Below, in pieces: positions 1-64,000 of a stretch of DNA of 64,000 nt (positions are counted from its first letter, which is position 1; each line of letters begins with the position of its first letter). The stretch is from positions 17,002,603 to 17,066,602 of the forward strand of contig OY783211.1 of NCBI GenBank assembly GCA_963678705.1, in the 5' to 3' direction. Position numbers and translations under genes: made by a program. The notes beneath the pieces were generated by a model. That model was not told the DNA's origin. It searched no databases and saw only the letters and a list, made by a program, of their open reading frames with translations. The stretch comes from Panorpa germanica (taxonomy: Eukaryota > Arthropoda > Insecta > Mecoptera > Panorpidae).

Positions 1-2145
1 TTGCTAGATGTGATGGTACTTTACAATGACCTGATCTTAGTCGGCATATTGTATAAATGAATTTTCTAGATAAATTTTTATTGATCCACATGTTATCTTT
101 AATTTTATTGTTGAAAAGGTAGAATGTTTTGCCTGTGGTTTGACTTGCCTCCTTGTATATTATTTGCCAGTCCATATATGCCTTTTCCTTGATAATAATT
201 TTCATTTCATTTAGGGAAGATTTTATATCTATTAATTTACCGTCAGTACATGCTTCTTTTGCTAACTTATCTGCAGTTTCATTGCCTAAAATTCTACCTG
301 GTACCCATAAAAATTTTCACTCTTTTTCAGTTTACAATATATTGCTTTTATTTTACAAATTTTATAATTATTATTGTTTTTGAAGTTGTTATTATTTATA
401 GCTGCTAATACACTATATGCATCTGTTACTATTAATATGTTAGACTCTTTAGTGTTTTTAATTATCTTCATTGTCTTCAATATAGCTATAAGTTCAGCAT
501 TGAATGAACTTGATATATTATTTAACTTAAACTTATATTGCTTGTTTGTTGTAGAGTTGTATAAGCCCGCACCTCTTTTTTTAAATTTACTATTTACGGA
601 ACCATCTGTATACCATATGTCCCATTTTATGTTTTCAGTGCATATAAAATTCATATATCGTTGATATATTATAGTGCTGTGTCTTTCTTGTTGAAATATT
701 TAATTTCGGTATCTATTTTAATAGTTTTTAGTTCATATGAAGATTTAAAGTAGGGCATGATCTCAAAACTTTCTATAGGTATATTTTTGTAATGATTGTA
801 GCTTATTAAAAGAAGAGGTTGGTTCTTGTTTATCCAATATGGTTTAAAGTATACATTTTGAAGTTCTTCTATTCTAGATATGATATTTTGGTACTTACTT
901 TGGATTATTTTGATGAAGAAATTGTCACTTAATATCTGTCTTCGAATTTTTAGAGGTGGTATATTGGTTTCCAGGTTAAGAATCTGTATAGGAGTAGAAC
1001 CCATTGCACCTATTATTATTCTTAGTCCTTTGTTTTGTACTGTGTCTAATTTTTTGTCTAAGTCTTGTATTATTTGCGGTACAAACTAATGTACTGGAGT
1101 AGTCAAAATGGGGTCTGACAATGGCTTTATAAATACTGAGTAGAGTTAGAGGATGACTTCCCCAGCTGCATCCAGCTAGACATCTCATTACATTTATTCC
1201 TTTGTGACATTTTGCTATAATTGAGTTGATTTCTTTGCACCATGTGCTTTTTGAATCAAACCAAACACCCAGGAATTTAACGTTACTTGTAACAGTTAAA
1301 CATTTATTTTTAATAATAATTCTTGGACTTCGATCTAAGTTGTGTCTGGTAAAAATTATTACTTTGCTTTTATTAGTGGATACCTCTAGATTTAAATCAC
1401 TTAAGGTAGATTCTAGGTAGATGTTAAGTGAGTAACCCTTGCTGTAGATAACTATATCATCAGCATATAGTAAGATTTTCGTAGAATTATCCGCCAGTTT
1501 GATGATATCTTTTGTGTATTTATTGAACAGTAGAGGAGATGATATTGAGCCTTGCGGCACTCCTTGAGAGTTCACGTAAGGACCTAATAATTTGTTGTTG
1601 TGTCGTATAAAAACTTCTCTTAGTTGGTAATAGTTTAAAATCCATTTTATAATTTTTGTAGATATACCAATCTCTGTCATTTTGTTTTTTAGATTTATAA
1701 GATTTACATTATCATACGCGGATTTGATGTCTAGAAAAGCTGCGACCATATAATGATTGTTACTATATACTTTCTGTATGTCCAAGTTTAATATATTTAA
1801 GCTATGTTGGGTGCTTTTTCCTTTTCTGTAGGCAAATTGAAGGTCAGGCAATTTTTGATGATGTTCCAGATACCATTCTAATCTGTTTTTGATAATGGAT
1901 TCCATTGTTTTCCCTATGCATGAAAGTAGAGTGATAGGCCTGTATGATTCTGCTGAGTTTGGATCTTTATTCGGTTTTAATATTGGTACAATAATATGTT
2001 TTTTCCAATCCTCGGGTATAATTTGAGTGTTGAATATACTATTAAAGATTTGTATTAGAAGTGTTTTAGCTATTGGAGGTAATAATTGTATCATTTTGTA
2101 GTTATATCTGTCGAAACCAGTGCTTGTATGTTTTAATTTTATGTT
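1..2145 (-). pseudogene. 5'-truncated non-LTR retrotransposon (LINE) with RT and RNase H, frameshifted; runs off the left edge
   Basis: The reverse transcriptase part runs from about 2145 down to 1080. It shows the fingers/palm block with VAAFLDIKSAYDNV, the GVPQGSISSPLLF motif and the catalytic LLYADDIVIYS box. A linker follows at 1004-669 (AMGSTPIQILN, then PPLKIRRQ), as in I/LOA/R1-type LINEs. Next is an RNase H domain (WYTDGS, then SSFNAELIAILK, at 654-286). Its later motif WVPGRILGNETADKLAKEA is readable only in another frame at about 310-250. The C-terminal RLRSGHCKVPSHLA block lies close to the left edge. At least three frame changes are needed (near 1085, 660 and 310), and no N-terminal or endonuclease part exists, so the copy is dead and 5'-truncated. 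Clade assignment beyond 'RNase H-bearing LINE' is inference. Confidence 0.85.
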
Positions 2146-3088
2146 ATCAACTTAAATGTGAGTTTTAGATGTGAAATATAAAGAAATAAAAATTGCTATA
2201 GTAAATATTATAATTGATATTAAATCTTAATATACAAAAATTCAGGTTGAGTATGTGCTCGAAAAATTCGAAAAATAGTCGGTCCATTTATTTTGAAACT
2301 TTGCGATAAAGTTGCATTTGCAAAGAGGCAAAGTTGCAAAAATCGAATTCATTTCTTTTCGGTTGTTCGTTGTTAATCCGACCATGAGAATATTGAAAAT
2401 TTGTTAACTAAGCTTTGTTCTTTGAATTAATTAGAAACTTCATATGAATTCGTCAATATTCATTTAATTGGAGTTTTTGAAATATTGTGGTTATTTGGCA
2501 GTATTTGGGTAGCGTTGATTGATGACGCCGTGACCTCTCGGGGCCCCTCTACGTCCGTACGGGGCTCATTATGACTAGATTAATATTTAATTTAAGACTT
2601 ATGTATTTGTGACTTGAACAAAATGTAATTATCCTACAAACAATTTGTCGTATCTTCGCAATCTCGTATCAGAGAGCGGTTAGACAGTAGTCAGACAGCG
2701 TTCGGGAGAACATATGTTAGTACTGTGGTAGTACTGGGTAGTAGCACAACTAGCACCTCGGCAAACCTCGTTTGGAAAGTATTAGGAAGGCAATCAGAGG
2801 AGGTACGGAGCGTTCCGGCTGGTGCAGACATGCTGTCCAAAGCTTCATGTAATGTCACACTAACGTCTAATAGGATTCCAATCACCATTCAGAGTGGTAC
2901 GATTAGCATCTAATTGGATTCCGATCAAAATTGTTTGTAGGGTACTGCTTTGGGCTCTAAAAATTATTGCCGGTTTTAGAACCTGATGTCATTCTAACTA
3001 TGTATTACGTACATTACATTCATACCAATAAGTTATACTTTGGTTACCATATGTGTATTTGTTATAACTATATGTATATTTGTTTCAG
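2146..3088. other. 5' flank / intron upstream of the repeat-M13 gene; no convincing exon found
   Basis: This stretch lies between the truncated LINE and the first recognised exon. It ends in a good acceptor (TATTTGTTTCAG, GT/AG boundary at 3088/3089). The exon frame is closed by a stop at 3065-3067 and has no ATG, so at least one upstream exon must supply the start codon and any signal peptide. I could not identify that exon. A GC-richer patch at 2520-2900 with short open frames is a candidate 5' UTR, but nothing there looks like a signal sequence or membrane anchor. Confidence 0.5.
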
Positions 3089-6000
3089 AAAAGTCAACCA
3101 TACATTTCATCAGGTAAAATATCAAGAGCATCACCCACCGAAAGCACAACAGAAATTGAAAAACATTCGAGTATATTGTCAACAGATGTAAGCGCATCAA
3201 ATACCGAAAGCACAATATCAGTAAAAATTGAAGATCCGAGTTCATTGTCAACAGATGTAAGCGCATCAAGTACCGAAAGCACAACATCAGTAAAAATTGA
3301 GGATCCTACTTCATTGTCAACAGATGTAAGTGCATCAAGTACCGAAAGCACAACATCAGTAAAAATTGAAGATCCTACTTCATTGTCAACAGATGTAAGC
3401 GCATCAAGTACCGAAAGCACAACATCAGTAAAAATTGAAGATCCGAGTTCATTGTCAACAGGTGTAAGCGCATCAAGTACCGAAAGCACAACATCAGAAA
3501 AAATTGAAGATCCGAGTTCATTGTCAACAGATGTAAGTGCATCAAGTACCGAAAGCACAATATCAGTAAAACTTGAAGATCCTACTTCATTGTCAACAGA
3601 TGTAAGTGCATCAAGTACCGAAAGCACAACATCAGTAAAAATTGAAGATCCTACTTCATTGTCAACAGATGTAAGCGCATCAAGTACCGAAAGCACAACA
3701 TCAGTAAAACTTGAAGATCTGAGTTCATTGTCAACAGATGTAAGTGCATCAAGTACCGAAAGCACAATATCAGTAAAACTTGAAGATCCTACTTCATTGT
3801 CAACAGATGTAAGTGCATCAAGTACCGAAAGCACAACATCAGTAAAACTTGAAGATCCTACTTCATTGTCAACAGATGTAAGTGCACCAAGTACCGAAAG
3901 CACAACATCAGTAAAACTTGAAGATCCTACTTCATTGTCAACAGATGTAAGTGCATCAAGTACCGAAAGCACAACATCAGTAAAACTTGAAGATCCTACT
4001 TCATTGTCAACAGATGTAAGTGCATCAAGTACCGAAAGCACAACATTAGTAAAAATTGAAGATCCCACTTCATTGTCAACAGATGTAAGCGCATCAAGTA
4101 CCGAAAGCACAACATCAGTAAAAATTGAAGATCCGAGTTCATTGTCAACAGATGTAAGTGCATCAAGTACCGAAAGCACAACATCAGAAAAAATTGAAGA
4201 TCCGAGTTCATTGTCAACAGATGTAAGTGCATCAAGTACCGAAAGCACAACATCAGTAAAACTTGAAGATCCTACTTCATTGTCAACAGATGTAAGTGCA
4301 TCAAGTACCGAAAGCACAACATTAGTAAAAATTGAAGATCCCACTTCATTGTCAACAGATGTAAGCGCATCAAGTACCGAAAGCACAACATCAGTAAAAC
4401 TTGAAGATCCGAGTTCATTGTCAACAGATGTAAGTGCATCAAGTACCGAAAGCACAACATCAGTAAAACTTGAAGATCCTACTTCATTGTCAACAGATGT
4501 AAGTGCATCAAGTACCGAAAGCACAACATCAGTAAAACTTGAAGATCCTACTTCATTGTCAACAGATGTAAGTGCATCAAGTACCGAAAGCACAACATCA
4601 GTAAAACTTGAAGATCCTACTTCATTGTCAACAGATGTAAGTGCATCAAGTACCGAAAGCACACCATCAGTAAAAATTGAAGATCCGAGTTCATTGTCAA
4701 CAGATGTAAGTGCATCAAGTACCGAAAGCACAACATTAGTAAAAATTGAAGATCCTACTTCATTGGCAACAGATGTAAGTGCATCAAGTACCGAAAGCAC
4801 AACATCAGTAAAACTTGAAGATCCTACTTCATTGTCAACAGATGTAAGCGCATCAAGTACCGAAAGCACAACATTAGTAAAAATTGAAGATCCCACTTCA
4901 TTGTCAACAGATGTAAGTGCATCAAGTACCGAAAGCACAACATCAGTAAAACTTGAAGATCCTACTTCATTGTCAACAGATGTAAGTGCATCAAGTACCG
5001 AAAGCACAATATCAGTAAAAATTGAAGATCCCACTTCAATGTCAACAGATGTAAGTGCATCAAGCACCGAAAGCACAACATCAGTAAAACTTGAAGATCC
5101 TACTTCATTGTCAACAGATGTAAGTGCATCAAGTACCGAAAGCACAACATTAGTAAAAATTGAAGATCCCACTTCATTGTCAACAGATGTAAGTGCATCA
5201 AGTACCGAAAGCACAACATCAGTAAAACTTGAAGATCCTACTTCATTGTCAACAGATGTAAGTGCATCAAGTACCGAAAGCACAACATCAGTAAAACTTG
5301 AAGATCCTACTTCATTGTCAACAGATGTAAGTGCATCAAGTACCGAAAGCACACCATCAGTAAAAATTGAAGATCCGAGTTCATTGTCAACAGATGTAAG
5401 TGCATCAAGTACCGAAAGCACAACATCAGTAAAACTTGAAGATCCTACTTCATTGTCAACAGATGTAAGTGCATCAAGTACCGAAAGCACAACATCAGTA
5501 AAACTTGAAGATCCTACTTCATTGTCAACAGATGTAAGTGCATCAAGTACCGAAAGCACACCATCAGTAAAAATTGAAGATCCGAGTTCATTGTCAACAG
5601 ATGTAAGTGCATCAAGTACCGAAAGCACAACATTAGTAAAAATTGAAGATCCTACTTCATTGGCAACAGATGTAAGTGCATCAAGTACCGAAAGCACAAC
5701 ATCAGTAAAACTTGAAGATCCTACTTCATTGTCAACAGATGTAAGCGCATCAAGTACCGAAAGCACAACATTAGTAAAAATTGAAGATCCCACTTCATTG
5801 TCAACAGATGTAAGTGCATCAAGTACCGAAAGCACAACATCAGTAAAACTTGAAGATCCTACTTCATTGTCAACAGATGTAAGTGCATCAAGTACCGAAA
5901 GCACAATATCAGTAAAAATTGAAGATCCCACTTCAATGTCAACAGATGTAAGTGCATCAAGCACCGAAAGCACAACATCAGTAAAACTTGAAGATCCTAC

Positions 6001-6674
6001 TTCATTGTCAACAGATGTAAGTGCATCAAGTACCGAAAGCACAACATTAGTAAAAATTGAAGATCCCACTTCATTGTCAACAGATGTAAGTGCATCAAGT
6101 ACCGAAAGCACAACATCAGTAAAACTTGAAGATCCTACTTCATTGTCAACAGATGTAAGTGCATCAAGTACCGAAAGCACAACATCAGTAAAACTTGAAG
6201 ATCCTACTTCATTGTCAACAGATGTAAGTGCATCAAGTACCGAAAGCACACCATCAGTAAAAATTGAAGATCCGAGTTCATTGTCAACAGATGTAAGTGC
6301 ATCAAGTACCGAAAGCACAACATCAGTAAAACTTGAAGATCCTACTTCATTGTCAACAGATGTAAGTGCATCAAGTACCGAAAGCACAACATCAGTAAAA
6401 CTTGAAGATCCTACTTCATTGTCAACAGATGTAAGTCCATCAAATACCGAAAGCACAAAATCATTAGATATTGAAGAACCGAATACAGTTAATACAAACT
6501 TTTGTAATACACTAGAATGTGGAAGTTTTCAATCTAGAATTTTAAGTTTATTGCGTAATGCATCTGACTATGATCCAAAATGTAATCAATTTTATAATGA
6601 TGTTTGTGGTGGGTTTAAGTCTCGAAAAGTAGCTGAAGAAGATGCCATGGCCTACGTATGGACAAGAATAAGAG
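3089..6674 (+). CDS. Exon A: repeat region and start of the M13 domain
   Basis: This 3586-nt exon begins after the acceptor TTTGTTTCAG and ends at AGAG|GTAAGT in phase 1. It starts with about 30 residues containing a diverged repeat (SRASPTESTTEIEKHSS), then the 48-unit array. From about codon 1139 it encodes the N-terminal M13 signature: two closely spaced cysteines (C1139, C1144), then DPKCNQFYNDVCGGF, equivalent to the family's D-P-C-x2-F-Y-x-Y-A-C-G-x-W. The frame also stays open past the donor to a stop near 6754, so an unspliced product would simply be short. Confidence 0.85.
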
Positions 6675-9600
6675 GTAAGTTCTTTCTAACTGTAAGGCTG
6701 TGTTTACATTTGCGTGTTCGATTAATCGTGCTGTTTGCCGATTATTCTAGGTAAAGACGGCGTGCACGATCATTCGGCGTGTTTACTATAACATACATTA
6801 GTAAAAATTGCTAATTATGCAATAAACATTCCGATACGTCCATACGAAGTATTGTGGGTTATGTTTAGTTGCCGAAACGCAAAAGCCATATTAGTTGATA
6901 TATACATGAAAGCACTTTTATAACAATGTTTTCTTTATAGGAGAAATGGAGAGTTCATCTGATCCAGAAAAGAAATATGTCAAAACTTTTAAAACTTTTT
7001 ATGATAGCTGTGACAATTTCTATAAAGATTTTGATAAGTCCGATACGATGGACCAAAGTAAGTAAATTAGAATGGTTTTATTGTGCCTAAATGTTTGCCA
7101 ATATCATCCTTATTTGAAGTTTTTCTGAAAGTATAATTATCATTAATTTTTTCAGTAAAAAAAATAATAACCAAAACGTTTGAATATCAGAAAGCAGATG
7201 ATTTAACAGATGTGTTCGCTAAATTAATTATGCAGCATAATAGCCTTTTGTTTGATGTTGTTCTCCAAATGGAGGAGTATTCCTCTGATAAGAGGAAAAT
7301 GATATTCACTTTATCACCTTCAAATCTGAAGAATATTCTAGTAGCAGCTGATAGCGATAATGAATATGAAAGATTTTCTAGGGAAACGAAGGAAGACATA
7401 TATCGTGTAAATAGAAATTATATATCTTTATACATTTCACTTGGTTAAGTCATGGTTCAATTTGATAGATTTGACATTTAACGAATTCATATTTGTTTAT
7501 AGTTCATAATGAATTCGCATTTGGCTTACTTAATTTTAACGTAACAAATATTTTGATCTTAATTTAAGCGCAACGGGTAATAAATATTGAAAATCAATTT
7601 TAGGCTACTCATACTTGTGATATAACAGACCTTAATAAAATCTATACAAATTGGGAAAAGCTTGCGAATAATAAAGATGATCATTTGAACAAGATTTTGA
7701 ACAAACTTTTCACGCTCTCAGACAATGTGGCAGAAATTTTAGATGCAGTGAAGCGTTTTCCATTCGACGATGAAAAAAAGTTAACTCAAGAATTGCCTAA
7801 CATTAATTACACCCCTAAAACAACAGAGCAACTTAATCTTCTCTGGAATAAACCGGTATGTGAATTTATAAACTTATTATAGAACATACATACAAACATA
7901 ATATACTGAGCACCTGAAGATGGCATTAAGTATAAAGTCGAAAGCTAGTGGTTTAATTAATAGTTTAAGGGAGGGGTTAGGATTTTCACTTTCGAAAAAT
8001 CCAATTTTTTTTTTGTCTTATCTTATTGCTTAATATTTCAAGAATATGTCCTTAAAATTTTAAGTCGATCTAAGCAATATTCTTGAAGTTATTGTCTTAT
8101 TAATCCGGTATATTATCTATATATTATATGTTAATCAGGTATACAGTTTATTCATTGCTATTGTCCTGAAGCGTTTTTCTCAAAACTACTTTTTTAAAGT
8201 CCGTGTTCACAGCCATTTAAAAACTAATTGAATTCATTTCAAACTTCGTACACATTTTCTACATATAAAATACCTCCCCCTAACGTTTAGATAAAAAAAT
8301 TCCTTTTACATTAAGGGTGTTTCCCACCCACAAAATGGCGGAACTTTTCGTGGAAAATAACAGTTCACACTTTAGATGGCCGCCAAAAATTTATAAATGA
8401 AAAAAAAATATATCAGAGACCGTTGGGGGGAAGATTTGATTATAATTTAACTAAATTTTAATTGTTTTTCATTTTCAAATACTTTCCCGCCGAGTTATAG
8501 TGAACACGGCAAATTGTCTTTTTCCCAAGACCTTCTGGAGAAAGCTTTGTTACCGCCTTATGCTTTAATATTGCTGCATGATAAAATTATACAACATAGT
8601 CAAAAGTATGCTCAATAATGTACAAAAGGTTCGAATAAAATTGCTCAATCTATACTTGAGAAAAAAAATCGCAACAAAGTGGTTTTTTTTACGCTGAAAC
8701 CCTAAACCCTCCCTTAATAAAGTAATTGGAGGTCTTAGCTAGTATTATAACAAGTTTTACTTTCACTTAATATAAATAATAACAAAAAATTGGAATAAAA
8801 TAAAGCATAGCATATATTTTAGGTGAACTGGGAAAATCTTTTCCAAGAGTTGCATATGGATGGAATGGAATACAATGTTCAGTATTCTGATTATTTTGTA
8901 GAAGTCATGGACGTGCTCAAGCATAATAGTTTACGGTATGTTTAAATTATGATCTGTATTTATTAATTGTCAACATTTTTAATTTTGGACAAATATTTCT
9001 AGAGATATCTCGTATGCTTTGAAAGGCAAGTATGCGTACGATCTGTATAACCAATTCGGTCATACACCTAAGAACAGGGAAGATTTTTGCTTGAAAGTTG
9101 CAAGCGGTTTGATGGAAGATGCCAGCTCTGCGATTTATTTGAACAGCTTCAAAAAAGACGAGTTAGATAACATGATTCAACTTGCAGAAAATGTATTCTC
9201 GTAAGTTATATGAAAACAAGTAATAATAGCTCAGTAAATAAATATTTAACCTCAAAATGAAAGTTACAATGAGACTTGAGTTTAGGTACCTTTATTCCGT
9301 GATTTACCATATTAATCGCCTTGTATTTAACTGATAGACCAATTAAATAAGGATTTAACCATTAGAAATGTGTATAAATCTTTGCATATAAGCCCATTGT
9401 AAAGAAACATGATAGACCCTTTATAAGTTATATAAAATTAAATTTATACACCGATCATTAATTTTTTTTAATTCTCAGAGACCTGAAGAATACAACGATT
9501 ACGCACTTGGAGGGCATACCTGAAGAATTAGGATATAATAATTTTTTATTGAATTTATTGAATAGGATGAAAAAATTAAATCTTTTTGTCCTTAGCGACA

Positions 9601-12600
9601 TTGATACTTTCTTACAAGAGGTAGAAAAAGAATTTGTAAATGTAAGTACAATTGGTTTAAAACCCACAAAGTCACTAATATAAGGTCTCCAGAAAGAGTA
9701 GCGGGGTCTTAAATCTTAAGAATATCTTAAAAGTAAAGTAACAATATTACCTCAGAAATGGCGGCAGCCCCGCAAGTAATGTGTCCACATATTGTTATTA
9801 ATCTTCGTTCGAGATTAAAGAAGTGCAAGCAGTGTGATTTTCCAATTCATTGTCTATAAATAATAAATAAATCATCTATTTGATTATCTATATTTTTTAT
9901 TTTATTATATTATTAAAATGACAGATGATCTTGATGCACAGAAAATGTACTAAAGTATACAAAAATATTTCAGGTTCGCCTGTCAGAAAACAAATTCATA
10001 GAAAACGTTCAAATTCTTCAAGAACGATATAGACGTTTAATGTACCAGAATCACAATAAACTAGCCATAAATGTAATTTGGCAGCACTTTATGACTCCCT
10101 ATCACACTAAAGCGAAGCAAATTTCTGACCTGGATGTCATTGGTAAATATAGGAAACTACAAAGTGTTCAATATTTCCAACACTAATTTTACCCATTTTG
10201 AATTAAAAGAAATAATTCTATGTTCCTAACAGAAATTTGGTTATTTTACTATCAGAAACAAATAGTATTTTCAATTTTGTTTATAAGAGAAAACATATTT
10301 TAACACTAGTGTTGTAAAATGTGTCGTATTGTCGTTCTGGAGGAGATTACTCAGCTTACTAGTACATTCTGCAGGGATGCTAGCTTCTGGTAGTAGATTC
10401 TTCAGTTGACGACTTCCAACACCAATTACAGTAGTAATCGAATATCTTTCTTAAGATGATTAATAAGGATTCTTGTTCAGACGGTGTATTGTTGCAATTA
10501 GAGAATACTTGAGCGGTCTAAAGTAACCTCGTTGCGACATGCGACGGTTGAACAATTAGTATCTTTTTATTACTATTAATACAAACACTTTTATTAAAAT
10601 ATATCATTTATTCGTTGTAATATTATATCTGCTTACTTAATTACAATAGTATTTTATTAGATTAACGAAGATGACAGATATAAAACAAAATGTAATTCTA
10701 TAGTGTTATAATTTAATTAATAGTTGAAATGTGCTCACTATTCAATACGTACGAAGTTGCGAATAGTAATGCTTGCTTTGAGACTCAGGAGAAGACTGGC
10801 TTTCAGCGTCTTGTGCAATTTAATATATAATAATTTATTTCACATCACAGAACGCCAATACTGAATTACCAGCATTAAATCAATATTAATCTCCACAAAC
10901 CAGAGACAATATTTATAAGCGCTAAACTTAAATAATTATTCTTTACAATCTTAATACTAATACAAAAACTGTTTACATAATATAATTCTATTACATAATT
11001 AACATTTAATATCATTAAAAATAAAAGGTAAGTGCGACATATGCGTACTTACAACACTCCTCAACCAAAGAAAAGGAACGCATATAAAACAAAACATATG
11101 CGTTTCTGCTCTAAGGAAAAGAAAAAGGAAAAATTGTGATAGGGGAGATGTCGTACATATCACAACACCCCCTTTCAAAAAAAAAGGGACACGTATAAAA
11201 ACAAAATATACGAGTTACAATTCTAGAAAAAAACAAAAAGAGAAGCAAAGTGTCGACAACGATTCTGATCCCATCGTATAGAGTTAACACTGCTCCACAA
11301 AACAATCATCCCTGACAAAATCCATTTCATTCGTCAAGTTTTTATTCATTGGTACAAAATCTCTTCAACCTATTATTATGAACTACCGTATGTTTTTTAC
11401 CAATTAGTATTTCTGTATTAACAGGGGATATAATTTTAGTAACTTTATACGGTCCTACGTATAAGGGTAAAAGTTTTTTTGACTGTCCTTTAGTTGGTAA
11501 CTGTTCATTTCTTAATAAAACTAGTTCGTTTACTTCAGGTGTGAAAAGAGAATTGACCCTTTTATCAAAATATAATTTTGTTTTTTCTTTGCTTTTAACC
11601 AAGTTATTCATAGCAAGTTCCCTCGCTACTTGTAACCTGTGTTTGAGTTCTACTATAAAATTATTATAAGTATTTACCTCAATTGGTTCTTTATAAAAAA
11701 TTGAAGGCAGATTTGCCTTATGTCCATAAATTAGTTCGAAAGGAGTAAAACCGGTCGCTGTATGCGGAGTTGTGTTATACACGAACATTGCATAGGGAAT
11801 CCAATTTATCCAATCATCCTGCTTTTTACAAAAATTCCTTAGATACTCGGCAAGGGTTCTATGAACTCTTTCTAAGGCACCGTTGGTTGCTGGTCTAAAT
11901 GCTGTTGTTTTTAATTGTTTAATTTTTAACAATTTGCATATATCTTTAAAAATTTTCGACATGAAATTTGTTCCTTGGTCTGTTAAGATCATATTAGGAA
12001 CTCCGTACCTACAAATAACGTTAGTTACTAATGCTTTCGCGACAGTATTTGCCTCCTGGTTTATAATAGGAATAGCTTCCGTAAATTTAGTAAGGTCATC
12101 CTGTATTGTTAGTAAGTATTTGTATTTGTCGTTGTCGTCTTTCTTGGGAAGATATACTATGTCCAAAGCCAACCTTTCGAAACTATGTTTCGAAGTCGAT
12201 GTAATTGTTAATGGGCATTTATTTAATTTGCACACTTTATTCTTTTGACATGATACACATTGTCTAATAAAATTTTTAACTTTTCTAATCATACTTGGAA
12301 ATTTAAAGTGTGATTTTAATCGTTTAATTGTTTTAGAAACTCCTAAGTGGCCTGCTGTGGGATTAACATGAAATTCCGAAATTACATTGTTTATTAACTC
12401 AGGGTCACTAATTTTAAGTATATTGTCATTATAAATGTGTACTATTATATTTGTTTTATCAAAGATATGTCTGATCATAGTTCGTAACTGGGCAAAATCT
12501 AATTTACTTAGTTCAGACTCGAACCTGTTCATAGCTATGTTAGTAATTTTGTGTAAAGTACAAAAGTTTTTCAGATTCACTAATGCCAAAAATATTTCTT

Positions 12601-15600
12601 TATAATTTGGTAGATTAAAATGAAATTCCTTAATTATTAAACAGATAATAAATCTAGTATCAATTTCAACATATGCAATTTCTGATACTTCTTTTTCTTG
12701 TATTAGAAATGCATTGGTACTACTAAATTTATTGATTAATTCAGGAGAATTTCCAATTGAATTTTTAAAATCTTTTGATACAAAATCTACTAATGAAAAT
12801 GACGTCGGTGCGTCATATAAACTTTTATCATGTTCAATTACTTTATTGTTTATGATAATTTTATTTTTAATTATTTCTAAATAATTTTCGTATGTGACAT
12901 CCATTGTTTCAACCTGAAGTGAGTATACACGACTTAGGGCATCTACGTGTGGAATCGAACTACCTGGTCTATATATTACTTCGTAATTATATTCCTCTAG
13001 TTTTATCCGCCAACGCATAAGTCTAGAACTCGGGTCCTTAATACTCATTAACCAAGTCAAGGCTTGATGGTCTGTTACGATACTAAAAAACTTTCCATAG
13101 AGATAGGGTCTAAAATGAGCCACAGCCCATACTACTGCTAATAACTCACGTTCAGTAGTTGTGTAATTTTGTTGTGCCTTATTTAGAGTTCTTGAAGCAT
13201 ATGCTATTGGGTGGCTTTCCTTAATAGTACCTTGTGAAAGGACTGCACCTATAGCATATTTACTTGCATCCGTGGTTACAACGAAATTTTTACTAAAGTC
13301 CGGGTATTGCAAAACAGGTGATATGGTTAATTTATTTTTTAAAGTTTTAAATGATTCGTCGCATTGGTCTGACCATTCTAATACTTTAACATTACTGTTT
13401 GCTGCATTATATAGTGGTTTGGCTATCTCTGCGTAATGCGGTATATGTCGGCGATAATAACCAGACATACCCAAAAATGTTTTAATTTGTTTAGGACTGT
13501 TTGGAATGGGGAAATTCTTTATTGCTTCTACTTTAGAAGGATCTGGTAGAATACCTGTTTCATTAATAACGTGACCTAAATAAATCAAATCTTTATGTAG
13601 AAAGTTACATTTGGATGGTTGGAGCTTCAAATTATGTTCCCGTAATTTAGAAAAAACGTTTTTTAATCTTTGGTTGTGCTCAGAAATGTTTTTTCCAAAA
13701 ATGACTACATCGTCCAGATAGATTAAGCAATCTATTCCTTGCAAACCTGTGAGAACGTGAGACATAAGTCTCTGAAACATGGGGGGGGCTCCTTTAAGTC
13801 CGAATGGCATTCTTACAAATTGATAGTGTTTAAAGTTCGCACTAAATGCTGTTTTCTCTTTATCTTCGGGAAGCATAGGGACCTGGTGAAAACCGCTTGC
13901 TAAGTCAAGGGTAGAGAAAAATTTTGCACCACTAAGTTGGTCCAGTATATCATGTATAAGAGGCAAAGGATAGGCGTCACTTGTTGTCTGCTCGTTAAGT
14001 TTACGGAAATCGACTACTACGCGGAATTGTTTATTACCTAACGCATCTGGTTTTTTTGGTACTACTAATAAAGGTGCGTTATAGGGTGAGTCGCTTTCTT
14101 CAATTATGTTGTTGACCAACAGTTCCTGAATATGCTTTTCCACAATCTCTTTTTGCGCATGGGGCAATCGATACGGTTTAACGTTAACGGGTTTAGAAGA
14201 ATTAATCTTTATCTTATGACTTAATGCGCTCGTACAAGATAACTTGTCTCCCGGTAAAAAAAATATGTCATTAAAGCTGTCACAGATTTCTATTAATTCT
14301 GTTACTAATTCTGAATTGACATGTGAAAGATTTAAATTGTTTAATAAAAGTTCCTTACGGTTGTTAGGACTTGATTTTGAAAAATGGTAAATACTAAATT
14401 GATCTATCGGTATGATATTCGGTTTGAAATTACTAAGTATTATATTTTTTATTGAAGAATTTATTATTGAAATATAGAAAATATTTTTGACGGGCTTGAT
14501 TAATGCATTAGCTAAAAAAACTTCAGGTAACAATTCCCTGGCTACACAAACTCCTACTGTAGAACCTGACATAGGAATTATCTTCCTCGTACGTGCTGGT
14601 AAAACGATATTGTTTATATTTATAAGTGGGAGCTCAATTACTTTGCCACATTCTGAGAATTGTACACTGTTCATTTTTAGATTAATTACTGCATTTAGTT
14701 TCCGTAAAATATCTAACCCTATAATTCCATCGTGTTTAATGGGGAAATTTTCTGACACAACCTGTAAAGTTTGTTTCGACTTATTACTATCTAAAATTAT
14801 AGAAGTTTTCAGTGAACCTAAGGTATAAGGCGTGCCTTCAGAAATACCCTTCAATAGAATTTTAGATTTATTATTAATTCTGACATTGTTATTTAAAATA
14901 TTTTGTTTAATCAAGGAGATTTGAGAACCAGTATCTAATAAAAATGATACGGTTTTAGCTTTGGCTGCGACCATCTTGAATTGGATAGTGTCAACTGTTT
15001 GCTTAGCCTTAACATTTTTATTTTTACTGTCAAAACTTAGAATATCATTATTATTTTGTAAATTACCCGTATTGATCTCATCAAAATCATAAAAAAAACA
15101 TAATTCATTATTTGAATTGTGTTGTGTCTTGTTAGTAAAAGATACTTGAGAACCATCAGATATAAGATGTTTCGATCTTTCACAACAAGTAGAAGGTTCT
15201 GATAAAATTGTGGCCTCCCTACAAGTATTAACTTGAGCAATAGGGTTACCCGTATCTAGATTTTCCTTCTTAATAAAACAATACTTTTCTGTATGACCAC
15301 TTTTCTTACAATGGTTACAGAACAAATTTTTAGTTTTTGTTTCGACCTTATTAGGAATTTGCTTGCTTGAAACTGGTTTACTATTAGAATTAGGAACGCT
15401 TGGATATGTTTTGACTTTAATATGCCTTCTTCTTTCTAGATTGCGCCACCGTCTCTCCAGAAACTCTGTAAATTCATTTAAGGTTGGTAATTCAGAATTA
15501 TTTCTGTTTTCCCATTCCTTTGACGAATTAAAATCTAATTTGGTCTTTAAAATATGTATTAACATAAAATCTGAATGATTAGAATATATCCCCAATTCGG

Positions 15601-18600
15601 TTAATGCTCTAATCGATTCATTAATTTCATCTAGTAGTTTTTTGATATTGATTTCGGACTCTAAACGTATAACATTGTAGTTTATTAAATTGTTTAAACA
15701 GGTTTCAATAAGTGCTACCTTGTTATCATAACGTTTACAAAGGATGTTCCAAACAATTTCGTAATTATCATTTGTTAAAGGATAATTCTTTATGAGTTTG
15801 AGTGGTTCTCCTGACAAATTTAACTTTAAATAATGCATTTTTTCAATGCTTGATAGTTTACTATTATTACGAATTAAATTTGTAAATAATTCCATAAAAC
15901 TTTGCCAATTAATATATTCTCCATCAAAAACGGTTAGTTGCATTGGACTTAAGTTCAGATTTTTTATTGAATCTATACTTTTTGAGTCGTCTACAATATG
16001 TGTATCATTCTCAAATGTTTGCTTATAATTCAACAAGTAAATAAGAGTGTCGTCATAAATACTTTCAACTTCTATAGACTTACTAACGATAGCCGAAGCT
16101 TCTTCATTTTTTAGAGTTGGAAGCAATGCTTCTACGATACTACTATATTTAACCCAAGCTTTGTCTAAGTTTTTGATTTTTAATTCAACTATTGTTAAGG
16201 ATGTTGATTGGACTTCTAGATTTTTTGAAAACTCATTAATTAGATTGATTGTATTCTCAACTAGTGTGAGTGAATGAACGTTCGGTGCCATAGTACTTAA
16301 TTAAAGTTATATATAATATACAGACTAAAGATTATTTTGTACCAATAAACGACTCTCCGAAAAATAGGATTCTGACAAGGAAAAATTGTTAGCGAAAACA
16401 GTAACTCACTGGAAATTTCCGATGGGGCTCAGACACCGCAGTTGTAACAGGAAGGTAGTCTCTCTGATTGAACAGACTGCTATCTAACTGCTTCAGCTCT
16501 TTACTTCTCCTTTTCAAAATTCTTTCTCGTTCATAAAGATGTTCTAAAAATATTAAACATGAATTAATATAATTGTAGAAACAATTATAGGAAATATTAT
16601 AGTAGATATTCAAAAGTATTGGATATAATACTAAAAATATTGAACAATGATGCTACAAAATTGTTATTTTATAACAAATATTCAAAAGTATTGAATATAA
16701 TACTAAAAAATAATAGCTTCAATGAATTACAAGGATGCTACTAATAGATAGGTTATAGCAAATATTCAAAAGTATTGAATATAATACTAAAAAAATAATA
16801 GCTTCAATGAACTACAAGGATGCTACTAATAGATAGGTTATAGCAAATATTCAAAAGTATTGAATATAATACTAAAAAAATAATAGCTTCAATGAATTAC
16901 AAGGATGCTACTAATAGAAAAAAATACAATTATCAATTTATGATAATAATTGTATACAAGATAAAAAGATACTGTCTTATTATACTTAACAAAAAAAACT
17001 TTCGATTTTGATCTATGTACAGCTGTGTGCAGGGTTCTGGAAACGATTAACATCAGTTTAGATTATTCCATTTGTTCTAGAAGCATCCATCCATTCGCTG
17101 GGGGCAAAAGATTTCTTTTTTTTTCTGGTTCAGCGGGCTGTTGTTTTACATCCACCGGACTTGTAGAAAAATTATGTGAAATACAGATGAATTGACGTTC
17201 TATCTCGTACTCTTCGGCAATCTTGGAAATAATCGATCGACGTAGTGGTATCCAGAATAATTGATCTGCATCCAGGTGTAGAATATATAGAAAAAATTTT
17301 GGGCGTACCTCTTGGATATTTATGTGTAGGAATATCTCTTCGAGACCCCACCTGACACCAATGTTGTAAAATGTGTCGTATTGTCGTTCTGGAGGAGATT
17401 ACTCAGCTTACTAGTACATTCTGCAGGGATGCTAGCTTCTGGTAGTAGATTCTTCAGTTGACGACTTCCAACACCAATTACAGTAGTAATCGAATATCTT
17501 TCTTAAGATGATTAATAAGGATTCTTGTTCAGACGGTGTATTGTTGCAATTAGAGAATACTTGAGCGGTCTAAAGTAACCTCGTTGCGACATGCGACGGT
17601 TGAACAATTAGTATCTTTTTATTACTATTAATACAAACACTTTTATTAAAATATATCATTTATTCGTTGTAATATTATATCTGCTTACTTAATTACAATA
17701 GTATTTTATTAGATTAACGAAGATGACAGATATAAAACAAAATGTAATTCTATAGTGTTATAATTTAATTAATAGTTGAAATGTGCTCACTATTCAATAC
17801 GTACGAAGTTGCGAATAGTAATGCTTGCTTTGAGACTCAGGAGAAGACTGGCTTTCAGCGTCTTGTGCAATTTAATATATAATAATTTATTTCACATCAC
17901 AGAACGCCAATACTGAATTACCAGCATTAAATCAATATTAATCTCCACAAACCAGAGACAATATTTATAAGCGCTAAACTTAAATAATTATTCTTTACAA
18001 TCTTAATACTAATACAAAAACTGTTTACATAATATAATTCTATTACATAATTAACATTTAATATCATTAAAAATAAAAGGTAAGTGCGACATATGCGTAC
18101 TTACAACACTAGTATGTAAATGTAAAGTTGACGTTTCGATTTTTCGAATAAAGGATAATTATTTTAATTTAATTTTTAATTAATATTATTTGAATCAGGA
18201 TATATTGACTAAAAATATCTCCTTGGACATCTATAAAGTTCCTAATTCTTTACAGTGGTACCTTTTGGATTGCTCGACTCTCTACAATATTTAATAGATT
18301 TACCAGAGTATGTAAAATTGGCACGTTTAGGACATATTTTAGGATATGAAATTGGACAATATTTAGATGAATTTCAAATTTATACCAGTTTTAACACCAT
18401 TGGTCAAGAGGGGAATTTTTTGTCTTTTATTGAAGATACAAATGAAAGATGTGATGGAAATTTTGGGTATAAGACATTAACCCTTGATATCGATGGATGC
18501 AGTGCAAAACATATCAAGGTAAGAAATTATTGACTACCTTAATAATGGGCTTGTGGCCTATGTCTTAATTTCTATAAAACTGTACTATATATTGATAAAG

Positions 18601-20375
18601 TTGGCTACCAGCACCTCAAATGAACTTATTACTTTTCGCCGAGACAGGCGGGATCGGGTGCTTTCGTCTCGCGTTGGCTTGCCTCGGGTCATGAGCGGTA
18701 TTTTTTAAACAAGTCAAAGGAAACAAGAGACTAGATACAATAGTGTATTTCGCACCACATAGTTACTTGCTTTCTCGTGAAATGCATTTTAACGTCAGCT
18801 ATTTGTTGAGTAGGTCAGTGCTGTGGTAATGTTTTGTAGCTGTTGGTAGTCGAAATATTCAAGTCAAGTAATAGAATAATAAGTTTTTATTTTATTTAAC
18901 CATGTTACGGCAAAAATAATATTGATATTTTATTGTTCCTTGAAATAGCTGTAAATAATATTTGATATTTTGATATATAAATACATATAGTAGAGATTTA
19001 TGAGCTGTAAGGTTGAAAACCTGGAAACTTGTCAGAGTTCTGTCAAGAATATATCTCTTTTACGCTCTGCTGTATAAAAGAGATAGCAACTAGCGGTTGT
19101 AATGTCACAAACATTTGGAATGTGTACAACGTTGAATCCCTTTAATAATTAAAGAGACAAAATGACTTATTTAATTGTTAATATCTCTTAACATATAAGG
19201 AGTTATTAAAAAATAATTGAACATTTGAGGTTCTAGTACCCACTTTATCAATATATAGTACACTTTTATAGAAATTAAGACATAGGACACAAGCCCATTA
19301 AAGTGGAAAAATGATTATTTCAATCGCTAATAGCTTCTATAATATTGTGAATTGAATAAAAATAATTGGTTGTTTAAGGTTTTAATAGCCATCTTTATCA
19401 ATACTGTTTCATAAATTAGGTTATGGTTCACAACCCAATTCTCTAATCATCATCATTTACTGTATAAGTTATCTTACTAGTCAATTTACAGTTAACTGTC
19501 CATTATACCCAGTAAACAATTTGGTGAAGTGTCCTATTTGGTGAAGTTCGAGTCACTCGTACAATTCTATTCTAACGCTTTACAAGTTCTCTACCTGTCA
19601 CAGATTTTGTGTTAGTTTTTCATAATAATATTCTTTCTTTTTCCAACATCATTCATTAAGTATTTCTGTTTCTTTCCCACATGGGTATATTTTTATTATC
19701 CGGTCATAAATCATAAACCTACTCCGCTTTTAATTCAGCAGTGAACCGTCGTTGCAATGTCTGTAGCTCATAAAAAGGACCTTTCCTATGAACGACTGAA
19801 TAGAAAACGAACACGTTCCAGACAAAAAATTCATGATATGTAATAAAAATTAAGTAGAATTTACTCCAAAATGTTTACTGGGTAGCATACACTCATGCTC
19901 CGGTTTACCGGTAAAGGTGGACCGTTGCGATAAAACTGTCCGGTAAATCGTTACGTGCATGATCAGCATAACGCGGTACTGGTTTAACTTGTTCACCATA
20001 TGTTTTATTTTTCAGATGTACGCAAACTCAACAATCATTGAATGCAAGGCAGATGCCATGGCACTGAAACTTGCACTAGATACGGTTACACGCAAAAGCA
20101 ACTCCGAAGCCCAAGAAAGTTTACCACGTCTTAAAGAGTGGTCAGTTGAGAAATTGTTTTTCATTGCTCTAGGACAATCTTTCTGTACCAAGCAAAGCAT
20201 TTTTGAACAAAGTACATATCAATTGAACCAAGGAAGTTTACCAAATGGTGTTAGACTTACAGAAATGTTGAAAGGTTCTGAAGAATTTAAAACAGTTTTT
20301 AATTGTACATATGAGGATACTGCTATACCAATTCCAATTGAACAAGATGATGTTGAAGCTCAGAAGAAGAAGTAA
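3089..20375 (+). CDS. Repeat-bearing, catalytically dead M13 (neprilysin-like) pseudopeptidase, ten exons, N-terminus missing
   Basis: Exons: A 3089-6674, B 6941-7057, C 7156-7406, D 7604-7855, E 8823-8935, F 9003-9200, G 9479-9641, H 9974-10142, I 18256-18518, J 20016-20375. All introns are GT-AG, phases agree throughout, and the sum is 5472 nt (1823 aa plus stop). Residues about 31-1133 are 48 repeats of 23 aa; about 1139-1823 form an M13 domain of normal ectodomain length. M13 landmarks: cysteines in ECGSF and PKCNQFYNDVCGGF, FYDSCDNF, LTDVFAKLIMQHNSLLFDV, the substrate-pocket region, the zinc helix and the C-terminal LFFIALGQSFC...FNC block. Active M13 enzymes have HExxH...ExxxD and NA(F/Y)Y. 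Here these read Y1647-E-I-G-Q1651, E1713-x3-D1717 and N1593-V-I-W. Two of three zinc ligands are therefore lost and peptidase activity is not expected. A secreted or membrane-anchored binding role is inference. Introns D-E, H-I and I-J carry transposons. Confidence 0.85.
3179..6490 (+). repeat. 48 tandem units of 69 bp (23 aa), coding, Ser/Thr-rich and acidic
   Basis: The unit starts at TCAACAGATGTAAG. The first lies at 3179 and the last at 6422, exactly 47 x 69 bp apart, so there are 48 units with no net length change. The encoded unit is STDVSASSTES-TTS followed by VK(I/L)EDP(T/S)SL. Twelve of 23 residues are Ser or Thr, and four are acidic against one lysine, giving roughly -3 charge per unit. 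Variants are few and shared between units (SEKIEDPSS, TLVKIEDPT, TPSVKIEDPSS, one SLA, one SM). Near-identity at silent sites points to ongoing homogenisation by unequal exchange. The composition suits an extended, possibly O-glycosylated stalk, but glycosylation is inference. The last unit (SPSNTESTKSLDIEEP) is diverged, as array edges usually are. Confidence 0.95.
6941..7057 (+). CDS. Exon B of the M13 pseudopeptidase
   Basis: This 117-nt exon lies between TTTCTTTATAG and CAAA|GTAAGT, entering and leaving in phase 1. It encodes EMESSSDPEKKYVKTFKTFYDSCDNFYKDF and a few more residues. FYDSC matches the family's (L/F)Y-x-S-C block that follows the N-terminal cysteine cluster, so this disulphide is probably kept. 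The adjoining introns are short (266 and 98 bp). Confidence 0.85.
7156..7406 (+). CDS. Exon C of the M13 pseudopeptidase
   Basis: This 251-nt exon runs from the acceptor TTTTTTCAG to the donor ATCGT|GTAAAT (phase 0 exit). It encodes a segment typical of the M13 N-terminal lobe: DDLTDVFAKLIMQHNSLLFDVVLQMEEYSS and then KMIFTLSPSNLKNILV. This corresponds to the family's 'L-x2-L-x3-G-x3-LF-x2-V-x2-D-x2-N' stretch. The donor is the weakest in the gene (GTAAAT). The frame stays open to a stop at 7446, so intron retention would truncate the protein. Confidence 0.8.
7604..7855 (+). CDS. Exon D of the M13 pseudopeptidase
   Basis: This 252-nt exon has acceptor CAATTTTAG and donor ACCG|GTATGT, both phase 0. 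It encodes ATHTCDITDLNKIYTNWEKL, a helical stretch, FPFDDEKKLTQELPNINY and ends LNLLWNKP. The position fits the helical middle of the M13 N-terminal lobe, where sequence conservation is low. The frame agreement on both sides is the main support. Confidence 0.75.
7975..8717. mobile_element. TTAA-flanked short inverted-repeat element (MITE) in intron D-E
   Basis: The left end reads TTAAGGGAGGGGTTAGGATT. The right end, read on the opposite strand, is TTAAGGGAGGGTTTAGGGTT. The TTAA at each end could be the 4-bp target duplication of a piggyBac-like transposase, leaving a 735-bp element with about 20-bp termini. No open frame lies inside. Without it the host intron would shrink from 967 to about 230 bp. 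Superfamily assignment rests on TTAA alone, and the termini begin GGG rather than the usual CCC of piggyBac, so it is tentative. Confidence 0.65.
8823..8935 (+). CDS. Exon E of the M13 pseudopeptidase
   Basis: This 113-nt exon has acceptor ATATATTTTAG and donor TTACG|GTATGT (exit phase 2). It encodes VNWENLFQELHMDGMEYNVQYSDYF then VEVMDVLKHNS. The start (V-N-W-x2-L-F/L) matches the conserved M13 motif for this region. The next intron is only 67 bp, the smallest in the gene. Confidence 0.8.
9003..9200 (+). CDS. Exon F of the M13 pseudopeptidase
   Basis: This 198-nt exon has acceptor AATATTTCTAG and donor TTCTC|GTAAGT, phase 2 in and out. It encodes DISYALKGKYAYDLYNQFG then NREDFCLKVASGLMEDASSAIYLNSF. 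This is the M13 block R-x2-x-C-x3-V-x6-A-x3-(L/I)Y that links the two lobes, with the conserved cysteine present. Confidence 0.85.
9479..9641 (+). CDS. Exon G of the M13 pseudopeptidase
   Basis: This 163-nt exon has acceptor TTAATTCTCAG and donor GTAAAT|GTAAGT. It enters in phase 2 and exits in phase 0. It encodes DLKNTTITHLEGIPEELGYN then LLNRMKKLNLFVLSD. This is the region that in active enzymes carries W-x-D-x2-T-x3-A and the I-G-Y-P-D turn. Here only the overall spacing is preserved, so this region has diverged strongly. Confidence 0.75.
9974..10142 (+). CDS. Exon H of the M13 pseudopeptidase (degenerate NA(F/Y)Y substrate motif)
   Basis: This 169-nt exon has acceptor AAAATATTTCAG and donor ATTG|GTAAAT (exit phase 1). 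It encodes VRLSENKFIENVQILQERY and ends KLAINVIWQHFMTPYHTKAK then ISDLDVI. At the place where active M13 enzymes have V-N-A-(F/Y)-Y-S-P it reads I-N-V-I-W-x3-M-T-P. The Asn that contacts the substrate backbone stays, but Ala and the two aromatics have changed. DVI joins exon I as DVIVVPFGLL, matching the family's I-V-F-P-A-G-I-L, which supports splicing across the retrotransposon. Confidence 0.85.
10306..10309. repeat. Target-site duplication CTAG (left copy)
   Basis: CTAG lies immediately before the left LTR (TGTTGTAAAA at 10310) and again at 18109-18112 after the right LTR (ending TTACAACA at 18108). A 4-bp duplication is normal for a Ty3/gypsy-type integrase. Its perfect preservation agrees with a young insertion. 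CTAG is palindromic. Confidence 0.85.
10310..11056 (-). repeat. 3' LTR of the gypsy element (747 bp)
   Basis: It begins TGTTGTAAAATGTGTCG and ends CGTACTTACAACA on the + strand. It has the same length as the copy at 17362-18108, and I see no difference between them when reading in parallel. The short terminal inverted repeat TGTTGTAA is present. Confidence 0.95.
11057..11260 (-). promoter_or_regulatory. Polypurine-tract region with a duplicated hairpin / pseudo-LTR start
   Basis: Read on the element's strand, two similar modules lie in tandem before the 3' LTR. The proximal one has an 8-bp stem (11078-11085 with 11096-11103, loop AAAACAAAA-like), a T-rich run and GAGGAG, then TGTTGTAAGTACGC (the real LTR start). 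The distal one has a 6-bp stem (11192-11197 with 11207-11212), a T-run, GAAAGGGGG, then TGTTGTGATATGTACGAC (11167 downward), resembling another LTR start. Plus-strand priming from either tract is inference. Confidence 0.55.
11342..16291 (-). CDS. Gag-Pol polyprotein of a Ty3/gypsy element with a DUF1759-like gag
   Basis: One uninterrupted 1649-aa frame encodes both the structural and enzymatic functions. Residues about 113-290 resemble the DUF1759 gag domain best known from BEL/Pao elements (FDGEYINWQSFMELF, then LKLNLSGEPLKLI). A CCHC zinc knuckle (CNHCKKSGHTEKYC) lies near 325, and the aspartic protease LLDTGSQISLI near 453. The RT has FRVVVDFRKLNEQT and YLDDVVIFG (Y858). RNase H starts near 1004 (TTDASKYAIGAVL). 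The integrase has an HHCC zinc finger (about 1306-1349) and a D,D,E triad (LALDIV about 1377, LTDQGTNF about 1437, GALERVH about 1471). All key residues are present, so the element may still be able to move. Pol order and motifs are Ty3/gypsy; the gag assignment is by recognition only. The start ATG follows the leader. Confidence 0.95.
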   Translation of the reverse strand: MAPNVHSLTLVENTINLINEFSKNLEVQSTSLTIVELKIKNLDKAWVKYSSIVEALLPTLKNEEASAIVSKSIEVESIYDDTLIYLLNYKQTFENDTHIVDDSKSIDSIKNLNLSPMQLTVFDGEYINWQSFMELFTNLIRNNSKLSSIEKMHYLKLNLSGEPLKLIKNYPLTNDNYEIVWNILCKRYDNKVALIETCLNNLINYNVIRLESEINIKKLLDEINESIRALTELGIYSNHSDFMLIHILKTKLDFNSSKEWENRNNSELPTLNEFTEFLERRWRNLERRRHIKVKTYPSVPNSNSKPVSSKQIPNKVETKTKNLFCNHCKKSGHTEKYCFIKKENLDTGNPIAQVNTCREATILSEPSTCCERSKHLISDGSQVSFTNKTQHNSNNELCFFYDFDEINTGNLQNNNDILSFDSKNKNVKAKQTVDTIQFKMVAAKAKTVSFLLDTGSQISLIKQNILNNNVRINNKSKILLKGISEGTPYTLGSLKTSIILDSNKSKQTLQVVSENFPIKHDGIIGLDILRKLNAVINLKMNSVQFSECGKVIELPLININNIVLPARTRKIIPMSGSTVGVCVARELLPEVFLANALIKPVKNIFYISIINSSIKNIILSNFKPNIIPIDQFSIYHFSKSSPNNRKELLLNNLNLSHVNSELVTELIEICDSFNDIFFLPGDKLSCTSALSHKIKINSSKPVNVKPYRLPHAQKEIVEKHIQELLVNNIIEESDSPYNAPLLVVPKKPDALGNKQFRVVVDFRKLNEQTTSDAYPLPLIHDILDQLSGAKFFSTLDLASGFHQVPMLPEDKEKTAFSANFKHYQFVRMPFGLKGAPPMFQRLMSHVLTGLQGIDCLIYLDDVVIFGKNISEHNQRLKNVFSKLREHNLKLQPSKCNFLHKDLIYLGHVINETGILPDPSKVEAIKNFPIPNSPKQIKTFLGMSGYYRRHIPHYAEIAKPLYNAANSNVKVLEWSDQCDESFKTLKNKLTISPVLQYPDFSKNFVVTTDASKYAIGAVLSQGTIKESHPIAYASRTLNKAQQNYTTTERELLAVVWAVAHFRPYLYGKFFSIVTDHQALTWLMSIKDPSSRLMRWRIKLEEYNYEVIYRPGSSIPHVDALSRVYSLQVETMDVTYENYLEIIKNKIIINNKVIEHDKSLYDAPTSFSLVDFVSKDFKNSIGNSPELINKFSSTNAFLIQEKEVSEIAYVEIDTRFIICLIIKEFHFNLPNYKEIFLALVNLKNFCTLHKITNIAMNRFESELSKLDFAQLRTMIRHIFDKTNIIVHIYNDNILKISDPELINNVISEFHVNPTAGHLGVSKTIKRLKSHFKFPSMIRKVKNFIRQCVSCQKNKVCKLNKCPLTITSTSKHSFERLALDIVYLPKKDDNDKYKYLLTIQDDLTKFTEAIPIINQEANTVAKALVTNVICRYGVPNMILTDQGTNFMSKIFKDICKLLKIKQLKTTAFRPATNGALERVHRTLAEYLRNFCKKQDDWINWIPYAMFVYNTTPHTATGFTPFELIYGHKANLPSIFYKEPIEVNTYNNFIVELKHRLQVARELAMNNLVKSKEKTKLYFDKRVNSLFTPEVNELVLLRNEQLPTKGQSKKLLPLYVGPYKVTKIISPVNTEILIGKKHTVVHNNRLKRFCTNE
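16600..16925 (-). repeat. About 85-bp tandem repeats in the gypsy leader
   Basis: Roughly three and a half copies share ATTCAAAAGTATTGAATATA, then ATAGCTTCAATGAA(T/C)TACAAGGATGCTACTAATAGATAGG. The first copy is shorter and diverged. The array lies between the 5' LTR and the gag start. It is AT-rich and contains the short palindrome TTCAAAAGTATTGAA. A role in packaging or translation is possible but not shown. Confidence 0.85.
17343..17360 (-). other. Primer-binding site, possibly tRNA-Leu type
   Basis: On the element's strand the sequence one base after the 5' LTR reads TGGTGTCAGGTGGGGTCT. It begins TGG, complementary to a tRNA CCA end. The first ten bases resemble the 3' end of insect leucine tRNAs, while the rest agrees less well. 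The tRNA identity is from memory and therefore tentative. Confidence 0.6.
17362..18108 (-). repeat. 5' LTR of the gypsy element (747 bp)
   Basis: This is the second copy of the 747-bp LTR, with the same TGTTGTAA...TTACAACA ends and no visible difference from 10310-11056. As the 5' LTR it should hold the element's promoter, reading leftward and away from exon I. Confidence 0.95.
18109..18112. repeat. Target-site duplication CTAG (right copy)
   Basis: It matches CTAG at 10306-10309 and marks the right junction between retrotransposon and host intron. Confidence 0.85.
18256..18518 (+). CDS. Exon I of the M13 pseudopeptidase (HExxH replaced by YEIGQ)
   Basis: This 263-nt exon has acceptor CCTAATTCTTTACAG and donor ATCAAG|GTAAGA. 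It enters in phase 1 and exits in phase 0. It encodes VPFGLLDSLQYLIDLPEYVK then LARLGHILGYEIGQYLDE, aligning with the family's F-P-A-G-I-L...L-N-Y-G-x2-G-x2-I-G-H-E-x2-H-x-(F/L)-D-D. The zinc helix keeps only its Glu (18348-18350): the first His is Tyr (18345-18347) and the second is Gln (18357-18359). The remainder (CDGNFGYKTLTLDIDGCS) fits the loop before the third ligand. It lies only 143 bp from the retrotransposon's right end, yet its acceptor is undamaged. Confidence 0.9.
18544..19299 (-). mobile_element. MITE-1 copy A, chimeric, in intron I-J
   Basis: It starts AATGGGCTTGTGGCCTATG and ends CATAGGACACAAGCCCATT. Both ends match the same (left) end of the family for about 80 bp in inverted orientation, unlike normal copies, which share only about 16 bp. 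Between 18625 and 18777 lies a GC-richer segment not seen in other copies. From 18778 the order is the usual reverse-orientation interior, including the internal stem ATCTCTTTTA/TAAAAGAGAT. Confidence 0.85.
19508..19882. mobile_element. MITE-3, intact 375-bp copy in intron I-J, TA target duplication
   Basis: Left end is CCCAGTAAACAATTTGG. The right end, inverted, is CCCAGTAAACATTTTGG. TA lies on each side (19506-19507 and 19883-19884), as for Tc1/mariner-type elements. There is no open frame. Related halves occur at 23880-24048 and 26177-26535. Confidence 0.75.
20016..20375 (+). CDS. Exon J of the M13 pseudopeptidase (C-terminus and stop)
   Basis: This 360-nt exon follows the acceptor TGTTTTATTTTTCAG in phase 0. 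STIIECKADAMALKLALDTV aligns with the family's T-L-G-E-N-x2-D-N-G-G-L-K-x-A, so the third zinc ligand Glu (E1713) and the Asp four later (D1717) are retained, but the N and GG are lost. The C-terminal block WSVEKLFFIALGQSFCTKQS, LPNGVRL and EEFKTVFNCT is well kept. The usual terminal C-x-x-W is absent. The protein instead ends in an acidic-then-basic tail (IEQDDVEAQKKK). Confidence 0.9.
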   Translation: MYANSTIIECKADAMALKLALDTVTRKSNSEAQESLPRLKEWSVEKLFFIALGQSFCTKQSIFEQSTYQLNQGSLPNGVRLTEMLKGSEEFKTVFNCTYEDTAIPIPIEQDDVEAQKKK

Positions 20376-20418
20376 CTGTTTGTTGAAGCTATGTACTATG
20401 TGTGTCTAAGTTGTCCTA

Positions 20419-20428
20419 AAATAAATAA
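20419..20428 (+). terminator. Polyadenylation signal of the M13 pseudopeptidase gene
   Basis: Overlapping AATAAA hexamers occur about 45 bp after the stop codon (AAAATAAATAAAA). No other gene feature follows directly, so this is the likely 3' end. Confidence 0.65.
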
Positions 20429-20589
20429 AAATATAATACTCGTCCAATTCATGACGTATGTCTTCAGGGAAAAAGGTACAAAATAAGGCTTCAAATATTT
20501 CTCATTATTCATAACGTTTTCATATAACGTTTAAAGTTATTAAATTTAGAATATAATTGTTTTGTTTAGAATACATAAATTAGGGTTTT

Positions 20590-20740
20590 TTTAGTGGTCG
20601 GGTTTTTTTAAATTTTGGTTGAAATAAATGTTACTATATACATATTAGTGTTTTAATTTTTTTAAATATTCAAATGTTTACAGAATTATAGCTATATGAA
20701 ATTTTAATTTCAGTTTTGATACATGTTTTAGAACAAATAC
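20590..20740 (-). repeat. Diverged MITE-1 fragment (right end only)
   Basis: The order TTTTTAGTGGTCG, TTGGTTGAAATAAATGTTA, ATATTAGTGTTTTAAT and AAATATTCAAATGTTTACAG follows that of the adjacent full copy (TTTTTAGTGGTCG, TTGATTGAAATTGATGTTAA and so on), with many substitutions. It is an older copy beside a younger one. Confidence 0.6.
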
Positions 20741-20742
20741 CA

Positions 20743-21426
20743 AAGGGCTTGTGTCCTCATTTTTTAGTGGTCGATTTTTTAATTGTTGATTGAAATTGAT
20801 GTTAATAAATGTATATTGGCGTGTCTGTTTTATTAAATATCTAAATATTGACGGAGATATAGCAATTAAAAATTAATTTGAATTGTAGTTTTAGCGCTAG
20901 AAATGGTAGGCCATATTTGTATGACGTGAAATGCATTTTGTGCAAGTGCTGTGGTTATGTTTTGTAGCTGTTGGTAGTCATAATAATCAAGTCAAGTCAA
21001 AGAATAATAAGTTTTTATTTTATTTAACCCTGTTACGGCAAACATAATATTGGAAATTTATTGTTCCTTGAAATAGCTGTAAATATTATTTGATATTTTG
21101 ATATATAAATACATATAGCAGAGATTTATGAGCTGTAACGTTGATAACTTGTAAACTTGTAAGAGTTCTGTCAAGAATATATCTCTTTTATGCTCTGTCG
21201 TATAAAAGAGATAGCAACTAGCGGTTGTGATGTCACATGCATTTGGAAAATGTACAACGTTGAATCTCTTTAATAATTAAAGAGACAAAACGACTTTTCT
21301 TTATTCTCTTCTATTCTCTAATATCTCTTGAAATATAAGGAGTTATTAAAAAATAATTGGACATTTGAGGTTCTAGTAACCCACTTTATCAATATGAAGT
21401 ACAATTTTATAGAAACAAGCCTATTA
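20743..21426 (-). mobile_element. MITE-1 copy E (long subfamily)
   Basis: It begins AAGGGCTTGTGTCCTCATTT and ends TATAGAAACAAGCCTATT. It is in reverse orientation and carries the internal hairpin segment (ATCTCTTTTA...TAAAAGAGAT). Its right terminus is eroded. It lies about 370 bp after the host stop codon. Confidence 0.85.
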
Positions 21427-23308
21427 CTATTATGATAGCATACAGTATTATAACTAATCATGTGTCCTTTTCTTAAATAGATAACTATGTAATCAGTAAT
21501 AAAATCCTAATACTGGGTTATACAACTTATAAGAATTTAGCAATTTTATTTTTAAATCTAAGTTTCGCGTTTTCATAGCGCATTGTATGTGTTGACATCT
21601 ATATTAGAGTAGCCCAAACGTGTTAAAATTGGTTATGAGATTGACTATTATTTTATGAAAGATGTCGCCACAGGATTGAAATTAATATTACTTCGAAGTG
21701 TATACATTAGGTTTTTACTGTGATTAACCTTAAACTAATCTTACTGGATACTTAAACGTAACATTTATGTAAATTAATTGTAAGTATTATATAAATTGCA
21801 TTTACCGAAAAATATTTTACAATGAGTGAACATACCTACTAACATTGTGCTAGCAGAGAATATTAAAGTATGAAATATTTTATAATTTTAACTTAAATTT
21901 AGTATGAGATTATTTTTATTCTAATTTGTTACAGTATGATTTATAATACTTTTCTGTATTCAAACAATTATAAAAAGCTATATATTTTATAAAATTGCTT
22001 TAAATATAACTAATAGAAATGTTATCTTAAAAACAGTCAGTTCTATATGTACCTATCTTCACGAGGAACATTAAAGGCGATTAATATTAAAACGTGGTGA
22101 ACAGCACTTGTCACTTTCTTATGCCGTATTTAACGTAGCGTGTAGAACCTTAGAGAACGACGTAGCAGAATGTAGGGTGAACTAGTAGAAGTTGTAGAAC
22201 ATCGGTGTAACATATAACTTAATACATTGGCATCCTTTGTAGTTCGTACGAATTCATTCAATCAGTTTGGTTTGTTTAGAAAAAAGAGTCAGATTAATGA
22301 TTTACATTTGGGGTTAGGTTTATAAAAGGCAAGTGTATTTGTTACTTTTTTATTTTTTTTAAAATTATGTCTCATATACCGTGCTAATGTCTAAAAGGAT
22401 TTTTCTTTTTACCGTGTCAGAGTCGGTAAATGTATATAACATATAAAATAATAAATGCTTTGATGTCTAATCGAGTTTTCTATGTTTAGTAGAATTTTTT
22501 TAGTCGCGTGTTGAAGTCGCACTAGTCTGGATGATAGTTAAACAAATTTAATACACTCAGTAAAAATATAGTCACACGTTTACGGTAGACAATTTAGAAA
22601 AGACATTCGGACAGTACAAATGATGTTAAAGAACGTGATATAACAAAGATGCATAGTAAATTATAATATGTAATAACAAAATGACGTCATGCTGCGTTTG
22701 GTAGAGTAAAAATAATTTCGAAGTGTAAACTGTCAGGCTCAGAATGGGCTTTAGTTATTCATAATTTACATTTTCCAAACATGGCGGTTAGTAAGTTTAC
22801 ACTCAGTTTACATTCAACCTGCTACGCTGTCCTCTACAGTTCTTTCAAATACGTAAATTTTTCTTTTAATTATATTAATTTTAAACATAGTATTTTTACA
22901 TTCTTACAGTTTTCTTAAATGAATGTACATTTATAGCTCCTTCATGTTTTGAGCAAGTATATTTTATAATAATAATATTATTACGACAAAGAACTGTTTT
23001 AAGCCAGTCCATTTAAGACTTAAAAAGGCTATTTACGCTACTTTCCAGCGATTTCAGTGATTGCAGCATTCGTTTAAGTTGAGATTGGAATACTGGAACG
23101 CAAAATGTGTTTTTAAAGGACACCAATTTATTCTTATCAGATTCGACGTCTCTGGAGAATGAATACATTTCTAAATCCTCACCTCTTCTTCTTCTTCTTT
23201 TTGAATTTTAAATTATAAAATTCCAGGCAGCTATTTCAAGTGTTGAATTACAAAGATTTATTTGAGTACCTAGTTATAATTATTACTGAATATTAATTCA
23301 GTATTATA
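21427..23308. other. AT-rich intergenic sequence, no gene seen
   Basis: No credible open frame. A short stretch at 22200-22250 (TAACATATAACTTAATACAT) resembles 50660-50700 and may be an old dispersed repeat. CTTCTTCTTCTTCTT occurs near 23185. Confidence 0.5.
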
Positions 23309-23309
23309 T

Positions 23310-23320
23310 GCATATATATA

Positions 23321-23382
<62 letters not shown>
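23310..23382. repeat. (TA)n microsatellite
   Basis: An almost uninterrupted run of TA with a few TGCA interruptions at its start. It abuts the 3' end of the LINE fragment to its right. Confidence 0.95.
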
Positions 23383-23386
<4 letters not shown>

Positions 23387-23390
23387 TATA

Positions 23391-23870
23391 TTAATTGTGT
23401 GCCTTTCGGCTTTACAATCTACATTATTATATTTCTTAATGCATTTCATATAAATTCAAAGTTAAAACTAAACTTAAACTATTCAAGACTATTACTACTT
23501 CGAATAGTACTTTCTGTTTCTTCTTTTCTTGATCCTCTCTCTTCATGTCCCCTACTCCTCCTTTATTCACACCGTTTCCTGCTTCTCCTTTCTTATTGCC
23601 TGTATCTTCATCTATCACCTCTTGCCTTCCTTGTCTCCTCTTGACAAACCCTTTATTATCTTTTCACTATCCTTCCTGCCATCTCTCTTCGTTTTCACTT
23701 CTCAACTTATGTCTATTATAGGCATAAACACTCTATCTTTACTATTTCATCTTGACTCTCTTCCTTTACTATGTTATTATTGTCTTTATCTCCGTCATCT
23801 ACCTCTTGTCCTTATCTCTTTTCCGAAAATCCTCTATATATATATTGCACTTTAATTATAGTTCGCATCA
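23391..23870 (-). pseudogene. 3' fragment of a LINE related to the one at 45.6 kb
   Basis: The + strand text AATTGTGTGCCTTTCGGCTTTACAATCTACA is nearly the same as at 45579-45611, where it is the 3' UTR of a minus-strand LINE. Similarity runs through the pyrimidine-rich part to about 23560 and then fades. It is 5'-truncated and non-coding. (TA)n lies directly at the 3' side. Confidence 0.6.
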
Positions 23871-23879
23871 ACTTTATCT

Positions 23880-24048
23880 TCATTTGTATTTCGACAGTTG
23901 GAGTGGTTTCACCATTTGTAGCTGATAAAATAGACATTTCATATGAACGACTGTGAGGAACCGAACTGTAAATGAACTCTTTCATGACAAAAAAATCATA
24001 TACGCATCTTCAATATGATGTGAAAGTGATTCCAAAATGATTACTGGG
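23880..24048. repeat. MITE-3 right-end fragment
   Basis: It ends CCAAAATGATTACTGGG, matching the right end of the copy at 19508-19882. It shares the interior GAACGACTG and TTTCATGACAAAAAA-like motifs. The left half is missing and a LINE fragment sits there. Confidence 0.55.
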
Positions 24049-24560
24049 TTAATTTAAGATTTATTTTTGATTATAACTTCTTTATTACAAAAGTTACAAT
24101 AAAAAGTAATTAATAAAACTTATAGATAATATTATTAGCTATTAAAAATGTTTATTCAATATTTCTGTGGGAGTAGTAGTTTTAAAGATAAACAAACAGA
24201 ACTAATTACAACCTTTTTTTCAAGATGGCGACTAAACGGTTTCCTTGCTGCTTATCCAAAATGCACGATATAATTTCTCCGCCTAGTGTTCTAATATTCA
24301 ATGAGTGTTTCAGACTTATTAATATTAAACATAATATATTCCGGTATCCATATACATATGTACACAGTATAATTTCATACTTTGATATATTTCAATAATT
24401 TCTGAATATTAGTATATTAGTACGGAGACGACACAAGAGATGGCAGCACTTCAAATCTGAACAAATATATAAATATTAATGAGAACGAACAATGAACGGG
24501 AAGATTCAACAAAACTCTGCAAGGGTCGAAGTTCCTGTTTAATAAATTGTTATATAGTAA
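24049..24560. other. AT-rich intergenic sequence, nothing recognised
   Basis: No open frame, RNA gene or clear repeat was found between the MITE-3 fragment and the next MITE-1 copy. Confidence 0.5.
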
Positions 24561-25206
24561 TAAGTCTTAATTTCTATAAAACTGTACAATATATTGATAA
24601 AGTGTATTACTAGAACCTCAAATGTCCAATTATTTTTTAATAACTCCTTATATTTCACGAGATATTAACAATTAAAAAAGTCATTTTGTCTCTTAAATTA
24701 TTAAAGAGATTCAACCGCTAGTTGGTATCTCCTTTATACAACAGAGCGTAAAAGAGATATATTCTTGACAGAACTCTGACAAGTTTACAGGTTACCAACC
24801 TCACAGCTCATAAATCTCTGCTATATGTATTTATATATCAAAATATCAAATATTATTTACAGATATTTCAAGGAACAATAAAATTTTAATATCATGTCTG
24901 CCTTAGAAGGGTTAAATAAAATAAAAACTTATTATTCTTTGATTTGACTTGATTATTTCGACTACCAACAGCTACAAAATATTACCACAGCACTGACCTA
25001 CTCAACAAATAGCTGACGTTAAAATGCATTTCACGTCATACAAATATGGCCGACCATTTCTAGCGCTAAAACTACAATTCAAATTTTTAATTTTTTAATC
25101 TCCGTCAATATTTAGATATTTAATAAAACAGACACGCCAATACACATTTATTAACATCAATTTCAATCAACAATTGAAAAATCGACCACTAAAAAATGAG
25201 GACTTA
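24561..25206 (+). mobile_element. MITE-1 copy F (long subfamily, eroded termini)
   Basis: It runs from AAGTCTTAATTTCTATAAAA to CGACCACTAAAAAATGAGGA in forward orientation and retains the internal hairpin segment. The outer AATGGGCTTGTG / CAAGCCCATT bases are lost or mutated on both sides, so this copy is older. Confidence 0.8.
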
Positions 25207-25267
25207 CAGTTTATTGAGTTGGAGACATTCTAAACTTGCGAAGCCTGAGGCAATAGCCCATCTCTCC

Positions 25268-25302
<35 letters not shown>

Positions 25303-26176
25303 AGTAGTCGTTGCCACGTGGCTTATGAGCTTATTGCTTGCATTGCTCTTCAGTGAAAACCACCGTTCACGACGCCGTTGCAGCATCGCGACGCTCATGT
25401 TTTATTGAAATGACAAGTGTTTTATTCTACTCTTGAATATTTCTTTGATATCTAGTGAATTGAAAGAGTAGTGGAAAACGGTAAAATACGAAATTTCTTT
25501 TCCTGAACGTACCCAAATATATTCTACTCGTGGCTAAGAAAGTGCTTCGAAAAATCTTACTCAATTGTAATCAGACTATTCGACATTACTACGAAACGAA
25601 AAAATGTTTGTAGGGATAAAACATTAAACTTTGATATGGCATGAATGACTGAAAATCCTAATTAAGTTACATCTACAACGAGTGTAAACTTTAAACTACA
25701 TTAACCAATTTAATCAAAGGGTTACCAGCCCCTGCTCTATAAATTCATACTATAGTAAGTACAATTAATATTATATTTCGCGGTATTTAAAAAGAACACT
25801 TTCGACTTAAAGTCAGCTTAAGTTTTGGTTATAATTATAACTTTATTGAAGACATTTAATTCTGGTCTGTTTGGGGGTTGATTATACAGTTATACAGCAC
25901 AGACATTGTGAGGGGTTGCAACCCCTATGAAGAGACACGAGGGCACAAGGGGTGAAATATGACGGTATTTGTGATGGGGTCGTTTGCCGGTCGCGTCTTC
26001 TGTAAATCAGAGGGATGCTTTGGTTCTTAAACGCGTGTATGAATTTATAATGTAATTGATATTATGTTGATCGTTGTTCAATTGTGGATTTCAATTTGTA
26101 GACAATATTGTAATTATATGGATATTATCAGAGTCCTATAGCATGCAGTCTACAAATGGTTAGTGACCAGATAAAA
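25207..26176. other. Intergenic sequence with a short (TA)n tract
   Basis: (TA)n at about 25268-25299. No gene or RNA was recognised. The segment 25880-26000 is GC-richer than its surroundings but has no open frame. Confidence 0.5.
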
Positions 26177-26535
26177 CCCAGTAAACATTTTGGTGAAATG
26201 GTGCAGCTAGAAATCAATTCTATTTCACTCAGATTTCAGATAGATGTCACCTATGAAATTATCAGAATCTTTTCATAAGAGTATTCTTTCTCTTTCAAAC
26301 ATCATACATTAAATGGAGGTGTTGTCTCTTTTACATGTGAAAATATTTATTTTCGTAGAGATAAAATTCCAAATTAGAAAAAGAAACAAGATATATCTGT
26401 CTCTGTTACACTTTAATGGTTTATTTGCAGCTTTATTCAATACAGGTACGGTAGTGAGGCCAGGTGAAGTGATTTTGACATTTGTAGTTCATAGCACTGA
26501 CGTTTCCTTGAACGAGTGAATTGTTTCATGACAAA
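26177..26535. repeat. MITE-3 left-part fragment
   Basis: It starts CCCAGTAAACATTTTGGTGAA, like the left end of 19508-19882, and continues with related interior sequence up to TTTCATGACAAAAAA, where it is replaced by a LINE fragment. The right terminus was not found. Confidence 0.55.
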
Positions 26536-26935
26536 AAAGAAGAGAAGCAAGACAATGAGGAGAAGGAACGTGGAGGAAAGAGTCTGCAGAATATGTAAGC
26601 GAGAAATTGAAATGTTGTAGCATATGAGAGAGGGAATATAGTTTATGATTGATAGAGAAAACAAGATAGAGGATTTGTTAAGAGGAGAGAGTGAGAGAAG
26701 GAGGTGGACGTAGAGGTACAGAGAAGAAGGAAGCAGAAAGAGGAAAGGGAGAGAATCATGAAGGTGTAGAAAGCAAGAAGGAGATGAATGAATGAATGCA
26801 AAGAAGTACGGAAAATAGAGGAAAGCTAAGGAACAAAGCGAATGAAGGAAGAAGTGAGATAGAGAAGGAAGGAAGGAAGTAAACAAATGATCAAAGAAGA
26901 AGTAATAGTAGCGGTAAAGGTCTGTATCTTTCGGC
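26536..26935 (+). pseudogene. Degenerate LINE C-terminal fragment (zinc-knuckle region)
   Basis: The broken frame reads RVCRICKREIEML, then HMREG, IEDLLRGESERRRW. It parallels RKCRMCGAEDETLEHIKFEC...GQLLKGGSEGKRW of the LINE at 45.6-46.9 kb. Stops interrupt it. It is purine-rich and probably another subfamily of the same LINE group. Confidence 0.55.
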
Positions 26936-27794
26936 GAAATTAATTGCATCTAGTCAAGAGCTGGTGCTCCAAGAAAACGCTTTGAGCGCTTGTGGTTAAA
27001 TCCAGCGTTGTAGATAACACAAAAATGTAGTGATCAAACAAAATCAAGTAAACAAAAGGTTCGCAACACCATTTCTTACAAACATAATTTCATGGATTGT
27101 CACAAAGAAGTAATAACTTGAAATGGAATTGAAATTAAAATGTTGTTAAACCGTTTATACTTTTAAAAGGGGGAATTTTCAAAATGATACAGATAATATT
27201 TAACTTAATTTTAAACATCTAAAGAGTTTATAAGTAAGCTGGTCTTTTATACAATTTATACATCTTTATAATTGAAAATTAGAAATATACTAAAAGCATT
27301 ACCCGGTGTTGCCCACCGTTCTTTACTTATTTTAGATAGAATGCCTTCAAACATTGAAATCGATATTCCGTCCCTCTGACTGCACTTACATACTCATACA
27401 TTTTAAAAAGTGTTTCTTTTTAAAAACAAAGCCAATTTGTTTTTGATATTTTCACATATGAATCACATCACATATTTACGACACCTTTTTTACAGTTTTT
27501 GACACGCACTAACAGTCCTACCAACATCTAAAAACACATGACACGATTCACAAAACCCTTGTTAACAATGAAGCATGTGTCAATGTGCAACCAACCTTAA
27601 AAAAAAGAACTAAAAAATCAAATCAACCCTCATACATTTTACAATGTGGTCAATTTGAATCGTAAAAGATTTTTTTTGATAAAAAATTATAGATTAGTTT
27701 TCTGATATATTAATTATTTACGTTTTATAGAGAAGTTACACAAACCTGGTGATTTTTAGCATTTGTTTCTTATAGTCTTAACCTTAAAGATAAT
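26936..27794. other. Intergenic sequence, nothing recognised
   Basis: AT-rich with no open frame of note, no tRNA-like arms and no terminal inverted repeats that I could see. Confidence 0.5.
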
Positions 27795-28414
27795 AATGGG
27801 CTTGTGTCCTCATTTATTAGTGGTAGATTTTTCAATTGTTGATTGAAATTGATGTTAATAAATGTGTATTGGCGTGTCTATTTTATTAAATATCTAAATG
27901 TTGACGGAGATATAGCAATTAAAAATTTGACTTGTAGTTTTAGTGCTAGAAATGGTCGGCCATATTTGTATGACGTGGAATGCATTTTAACGTCAGTTAT
28001 TTGTTGAGTAGGTCAGTGCTGTGGTAATGTTTTGTTGCTGTAATAATCAAGCCAAGTCAAAGAATAATAAGTTTTTATTTTATTTAACCCTGTTACGGCA
28101 GAGATAATATTGAAATTTTATTGTTCCTTGAAATATCTGTAAATAATATTTGATATTTTGATATATAAATACATATAGCAGAGATTTATGAGCTGTAAGG
28201 TTGGCAGCGGTTGTGATGTCACATGCATTTGGAATGTGTACAACGTTAAATCCCTTTAATAATTAAAGAGACAAAATTACTTTTTTAATTGTTAATATCT
28301 CTTAACATATAAGGAGTTATTAAAAAATAATTGAACATTTGAGGTTCTAGTAACTCACTTTATCAATATATAGTACACTTTTATAGAAATTAAGACATAG
28401 GACACAAGCCCATT
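27795..28414 (-). mobile_element. MITE-1 copy G (short subfamily)
   Basis: It has near-complete ends (AATGGGCTTGTGTCCTCATT and CATAGGACACAAGCCCATT). It is in reverse orientation and lacks the segment with the ATCTCTTTTA hairpin: GAGCTGTAAGGTTGG joins CAGCGGTTGTGATGTCAC directly. Confidence 0.9.
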
Positions 28415-29446
28415 CAAGTGTTGCATTACATTACATTGTCTACTTGGGTAATAACTAAATATTGTGATGTTTGTTCATTATGTAATTTATTAATTTGTAT
28501 GTGACAATTAATTTAGGACAGTACTGCGTATCTTTATTAATCAATATCTATATTAATTACTGTTTGATACATGTTATATTCGGTAAACATTATACGATGT
28601 TCGATTCGGACATGATCGTGCAACTCCGTTATTTTTATATAAATGATTAATATCAAAAGAGAAACGAATTTGAAATAATGAGATATTTATGTGCAACCTT
28701 GTGTAATGCCTAGTGCCTACATAGCCTAGGGCGAGTTTAAAACACTTGTATGATGATGACAGAATGAGATAGATCACGTGGCTTCCGGTTTTATAAAATA
28801 CAATACTCGCATATACAATATAACTACGATTGTATGAAGTTTAAATCAGTTTGAAAAAATTCTATCAATTTTAGGGTTATGTCAAACATTTTCTAATTGT
28901 CCATATACATAATAGTATGGTTTTTAAGTTGATAGATTGTTTAGGTAGATATCTGACTCGGAATGTGAAGATACATATAGTGGTATGACGGATTAAAGAT
29001 GCTTAACAATCTGTAAGTCTACGGGAGAGAGCCGCCTACACAAGATATCGCGTGACCTATGCAAGTCAGATCTTGTTTGGATGCTATTCACATTCATTTC
29101 TAATAAATTTACGGCCTATTTCCGATTCTAAGTCCTATCACTAACGATCTACTACTATGTTAGCAGCTTTTATTCTGGTAAGCTCATCTTAATTACTTTC
29201 AGACATTTACAGATATGAAATGCCAAGTTTTTTATTCATTTTTCTATTTACGTTAAATATTTCTGATTTTATTGAATTTCTTTATTTTATTTTTATATTT
29301 CTTTCTCAGAATGTGTTAAAACGCGTACCATTATAGAGTAAAATAGTGTTATATAAAGCGTCGTAGCGCGTCGCGGCGTCGAAAATACCTGTGTCAGCAA
29401 AATCAGACGTCTCACTGTATAAAGCAGAATGTATAGGAACAGTAGG
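28415..29446. other. Intergenic sequence, nothing recognised
   Basis: No coding frame with family resemblance. Somewhat GC-richer patches at 28700-28760 and 29340-29400 show no recognisable element. Confidence 0.5.
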
Positions 29447-29489
29447 ATGGCACTGCCACTGCCACTGCCACTGCCACTGCCACTGCCAC
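29447..29489 (+). repeat. (CACTGC)7 hexanucleotide microsatellite
   Basis: Seven repeats of CACTGC-type units. In one frame this reads Leu-Pro repeats, but the surrounding frame is short and has no supporting features. Confidence 0.9.
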
Positions 29490-29624
29490 TGCGACGCATG
29501 GGTGAGTTACGAAAAGTGTTTGCCAGTCAAAAAACCAAACGTTTAATCATTTTCTCCCAAAAGATTCAATTCACTTTCTTTAATCGTTTCAGTTTTCGAG
29601 ATATTATCCCAAATAAAAGGGTTG

Positions 29625-30270
29625 ATAAGGTCCAAACGATAAAAAAGAAGCATATTTTCGATAATGTTTGTTGACGACACAGTTAATATATAATTATTTC
29701 TATAATTACTACATGATAAAATGACATTTGAAGAATACTTTGTAAAATTTTCATAAATAAATGTCAAGAAATGAGGCATTGACAGCGAATCTCCGCAGAC
29801 ATCACAAAAAAAAGTAACATTGCGGTGCTACTCATAACTCATCACTGGATTTTCTGAAATCGAAAAACCAAAATGATTTCATTAGGTGATAAGTTTCTGC
29901 AGGTAACGCTGTCGAGTTTTTCTTTTTTTATTGATTTTTCAATTTTGTACAGCACTTAAAAGTCAAAATACCAATTTTTCATGAAAGAATCAGAAACATT
30001 GTTATTTTAAAATACGTTAAAATTAAAAAATTAAAAACAAGTCAACAGCGTTACCTCGGCATTTATGTAAAGAAAAAGTGTGCGAAATTTCAAAAGAATT
30101 GGTCCAGTAGATTTTGAGCTAGACAGGGCACCGACTCCGAAAAAGCTATATGAGAGAAACCGAATTTAAAAGTTTCAAAGTAACACAAAAGCAGACCAGA
30201 GAGGCGAAGACTTAAAACACTATATCTCCGACAGTTTTACTCCAATCGATTTCAAATTTTTACATAATAA
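29625..30270. repeat. Dispersed repeat family 2, copy 1
   Basis: From AAAAAAGAAGCATATTTTCG to ATATCTCCGACAGTTTTACTCC it follows the copy at 36201-36838 closely. It contains an internal inverted repeat: GGTAACGCTGTCGAGTTTTT is mirrored by AACAAGTCAACAGCGTTACC in this copy, and better in the others. No coding potential. Confidence 0.75.
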
Positions 30271-32830
30271 ACTTAATATGTTGTACAATAATATAAATAA
30301 ATTTCATGATGAATTTCATTCAATAAACTAGCCGAGTTTGATACCTGCATATATTCATGTATCATGTATTAAAAGTGAAACAGCAGTATATAAATACCAG
30401 TAGTGAAAAAGAGAAAGCAACATCATTTAACCTATATAACACCTAACTAATGTACAGTATTAGATTAACGACTAGTAGACGGTATTCGCACTGTAAATCC
30501 TTTAATAATATATTATAACACCATTTATAAGGGGTTAATTCTTCCCCTATATGGTTTCAATTTGTTGCATATCATTGTAAGCCCATTATAAGGACGTATT
30601 TTTAACAGGGCTTCATTAATATAAATTTGAACGGAAATACGTTCAGAGTTAGTTGAAGAGTTTGTGTTTAATATTCATATTTAGAGGTAAATATCATTGC
30701 CTCCTTCACGGTGGTTAACTGAGCGTAAAGAGCCACTTAATACCCCGCCCCTGACCCCTGTGCGGAAGTGCGACTACAGTCAGTATCTGGTACTCCTCGA
30801 TCTTCATGATTAATGTTGGGAAATTTTATTCTTCTTGATGTCAATATATGAGTTGAAGGCAGGAGTATTTTTTGCTTTATCGGTGTAAATAATTATTTCG
30901 GTAAAAATTTACAGAACGTCAATTCCAAAATTAAAACTTCTTCTTAATCCTTAAGGGTTCTCTGGAAACGGCTACTTGTGATATCCGGTTAATTCAATAC
31001 GGTGCATTAGAGTTTTTTCGTATAAACATATTTTATCATGGAACACTACTGTATCGAAAAGTCTATATTTGTATCAGTAGTGCCCTACTACTGATTTTTT
31101 AATATAGATCTGGATTTTATGATTGTTATCTTTGTGGATAGGTTTCTTCCATGAAAATATCTCAATATTTGGGGTTTTCGGTAATTTATATAAAAAGGAA
31201 AGTAATTTCCAAAAAGCTAATTACAGAGTACTAAGTACAGAAGACAATTGTGACTAGATATAAATTAGTTTTCTTCTGAGACCTAAAAAAAGGTAATTTA
31301 TAGCCATAATGAAACATGTTTCCCACCAGTTTCTTCTTGGTTTTATTAAGTTGCAGTCTAGATTGACTTAAAATTGAATGTGAATGTGAATTAATTGTGA
31401 ATGGTCTGGGGTAGATGCAGCTTCGTACAGAACGGCCGCGGTTTTCCTTGTATTTACGATTTCATGGACAGCGGATCTTTGAGAAGAGAAATCGGTACAA
31501 ATATATAATATGAGGCGTCTAGAAGCAAATTTATGTATGAGACAAATTTTGAAAATTTGAGATAACCAGCGCAAACGATAGAAGATGTACTAAACTATTT
31601 AGTGGCACAGAGATATAAGCGAAAACTTGGACAGATTTTACTATATAGTGTGAACTCTAAAACCTACTGAACGAAAACGCCTATACGATCTTAACTTTAA
31701 AAACTCGTTTTCTGAAGAATTTTACTTTTGTCACTTATATCCCTTTGCATCTAGACTTAATTATTTTCGATACAGTGATGTATTGATAAACAGAAAACTA
31801 CTTGAAGTAGAAGCTTCATCTCATAATAAAGCGTGTGACTGCAAAACCACTCGAATACACCACACTGAACAAAGCGGCGTCGCAAGTGATTTTACAATAC
31901 ATTAAATTGCATCCGCTTTGCTTATCAAATAATACTAAAAGGAAGTATTTACTGTGTCGTCTTTAGCTTATCGGGGGCACCGTACCCCCCCACTTAATTG
32001 ATTCACCATCTAACTAGTTTCAATTAAATGTAACTAAAAGCAGTATCTATTGACGCAGCAATTGTAAATTAGTGAGACACAGATAATTATTAATAAATCT
32101 CGCGGTTATATAATTGTCTCGTACCCATGTAATGCTCCACTGAACGCAAATTACATTCCATAAATCATAGAGACCAAAACAGAGGCGCCTACATAAATTG
32201 GGTCCCGTCTTCCATCCCTGAAGCATCCACATCATAGGCTTTACGGAGAGATCCTTGTTCATCTGTAATTTAATTGTGAACTGTTTTCCTTATTCAATAT
32301 TTTAAAACTTTACTAAAAGTTATATGCGTTGTATTTTTAATTTTAAATACATTCAAAACCTTCTGCTTATATATCTATATATATAACTAGAATAGATATA
32401 AATGTTTTTCGATAGTTTTCTTTACTTAATGCATTTTCATTTCACAATAAATCTTTATCAGAAAGAATTCTTGTTCAATTTAACTTTGATATATTTGTAT
32501 AACTTTATGTCTAATAAAAGAAAAGTCGTAAATCTAAAATGCCCATTCGGACATTTCCGCCTTTTTCCGGCTTCTTATAACACCTTCACTTTGTATTTTA
32601 TATTATCTTAGTTTTATACTTTTTCAAAGTTCAAGGTTTTAAGTTAGCGCACATTAGAAGAAAGACTGTCTTTGTCGTAGAAAGATGAGACAACATTATT
32701 TAATAAGGTTGAACAAACTGTGGCAAAAGTAAGTTATATGGAAAATGCAACGCTTTGATGCATAGTTCTGTAGACAGGTTCAGTAAAGGGTAGTTCAAAG
32801 GCGCTGTCAATTGGACTTCTAAGGCGTCCG
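30271..32830. other. Intergenic sequence, nothing recognised
   Basis: No convincing gene or RNA. A few short open frames occur at chance length. I found no terminal repeats. Confidence 0.5.
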
Positions 32831-33272
32831 CAGAATCTGCCCGAACCGAATGTGATTATAACTGTGTTGTTAGTAAAAGAACGAACGTGTTTACGAGTGA
32901 AATAAAACATACGGCACGAACGTAACTAAACTGATTTTAAACTGGTTTTGAGCATATATTTAGCGACTAGATTTCTCGGTCGCAGGGCATTGTTGGTTTC
33001 ATGATGACATCATCAACAGATATGTTTACGAAAAGTATTTAAATACATCCATACAATCAAATATAACACAATAGAATCCCCTGTTTTGCTATTGTTAAAA
33101 ATGCTATAGAGTCACTTTACACGGCTCGTGCTCGTTTTCGTTGAAAACTTCGTTTCGCGTTTAGTTTGCAATCAGTCGACTCGTGTGCCTTTCCTCGTGT
33201 TTTATCTCACTCACATACACGTTCGATCTCTCACTAACAACAGTTGTAATCACATTCGCTTCGGGTAGATTC
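32831..33272. repeat. Inverted repeat with about 78-bp arms
   Basis: Left arm 32831-32910 (AGAATCTGCCCGAACCGAAT, then GTGATTATAACTGTGTTGTT) is the inverse of right arm 33196-33272 with scattered mismatches. The spacer is about 285 bp. Within the right half, TTTGCAATCAGTCGACTCGT recurs as TTTGCAACCAGTCGCGTCGT about 115 bp on. It is probably an old foldback or MITE-like element. Confidence 0.6.
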
Positions 33273-34027
33273 GGGGCTAAGGTTTGCAACCAGTCGCGTC
33301 GTGTGCGGAGGGCTTTAGGGTTACATTTTATACATGAACATGCTTCTAGCACACTCTTTTGTGTTCCTGTCACTTTTAGCAGTTGATTTTGGGAATTTGT
33401 TTACAACGCTCTGAACGGATTGTGCTATTAAAAGTGTCACTTTTTTCGATTCGTCGTTTCCAGGACCATGTCTTGAAGCGGACTTATAGACAATTACCTT
33501 AATCCCGAGGCTCTACCAAGTATTTCTAGATGGTTCTTTGAATTGGATTTCACAAGTTTCTCAAAAATTGTCTCACTGCACATTTATATTTAAACGCAAT
33601 AGAGTGTTAATTGCATTAACAATCTAAATTACAAGTTACAACCCTCTGTTATGTTGTTAAGGGAGGATTTATACACATTAGTTTTTAATAGTTCCCTGAG
33701 GGAGTTACTATTGTACATTAGCGCTACAGTCTACTCTAGTGCTAAGGGAGACCTCTAACAAATAAATCTCGAACTAAATGACTATTTAAAACAAGTTCAG
33801 AAGTTGATTGCAATAGAAAACTTATGGATTGTTTGTTTGGATGAGAAAATGTTATTTTGTTTTGTCTAAGAAATATATTGCCTCTTTATCAGATTGTCTA
33901 ATGATGTCTTTTATATAAATTTAGTTCGATTTATTATTAAACAACATATAGTCAATGAAATCCGTCATCAACTATGCATTTTGTGTAAGCAGAAATTGGG
34001 TTGTGAACCACATTTTTAATTTACATA
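33273..34027. other. Intergenic sequence, nothing recognised
   Basis: No gene, RNA or repeat that I can name. Confidence 0.5.
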
Positions 34028-34480
34028 GAATAGCGATCGAGGAGGCAGAGAGAAGAAGAGAAGGAGGCACAAGTGTGGAAGATGTGCTAAGGAGAAGGGA
34101 CAAGGAGATACAACAACAGGAAAGAATGGAAAAATCGAGAGATACCACATTACTTAAGAGAAAAAGACACAAAAAACATGAGAAGGATTGCCAGATTTAG
34201 ATTGGGAAACAAGGAGAAAGGAAATAGATACTGTGTATAGTTTTCTTGGCAGAAAAAAGTAATGAGCGAGAAGAATATTGTGCAGTTATTAAAAGAAATC
34301 AGTGAAGGGAAGAGGTGGATGGCAGAAATAGAGAAAAAGAAGGAGGAAAGCAAAGTAACGCCAGAGCAGAAGTGATTTTAATCTGAAGTGACAAAGAGAC
34401 GAAGACACAAAGAAGACAAGAAGTGTAGGTTTTTTCTCTTGGAATTGGAATGTAATTAAATCTTTCGGAATGTAATTAAG
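34028..34480 (+). pseudogene. LINE fragment related to 45.6-46.9 kb
   Basis: The frame starts IAIEEAERRREGGTSVEDVL, then RRRDKEIQQQERMEK. It matches AIEEAERRREGGASVAEEL...RRRDKETQQQERMGK of the larger copy. After an internal deletion it continues RIARFRLGN-like in another frame and ends near EGKRWMAEIEKKK. It is broken by stops and deletions. Confidence 0.8.
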
Positions 34481-34573
34481 CACAATGATATGTAATTTAT
34501 GAATTTAATGCGGAAGAATGTAGTGCCTAATTGCAACAACACTACAATATAAATAACAAAATAACATTACATA

Positions 34574-34632
34574 TTTTTAATTTATATAAAACTGCACTGT
34601 ATATTGATAAAGTTTGCTATCAAAACTACTAT
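34574..34632 (+). repeat. Solo MITE-1 left-end fragment
   Basis: TATAAAACTGCACTGTATAT then TGATAAAGTTTGCTA matches the first part of MITE-1 (TATAAAAGTGTACTATATAT then TGATAAAGTGGGTTA). The rest is absent. Confidence 0.5.
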
Positions 34633-36200
34633 TTCTTACCATTTAGCTGCCTTAACTATAGCTGGAATAGAAGAGAAGTGTAAAAGAGATGGAGAATTAA
34701 ACGTTACAGAAATAGCAGCTGTTGTAGCGACCCATCAAGTTTTCAAAAATAAATAAGATTACTTCTCGAGTTATAACGTCATCAATTACTAGGATAACAA
34801 CAAAATATTAAGCAGTAAAAGAAACTTAAACTTTAAATAGAATCCGTCAATTGTTGAATATTTTATAAAAAAAATAACAAGTCAAAATAAATCTTAAATT
34901 ATGTTATATAATGTGAGAGTAACCTTAGCTTTCTTATTTTGACAATTACAATAACTATAACTACAATGCTCCTAAATGTACAATCACTTTAAATTACTGT
35001 GATTACATTGAAGATAATAAATATGTCTAAAGTAATCAGTTATAACAAAATATTGAAAACTACTTTGAATTCAAGTTGAGTTTTCGGCAAAGTGGGGAAA
35101 AGTAACAGAGCGTGGAAATTGGAAATATAAAAATTATACTTGAGGGATTGAGTTCATGTGAAGAAAAATGTGGAACTCGTGCAGAAACGAATAAAGCTAG
35201 ACTTTGTATTGTCATTATTGTGTATGTTGGATTAATTTTATTTCTTATTTTATTTTTATAAATGATTGAATGATGAATTTAAAACATGAATAGAGTAGGA
35301 CCTCGATAAAGAGAGAAAGAGAAAGAAAACATGATGTTTTATACAAGTTATTTTTAAAGAGATATCAAAAAAATCTTAAAATAAATAAAACTTTATTAAA
35401 CTAGGATGCCATTCGATTGTGATGAAAATTTGAGTTCAAGTTTAAAATAAATAAATATAAATTATTAAATATTATAATCAAATAAATTTTTAAATATTAC
35501 GTATTTTAAGAAAGCGTGTTTATGCAAGCTTAGGCAAGCACTGCTTTCAGAGTTTCTATGGGCAGGCCAAACCACATCTGATATGTGGAATATGTCATTC
35601 TGTTGGTAGAGATAGTGGTGGTTGTTGTTCTTCCATCAACAAAGAATAATATATAAAAAAACACAAATTAAAATTAAAATTCCTTTATTAATTAATAGAT
35701 AAAATCAAAATACCAATTAAAAAACCCTGCAATAAATATACCCGACTTCTAGTATAACACGTGTGTACACCTAATGTAAAAAATATTCCACTAAAATAAA
35801 ATTTGATATGCTTGTATAATAATTTTTATATATTTTAGTAACATATCAACATTTTACATCTGTTCACAACTTTTAAAAACAGTTTATAAGTTTTTTAAAG
35901 GGTAGATATTATTACCCTTATTTTATTAAAATTATTATAGGTTATAGCAGTGCTTAAATGACCCCTATTTGACTGCGTGTTGCGACTTGCTCGATCGCAG
36001 TGTTAATATGTTTGCATAAGATCCAGGCTTCACGTACTATGATGTGTTGCTGGTTAGATTCGGCTATGCGGTATGCCAATGATCGTATCTGTCAAAGATA
36101 TACAATGTTTGTAAAACGTTACGGCTAAAATGATCCTGTTAGCTGGACACTGGTAGTACACACGGTGAAAAAAGTTTTAAACGTTTTGAAAATAATTTAA
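34633..36200. other. AT-rich intergenic sequence, nothing recognised
   Basis: Very AT-rich with no credible frame. No structural RNA was recognised. Confidence 0.5.
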
Positions 36201-36838
36201 AAGATAAGGTCTAAAGGATAAAATAGAAGCATACTTTCGATATTTTTTTTGACGACACAGGTAATATATATTTATTTCTATAATTACTGCATGATAAAAT
36301 GACATTTGAAGAATACTTTGTGAAGTTTTCATAAATAAATGTCAAGAAATGAGCCATTGACAGCGAATCTCCGCAGACGTCACAAAAAATAGTAACATTG
36401 CGGTGCCACTCGATAACTCATCACTGGATTTTCTAAAATCGAAAAACCAAAATGATTTCACTAATTGATAAGTTTTTGCAGGTAACGCTGCCGAGTTTTT
36501 CTTTTTTTTTATTGATTTTTCAATTTTTTACAGCACTTAAAAGTCAAAATTTCGATTTTTCATGAAAAGAATCAGAAACTTTGTAATTTTAAAAAACGTT
36601 AAAATAAAAAAAAACTCGACTGCCTTACCTCGGCATTTATGTAAAGAAAGAGTATGCAAAATTTCAAAAGTATCGGTGCCGTAGATTTTGAGTTAGAGAA
36701 GACACCGACTCTGAAAAAGCTATGTGTGAGAAACCGCATTAAAAAGTTTCAAAATAACACGAAAGTAGATCAGAGAGGTGAAGACTTAAAACTCTATATC
36801 TCCGACAGTTTTACTCCAATCGACTTTAAATTTTTAAC
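36201..36838. repeat. Dispersed repeat family 2, copy 2
   Basis: A full-length-looking copy from AAGATAAGG to TCTCCGACAGTTTTACTCC. An internal palindrome is formed by GGTAACGCTGCCGAGTTTTT and AAAACTCGACTGCCTTACC. It is similar in length and order to 29625-30270. Confidence 0.75.
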
Positions 36839-38025
36839 CTTCGACCTTAAAGTTTGGCTGCCCTTTCTCATGCCCATACAATGAGCAAATTTTAACGGTG
36901 AATATTAAATGAAATTGAAAAATATTTATTCCCTTGACTGTACCATTGTTTTACAAATTTTGTAAATATCGCTGACTGTTTAAACTATTTTGATGGTGAT
37001 ATGATGGTAGCGTGATGGGGTTATGTTCTTCTTTTTGATATTCAACAGTCACCCCCTGGTGTTAGCGGTATGTTCATTCAATGTAAACCCAACCTCACCC
37101 ATAGACGGCCCCCAAACACCCCGCCCTCTACACTAGGGACGGTCAGTGGTCAAGATAAAACAAGATACAACACACACGATTCAAATTTACATATGTTATG
37201 AAGTGGATATTATATTTCTCATCGCTGCTTTGAGCTTCTGTTTTGTTCAAGATTAGGAAGGTTCCAGTTTGAATGTTCTTTGCGGTCACGGGTCCGATGG
37301 GTGCAAAGGTCAGCGATTTGATGCCTTTGCCTTTGCCTTCGCCTTTGCTACTACCGCTGCACGACCACGGCCTGTTAGATACATTATATATGTGTAAACT
37401 ATTGAAATATATTTATTGAAGTTTGGTAAAATATGCGCTTGGAATATTTAACGTGTAAACGAAGATATAAGGGAGGGTTAGAAATATCCTTTATTCTAGG
37501 CAAAACTAAATTTGTGTTCCCTTTACTGGTTATTCATTGGATTGGGTTCATATTTTTTCTCTAATTACCATCGCGTAATACTTATTTGTCCCTTTTTTCT
37601 ATCATTTCGTATTTTGGTAATTATTCGCCGCAGTTACACCTTTTGTTTTGAATCTTATAATAAAACTACTGCATTTCTGTATGTTTTATGACATTTGTTG
37701 TATACTAAAAGCATGTACAAATCTTACGTAATATACATTATACCACTTTTGACTTAGGAAAAAACAATATAAGTGGTTAAAGTTAAAACTTCAAATTTGA
37801 GGTTAGAAATAAAATAACAATAATCCATATACAATACAAGTGAAAATGGCGTCATATTTCACATTTATTGGTCAACTTTAAGCATAAATACTGTCCATTT
37901 TTTAATAAAAAATGGTTTAAGGTATATTACATGGTGATTTGTACATGTTTTCACTATAATAAAAGTGCAATAGTTTCTTTATAACAAAAGGTGTAGCTAT
38001 ATCGAATTTTTACCCGTATTTTCGG
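36839..38025. other. Intergenic sequence with a (TTTGCC)n-like tract
   Basis: GCCTTTGCCTTTGCCTTCGCC lies near 37325. The stretch 37060-37150 is C-rich. Nothing coding was recognised. Confidence 0.5.
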
Positions 38026-38495
38026 CACAATGGGATCGTGTACTTATTTTTTACAGGTCGATTTTGTAATTGTTGATTGAAATTGATGTTAATAAATGTG
38101 TATTGGCGTTTTTATTTTACTAAATTTCTAAATGTTACCGGAGATATAGCAATTAAGAGTTTGAATTGTAGTTTTAGCGCTACAGAGGTCGGCCATATTT
38201 ATGACGTAGTATGTCGCACTATTAAGGGATAGATCAGTTACTTGTTATATGTATAAGAGTACTGTGTTAAGTATGCTATCTCTTTTACGCTCTGTTGTAT
38301 GAAAGAGATAGCAACTTAGCATACGTGACGGTAGCCTTTAATAATTAAAGTGAAAAAATGACTATTTTGTTTGTTAATATTTCCTAAAATATAACGAGTT
38401 ATTAAAAACTAATTGGACATTTGAGGTCCTGGTAACCAAATTTATCAATATATAGTACAGTTTTATAGAAATTAAGACATAGTTCATAAGCTTTG
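38026..38495 (-). mobile_element. MITE-1 copy H (diverged, long subfamily)
   Basis: Reverse orientation with recognisable blocks: AATTGTTGATTGAAATTGAT, GCTATCTCTTTTACGCTCTG and the mirrored TATGAAAGAGATAGC, then ATAGAAATTAAGACATAG. The termini are strongly mutated and a central part is deleted. Confidence 0.75.
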
Positions 38496-40717
38496 TGTTC
38501 TATAACTTTCTCAGTTCAATCATATCTAGTAAATATTCTATAATTTTATTCAGTCGCAATTTATACTGCAAACTGAGCCCCCAGAGTGGTAATCCTGTAC
38601 AGGCTGCTATACTCGTTTCATAGATGATACGCAACCACGTTTTCTACTAATCCTCTTTCTTAGAAATAGTGTAAAACGAGTGCATTATATTAAAATGCAG
38701 ACCAAAATAGTAACTGTGTTATAATCAAATTTTAACATTAGCTGTAGATATCGGTTAATATCTTAAATTTTGTTTAATACAATGCAAATATTAAATCACG
38801 CGACTAATTCCTGATTACACACCGGTACAACTACTACTGAAACGAATTGTGGAGTAATGCGGGTTGCCTGTCTAGCAGGCGCTACATAACACCTACAAGA
38901 ACTCGTGAAATAAAGGGAGCATGTGTTGATGTCACACATTTAAATGAAGAGAGTGTGTCTGTGAGGGGGTGGGAGAAGGATAGGTGTATGGTCTATTATT
39001 TCAGATATTGAAAACATTATTTATATTAGAAATACATCAATAGATAAAGCATTAGACTCTTTTAATTGTCGTGGTTAGATACAATTTCATTTAGCATGAG
39101 AATATAAAAAACCCAAATAATTTGGCATAAGAAGAGGAGAAGTAGAAAATGTTTTACGCTGTCTTAATTTATCTTAATTGTCTTTTCTGTAGTATCGCAC
39201 TTATAAATTATAAAATGAATTCTACTGTACACCTGCCATAAAAGATAAAATACTGCTTTAAAATAGGACCCCTTATATAAATTATATATATCATGAATAT
39301 ATATATAGAAGTGATTAATACTGTGTAATACTTGAAAAGAAATATTCAAAATGGAATTAAAACGCATGATCAAATTCAAATTTATCAAAATTGTCAGTAT
39401 TTTCAAAATTGTCTTAAAATATTACGTGAAAAAAATTCATTTAATTGGTATCGTTTCAGCTGGTTAACAATTCTTCTTATTTAAAACCACAGGTTTCTTC
39501 CCTCTGGATAATACACTCTTTCTACTAGTTTTAGTATGGATTCAATACGTCCCAATTCCATCGTTACTTCGTTAGTAATCCGTGTGCATTCATCCCCATC
39601 CCTTGTTGTCAGTCTCCCACTTCATCCCACCACCCATTACCTCCCCCTTCATCTTTTCTAACTACCCTCAGTTCAGCACGATGTTCTACTCGTACCCTCA
39701 TTCTTTTAACACACATACTCCTCGCGTTGTTACGTCATATGAGCGTGAACCTATTGATTTGCCTGCACAATATCAGAACAATCGATAATATCGATTTGTG
39801 GCCCTTATTTTTAATTGGGGACATGCTATGGAATTCGTGACAATCTAGAGCTATGTTTGAAATAGTTTGAGATATCTCTAGAATATATGTATATACTTTA
39901 TAGACTGGTAGTATTTTACGTGTCCTTGAATGTGATATGATAGTCTGTAGTAGCAATACAATAAAAACATGGAAGAAATGTAGCTCATCATCCCAAATCG
40001 TCTACGATTGACAAGCAACACATTTATACGAGCAATCATCCAAATACCGCGTTATCTTTGCTGTATACACTTCACTTCTGCTTCACACAGCTTCCACGTT
40101 TCATTCAAACATAAAAATAGACAAATATCTATCTGTGAAATTTTAAAAATACATTCGTAATTCCATTGCACTTTCTTCTCAAGAATTCTATAAAATTTTC
40201 CTTCTTGAATTCATCCGAATCTTTTAAAAGACAAAATTTACGATTTCCTTTTTAACGACCATTTGTCAGAATTTGTATTTGTTATCTTTGTCTTTTTTAA
40301 ACAAACTGAAAAAATATCATTGTATTTGAATGCCTCCAGATTGACAAAGCAGACGTCCGCTTTGTATAATCGCGTAGTTTTTAGAAGCATGTCCTGTAGG
40401 AGGCATTGAAATCGAACTGACCAAGAACCAGGGATGACACCACTTCGTTAAAAGTCCAGTGGAAGCTGGATGTCACAAATCACCGACGAACAAATAGTCA
40501 ATGACTCGATATCGACATCATGTGCCCCCATCAATGAAAGGGGGCACTAGGCAGCAGACACTAGACTCTAAGCAGGACTAGTAGGACACACGCAGGACAT
40601 TCTGGATTGAATTATAGCCAAAGCTGTTAGTTGTTATCTTGGTTGTTTGTTTGTTTGTTCGCGTTTTATTTTATAGCTATTTCGTTACTAGGTTCATATG
40701 TGAACCAAAGATTCTCA
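38496..40717. other. Intergenic sequence, nothing recognised
   Basis: Several short open frames without family resemblance. A pyrimidine-rich patch lies at 39590-39680. Confidence 0.5.
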
Positions 40718-41200
40718 AATGGGTTTGTGTCCTATGTCTTAATTTCTATAAAAGTGTACTATATATTGATAAAGTGGGTTACTAGAACCTCAAATGTTCA
40801 ATTATTTAACATTTAGAGATATTAACAATTAAAAAAGTCATTTTGTCTCTTTAATTATTAAAGGAATTCAACGTTGTACACATTCCAAATGCATGTGACA
40901 TCACAACCGCTGCCAACCTTACAGCTCATAAATCTCCGCTTTATGTATTTATATATAAAAATATCAAATATTATTTACAGCTATTTCAAGGAACAATAAA
41001 ATTCCAATATAATGTCTGCCATAACAGGGTTAAATAACATAAAAACTTATTATTCTTTGACTTGACTTGATTATTTCGACTACCAACAGCTACAAAACAT
41101 TACCACAACACTGACCTACTCAATAAATACACATTTATTAACATCAATTTCAATCAACAATTGAAAAATCGACCACTAAAGAATGAGACGCAAGCCCATT
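40718..41200 (+). mobile_element. MITE-1 copy I (short subfamily, deleted)
   Basis: Ends are AATGGGTTTGTGTCCTATG and GACGCAAGCCCATT, forward orientation. It is 483 bp because a stretch is missing between ACTCAATAAAT and ACACATTTATT. It lacks the ATCTCTTTTA hairpin. Confidence 0.9.
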
Positions 41201-44200
41201 TTGTAACTGAATGAACTGAATACAGATAAACCGGAGAGTGTATGTGATAAAACTGTACGGTTTATCATCGGTTACTTGTACAGGTATTCTGCTAATGTAA
41301 ACCTGTCAGATATACCCTTTAAGTTCTTGGATCCGGTTCAATGACTTAATGAAATAACTCTCCGAATAATATACCACTAAAAAAAATACACAATAAACAC
41401 AATCTGCAAAACACAAACAATTTATGCAAGATATAACCTTAATAATTGAAATCGCAGTAAAAAATTTCCTAAACTTTGAGTGCCATTTTATTTGTGTAGG
41501 TATATATTATCCACTCCTTTCTGCTTCTTATAGAGCAGGACGTAACAGAACGCAAGACTTTTTATATTATTGTGTAAAGATCTAAATGAAGATAGTTTTT
41601 CCGAGCCACATATCTTCGTCTAAATTTTAGATAAATAAAAAAAATTGTATTTTACAGATTTAAAATACAGTCCTTTTTATCTTAATAGTTCACATATTTC
41701 TCTCATATGTGTTATTTTATTGTTTTTTTAGTGTTTAAAATCAGCTTAGATCGAGATAAAGACCATTTTGTTCGAGAGAGATGTTTCAAGAAAAAATATA
41801 CATTTTAGTTATTTTATAAGTGATTTATACGGGTATAACATAGGGAGCCTGCTATTTTATGGAATAGATTTTGCATAATTTAACGTTATACTTGATACAG
41901 TTTATAATATGACGTTTACCATTAATTATTTTTAATTAAATATTAATTTATACATGTTAAACCACCTGTTCTTATTTTTAGTTGATTAATTGTGACGTCA
42001 TAAATGACTTATTGTCTAAGGTGCACATAGGCTAACCCCCTAGGTACTTATGTTTACAGTATCCTGTATTACCACTGCTTAAAATAATACAATACGAGTA
42101 ATATAATTGACATGTCAAACAGTTTTTGTAGTGCAGTGTTTATTAATTGTAAAGTAAAATTAATTCGTGTTGTGTTAATTATTGGATATATCTAAAGTGG
42201 AAGGAAAGTACGAGCGTTATAAATTCAACATTTACTGAGCATTGTAAGTACCACATTTCATTTTAAAACTTATAATACAAATTTAAGGTTATGTTGTCTA
42301 TATAATTAAATACACATTCAATTATTCGTGTACATTTTGACATTTATCTTAAAAACAACATCTTGTTTCTACTATTACAGTAATGAATTAACAAATGATA
42401 AAAGTTTTGTTATTCTTTAAATCATCGATGCTAAATAAATTTATAAAAAAATACATAAATATAACGAAAAACGTTAATATATTCAGATAAGTTCAATAGA
42501 TTTTTTCCAGTACATTTGGCAAATAATCGAATGACCATAGACCAAAAGAATGTTCCTTAAAAGGGCAATTCCAGCATGTGTCTGTCTTGTCCTGTAGTTC
42601 TATCATCCGGCTGCTTTTATAAACGTAAAGGCCTGGGCTATTTTTAATCCAATTTGATTAGAGAATCGACTGGGGTTTCTTATAAACTGTATAGATAGCC
42701 ATTGCTATGGTCAGGCTAGTTTGGGTCATTTGCATTTTATATTTATGATTATAATCTAAAATATTTTGTTTTGACCAAAATAGTCATAAATACGTCAATA
42801 AAAATAATAAATTAGGTATTTTATTTAGTATGAGATTAGGGGGTTTATTCTGGATTGCAGTTAGGTTATGTGTAATATTTAGGAAGAGAAGAGAAACGAG
42901 AGAGGAGGTTTACTGTGAGGTGTCAATACCTCAACGCTTTATATACTGTGCTTCCAAAAAACTATGTTTAAATTTCGATGACAATGACTCAACCAAAATC
43001 GTAAAAGTAACCAATTTTATGCAGCTCGTAATCTTATGCACACCTTATTTTTATTTCCGATTTGATTAACGCCCCCTTCTCACTACACGGGTAGCGGATG
43101 GGGGTGATTTGCCGATGGGTCTGCATCTACCCAAGCTTCAGACATTGTTTTGATCTTTTACGGCGTTATTTTTACTGACCCTCATTTCTCCCTTCTCTCT
43201 TTTCATCATCCCTCTTGCCTTATGGTATTGAGATGTTACAGCTTTCTGTTATGGTGTTATGGTACCCATGGTGTCTATTGTTGCTGCAATGATGTAATGT
43301 CGCCTTAACTTAAATGGGGCGTATTTCCGATAAAAAACGAACACCCGATAGTAAAAAAATAAAATAAAATACTAGTAGCTGGACATGTACACAACACATC
43401 CATAAATGAAAGACTACTCATCCTGTAAAATAAAAGGAGGCGATCAGGGTGATTCTCTAAAACGTACAAATCTATGTAATTCAGTTCAGCTATTTAAATT
43501 ATCAAACTTACAAACTTATAGTCTTACATCAATTTGTTAGAATTTATATAATATGTTATAAAAAGTATGTTTTGTAAGTTTTACAATCTGTTTCTCTTAC
43601 AAATAGGGTTACCATATTTCAAATTAGATGTGGAGGGACAACTCTTGTATCTAGTCAAACCGTTACCCTTTTTGGGCGACCCACAAATTTTAACTTCCAC
43701 GCGAAGTCAATTGTATTTAGTCAAATCTGTAATTCACTCTTGTGCGGGACTATCTCACTAATTTCGGGACGTGTTGCATCACTGGTTACAATTGCTATAG
43801 ACTTTCTTTTTTAAATTTGTGTTTTTGAAAAATTAATTTTCTGTAGAAATACTTTTCTTTTATCGTACATATAAACACTAAAGTAACATCATACTTATAA
43901 ATTATTTCTGAGTCTTATGACAAATACGAATAAGGGTTATTTTATAATATATAAGAGCAATTTTACATACGATTTTACAAATCGAAATAATCCCATCAGG
44001 CATCAAAACTCTCTTAAATTATTAACGCATGCAATATTGTTTACCTTATGTTTACTAACATAATAAACATCAACAACTCTCGAATTATGCAACTCAGAGC
44101 AATAACTTTGGTGTCATTTTGTAGATAATATCCATGTATGTCAAAATATCGTAAAAATAATTTACATCAAGGTGCCGGTTTTTGAGATATGTAAGAAAAA

Positions 44201-45543
44201 CTAAAAAAAAACAGACAAATTTTGGACTAAAATTCGCATAATTCATTTTTTTATGACATTTTCAATTTGAAAGCTTATAAAATGATTTTATTACTTGATA
44301 GGTGGTATAATTACCTTTCAAATAGTATTTTATTTATATCCATTGGACCTTTAGATCCAGAGAAATCGATAATTTTAGGCTAAAGTAAAAAATTAAATTT
44401 AAAATGGCGGCCATTCCTACAGGAGGGGGGATGGACCCCACATATTGTATAATACGTGCCTAAATTGGCACCCTGTATATGACACCCTGTATATGTAATT
44501 GTGTTTAGCGGGTAAATTGTAATTTTTTACAAATGCTATTTTATATTTTCTGGTCGGCTAGAATCAAAAGCAAGAGATGGTAAATGTATTATCGCATAAT
44601 GCAGTTATAGTGACAGTCGAAATTAGCCGAGGCGCATGGTCTGCAGGTGAACTTCCGTGTTTTATAATACTTCTACATTTAAGCAGGAAAACTATTTTTT
44701 ATTTTCTTATAAGCTCTTGAGAAATACTGCCAGAATATCCCACAATTAGTCTGGACCATAGTTGCACAGTTTATAGTTCCCTTATACTTAACATGGGCGT
44801 TCCTGGCAGGCAACCGACCGGCTGGTTATCGCAATAACTATAGAAACTGCAGAATACCCCCGATACTGTATCAATAGCGTATATCTAAGCATCAGCCCAA
44901 TAAATATAACTGGAAAATAAGAACTTTGCGCAATAACGAAGTCGTTGTATTGCGGTACGACGTCGTTAGCCGTTAGCCGTTAGAATTGTAAATTAGCTTA
45001 TTACCGAAACTTGCTTGGACGTTGAACAGAAATATCAAATCAGAAATATTGGTAATATTCATTTATGGGTATTATGTATGGAATCGCCCGTTTATTTTCC
45101 ATAATATTTATATAGAATAATTTAAAAATATTGAAAATTATATTTTTACAACCTTATTTAGCATTATTGAAATTTTATGTTTATGAATCTAACAAGGTTC
45201 CTTTCTCAATAACTCTACTGCGAGATTTGTTACATTCTCATTAAGAAATTCAAGTAATAATCAACAAGTTATTTAGAAAATATAACTTCGATTAGAGTTT
45301 GAGAACCATTAACTATTAATTCAAATGAAGTTGGAGAATCTATTATATTAAATATAATCTTAAGGCCATATATAAATCGCATATGAATATGACTTGAACC
45401 TAAGTTGTAGGAAAATCTCTGAAAGCCTTTAGAGCTTGTCAAGCTCTTAAAGAAACTTCATTTAAGAAAATGAAATACCGGTTCATAAATACAGCTGAAA
45501 TATAATGCAATATTTAGTACACCAAATATCTAGAAAGCTCTTG
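41201..45543. other. Intergenic sequence, no gene supported
   Basis: No frame here shows family similarity. The part 44100-44490 (ending in CACCCTGTATATGACACCCTGTATATG) looks like an old transposon remnant. 42100-42250 could be a non-coding first exon (ends CATT|GTAAGTACC), but without a partner exon this is not supported. Confidence 0.45.
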
Positions 45544-45559
45544 GACTTTGTCAATATTA
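45544..45559. repeat. 16-bp LINE target-site duplication (left)
   Basis: GACTTTGTCAATATTA here is repeated exactly at 46923-46938, bracketing the LINE. Confidence 0.9.
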
Positions 45560-46922
45560 TTTATTTATTTATATATTAATTGTGTATGCCTTTCGGCTTT
45601 ACAATCTACAGTATTATATTTCTAATACATTTCATTCCTATATACATTCCAAACTTAAAAACTAAACTTAAAATAAACTTAAAATCTTCTCGACTTTTAC
45701 TACTTCCAAAAGTGCTTTCTGCTTCTTCTTCTTTTGACCCTCTCTATTATTCTCCACCAGATTATTTATTCTCCTGTTTTTCCTTTTCTTCTTACTATTT
45801 CCGCCATCCACCTCTTTCCTTCACTGCCTCCCTTTAATAGCTGTCCAATATTCCTTTCGCTTGCTACTTTTTCCTTACACTCAAACTTAATGTGCTCCAG
45901 TGTTTCGTCCTCCGCTCCACACATTCTACACTTTCTTTCCTCACTCTTTTCCCAGTATCTGTTTCCTTTTTCCTCATTTCCCAATCTAAACCTTGCTGTT
46001 CTTCTTATGTGTTTTATGTCCTTTTCTATAAGGTACTGAGGCACATTATTTTCCCATAACCTCTTATATCTTTTATTGTAGTTACTTTTTTCTATTTTTC
46101 CCATTCTCTCCTGCTGTTGTGTCTCCTTATCCCTTCTCCTTAGCTCCTCTGCCACACTTGCGCCACCTTCTCTTCTCCTCTCTGCCTCCTCGATCGCCAT
46201 TCCATTCCTTTCAAAGTATTCTTTTCTCTTTTTTGGACCTCCTTTCCCCCCATTCTTTATGTAATCCTCTCTTATTTTCTTTACGATTTTGCTTTCCGCT
46301 CTGTTCAATTTCTCCTCGTATTTTACCGCTCTTTCCCCTGTTTTAATTCGTATCTTGTCCCTCTTTAGCTCCTCCATCACCATGTATCCTGGCGTGCACC
46401 TGTCCAGCCCTAGAACCCATTTCATATATCTTACCTGTATTCTTTCCAACTTTTCTTGTTCCTTCCACCCCCAAACCTCTGCTCCATACGACATCATACT
46501 GGCTATCAGTCTCTCGTATATCCATATTCTCTTTTGTATGTCCCCCCCAAATACCTTTTCCCCTAGTCCCCATACCCGTCGCATTGCTTGCTCTGCCTTC
46601 TTTGCCACCTCCCTTATATGCGCCTCTTCTCCATTATTCTTTTTAAAAGTGTAGCCCAGATATTTAAATTCTTCAACTTCCTCAATGTCCTCTGTCTTGT
46701 ATTTCCACCTTTTAAGTCTCCTTTTTCCACCCCCTTTTTTAAATACCATAATTTTTGTCTTTTCCACGTTTAACTCTAGTCCTTTCCTGTCTATATACCT
46801 CCCTAGCCGGTGTGCCATCTCCTGCAGCTCTCCTTCCCTTTTTGCCAACAGGACTATATCGTCAGCGTATGCTAAAGTCCATATCTTGTAGTGCCTTCCT
46901 ATTAGCACCCCCCCGTGTCTTT
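45560..46922 (-). mobile_element. 5'-truncated LINE insertion with perfect target duplication
   Basis: The 1363-bp minus-strand element has a perfect 16-bp target duplication. Its 3' end is a short TAAA-type tail (TTTATTTATTTATA on +) and its 5' end is truncated within the RT domain. It contains one open frame (45766-46908). The structure is that expected from target-primed reverse transcription with incomplete synthesis. Confidence 0.9.
45766..46908 (-). CDS. Partial reverse transcriptase ORF of the LINE (C-terminal part)
   Basis: The uninterrupted 380-aa frame begins just before the catalytic box (LAYADDIVLLA). It continues with GLELNVEKTKIMVF and FKYLGYTF (thumb-side RT motifs), then a long charged region (EEAERRREGGASVAEEL). 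It closes with a C-terminal zinc-knuckle CRMCGAEDETLEHIKFEC. The N-terminal RT and endonuclease are missing, so it cannot act on its own. Absence of stops agrees with a recent insertion. The exact LINE clade is not clear from the sequence; related broken pieces lie at 34028-34480, 26536-26935 and 23391-23870. Confidence 0.85.
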   Translation of the reverse strand: MLIGRHYKIWTLAYADDIVLLAKREGELQEMAHRLGRYIDRKGLELNVEKTKIMVFKKGGGKRRLKRWKYKTEDIEEVEEFKYLGYTFKKNNGEEAHIREVAKKAEQAMRRVWGLGEKVFGGDIQKRIWIYERLIASMMSYGAEVWGWKEQEKLERIQVRYMKWVLGLDRCTPGYMVMEELKRDKIRIKTGERAVKYEEKLNRAESKIVKKIREDYIKNGGKGGPKKRKEYFERNGMAIEEAERRREGGASVAEELRRRDKETQQQERMGKIEKSNYNKRYKRLWENNVPQYLIEKDIKHIRRTARFRLGNEEKGNRYWEKSEERKCRMCGAEDETLEHIKFECKEKVASERNIGQLLKGGSEGKRWMAEIVRRKGKTGE

Positions 46923-46938
46923 GACTTTGTCAATATTA
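46923..46938. repeat. 16-bp LINE target-site duplication (right)
   Basis: An exact second copy of GACTTTGTCAATATTA. Confidence 0.9.
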
Positions 46939-47320
46939 AAATAAACTGTACAGAGTAGCGCCGGATTAAGTTATTTTAAGTAGAAAGGCAACATATGAAA
47001 AAGGAATGAATTCACTACGTGCCAAAAATGTATAAATAATAATATGATATTGCATTGCTTGTAAACAACTCTTTTGAATAACATTTTTTACTTTCCACGT
47101 GAAATTACTGGTATCTAGTCAAACTCTTACCTTTTACTTTTAGCCTAAGACTTTATGAAGACCAGGTCGTAATTACCATAATAATTAGCAAACAATGACT
47201 TCCCACATAATTCCCTTTCCGATATAGTGGAAATTTTAATCTCTACATGTTTTTCAAAAGAGAAATACTAAAGTCTAATTCCAAACCACGGTTTTTACAT
47301 TTAGTTTACGTTTTGTTTAA

Positions 47321-47718
47321 TTAATATTTTAATCTAGATTTCAGGTTTTCATAATAGGCATTCCTTGTCACATTCGAGTTTTAATTTGAGTTTAGTTAAT
47401 TTAGTTGTGGGGCATGCGTCGTTAGTAATATAAGTTTTGACAGTTGGACAAAATTGAATGTGGAATAATTAAAATAGCTATTTTAAATAACGATTATTAA
47501 TAACAAATTGACATTGAATTTTTTTTTTAAATAAATCCTACTGCATTTTGACAGATTGTCACATTTTGGATCTTGTAATATAATATACATTTTTTTAATT
47601 TAGTATTTTTAGTTTAGAAACAAACCTTGTAAGGTAAACAAAGAAATTAAATTCAAAATTAATAATGGAATGACTACGCATGTTCCGATATCTTATACAA
47701 TTTAAATTAAATACTAAA
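47321..47718 (+). repeat. Duplicated intergenic segment, copy 1
   Basis: It shares order and sequence with 49091-49536: AATCTAGATTTCAGGTT, TCGTTAGTAATATAA, AAATCCTACTGC, TTTTGACAGATTGTCACATT and CCTTGTAAGG blocks, with substitutions and an indel near 49260-49310. It is either a dispersed element or an old local duplication. Confidence 0.75.
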
Positions 47719-48176
47719 TTAAAAATAAAATTTAAATAACAGTGGGAATGATATTTAAGTAACAAATATACAAGTTTTTTAGTGAATATTTCTATATCTG
47801 AGCTGTATTTACATTGCGATACAACCAATAGAGTACAGTAGGCCGTGTATTATAAATATTGTAGAGTTACATAATAACATCAATAGAGTTTGAAATTGAT
47901 AAATCTGTGGTGGGTGCAGACTGGGACTGAAGACAGAGACTAGAAGTGGGACCAGCATCAGGAATGGACCGGGAGGTTGGGATATTTAAGTCCTGTTGTA
48001 TAGGGAAGGTTTTGGGTGGGTGGGTGGTTCCAACTGGTACTGGTACTAGCTTCTCTAAACGCGCTTAGCATCGCTCCACTAACTTTGATGAGATTTCGGA
48101 ATAGATATCGAGTTGAATCAATGATACAAAATTTAATACACTCATATGCACCACTACATATATATATATATATATA

Positions 48177-48602
48177 CAACGTGTCCCAAAATTCATCGAT
48201 AAGCGGGCACCAGTGGGTGGACCTGCTCATGATTACACGAGGAAAAAAGAAAGAAAAAATTTATCTCATTTTGTTTTGAAATAACAAAAAAAAAATTAAA
48301 ATCTTTCAAAAATTGAAACACCTAAAAAATTTTAGGGAAAAATATAATTTGGATTGATTTTTGTGTAAAAACTGCAGGTATTCTAGGATTTTTAATGATT
48401 GCCGATACAAAAAAAAATCAGAAATATTTGAAAAATTGTGATCATGGTATTTAAAAACATCTTAAGGTGTTTCAATTTGCAAAAATTTAATTTATTTTTG
48501 TAATTTCAAAACAAAATGAGATACATATCTTTTTTTTCTCGCGTAGTCATGGGCAGGTCCACCCTCTGGTGCCTGCTTATCGTTAAATTTTGGGACACGT
48601 TG
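48177..48602. mobile_element. 426-bp foldback MITE with long terminal inverted repeats, TA target site
   Basis: Left end is CAACGTGTCCCAAAATTCAT and the right end inverted is CAACGTGTCCCAAAATTTAA. The inverted arms stay similar for about 130 bp (for example GGGTGGACCTGC and ATCTCATTTTGTTTTGAAAT). TA lies at 48175-48176 and 48603-48604, inside a TA-rich tract. This fits a Tc1/mariner-type non-autonomous element. Confidence 0.85.
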
Positions 48603-49090
48603 TATATATATAGATTTTTGTTTTTTGTTAAACAAACTTAAAAAATAATACCTACAATCTTTTAATATCAACAAACTATTGACCAATGGAGTACATTGAC
48701 CCTTGACATGATTTGCCCCCGCGGGTCCCTTTTTTAGACATTTCACACTATAAATGTCATAGACAGGAAACAGTTAGTAAAAAAAATGTGAAAACAAACT
48801 ACCCATCTAGTGAACTAGCTACCCTTAAAGAAAAAAACTTCTATACCCTTGTCTAAAATATAATATATTTGTTTGGGAAATCCGTTTCGACATAAGGGAG
48901 TTTAATAGAATTTTATATAAAAAGATTTTCTTTAAAGCAAATAAAATTAAGTATTTTTAGTATTGTCCTAAATAGTACCGCATAAACTTTGATAATAAAA
49001 ACATTTTCAAATTTTTAATTGTACTTTATATACATTTTCACTAAATTAATAAATTTTTGCGTTAAGCCTAGTTGAGTTTGCCTGTTTTTA

Positions 49091-49536
49091 TTTAATATTG
49101 TAATCTAGATTTCAGGTTCTCGTTTAAGTGTCACATTTGTGTTTTAATTTGAGGTTATTTAATTTAGTTAGTGCGTATGCATCGTTAGTAATATAAATTT
49201 TGACAGATCGACAAAATTGTATGTGAAATAATTAAAATTGCTAATTTTAATAACAATTAATATAGAAATTATTTTCTCTTCTATATTTTTCAAAATCTGA
49301 CATTAAACTTCTTTTAAAAGTAAATCCTACTGCGTTTTGACAGATTGTCACATTTTGGAGGTTATAATATAATATAGTTTTTCTTAATTTAATATTTTTA
49401 ATTTAAAACATTTGACCTTGTAAGGTTCTAAAAAAAACTAAGAAAACTTAAAAAATAAATTAAATTAAAAATGGTACTGTGAATGGCTACGCGTATTGCC
49501 ATATGCTAAATAATTCAAATTAAATTAAATACTTTA
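49091..49536 (+). repeat. Duplicated intergenic segment, copy 2
   Basis: Partner of 47321-47718, 1.77 kb further on and in the same orientation. The foldback MITE lies between them. Confidence 0.75.
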
Positions 49537-51319
49537 TCACCTGCCTAATCTTGGTTAGTTAAAATCTATAGAAATTTAACAAATCTCACAGCTACATGAC
49601 TACACTAAAGCATTTAAAAACAGAATCTGCTACTAGTTTTTCAGTTTGAATATTTCCGCTACAGTTTACACAAGAGCTGTTTTCCCAACCTCCTGTTTTC
49701 GCACAAGCTAAACGAGGGGACCAGTCTCTAGATATGATAGATGTCATTCCACCACATAAGTCTCACCAAATGGGGCCATTGGGGTCCCTAAACGGCTCCG
49801 CTAAATGCCCACCGTCCTAACGTCCCTAAGATTAAATGGACATGGAACGCAGTGCATGGGAATGACCGCGTTACGTAAAATACAGCTGAAATATGCGGAT
49901 GGGACATTATCGTTTCTACTAATAGATGCAATACAGTAACTAGGTAAAATTAATATACGCCAGCTAATACAATTTACTCCCTATAACGCGGCTAATATGT
50001 TACGCGTGGAATGAAATCGCGTATTACGGAATCGCATGGGAATTTTGAAATATATATTTCACTTAAGGTACATTTTACATTACATTTTCTACCAGGGTTT
50101 TGTTACATTTAATTTCAAAGTTTTGCCTCCATTTTCGCAATTCACATCACTTATTTCACACCTTACAATTATTTATTATTCAAATTATCAACTTTTAAAT
50201 CCTTTATCTCACAAAAGTAAACCAACCGCTATTTGAACTCTAAATTCTTTTAAAGTATTTCTTGATTTATATTTCTATGAAATTTCAAAGAGATTTTCTA
50301 ACTTAAAACTTATATGTATAAATCATACGATTTGACATAAAAAAATGTAAAAATAATACTCTCTTCTAGTGAGATACGCACTAAAACAAAGTAGAATATT
50401 GAAAATAAGAAGGATGAATTTCCTGGGGATTTTCCCGTGATCGGAAAAACCGTTTAAATGTCTCAATAGAAAGGTTCAAGCTATAATTCTTACAAGAAAA
50501 AATTATAAGGTTAGGTTAGATTCACAATCATTTTATTTGTAACAGTTATATAAAATGTAGGTAAAGCAGTAATCTGTACGTATCTGTTATGTTTGTGGTT
50601 ACAGAAAGATTTTGTGCGTCGTCTATATCCAACATTCATGTTCCATTTGTTGAATCCAAATCGAAGTAACATGTAACTTAATACATCGGCATGCTCTGTC
50701 GGTATTACGTATTCAGTTCATTTATTTTAATATGCTAGTGCTAGTCGTAAACGTCGTGACGTCTCATCTAATCTAAAATACAACTCCTAGTAATTATGAC
50801 TAAAGAAATAGTGAAGTCAAAACTGTGTGTGACAAGAGATGACAAAAAAGTTAAATAACCATAAAATCTGTGTGATGTAATTTATAGATGACCTCTATAT
50901 AAGGTCTTTAACAATATAATATACTTTTAAATGTATAAGCAGAGTACCTATCTTTTCACAGATAGACTTTTACATTAGTTTAGCGTATTCCTTTATTACT
51001 TCTTTTTCTTTTTCTGTATGCTCCATCACCTATTGTGACTGTATACAATATTTCTTTTATATAATAGCTTATATTTTTATATACATCAGAAAAAGATTTA
51101 TCTCCAAAGCCAGTCTTATCCGTTTAATAGCGTTATTGTTATAGTTCAGATATAGATGCGATAAATGAGGCATAGCTCAATAGTTCAGTAACTCTATGCC
51201 ATTCCGCTGCTCGCTGGCACTGGTAGTCTTTTACTATTTTCAAGAAAATATATGAAACGCAGTATAACTATATGATCAAAATAATGTAAGACATATTTTT
51301 CAGAGTATACCTATTGAAT
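49537..51319. other. Intergenic sequence, nothing recognised
   Basis: No supported gene. The motif at 50660-50700 resembles 22200-22250. Confidence 0.5.
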
Positions 51320-51940
51320 AATGGGCTTGTGTCCTATGTCTTAATTTCTATAAAAGTGTACTATATATTGATAAAGTGGGTTACTAGAACCTCAAATTTT
51401 CAATTATTTTTTAATAACTCCTTATGTGTTAAGAGATATTAACAATTAAAAAAGTCATTTTGTCTCTTTAATTATTAAAGGGATTAAACGTTGTACATAT
51501 TCCAAGTGCATGTGACATCACAATCGCTGCCAACCTTACAGCTCATAAATCTCAGCTATATGTATTTATATATCAAATATTATTTACAGCTTTTTCAAGG
51601 AACACTCAAATTCCAATATTATGTCTGCCGTAACAGGGTTAAATAAAATAAAAACTTATTATTCTTTGATTTGACTTGCTTATTTGACTACCAACAGCTA
51701 CCAAACATTACCAAAGCACTGACCTACTCAACAAATAACTGACGTTAAAATGCATTTCACGTCATAAAAATATGGCCGACCATTTCTAGTGCTAAAAGTA
51801 CAATTCAAATTTATAATTGCTATATCTCCGTCAACATTTAGATATTTAATAAAATAGACACGCCAATACACATTTATTAACATCAATTTCAATCAACAAT
51901 TATAAAATCGACCACTAAAAAATGAGGACACAAGCCCATT
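51320..51940 (+). mobile_element. MITE-1 copy J (short subfamily, intact ends)
   Basis: The 621-bp copy has perfect 16-bp inverted ends (AATGGGCTTGTGTCCT / AGGACACAAGCCCATT), forward orientation. It lacks the ATCTCTTTTA hairpin segment. No clear target duplication was seen. Confidence 0.95.
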
Positions 51941-53999
51941 GTAAATACAGAGAGCGAAGGCAGAGTTTTCTGGTTTGATCCCTGAACCTAGTTATATTTT
52001 CTGGGTTTGGTTGTTATCAAGTTAAATTGGCAGCGATGTATTTCACACATTTAAGGCCACGCTACCACAAAAACGTAAGTGAAGGTCGTATGTGATAGAA
52101 CTTAGTATCAGAAATAGACTGACATTAAATAAATACACACACGACAGCCTACCCTTCAAGAACAAATGCAGACTACCGAAGGACACAATACTCTAGGAGC
52201 ATGCTGCAGAACATGCTTCTCCATATGTAAAATACCCACCATAGCAAAGTAGGGTTTTTTAAACACGTTTCCCTACACAACACACAAGACATTATAATAA
52301 TAAGACACTCCTATATAATATAAGACAATACGGATTAAGGCTTAGGCTAGGCACCTTATGTTAGGTTAAGATGCAATGTAATTAATATTAAGTAATACCA
52401 TTTGACAAATAAAATATCATTGAACTTGAATTTGAACATTAAATAAACTATTGATTGTAAATTTAAACATCGAAATCTGATATTATCCCTGAGCAGGAAC
52501 TACACTAGCTGATGGATAACTTATAAATATATTTTCAATATATACATCTTTTATTATTTTGAAGATCATCCTTACTTAAGGGTGTCATTCCTTTAACCAA
52601 GGGTTGTCGGTAAAAGAAATACTGCTACATAATATAATAACGACCATACAAATTTCTGGAACAATGTAGGAGACAAAAAAGCAAAAGAGGGTGGCTATAA
52701 AATACATCAGGAGTGAATAAATCAGAAAAACAAGTAGGTATTACAGGGAACTGTAGCTCCGTCTTTCTTCGAAAATAAGTGTGAGAAAATAACTTTTAAA
52801 AAATATTTAAATCATTAAAATGTTAGTTCATTATGTTATGTTGCTTTCACATTTAATTTTTTTTTATTTAGTCATATTAGATATTTAATTATGTGTGCGA
52901 TATTGTACTCTAAGACTTCCAGTACAATCCTGGTGCTTCAGTCTTATCTTAACATAAACAACTCTGGAATGCACATTGGTCTGCTCTGCCTGGTGTAGAC
53001 CATGCCTCGGAAGAGAGTGATGTAATCTGATTTGTTTTATGCATACAAAACTCATCTACTTTTATTAAAAATATACCAATTAATTTTTTTATTACAAATA
53101 AAAACTGGTGTAACCACAAGTCAAAAGATACTCCACCGCTTGGGTTAAGTTCGAATTGAACTAATCTAATTTAAGAAATATGTAAAGTCTACGTATTCAA
53201 GATACTAAATATAATGGAATGCAATGCAGTGTATAGAATTCGACTGTTTACCCAGTTTGCCTAGATTTTCCTTGAGACAATCGTGCATTCCTATCGTGTG
53301 TCAGATAATGATATCAGGGTTTCACAGCTTCACACAGTCAATTGAGATAAAGGCGATGTATAGGATCCTGCTAGACGTGGAGATGAACACTAGTTAGTGA
53401 GACAAGTTGTCCACTGAGTCCACAGTCCGAAGTCAATCGTCAGTGACCAGAATACAAAGTCTCACCACATAATACATATATGTGTTTAAAGGGAAGACTA
53501 TATATCAGGCGTCTTGTAAATAAAATCTTGTTACTTTAATATGTATACTATAAAAAGGTTTTCCTATTTTCTTTTCAACTTGCTAAATGTATAAACTACT
53601 AGTCTATTGTTTTATTGTTAAATTTAATTGATCCCTAAAAAAAAGGGATACAATTATAAATTACGGTCCCAGACAGAGTATTATTATTTGATTTTCAAAA
53701 AAGATTATTTTTACAGGATGTTTTTAATGAGACGATACCTTTTTATTAATGCGTCATTTTTGTTGTATAAGTTTCTTGTAGTTCATATTTAACAAGCGTA
53801 TAGATGTTAACAATTACAAATCAGTATTAGTATCAGATATTGGTAACGAATGAGGACCCTATGTACGTTCACCTGAGTACAGCTCTACTATTTTTACATG
53901 AAGCGTTACAAACATTACCTCCATTTTATATAGGATAGACAGTTAAAAGTACTTCAGATTTAGAGTAGCACAAGGGGGGGGGGGGTATTGTTTGAAAGC
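51941..53999. other. Intergenic sequence, nothing firmly recognised
   Basis: 52100-52440 resembles the 3' end of a LINE in style (ends AATAAAATATCATTGAAC) but carries no coding part. A run of 12 G's lies near 53977. Confidence 0.4.
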
Positions 54000-54303
54000 A
54001 AAAGATAAAAAAGAAGCATATTTTCGATAATGTTTTTTATTTGTTTTAATGTTTTATTATTTTAAAATACGTTAAAGTTAAAAAATAAAAAAAAAACTCG
54101 ACAGCGTTATCTCGACATTTATGTAAGAAAAGAGTGTGCAAAATTTCAAAAGAATCGGTCCTGTAGATTTTGAGCTAGAGAGGCCACCGATTCTGAAAAA
54201 GCTATGTGTGAGAAACTGCATTCAAAAGTTTCAAAGTAACACGAAAGCAGACCAGAGAAGTGAAGACTTAAAATTCTATACTCGTATCTTCGACAGTTTT
54301 ACT
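54000..54303. repeat. Dispersed repeat family 2, copy 3 (internally deleted)
   Basis: It has both outer parts (AAAAAAGAAGCATATTTTCG and TCTTCGACAGTTTTACT) but lacks about 300 bp of the middle, including the left arm of the palindrome. Confidence 0.7.
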
Positions 54304-54824
54304 TAAACGTTAATTAATAAAGTTAACTAAATATTAAACTACTCTTCACCAAACGTGTTCCTAGTCCAAGTCCTCCCTGTTTTTTATGATATTTTTATTA
54401 TTTCCCGGTCACGACATCGTGGTGATCAGATTGTTGGGAAACAATGCCGAACTACCCCGCATCTTTTCATCCCTTAGCTCTGTACTATGTACATATTCAT
54501 TCAGTTTGCATCCCTCACACAATCCCGACCCCCCGATGGCCCCCCAGACCCACACGAGTGCACAGCACTAGCTCTTGGTACCCCCATCACGGTTGGGGAT
54601 CGTTTGACTGTGAATGATGCTACTTAGCCACGAATAAATGTATTGAAATGCCGCAGATGAGACTTGAACACGAGCCTTACAGCTTCTGAGTGGTGAAACG
54701 ATTTAGAAAAAAAGAGAACAACTCAAAAACACTATCAAGAGATTAGTGTAAAGTATCTACTCTATGTACTTCTTCGGTGGCCGATCATTCAATGGATGGA
54801 TGAGTTTTTTAAGAAATGTGAACG
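54304..54824. other. Intergenic sequence, nothing recognised
   Basis: The stretch 54520-54600 is C-rich and non-coding as far as I can see. Confidence 0.5.
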
Positions 54825-55447
54825 AATGGGCTTGTGTCCTATGTCTTAATTTCTATAAAAGTGTACTATATATTGATAAAGTGGGTTACTAGAACCTCAA
54901 ATGATCAATTATTTTTTAATAACTCCTTATATGTTAGGAGATATTAACAATTAAAAGTCATTTTGTCTCTTTAATTATTAAAGGGATTCAACGTTGTAGA
55001 GATTCCAAGTGCATGTGACATCACAATCGTTGTGTAAGGTTACCAACCTTACAGCTCATGAATCTCTGCTATATGTATTTATATATCAAAATATCAAATA
55101 TTATTTACAGCTATTTCAAGGAACAATCAAATTTCAATATTATGTCTGCCTTAGCTGGGTTAAATAAAATAAAAACTTATTATTATTTGATTTGACTTTA
55201 TTATTCGACTACCAACAGCTACAGAACATTACCACAGCACTGACCTACTCAATAAATAACTGACGTTAAAATGCATTTCACGTCATACAAATATGGCCGA
55301 CCATTTCTAGCGCTAAAACTACAATTCAAACTTTTAATTGCTATATCTCCGTCAATATTTAACAATACGCCAATACACATTTATTAACATCAATTTCAAT
55401 TAACAATTGAAAAATCGACCACTAAAAAATGAGGACACAAGCCCATT
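54825..55447 (+). mobile_element. MITE-1 copy K (short subfamily, intact ends)
   Basis: The 623-bp copy has perfect AATGGGCTTGTGTCCT / AGGACACAAGCCCATT ends, forward orientation. It carries a small variant at the subfamily junction (GTTGTGTAAGGTTACC). Confidence 0.95.
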
Positions 55448-55689
55448 TACACACTTACCATACCATTGGGGAAGAAATTACAGAATTGGCGGTACATTCA
55501 TGTTTTGCTCGTTGCTCGTGATGCGTTTTGATATCTTATTGCATATTTTTTTATTTCCATTAATACTACAACTAAGTATACTTAGATATACTTATCTAAT
55601 GGCTTACATTGCCATAATTACACGGTGTGGTAGAGATTGCTCCAATGAATAATTCTACATGATTAGGTTACTAGGTCCGAGGATTTAGT

Positions 55690-56200
55690 CCTGCGAAGTC
55701 TTCGAACATCATTACAATCAAGCAACATTTGCGTCACGGCGATGTTTTCGTGGTTACGAAGTCTCAATTCGTGCTTCGCTGCTGTAGATTTGATTTCTTC
55801 TCCGACTGTGTTAATCTTCAGGTCTCTATGAATGTCGTCATTGCGGATATATCACGGTGCATTAACTTTATTTTGGAGCGTTTGTATTTCTTTAATGTTG
55901 GATCTCTTGGTGCAGTGATTCACTGGCTTTAGCACTTGTTTATATATAAGCTGCTTGTTTTTAATGATTAGTTCTTGTATTTTATGTTCAGTTCTTCATT
56001 TTTCTTTTTGAGATGCGTTTTCCATCTTAACTTAGCATCTGGCGTCATTTCTAAATATTTTGCTTCATTCGCATGAGGAATTGTGTTTGCGTTTATTCTT
56101 TTGGTATGTGTGTATTTAGTCATTGACTCATTGAGTTTAATGTCCACTGCTTTTTGAAGTTTTATTGTGGTTTCATTGATAGTGTTCCCAACGGCCAAGA
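55690..56200 (-). pseudogene. Jockey-like LINE fragment, C-terminal RT region
   Basis: The frame at 56198-55968 reads NTIPHANEAKYLEMTPDAKL then RWKTHLKKKNEEL, equivalent to the jockey-group block before the RT C-terminus. Further on, in broken frames, IKEIQTLQNKVNAP, YIRNDDIHRDLKINTVGEEI and KHELRLRNHEN follow the family's usual order. A stop replaces the expected Trp of the A-P-W-Y motif. It is truncated on both sides and not functional. Confidence 0.8.
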
Positions 56201-58066
56201 TAGCAGTATTTTATTGCATATGCGTACATTTCTTAGGCTTAAAGTTAATAACATTTCTTATTAGATGTATAATTTTCTGCGATTATCAAACTATGCCAGG
56301 AATGAATAGTGTTACTTGTTTTGTAATTGTACCACACTGCTTGGGACCTGTGGTATTAAGTAACAACACTATCATTTAATTGTTAATTCATCACAACAAA
56401 ACGTGTTTAACAATACATAAATGGCAGCGTTATCTCACCCTGTGTTGAGTTTCTTATTGTTATAATAAATTCCTTTACACTAGTTTACACATACGTATAG
56501 CTAAACTATCGTTTACACGGTAGGTTCGTTACACGTTTCACCGAAATATGCATAAGAAAACCATGAGATACAAATTCTATAAAATATATTTTCAAATTTC
56601 GTTCATTTTTATTAAAATAAAAAATACATAAAGTACATACATAAAAAATCATAATTTCAATTAGAAATAATAATTAGTGTATTTTAACGAGTTTATAGGC
56701 GAGCTTTATTACCTATTGGACTTACATTACTTTCATTGATAACGTCATCTGGTATTGTTTTTCTATTTATTAGAGATCGATTCCATAACAGATATTTTGT
56801 AAATCTCCATATTTAAAATGAATAACAATCCCAGACAACAAATGAAATCTAATCATAAATAAATACCCGAAGCGTAAAGCATGTTATTTCGAATCCGTGT
56901 ACAAAAAATTCGTGTTAAACGGGTTAGATGTATAATAAAAAATAATAAAAACTGTTGCAAGATTGCTTACCAAGGTGATGTAACATATACTTATGTTTTA
57001 ACACTCTCGTAAATATCGTATTTATCTCCTCCACCTTTTCAACTTATTTCTACACGAGTAATTTAAATAATCTAATAACTAGCCTTACAAGCACTTAACG
57101 CTACTACTTCCGTTCAATTTATATCCAATGTAACAAGTTCAGAGCCCATAAATCTAGTCATTTCATTTTAATAAGCCATAAATAATGAATTTGTTACAAC
57201 ACAGTTACCAGTTTAGTTATCATATCAAGGAAACCACCCTCCGTTACCCCTCCAATATAAATTATGACATCATATACCCTACCAACAGTAGGGCATTGTT
57301 TCGAGGAGTAGGGGGTGTGTTTTCCAACTTAGATAATTAATTGGCGACCTCGTTGTAGCCTTGCTGCATCCCTTGTATTAAATAAGGGTTGTTTTATAAC
57401 TGTACAATGTACAATCATATAGGTAAGGGCATAAGCTACTTATAAACCATGTTCGTTCTAATTAAGATGCGCCACAACAAAGCGGAAACGGCAGGCGTGA
57501 GACGGTGTGAAGTTGTAATAATCTTATCTGACCGGAAATAAACTTGAATCAGAGCACGAATTGTTAGGAAAAGGGGAAATCATTGATTTAAGGGTTTAAA
57601 ACAAAATGTTCGCTTGTTATCCTTTTTAAATAGGATGCTATAGTTCAATTTAAGAGAGTTCGACGGCGATTCATGCTGAAAAGAGGTTATAAGAGCCGCA
57701 TAAATCACGATATGTTGCTAAGTTTTATGTTAATCCCTTCTATACATTATAAAACGATATGTGGAACAATGTTTCTTCATTGTATCGTAGATTTATACAG
57801 CACAACCTATTTTAAACGCGGCGCACTCATAATTAAACTATACCATTGACATAATAATGTACAGGTAAGCCATCAAGGTATAAAAACACATCTTGAACAA
57901 ATAGAGGTCAAATTGCAAATAGTGGTCCATTTAGAAATATATTAAAATTCGGTAGTAGTGAAACCATGCGGAATGCATCATGGGCAGAATGAAATCGATG
58001 CTAGTGTACTCTGCGGATAAATGGGACATTAAAGAAGGCTGTTTTATATTTTGGTGCATTAGAATA
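56201..58066. other. Intergenic sequence, nothing recognised
   Basis: AT-rich with no supported gene, RNA or repeat. Confidence 0.5.
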
Positions 58067-58444
58067 TTGCGGGTCAGGGCCGGATTTAGAGGTGTGGAGG
58101 CTCTAGGGCAACGAAGGAGCAGAGGCCCCTAATTATTTTCCGAATAAAAGTCTTTTTTACGTCAAGTCGTTTCAAATTGATTAAAGAGAACTAAGCCACT
58201 TGAGCTAGTATGATGACCGACAGATAAAGAGTATCAACAATGGTTAATACTCTGACTTAAAAAATATTACCATTATTAAATTAACTAGAAAAAATGTTAT
58301 TAGATAGTTTACATAAACTCGTTATAACTATATGATAAGTATAAAAAAAAATTCTTTTATCTCTATTGTGGGGGCCCTTCTCTAGTGGAGGCCCCGGGGT
58401 AGTAGCCCCGCCTGCCCTCCCTCAAATCCGGGCCTGTTGCGGGT
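58067..58444. mobile_element. hAT-type MITE (58075-58436) with perfect 8-bp target duplication
   Basis: TTGCGGGT flanks the element on both sides (58067-58074 and 58437-58444). The ends are CAGGGCCGGATTTAGAGG and, inverted, CAGGCCCGGATTTGAGGG. CAGRG termini with an 8-bp duplication are the hallmark of hAT elements. The 362-bp body is GC-rich at its ends and AT-rich inside, with no open frame. Confidence 0.92.
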
Positions 58445-60523
58445 AATTCATTGGAATCTTTTCTATTGTGTTTGGATTTGCATTTATTTATTGTATATTA
58501 ATTTTTAGCTTAACAACATTACATTACATGTTAACATTACATTTTTCCCAAATAATCTTCAATAATTGAACATAATTTTACGCCTAGATGCTGTATATTA
58601 ACTATAAAACTGGTAACCGGACTCCGCGTTTTCATTTCATGGAAATAAACTAAAAATAATTTTCTATTATGACGTATAATATTTTCTATTTATGACAATT
58701 TGTATACCGACTTCTATCGCTGCTTACAAAAATAATATTACAATTATTAAAAATAAATAACGATTAGAATAACAAAAGAATTCCCATCGCTTAAGCGTTT
58801 AAGTTAATTACCTCAGAAATCTTCCACCTTTCCATCACCCCTGAAACTCTGCAACCCTCTTGACGGATCTGTCTTCTAATCATTAAAGAACCATGAATTG
58901 GCAAAACTTCTTTGCAAGAAGAACTTTGTAAACACAAACATTATTACTGAGGTAAAGTCAAGAACTGAACACCGAACACTGAACACTGAAGACTGAAGAT
59001 TGAATACTAAAGAAAACTAAATGAATAACGGCGTTAAACGATATAACGTTATTTAGTTTCGCATCGTTGATTCTTTTACATGTAATCTTGTATACGTTAC
59101 GTTAATTTACTTATTCAGCAAAGTTATTTTATTTATTTACTTAATAACATTTGCTGCTTGAAGCTTATTTAATGATAAAACTTTTTGAAATATTAACTAA
59201 CTAAAGATATAAGTGTATGTAAACATTTTACTTTACTTAAGGATGTATCAATCATTTCTGAAGAAGATGAACCATTGACGTACTGCAAAAGTTTGATGGG
59301 GTGATCACCATTCCATTTTAGCAAAGATTAAGATTACCAATGATTAAGAAATAATATGGACACGAGATTAAAATTAGTGCCAATTCCTGTAATAAAATCG
59401 GTAAACCTAAACTTAAACTGAATAAAACTTAAACAACTTATATAAATCCCGCATAAATCGTAAAACTTCAGTAACGATAGTTTACCTCCCAGGAACAGAA
59501 TTTCAGTATTATACTAGTACCTATCATTATATAATTTTATTTGTCTCTTGTTTATTATATTTCCTTTTAGTATTTCTAGTTTCCGAGAAGCTTTAAGATA
59601 GATTTCTTTAAATAAAACCATGGTTAATAACAATAAAATACCCGCCCCTAGCCATACGTATATAGAAAGAAATCAACCCCTATTTAGGGAATGAGGTGGC
59701 AATACAAACTCCCCAACTGTCGAACTAAATCGGTACAAAATGTCTTTTGGTTTTACTGTGCTTACATCAGGACATTTATAAGTAAAATATATTGAGAAAA
59801 TTGTAAAGAAAAGATTAATTTTGAGCCAAAAATATCTTTGAAAGAATTTGAACAAAATTTGATGACCTTATTTTGGCCGTGATGGCCTCTGTTTTGTATT
59901 TTGTCTTTGAGATTTCTCGAAATTTTTCGACACCCAGTCACGATTGCATTTACCCATTTTATAGTTACATTTTCCCATCTGCCTAAGTAGGCAATAAGCT
60001 TCTTACATGATTATGGTAATTAAGACATGTAAGAGAAACATTCCAGTGAATGCTCTCTTGTTTTTATATACATTTTTTCTTGTGATAAATTTTGTTATAT
60101 ATTTTTTTTTTTTTTTTTATTTTACAACATACATAATTTACAATCTGTCCTCGAAGAACATTAATTAAATTTTGGGAATATTTATAAAAATGACATTCGA
60201 GCTTGCCATCCATCGATGACTCACCCTTTAACTCTTGTGATATATAATTGATTAAATATTTGGAACATATTCTACAAGCTCTTTCTATTATTATCAAGTT
60301 TTTTAAAACTTATTTTTAACCAATCGAAAATTTAAAATTCAATTTTCTTCAATCAATATGATAGTTTTCTAAGTTGAAGAGCTTTCTTTGGTCTACCATC
60401 CTTTTCTGTTCCTACAGCGTTCTTTTTCAAGAAATGTACAAAGAAATTGAATGTTAGTATATATGTAAAAGATAAAATTTTAATTGTAAATTAAAAGCAC
60501 TGAAGTAAATTAAAAAACAGATT
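58445..60523. other. Intergenic sequence, nothing recognised
   Basis: The GAACACTGAA/GACTGAAGA tract near 58970-59000 is a short imperfect repeat. A poly-T run lies near 60103-60118. Confidence 0.5.
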
Positions 60524-60666
60524 TGATTTATATGAGTGAAACATTTTACGAATCACTTTTAAAAGAGTATTCCTGTACTATTATTGAATTTTATTATTAA
60601 TTATTATTATAGTTAAGAAATACTCTTTTAAAAGTGATTCGTAAAATGTTTCACTCATATAAATCA
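60524..60666. repeat. Perfect 48-bp inverted repeat (hairpin), 47-bp loop
   Basis: Arm 60524-60571 is the exact reverse complement of arm 60619-60666. The arm includes GAGTGAAACATTTTACGAATC. The loop is AT-rich. A perfect stem of this length is not expected by chance, and it is too long and too perfect for a standard microRNA precursor. Confidence 0.95.
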
Positions 60667-63480
60667 TATCTATTCGATCAAGACTCAGGAGTACGGGTCC
60701 AGAAACGAATTGAGCGCTCAGAGTCTCTAATTTCAGAAGTGAGACCCTAAGAAGTTAATTACCACTGGGTTTATGAATTTTTCATGTGTAGTGCGTAATG
60801 CCTCAGGAACTTTGATCCGCCACTGTAAATACCTTGGCGAAGTATTTGCAAAGCGAGATTAAAAGAATTAAGTACTTCTTAATTCAATTCCCTAATTCAA
60901 AATTAAATTACAATGAAATAAAAATTAACTATCATGAACTCATACTTTGATATTCCTCTTTTTTCCACCCCAATAAAAGCCCTGTTTGACTCTTTCACAA
61001 TCCCTTGGGAACCGAGAGGTTTTCCCGTTGCTTTGGTCTATTTGTCGCGAGGTGGTGTGATCATTAAGGTCCCTCTCTCATTCTCCGTTACCCAGCGGGA
61101 CCTTCAATAATACCCACACTATTCTTACACTCTTACAACCCCAACCCCCTCCCCCGTAGAGCCCTTCCTTCTGGACACCGGACTTCTCCAGGGACTCGTC
61201 AAATGTATTACAGCTACATTTACTGGTATCGAGGACACTTACAAGTAATCCAATCAAATTGCTCAAATACTTATCGTGTGTTTTATTGTATGATGAACTG
61301 TATTGCTTTAAGCGGTAACGGTAATGGTAATGACACTAGCTAATTATTAGCTTAGATGCGTTATGTTGCAAATTGATTGTAATCCTAGTAACCACAGGTC
61401 TACTACCTAAATGATACTCTTATATGTCAGGGGTCCTTGTAATCTTAGATGGCTATGTTAAATATTCATGTAAATTACCGCCAGTCCAAATTACTTAGTG
61501 TATTGGTACCTGTACTTATTTCATTCCATTTTTAAACAAATTTCAAATTTCAACTATTCTAATTTCTAAACTGACGCTCTTTTTCTATTTTCGTATTCTG
61601 AATAATCAACATTAATTCCAAATTCAAAATTATATTTTTGTTATTCTAAAATCATAATTCTTATGTCAGTTTCACAAATCAGATTTAAAAAACAGTTTTG
61701 TTGTCAAAAAACAAAACAAAAACATGTTTCTGTTTTTCGAAAACAGACTATTCACACTGAACAGACTGGTTTTGTTTTTAATGTTTTTCTGTATGTCCCA
61801 TAAAAATTATAAACTTCTTAAACAACAACTGACAAGCGCAAATGTTTACAAAAAACAAAATTGCGTGGTCAAACCAAGCAGACTAAAAAACAACAACAAA
61901 CGTGTTTTCCTTTGATCTTACCGACTCCAGATGGGAATGTGTTTTTTTTACTAAAACAGTATTTAAAGACAAAAATGTTTTAAGAACTGTCTCTTTGGTG
62001 TAAACATTGGTGTTTTTGTTCGTGTTTTATTGAACTGTCTCTCTAGTGAAACCAGCATAACTTTATATTCTAAATTAAATAAAATAAAACATACTAAACT
62101 GAATTAATTTGATGACAAAAAAACCTAAGGCTACTCAAGAGACTAAAATCCTAAATATTGTTATTAATAAATTTTCAATCGTAAGTATATTGATACAAAT
62201 GTCTTCTTAAGATTTCTTATTCTGATTCTTGTTAAATTAATCCAAAATGTCATGTTCTCAATAACTGTATCTATACAACCCTTGTTTCCTTAATACTGTT
62301 CGAGCTATCAGCTATCATCCCCTCTGGTCACATGGTCTACATCGTAGTGTGACACGAATTCCAATCACTACCCCCGCTCCCGGCGTGAAACTCACCCCAT
62401 TCTTTAACACTAGACCAGTGGCAATCTGACCGAACCATCCCCAACAGATCCGAATTGGAATCAAACACAAATAAACGTACATTTATGTAACAGTTTAAAT
62501 GTAAATTGTACGTAAATATTACATAAATATATTTAATGAAACTACAAGTAATAAACTAATTTTTGTTTATTTTGTAATTTTTGTAAATGGAATATGCTTT
62601 AAATGAAAAATCTTAAACTATAAAGTAAATTAAAATATTTTTTTAATAATTTAACAAATAAATTGAAAAAATATAGTTTATTTAACAATGTTACATAACT
62701 TTAATATAAGCGTTTGTTACTCATAATTAATAATAACATTTTTTACCAAAATATAATTTACTTTGTACTATTTTACGTTTAAAATTCATTAATTAGAATT
62801 TATATAGATTTGAATATAGCCAACACCTTAGTCCGGCCCTGGTGCGATTTCACGGTGTGATGCTGGTGACATGACGAAGTCACGTGACCCCATGGAGCTT
62901 TTTTAAGCTTTCAACAACTCAACGACATCGTTCAAGAGCTTTTTCCAATTAATGAATACTATTTTTATGACATGATATATACGTGTCTGAAAATTGTATA
63001 ACAAAACTAAAAATTCGTAACACCAGAAGTTAGAAATGAAGCAGTGTTAGAAAAGAATATCGCTATCGCTTTAGTAGGGTCAGTAGCAGTGGTGAATTAA
63101 ACTACACCTGGGGCACTCTGCACTACTCGTAAAAAGGGGCCCTTTGTATGAGGTTTTTGTCAAATTTAGAACAAATACAGAACAATGAATGAACAAACCA
63201 TCTTAAATTCTAGTTATTATTAACTCAGTCCTACATTAGTTTTCAACTAGATTTAATAGGTTTAATTTTATTACTTTTCAGAATTCGTTTAGTTAATTTC
63301 GGTAACATATTCCTTCACGTATTCAATCAGTGGTTTAAAGTTTCACACATTTTAATTGCTTTAACCTTTCACTTGGATTCCGTTCACAATATACCCTCAT
63401 TAATCACATTATTTTACGATTTTTCTAGTTTGGGTGTTATAGTTATGATTACTTTGTATGCTCGATTTATTTTTACAACC

Positions 63481-63481
<1 letters not shown>
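60667..63481. other. Intergenic sequence with weak hAT-like end fragments
   Basis: GATCCGCCACTG at about 60817 and GTCCGGCCCTG at about 62831 look like isolated hAT-type ends; no partners were found. 61680-62050 has loose inverted similarity (GTTTCACAAATCAG against TGGTTTCACTAGAGAG). No gene was seen. Confidence 0.4.

Positions 63482-63547
<66 letters not shown>
63482..63547. repeat. (AT)n microsatellite
   Basis: An uninterrupted AT run of about 66 bp. Confidence 0.95.
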
Positions 63548-63549
<2 letters not shown>

Positions 63550-64000
63550 TACTGTTTTCTTTTATACCAATAAGTCCATAAAATCTAAATCCAAACTGTG
63601 TTTATATTTCCAGTCGTTTTAAGCTCTCGAGTTTTGCAGTACCATAAGCATTACACAGTACATTGTATTTGGGAATACAGAATGTTCTGAACGTTCCAAA
63701 CTAGTACACCAGTCAATGTGCGGAAGGAAGGCATGTCTGTTGAATAAAAATCATAAAAAGTTTTCAAACTGTCATTGAAATTATACACTAATAGAATAAA
63801 TAAACTTTCAATTCATGTTGAACGTAATTTCTTTCATCTCCTAATAAGAGTAACATTGGGGTAGTAATTTCAATATTCTACATACAACTGAAATACTTCA
63901 AGTGGGCTTAATTCGAGATAAATAGTGCTCCTAGTATGGATTAAAGCTTTCTTAAGTTCTACATTCATAACATTACTTATAAAGAAGTTATAGAAATTCA
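63548..64000. other. Intergenic sequence, nothing recognised
   Basis: No frame, RNA or repeat was identified up to the window end. Confidence 0.5.

Follow-up and report, generated by a model that had tools for sequence, protein, structure and literature searches.

The window, a 64-kb stretch of Panorpa germanica DNA (C8:17002603-17066602), carries a gene for a neprilysin-like M13 protein. Positions are counted from the first base of the window unless a contig is named. Ten exons lie between 3089 and 20375 (+), with GT donors and AG acceptors at their boundaries, and spliced together they form a frame of 1823 codons that runs uninterrupted to its stop codon. The initial annotation had described these ten exons, in one frame and with normal splice sites, and was exact to the base. 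It had missed the start codon and the membrane anchor, because the gene extends 5′ of the window by one exon. As this upstream exon encodes a membrane segment, the most likely gene model read from the sequence has 11 exons and encodes 1876 residues, arranged as a type II membrane protein. The predicted order is a short tail (about 20 residues intracellular), an anchor, a Ser/Thr-rich stalk, and a degenerate M13 ectodomain.

Exon 1 lies at C8:17001993-17002151 and has 53 codons, starting with an ATG at C8:17001993, 610 bases upstream of the window. It was located by tblastn with the first 70 residues of three beetle homologues, described below, against 20 kb of upstream sequence and the start of the window. 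One clear place was found, with E values of 1.5e-8 (Aquatica P0001), 8.7e-8 (Aquatica P0002), and 0.004 (Trypoxylus P0003). The next best N-terminal match had an E of 0.026 in 268,925 partly overlapping bases, a search that took in 10 to 20 kb upstream of the eight non-array M13 loci but, for the C10 array, no sequence 5′ of the genes. The translation of exon 1 is MAKNSYNINYREEGRVDSSFKLCFCTLCFFIVLFSAILLLMTLKPWKKEKEIE, followed by GTAAGA, and its splice phase matches exon 2. It contains a strongly hydrophobic stretch of 20 residues, predicted from sequence to be the N-terminal transmembrane segment by which Goe-like proteins are recognized.

Exon 2 (3089-6674 (+); exon A of the initial annotation) encodes the Ser/Thr-rich repeat stalk and the start of the M13 ectodomain (NTNFCNTLECG...), and tblastn with the Trypoxylus protein supports it at 6482-6673 (E 3e-6). 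The M13 ectodomain continues through exons 3 (6941-7057), 4 (7156-7406), 5 (7604-7855), 6 (8823-8935), 7 (9003-9200), and 8 (9479-9641), all on the + strand. Exon 7 is matched by Aquatica P0002 (E 2e-4), exons 3 and 4 have weak tblastn matches of their own (E 0.42-0.45 and 0.51), and exons 5, 6, and 8 have none and are aligned in the whole protein. Exon 9 (9974-10142 (+); own match weak, E 2.3) encodes a degenerate NAYY region with Lys at the Asn542 position. The degenerate zinc helix is encoded by exon 10 (18256-18518 (+); exon I of the initial annotation), whose own matches are also weak (E 0.31-0.43). Exon 11 (20016-20375 (+); formerly exon J) encodes ECKAD, keeps Arg717, has lost His711, and ends with the stop codon. 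Taken alone, exon 11 scores 45.5 bits against PF01431 and has a tblastn E of 3.6e-5.

Tandem Repeats Finder places a tandem array at 3175-6477 (+), with 47.9 copies of a 69-bp unit (23 aa per unit; 95% matches, 0% indels). Ser or Thr occupies 12 of the 23 residues of the repeat consensus. In-frame reading of 47 units gave 18 different DNA sequences, which encode 15 different protein units; the commonest (16/47) is LSTDVSASSTESTTSVKLEDPTS. The stalk, counted up to the ectodomain, makes up 1134 of the 1823 in-window residues, and its composition (30% Ser, 20% Thr) suggests an extended, O-glycosylated structure. The repeat-unit variants comprise 17 distinct changes, 5 synonymous and 12 nonsynonymous, and with an uninformative pN/pS of 0.81 there is no clear purifying selection on the units. 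The minus strand of the array is open too (3094-6528 (-), 1144 codons), since the 69-bp unit is a multiple of three. Being open on both strands, the array proves nothing by its openness alone.

An LTR retrotransposon at 10310-18108 (-) sits in the intron that separates exon 9 from exon 10. Its two 747-bp LTRs (10310-11056 and 17362-18108) have 0 mismatches, and the target duplication is CTAG. Since the LTRs do not differ, this 7.8-kb insertion is very young. The intron measures 8113 bases with the element and 310 without it, and both splice sites are intact. A single long open frame, 11342-16300 (-), encodes Pfam DUF1759 beside protease, reverse transcriptase, RNase H, and integrase domains; DUF1759 is a domain met more often in BEL/Pao elements. 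Inside the element, between the open frame and the 17362-18108 LTR, there are direct repeats about 85 bp long (16549-16959). Reverse-transcriptase fragments (PF00078) at 976-2151 (-), in the first intron of the gene, and at 45766-46929 (-) are probably from non-LTR retrotransposons.

The window protein matches PF01431, the C-terminal M13 domain, with 61.5 bits (E 1.2e-16; curated cut-off 24.5). This match is not due to chance, and the initial annotation was right to place the protein in M13. PF05649, the N-terminal M13 domain, is present in 3/3 homologues; at E ≤ 0.1 the window protein gave no reported match to it. When the window sequence alone was compared with solved structures, one M13 chain matched (6row, E 2e-5), and the only other match at E ≤ 1 was 2l69 (E 0.31). 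A profile of the window protein, P0001, and the Trypoxylus protein matched ECE-1 (3dwb) with E 7e-28 and neprilysin (1dmt) with E 3e-23. An AlphaFold2 model of Aquatica P0001, built with three rows, had a mean pLDDT of 32.1 and a pTM of 0.22. With a homologue model at a pLDDT of about 32, the M13 fold is supported by sequence only.

Active-site residues were compared, in neprilysin numbering, by aligning the window protein and the three homologues with ECE-1 and eight M13 rows from the same genome. HExxH is replaced by YEIGQ at 18345-18359 (+), within the helix GYEIGQYLDEF, where Tyr is encoded at 18345-18347, the catalytic Glu at 18348-18350, and Gln at 18357-18359. The third zinc ligand position is Glu1713 (20040-20042 (+)), in ECKAD, where Asp650 is also kept. 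The initial annotation had read the YEIGQ codons and the third ligand in exon 11 correctly and had recognized the loss of both zinc histidines. It had overlooked the additional losses of Asn542, Asp709, and His711, each of which is kept in 0/4 of the window protein and its homologues. At the His583 position, the window protein, P0001, P0002, and Trypoxylus have Tyr, Arg, Arg, and Gln (His kept 0/4), and at the His587 position Gln, Arg, His, and Arg, so that His is kept only in Aquatica P0002 (1/4). The third-ligand Glu646 is kept in 3/4 and is Arg in Trypoxylus; the catalytic Glu584, Asp590, Asp650, and Arg717 are each kept in 4/4. Eight cysteines are likewise invariant in all four proteins (Cys 5, 10, 31, 39, 85, 335, 627, and 667 of the M13 part) and presumably match four disulfides of neprilysin.

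Four motifs of active neprilysins have been listed (Meyer et al. 2021). The window protein has YEIGQ for HExxH, KAK in the places of NAY/FY, and ECKAD for ENIAD(xGG), with the ligand Glu and Asp650 kept, and no CxxW was found in its M13 part or in P0001-P0003. It is therefore a Nepl protein as that class is defined in PMC8223033, neprilysin-like with at least one catalytic motif missing.

The initial annotation had proposed a search for M13 homologues and an alignment of their zinc helices. A search of 5.8 billion proteins returned at least three relatives at E ≤ 10 (E 3e-28 to 3e-25), all from beetles and all without HExxH; three is a lower bound, because scoring was confined to the 8000 candidates with the most words in common. 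They are RN001_008364 (P0001) and RN001_008365 (P0002) of the firefly Aquatica leii (Lampyridae, Elateroidea) and Trydic_g5685 (P0003) of the scarab Trypoxylus dichotomus (Scarabaeidae, Scarabaeoidea). No further relatives came from a search with the C-terminal part of P0003 or from a search with the profile of the window protein, P0001, and Trypoxylus, in which 8000 candidates were scored. The window protein is 22-26% identical to any relative found. An N-terminus with a membrane segment, a long Thr/Ser-rich stalk, and an M13 ectodomain without HExxH are common to all four proteins. The stalks of the relatives are roughly 200 (P0001, P0002) and 400 (P0003) residues long, with no 23-aa array evident by eye. 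P0001 and P0002 are consecutively numbered and 89% identical; the first reads REIGR and the second REIGH, so the second zinc His position is still changing.

A tree of the C-terminal domain was built from 28 rows (the window protein, three homologues, 23 M13 rows from the same genome, and ECE1), with three own-genome rows shorter than 105 residues dropped. The window protein and the three homologues form a clade with support of 99/98, and the grouping persists (99/98.9) when the zinc motif is masked and P0002 omitted. The four proteins thus have in common what was proposed to define a stalked pseudo-M13 clade: N-terminus, stalk, loss of HExxH, and C-terminal grouping. The terminal branch of the window protein is very long (2.34 changes per column), so relaxed constraint is possible, its placement is uncertain, and the tree alone is weak. 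The common first exon, identified by sequence similarity, is support independent of the tree. AU tests, each to be read with caution given the long window branch, rejected a placement of the window protein as a decayed member of the tandem-array group. Joining it to the 17 array-type rows gave p 0.00045, and the corresponding values were 0.000185 for L029 and L034 and 0.011 for L021. Holding the window protein with all own-genome rows gave p 0.0104, which is not a clean test because ECE1 is also forced out of those rows. Given the clade and the common first exon, the first zinc His was most likely lost before the window, Aquatica, and Trypoxylus lineages split, with the residues drifting afterwards; alternatively, it may have been lost separately in these lineages. 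On the aligned residues, the predicted pseudopeptidase is common to the window species and the beetle lineages.

The genome containing the window (464 Mb, 249 contigs) has at least 73 exon matches to PF01431. The search did not pick up exon 10 of the window gene and may therefore have missed other degenerate genes too. Outside the window, HExxH is present at 22 of 25 zinc-helix loci. The three loci without it (L029 HEIIY, L031 HHLTH, and L034 QELII) all belong to a tandem array of 17 M13 loci at C10:14.636-14.815 Mb (L016, L017, and L022-L036), in which pseudopeptidases seem to arise repeatedly. Among the own-genome loci compared, L031 gave the best tblastn match outside the window (E 2e-4). 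Two nearly identical M13 copies with HELTH, L013 (C8:4.70 Mb, -) and L014 (C8:19.50 Mb, +), lie in opposite orientation 14.8 Mb apart and represent either a recent inverted duplication or an assembly effect.

The gene probably encodes a maintained, zinc-free M13 pseudopeptidase with a type II anchor and a long Ser/Thr stalk, whose ectodomain would bind ligands without cutting them. The N-terminal segment would anchor the protein in the membrane, and the long Ser/Thr-rich, probably O-glycosylated stalk would hold the ectodomain off the cell. Loss of both zinc histidines, Asn542, Asp709, and His711 would leave no peptidase activity, and inactivity is predicted with high confidence. Activity is unexpected because His583, His587, Asn542, and His711 are lost, judging from the neprilysin biochemistry in PMC2259306 and PMC7822871. 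The ectodomain could still bind peptide or growth-factor ligands and tether or shield them instead of cutting, as proposed for Drosophila Nepl15 and Goe. Binding is proposed because Arg717 is retained together with Asp650. In neprilysin, Arg717 pairs with Asp650 and makes hydrogen bonds to the backbone carbonyls of bound inhibitors (PMC7822871). The same paper states that PHEX binds substrates and keeps them from being cleaved, with no need for catalysis. Ligand sequestration would be the likeliest function; the trapping of peptides or growth factors, taken alone, falls slightly below an even chance.

The stalk could instead do the work, with the protein serving in surface adhesion or as a spacer or mucin-like coat, the M13 part being a structural relic and its ligand pocket unused. 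Such a role would suit a stalk that fills 1134 of 1823 in-window residues and is half Ser/Thr, the long Thr/Ser-rich stalks of the homologues, and the very fast divergence of the ectodomain. It is nevertheless unlikely, since all four proteins retain Asp650, Arg717, and the catalytic Glu584, beyond the needs of a pure relic, and the stalks vary greatly in length and sequence among species, the M13 part and the N-terminus being what is common.

A gene under relaxed constraint, a pseudogene in the making with a frame open by chance, could account for the very long terminal branch, the unreported PF05649, the very young LTR insertion (0 LTR differences) that took an intron from 310 to 8113 bases, and the missing PF01431 match of exon 10 in the genome search. 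The long branch and PF05649 count against maintenance, as do the lack of own tblastn matches for exons 5, 6, and 8 and the low-pLDDT homologue model. This explanation is nonetheless improbable, more so than a coat. The ten in-window exons keep GT/AG boundaries and no stop, and the 689 codons of the ectodomain have 0 stops despite differing from each relative at about three quarters of positions. Stops appear quickly under random redraw: with 10% of sites redrawn in 1000 trials, there were 9.4 stops on average and 2 at minimum. The first exon, the eight cysteines, and key residues are common to the beetle homologues. The gene is read as maintained on the open ectodomain frame, the outcome of the redraw, the cysteines, and the homologues. 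Exon 10 is 263 nt long, so skipping it breaks the frame. The initial annotation had held that use of another exon encoding HExxH would overturn its reading. HExxH occurs in none of the three frames read on the + strand of the window, nor on the + strand of the flanks L009, L010, and L038, and the five occurrences on the minus strand of the window all lie beyond the gene; an alternative exon replacing exon 10 in the window coding strand or these flanks was therefore rejected. A maintained, catalytically dead M13 protein, as the initial annotation had it, is supported as the best reading by the intact frame, the cysteines, and three homologues without HExxH.

A still-active enzyme with an atypical metal site of Tyr, Glu, Gln, and Glu ligands is highly improbable, although Glu584 and the third-ligand Glu are present. 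The residues at the two histidine positions vary among the relatives, the first being Tyr, Arg, Arg, and Gln and the second Gln, Arg, His, and Arg, and none of the four proteins retains Asn542, Asp709, or His711.

Beyond the single gene, it may be suggested, with some doubt, that beetles possess a distinct lineage, of old origin, of zinc-free neprilysins that are tethered to the membrane and raised on long mucin-like stalks. These would trap or receive peptides that active cousins would destroy, and their stalk length would evolve fast through tandem-repeat expansion in one exon. Inactive M13 proteins are numerous in insects, and few have a known role. The set from firefly, scarab, and window species offers a clean natural case of a neprilysin fold that would be able only to bind, and the positions of Glu584, Asp650, and Arg717 are predicted to matter for a binding role.

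Inactive insect M13 proteins are already well documented (PMC8223033, PMC2259306). Drosophila expresses all 28 of its genes of this kind, 7 Nep and 21 Nepl, and the Nepl proteins are predicted to be inactive and, in almost every case, secreted (PMC8223033). In an M13 alignment of 2008, important catalytic or structural positions were deleted or substituted in 30 of the 111 sequences (PMC2259306). With Drosophila Nepl genes and such degenerate sequences on record, the kind is known, and the initial reading is amended in that the loss is common to the beetle homologues. A beetle set combining a membrane anchor with a repeat-built stalk was not reported among the literature matches listed and would be the new element here.

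The closest architecture is that of Drosophila Goe (Gone early, Nepl2, CG9634), described in PMC4242634 as an M13 homologue without HExxH, type II transmembrane, with a long outside part. The extracellular part of Goe lowers EGFR signalling, and EGF trapping at the producing cell is one proposal given there (PMC4242634). Its intracellular domain has 129 residues (PMC4242634), against about 20 in the window protein. Goe also lacks ExxA/GD (PMC4242634; given as EAxxD and V in PMC11266112), whereas ECKAD of the window protein fits ExxAD, with E and A-D kept. The likeness to Goe described here is one of architecture and motifs.

Drosophila Nepl15 (CG4721) affects lipid and glycogen storage and has been modelled to sequester peptides (PMC7822871, the source also for the residues that follow). 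Two of its three zinc ligands are Arg, as are both His positions in Aquatica P0001. Like the window protein, it has no counterpart of Asn542 or His711 and keeps counterparts of Asp590, Asp650, and Arg717. Ala543 has become Pro in Nepl15 and in P0001-P0003 but is still Ala in the window protein; the catalytic Glu is Gln in Nepl15 and still Glu here; and Nepl15 is likely secreted, whereas the window protein is predicted to be membrane-anchored. The likeness to Nepl15 is drawn residue by residue. Trypoxylus, unlike the window protein, has also lost the third-ligand Glu, and in P0002 the second His is retained. The ectodomains of human neprilysin (1dmt) and ECE-1 (3dwb) are homologous with the window profile; unlike the window protein, these two are zinc enzymes with HExxH, NAFY (1dmt) or NAYY (3dwb), GENIAD, and the His711 position present.
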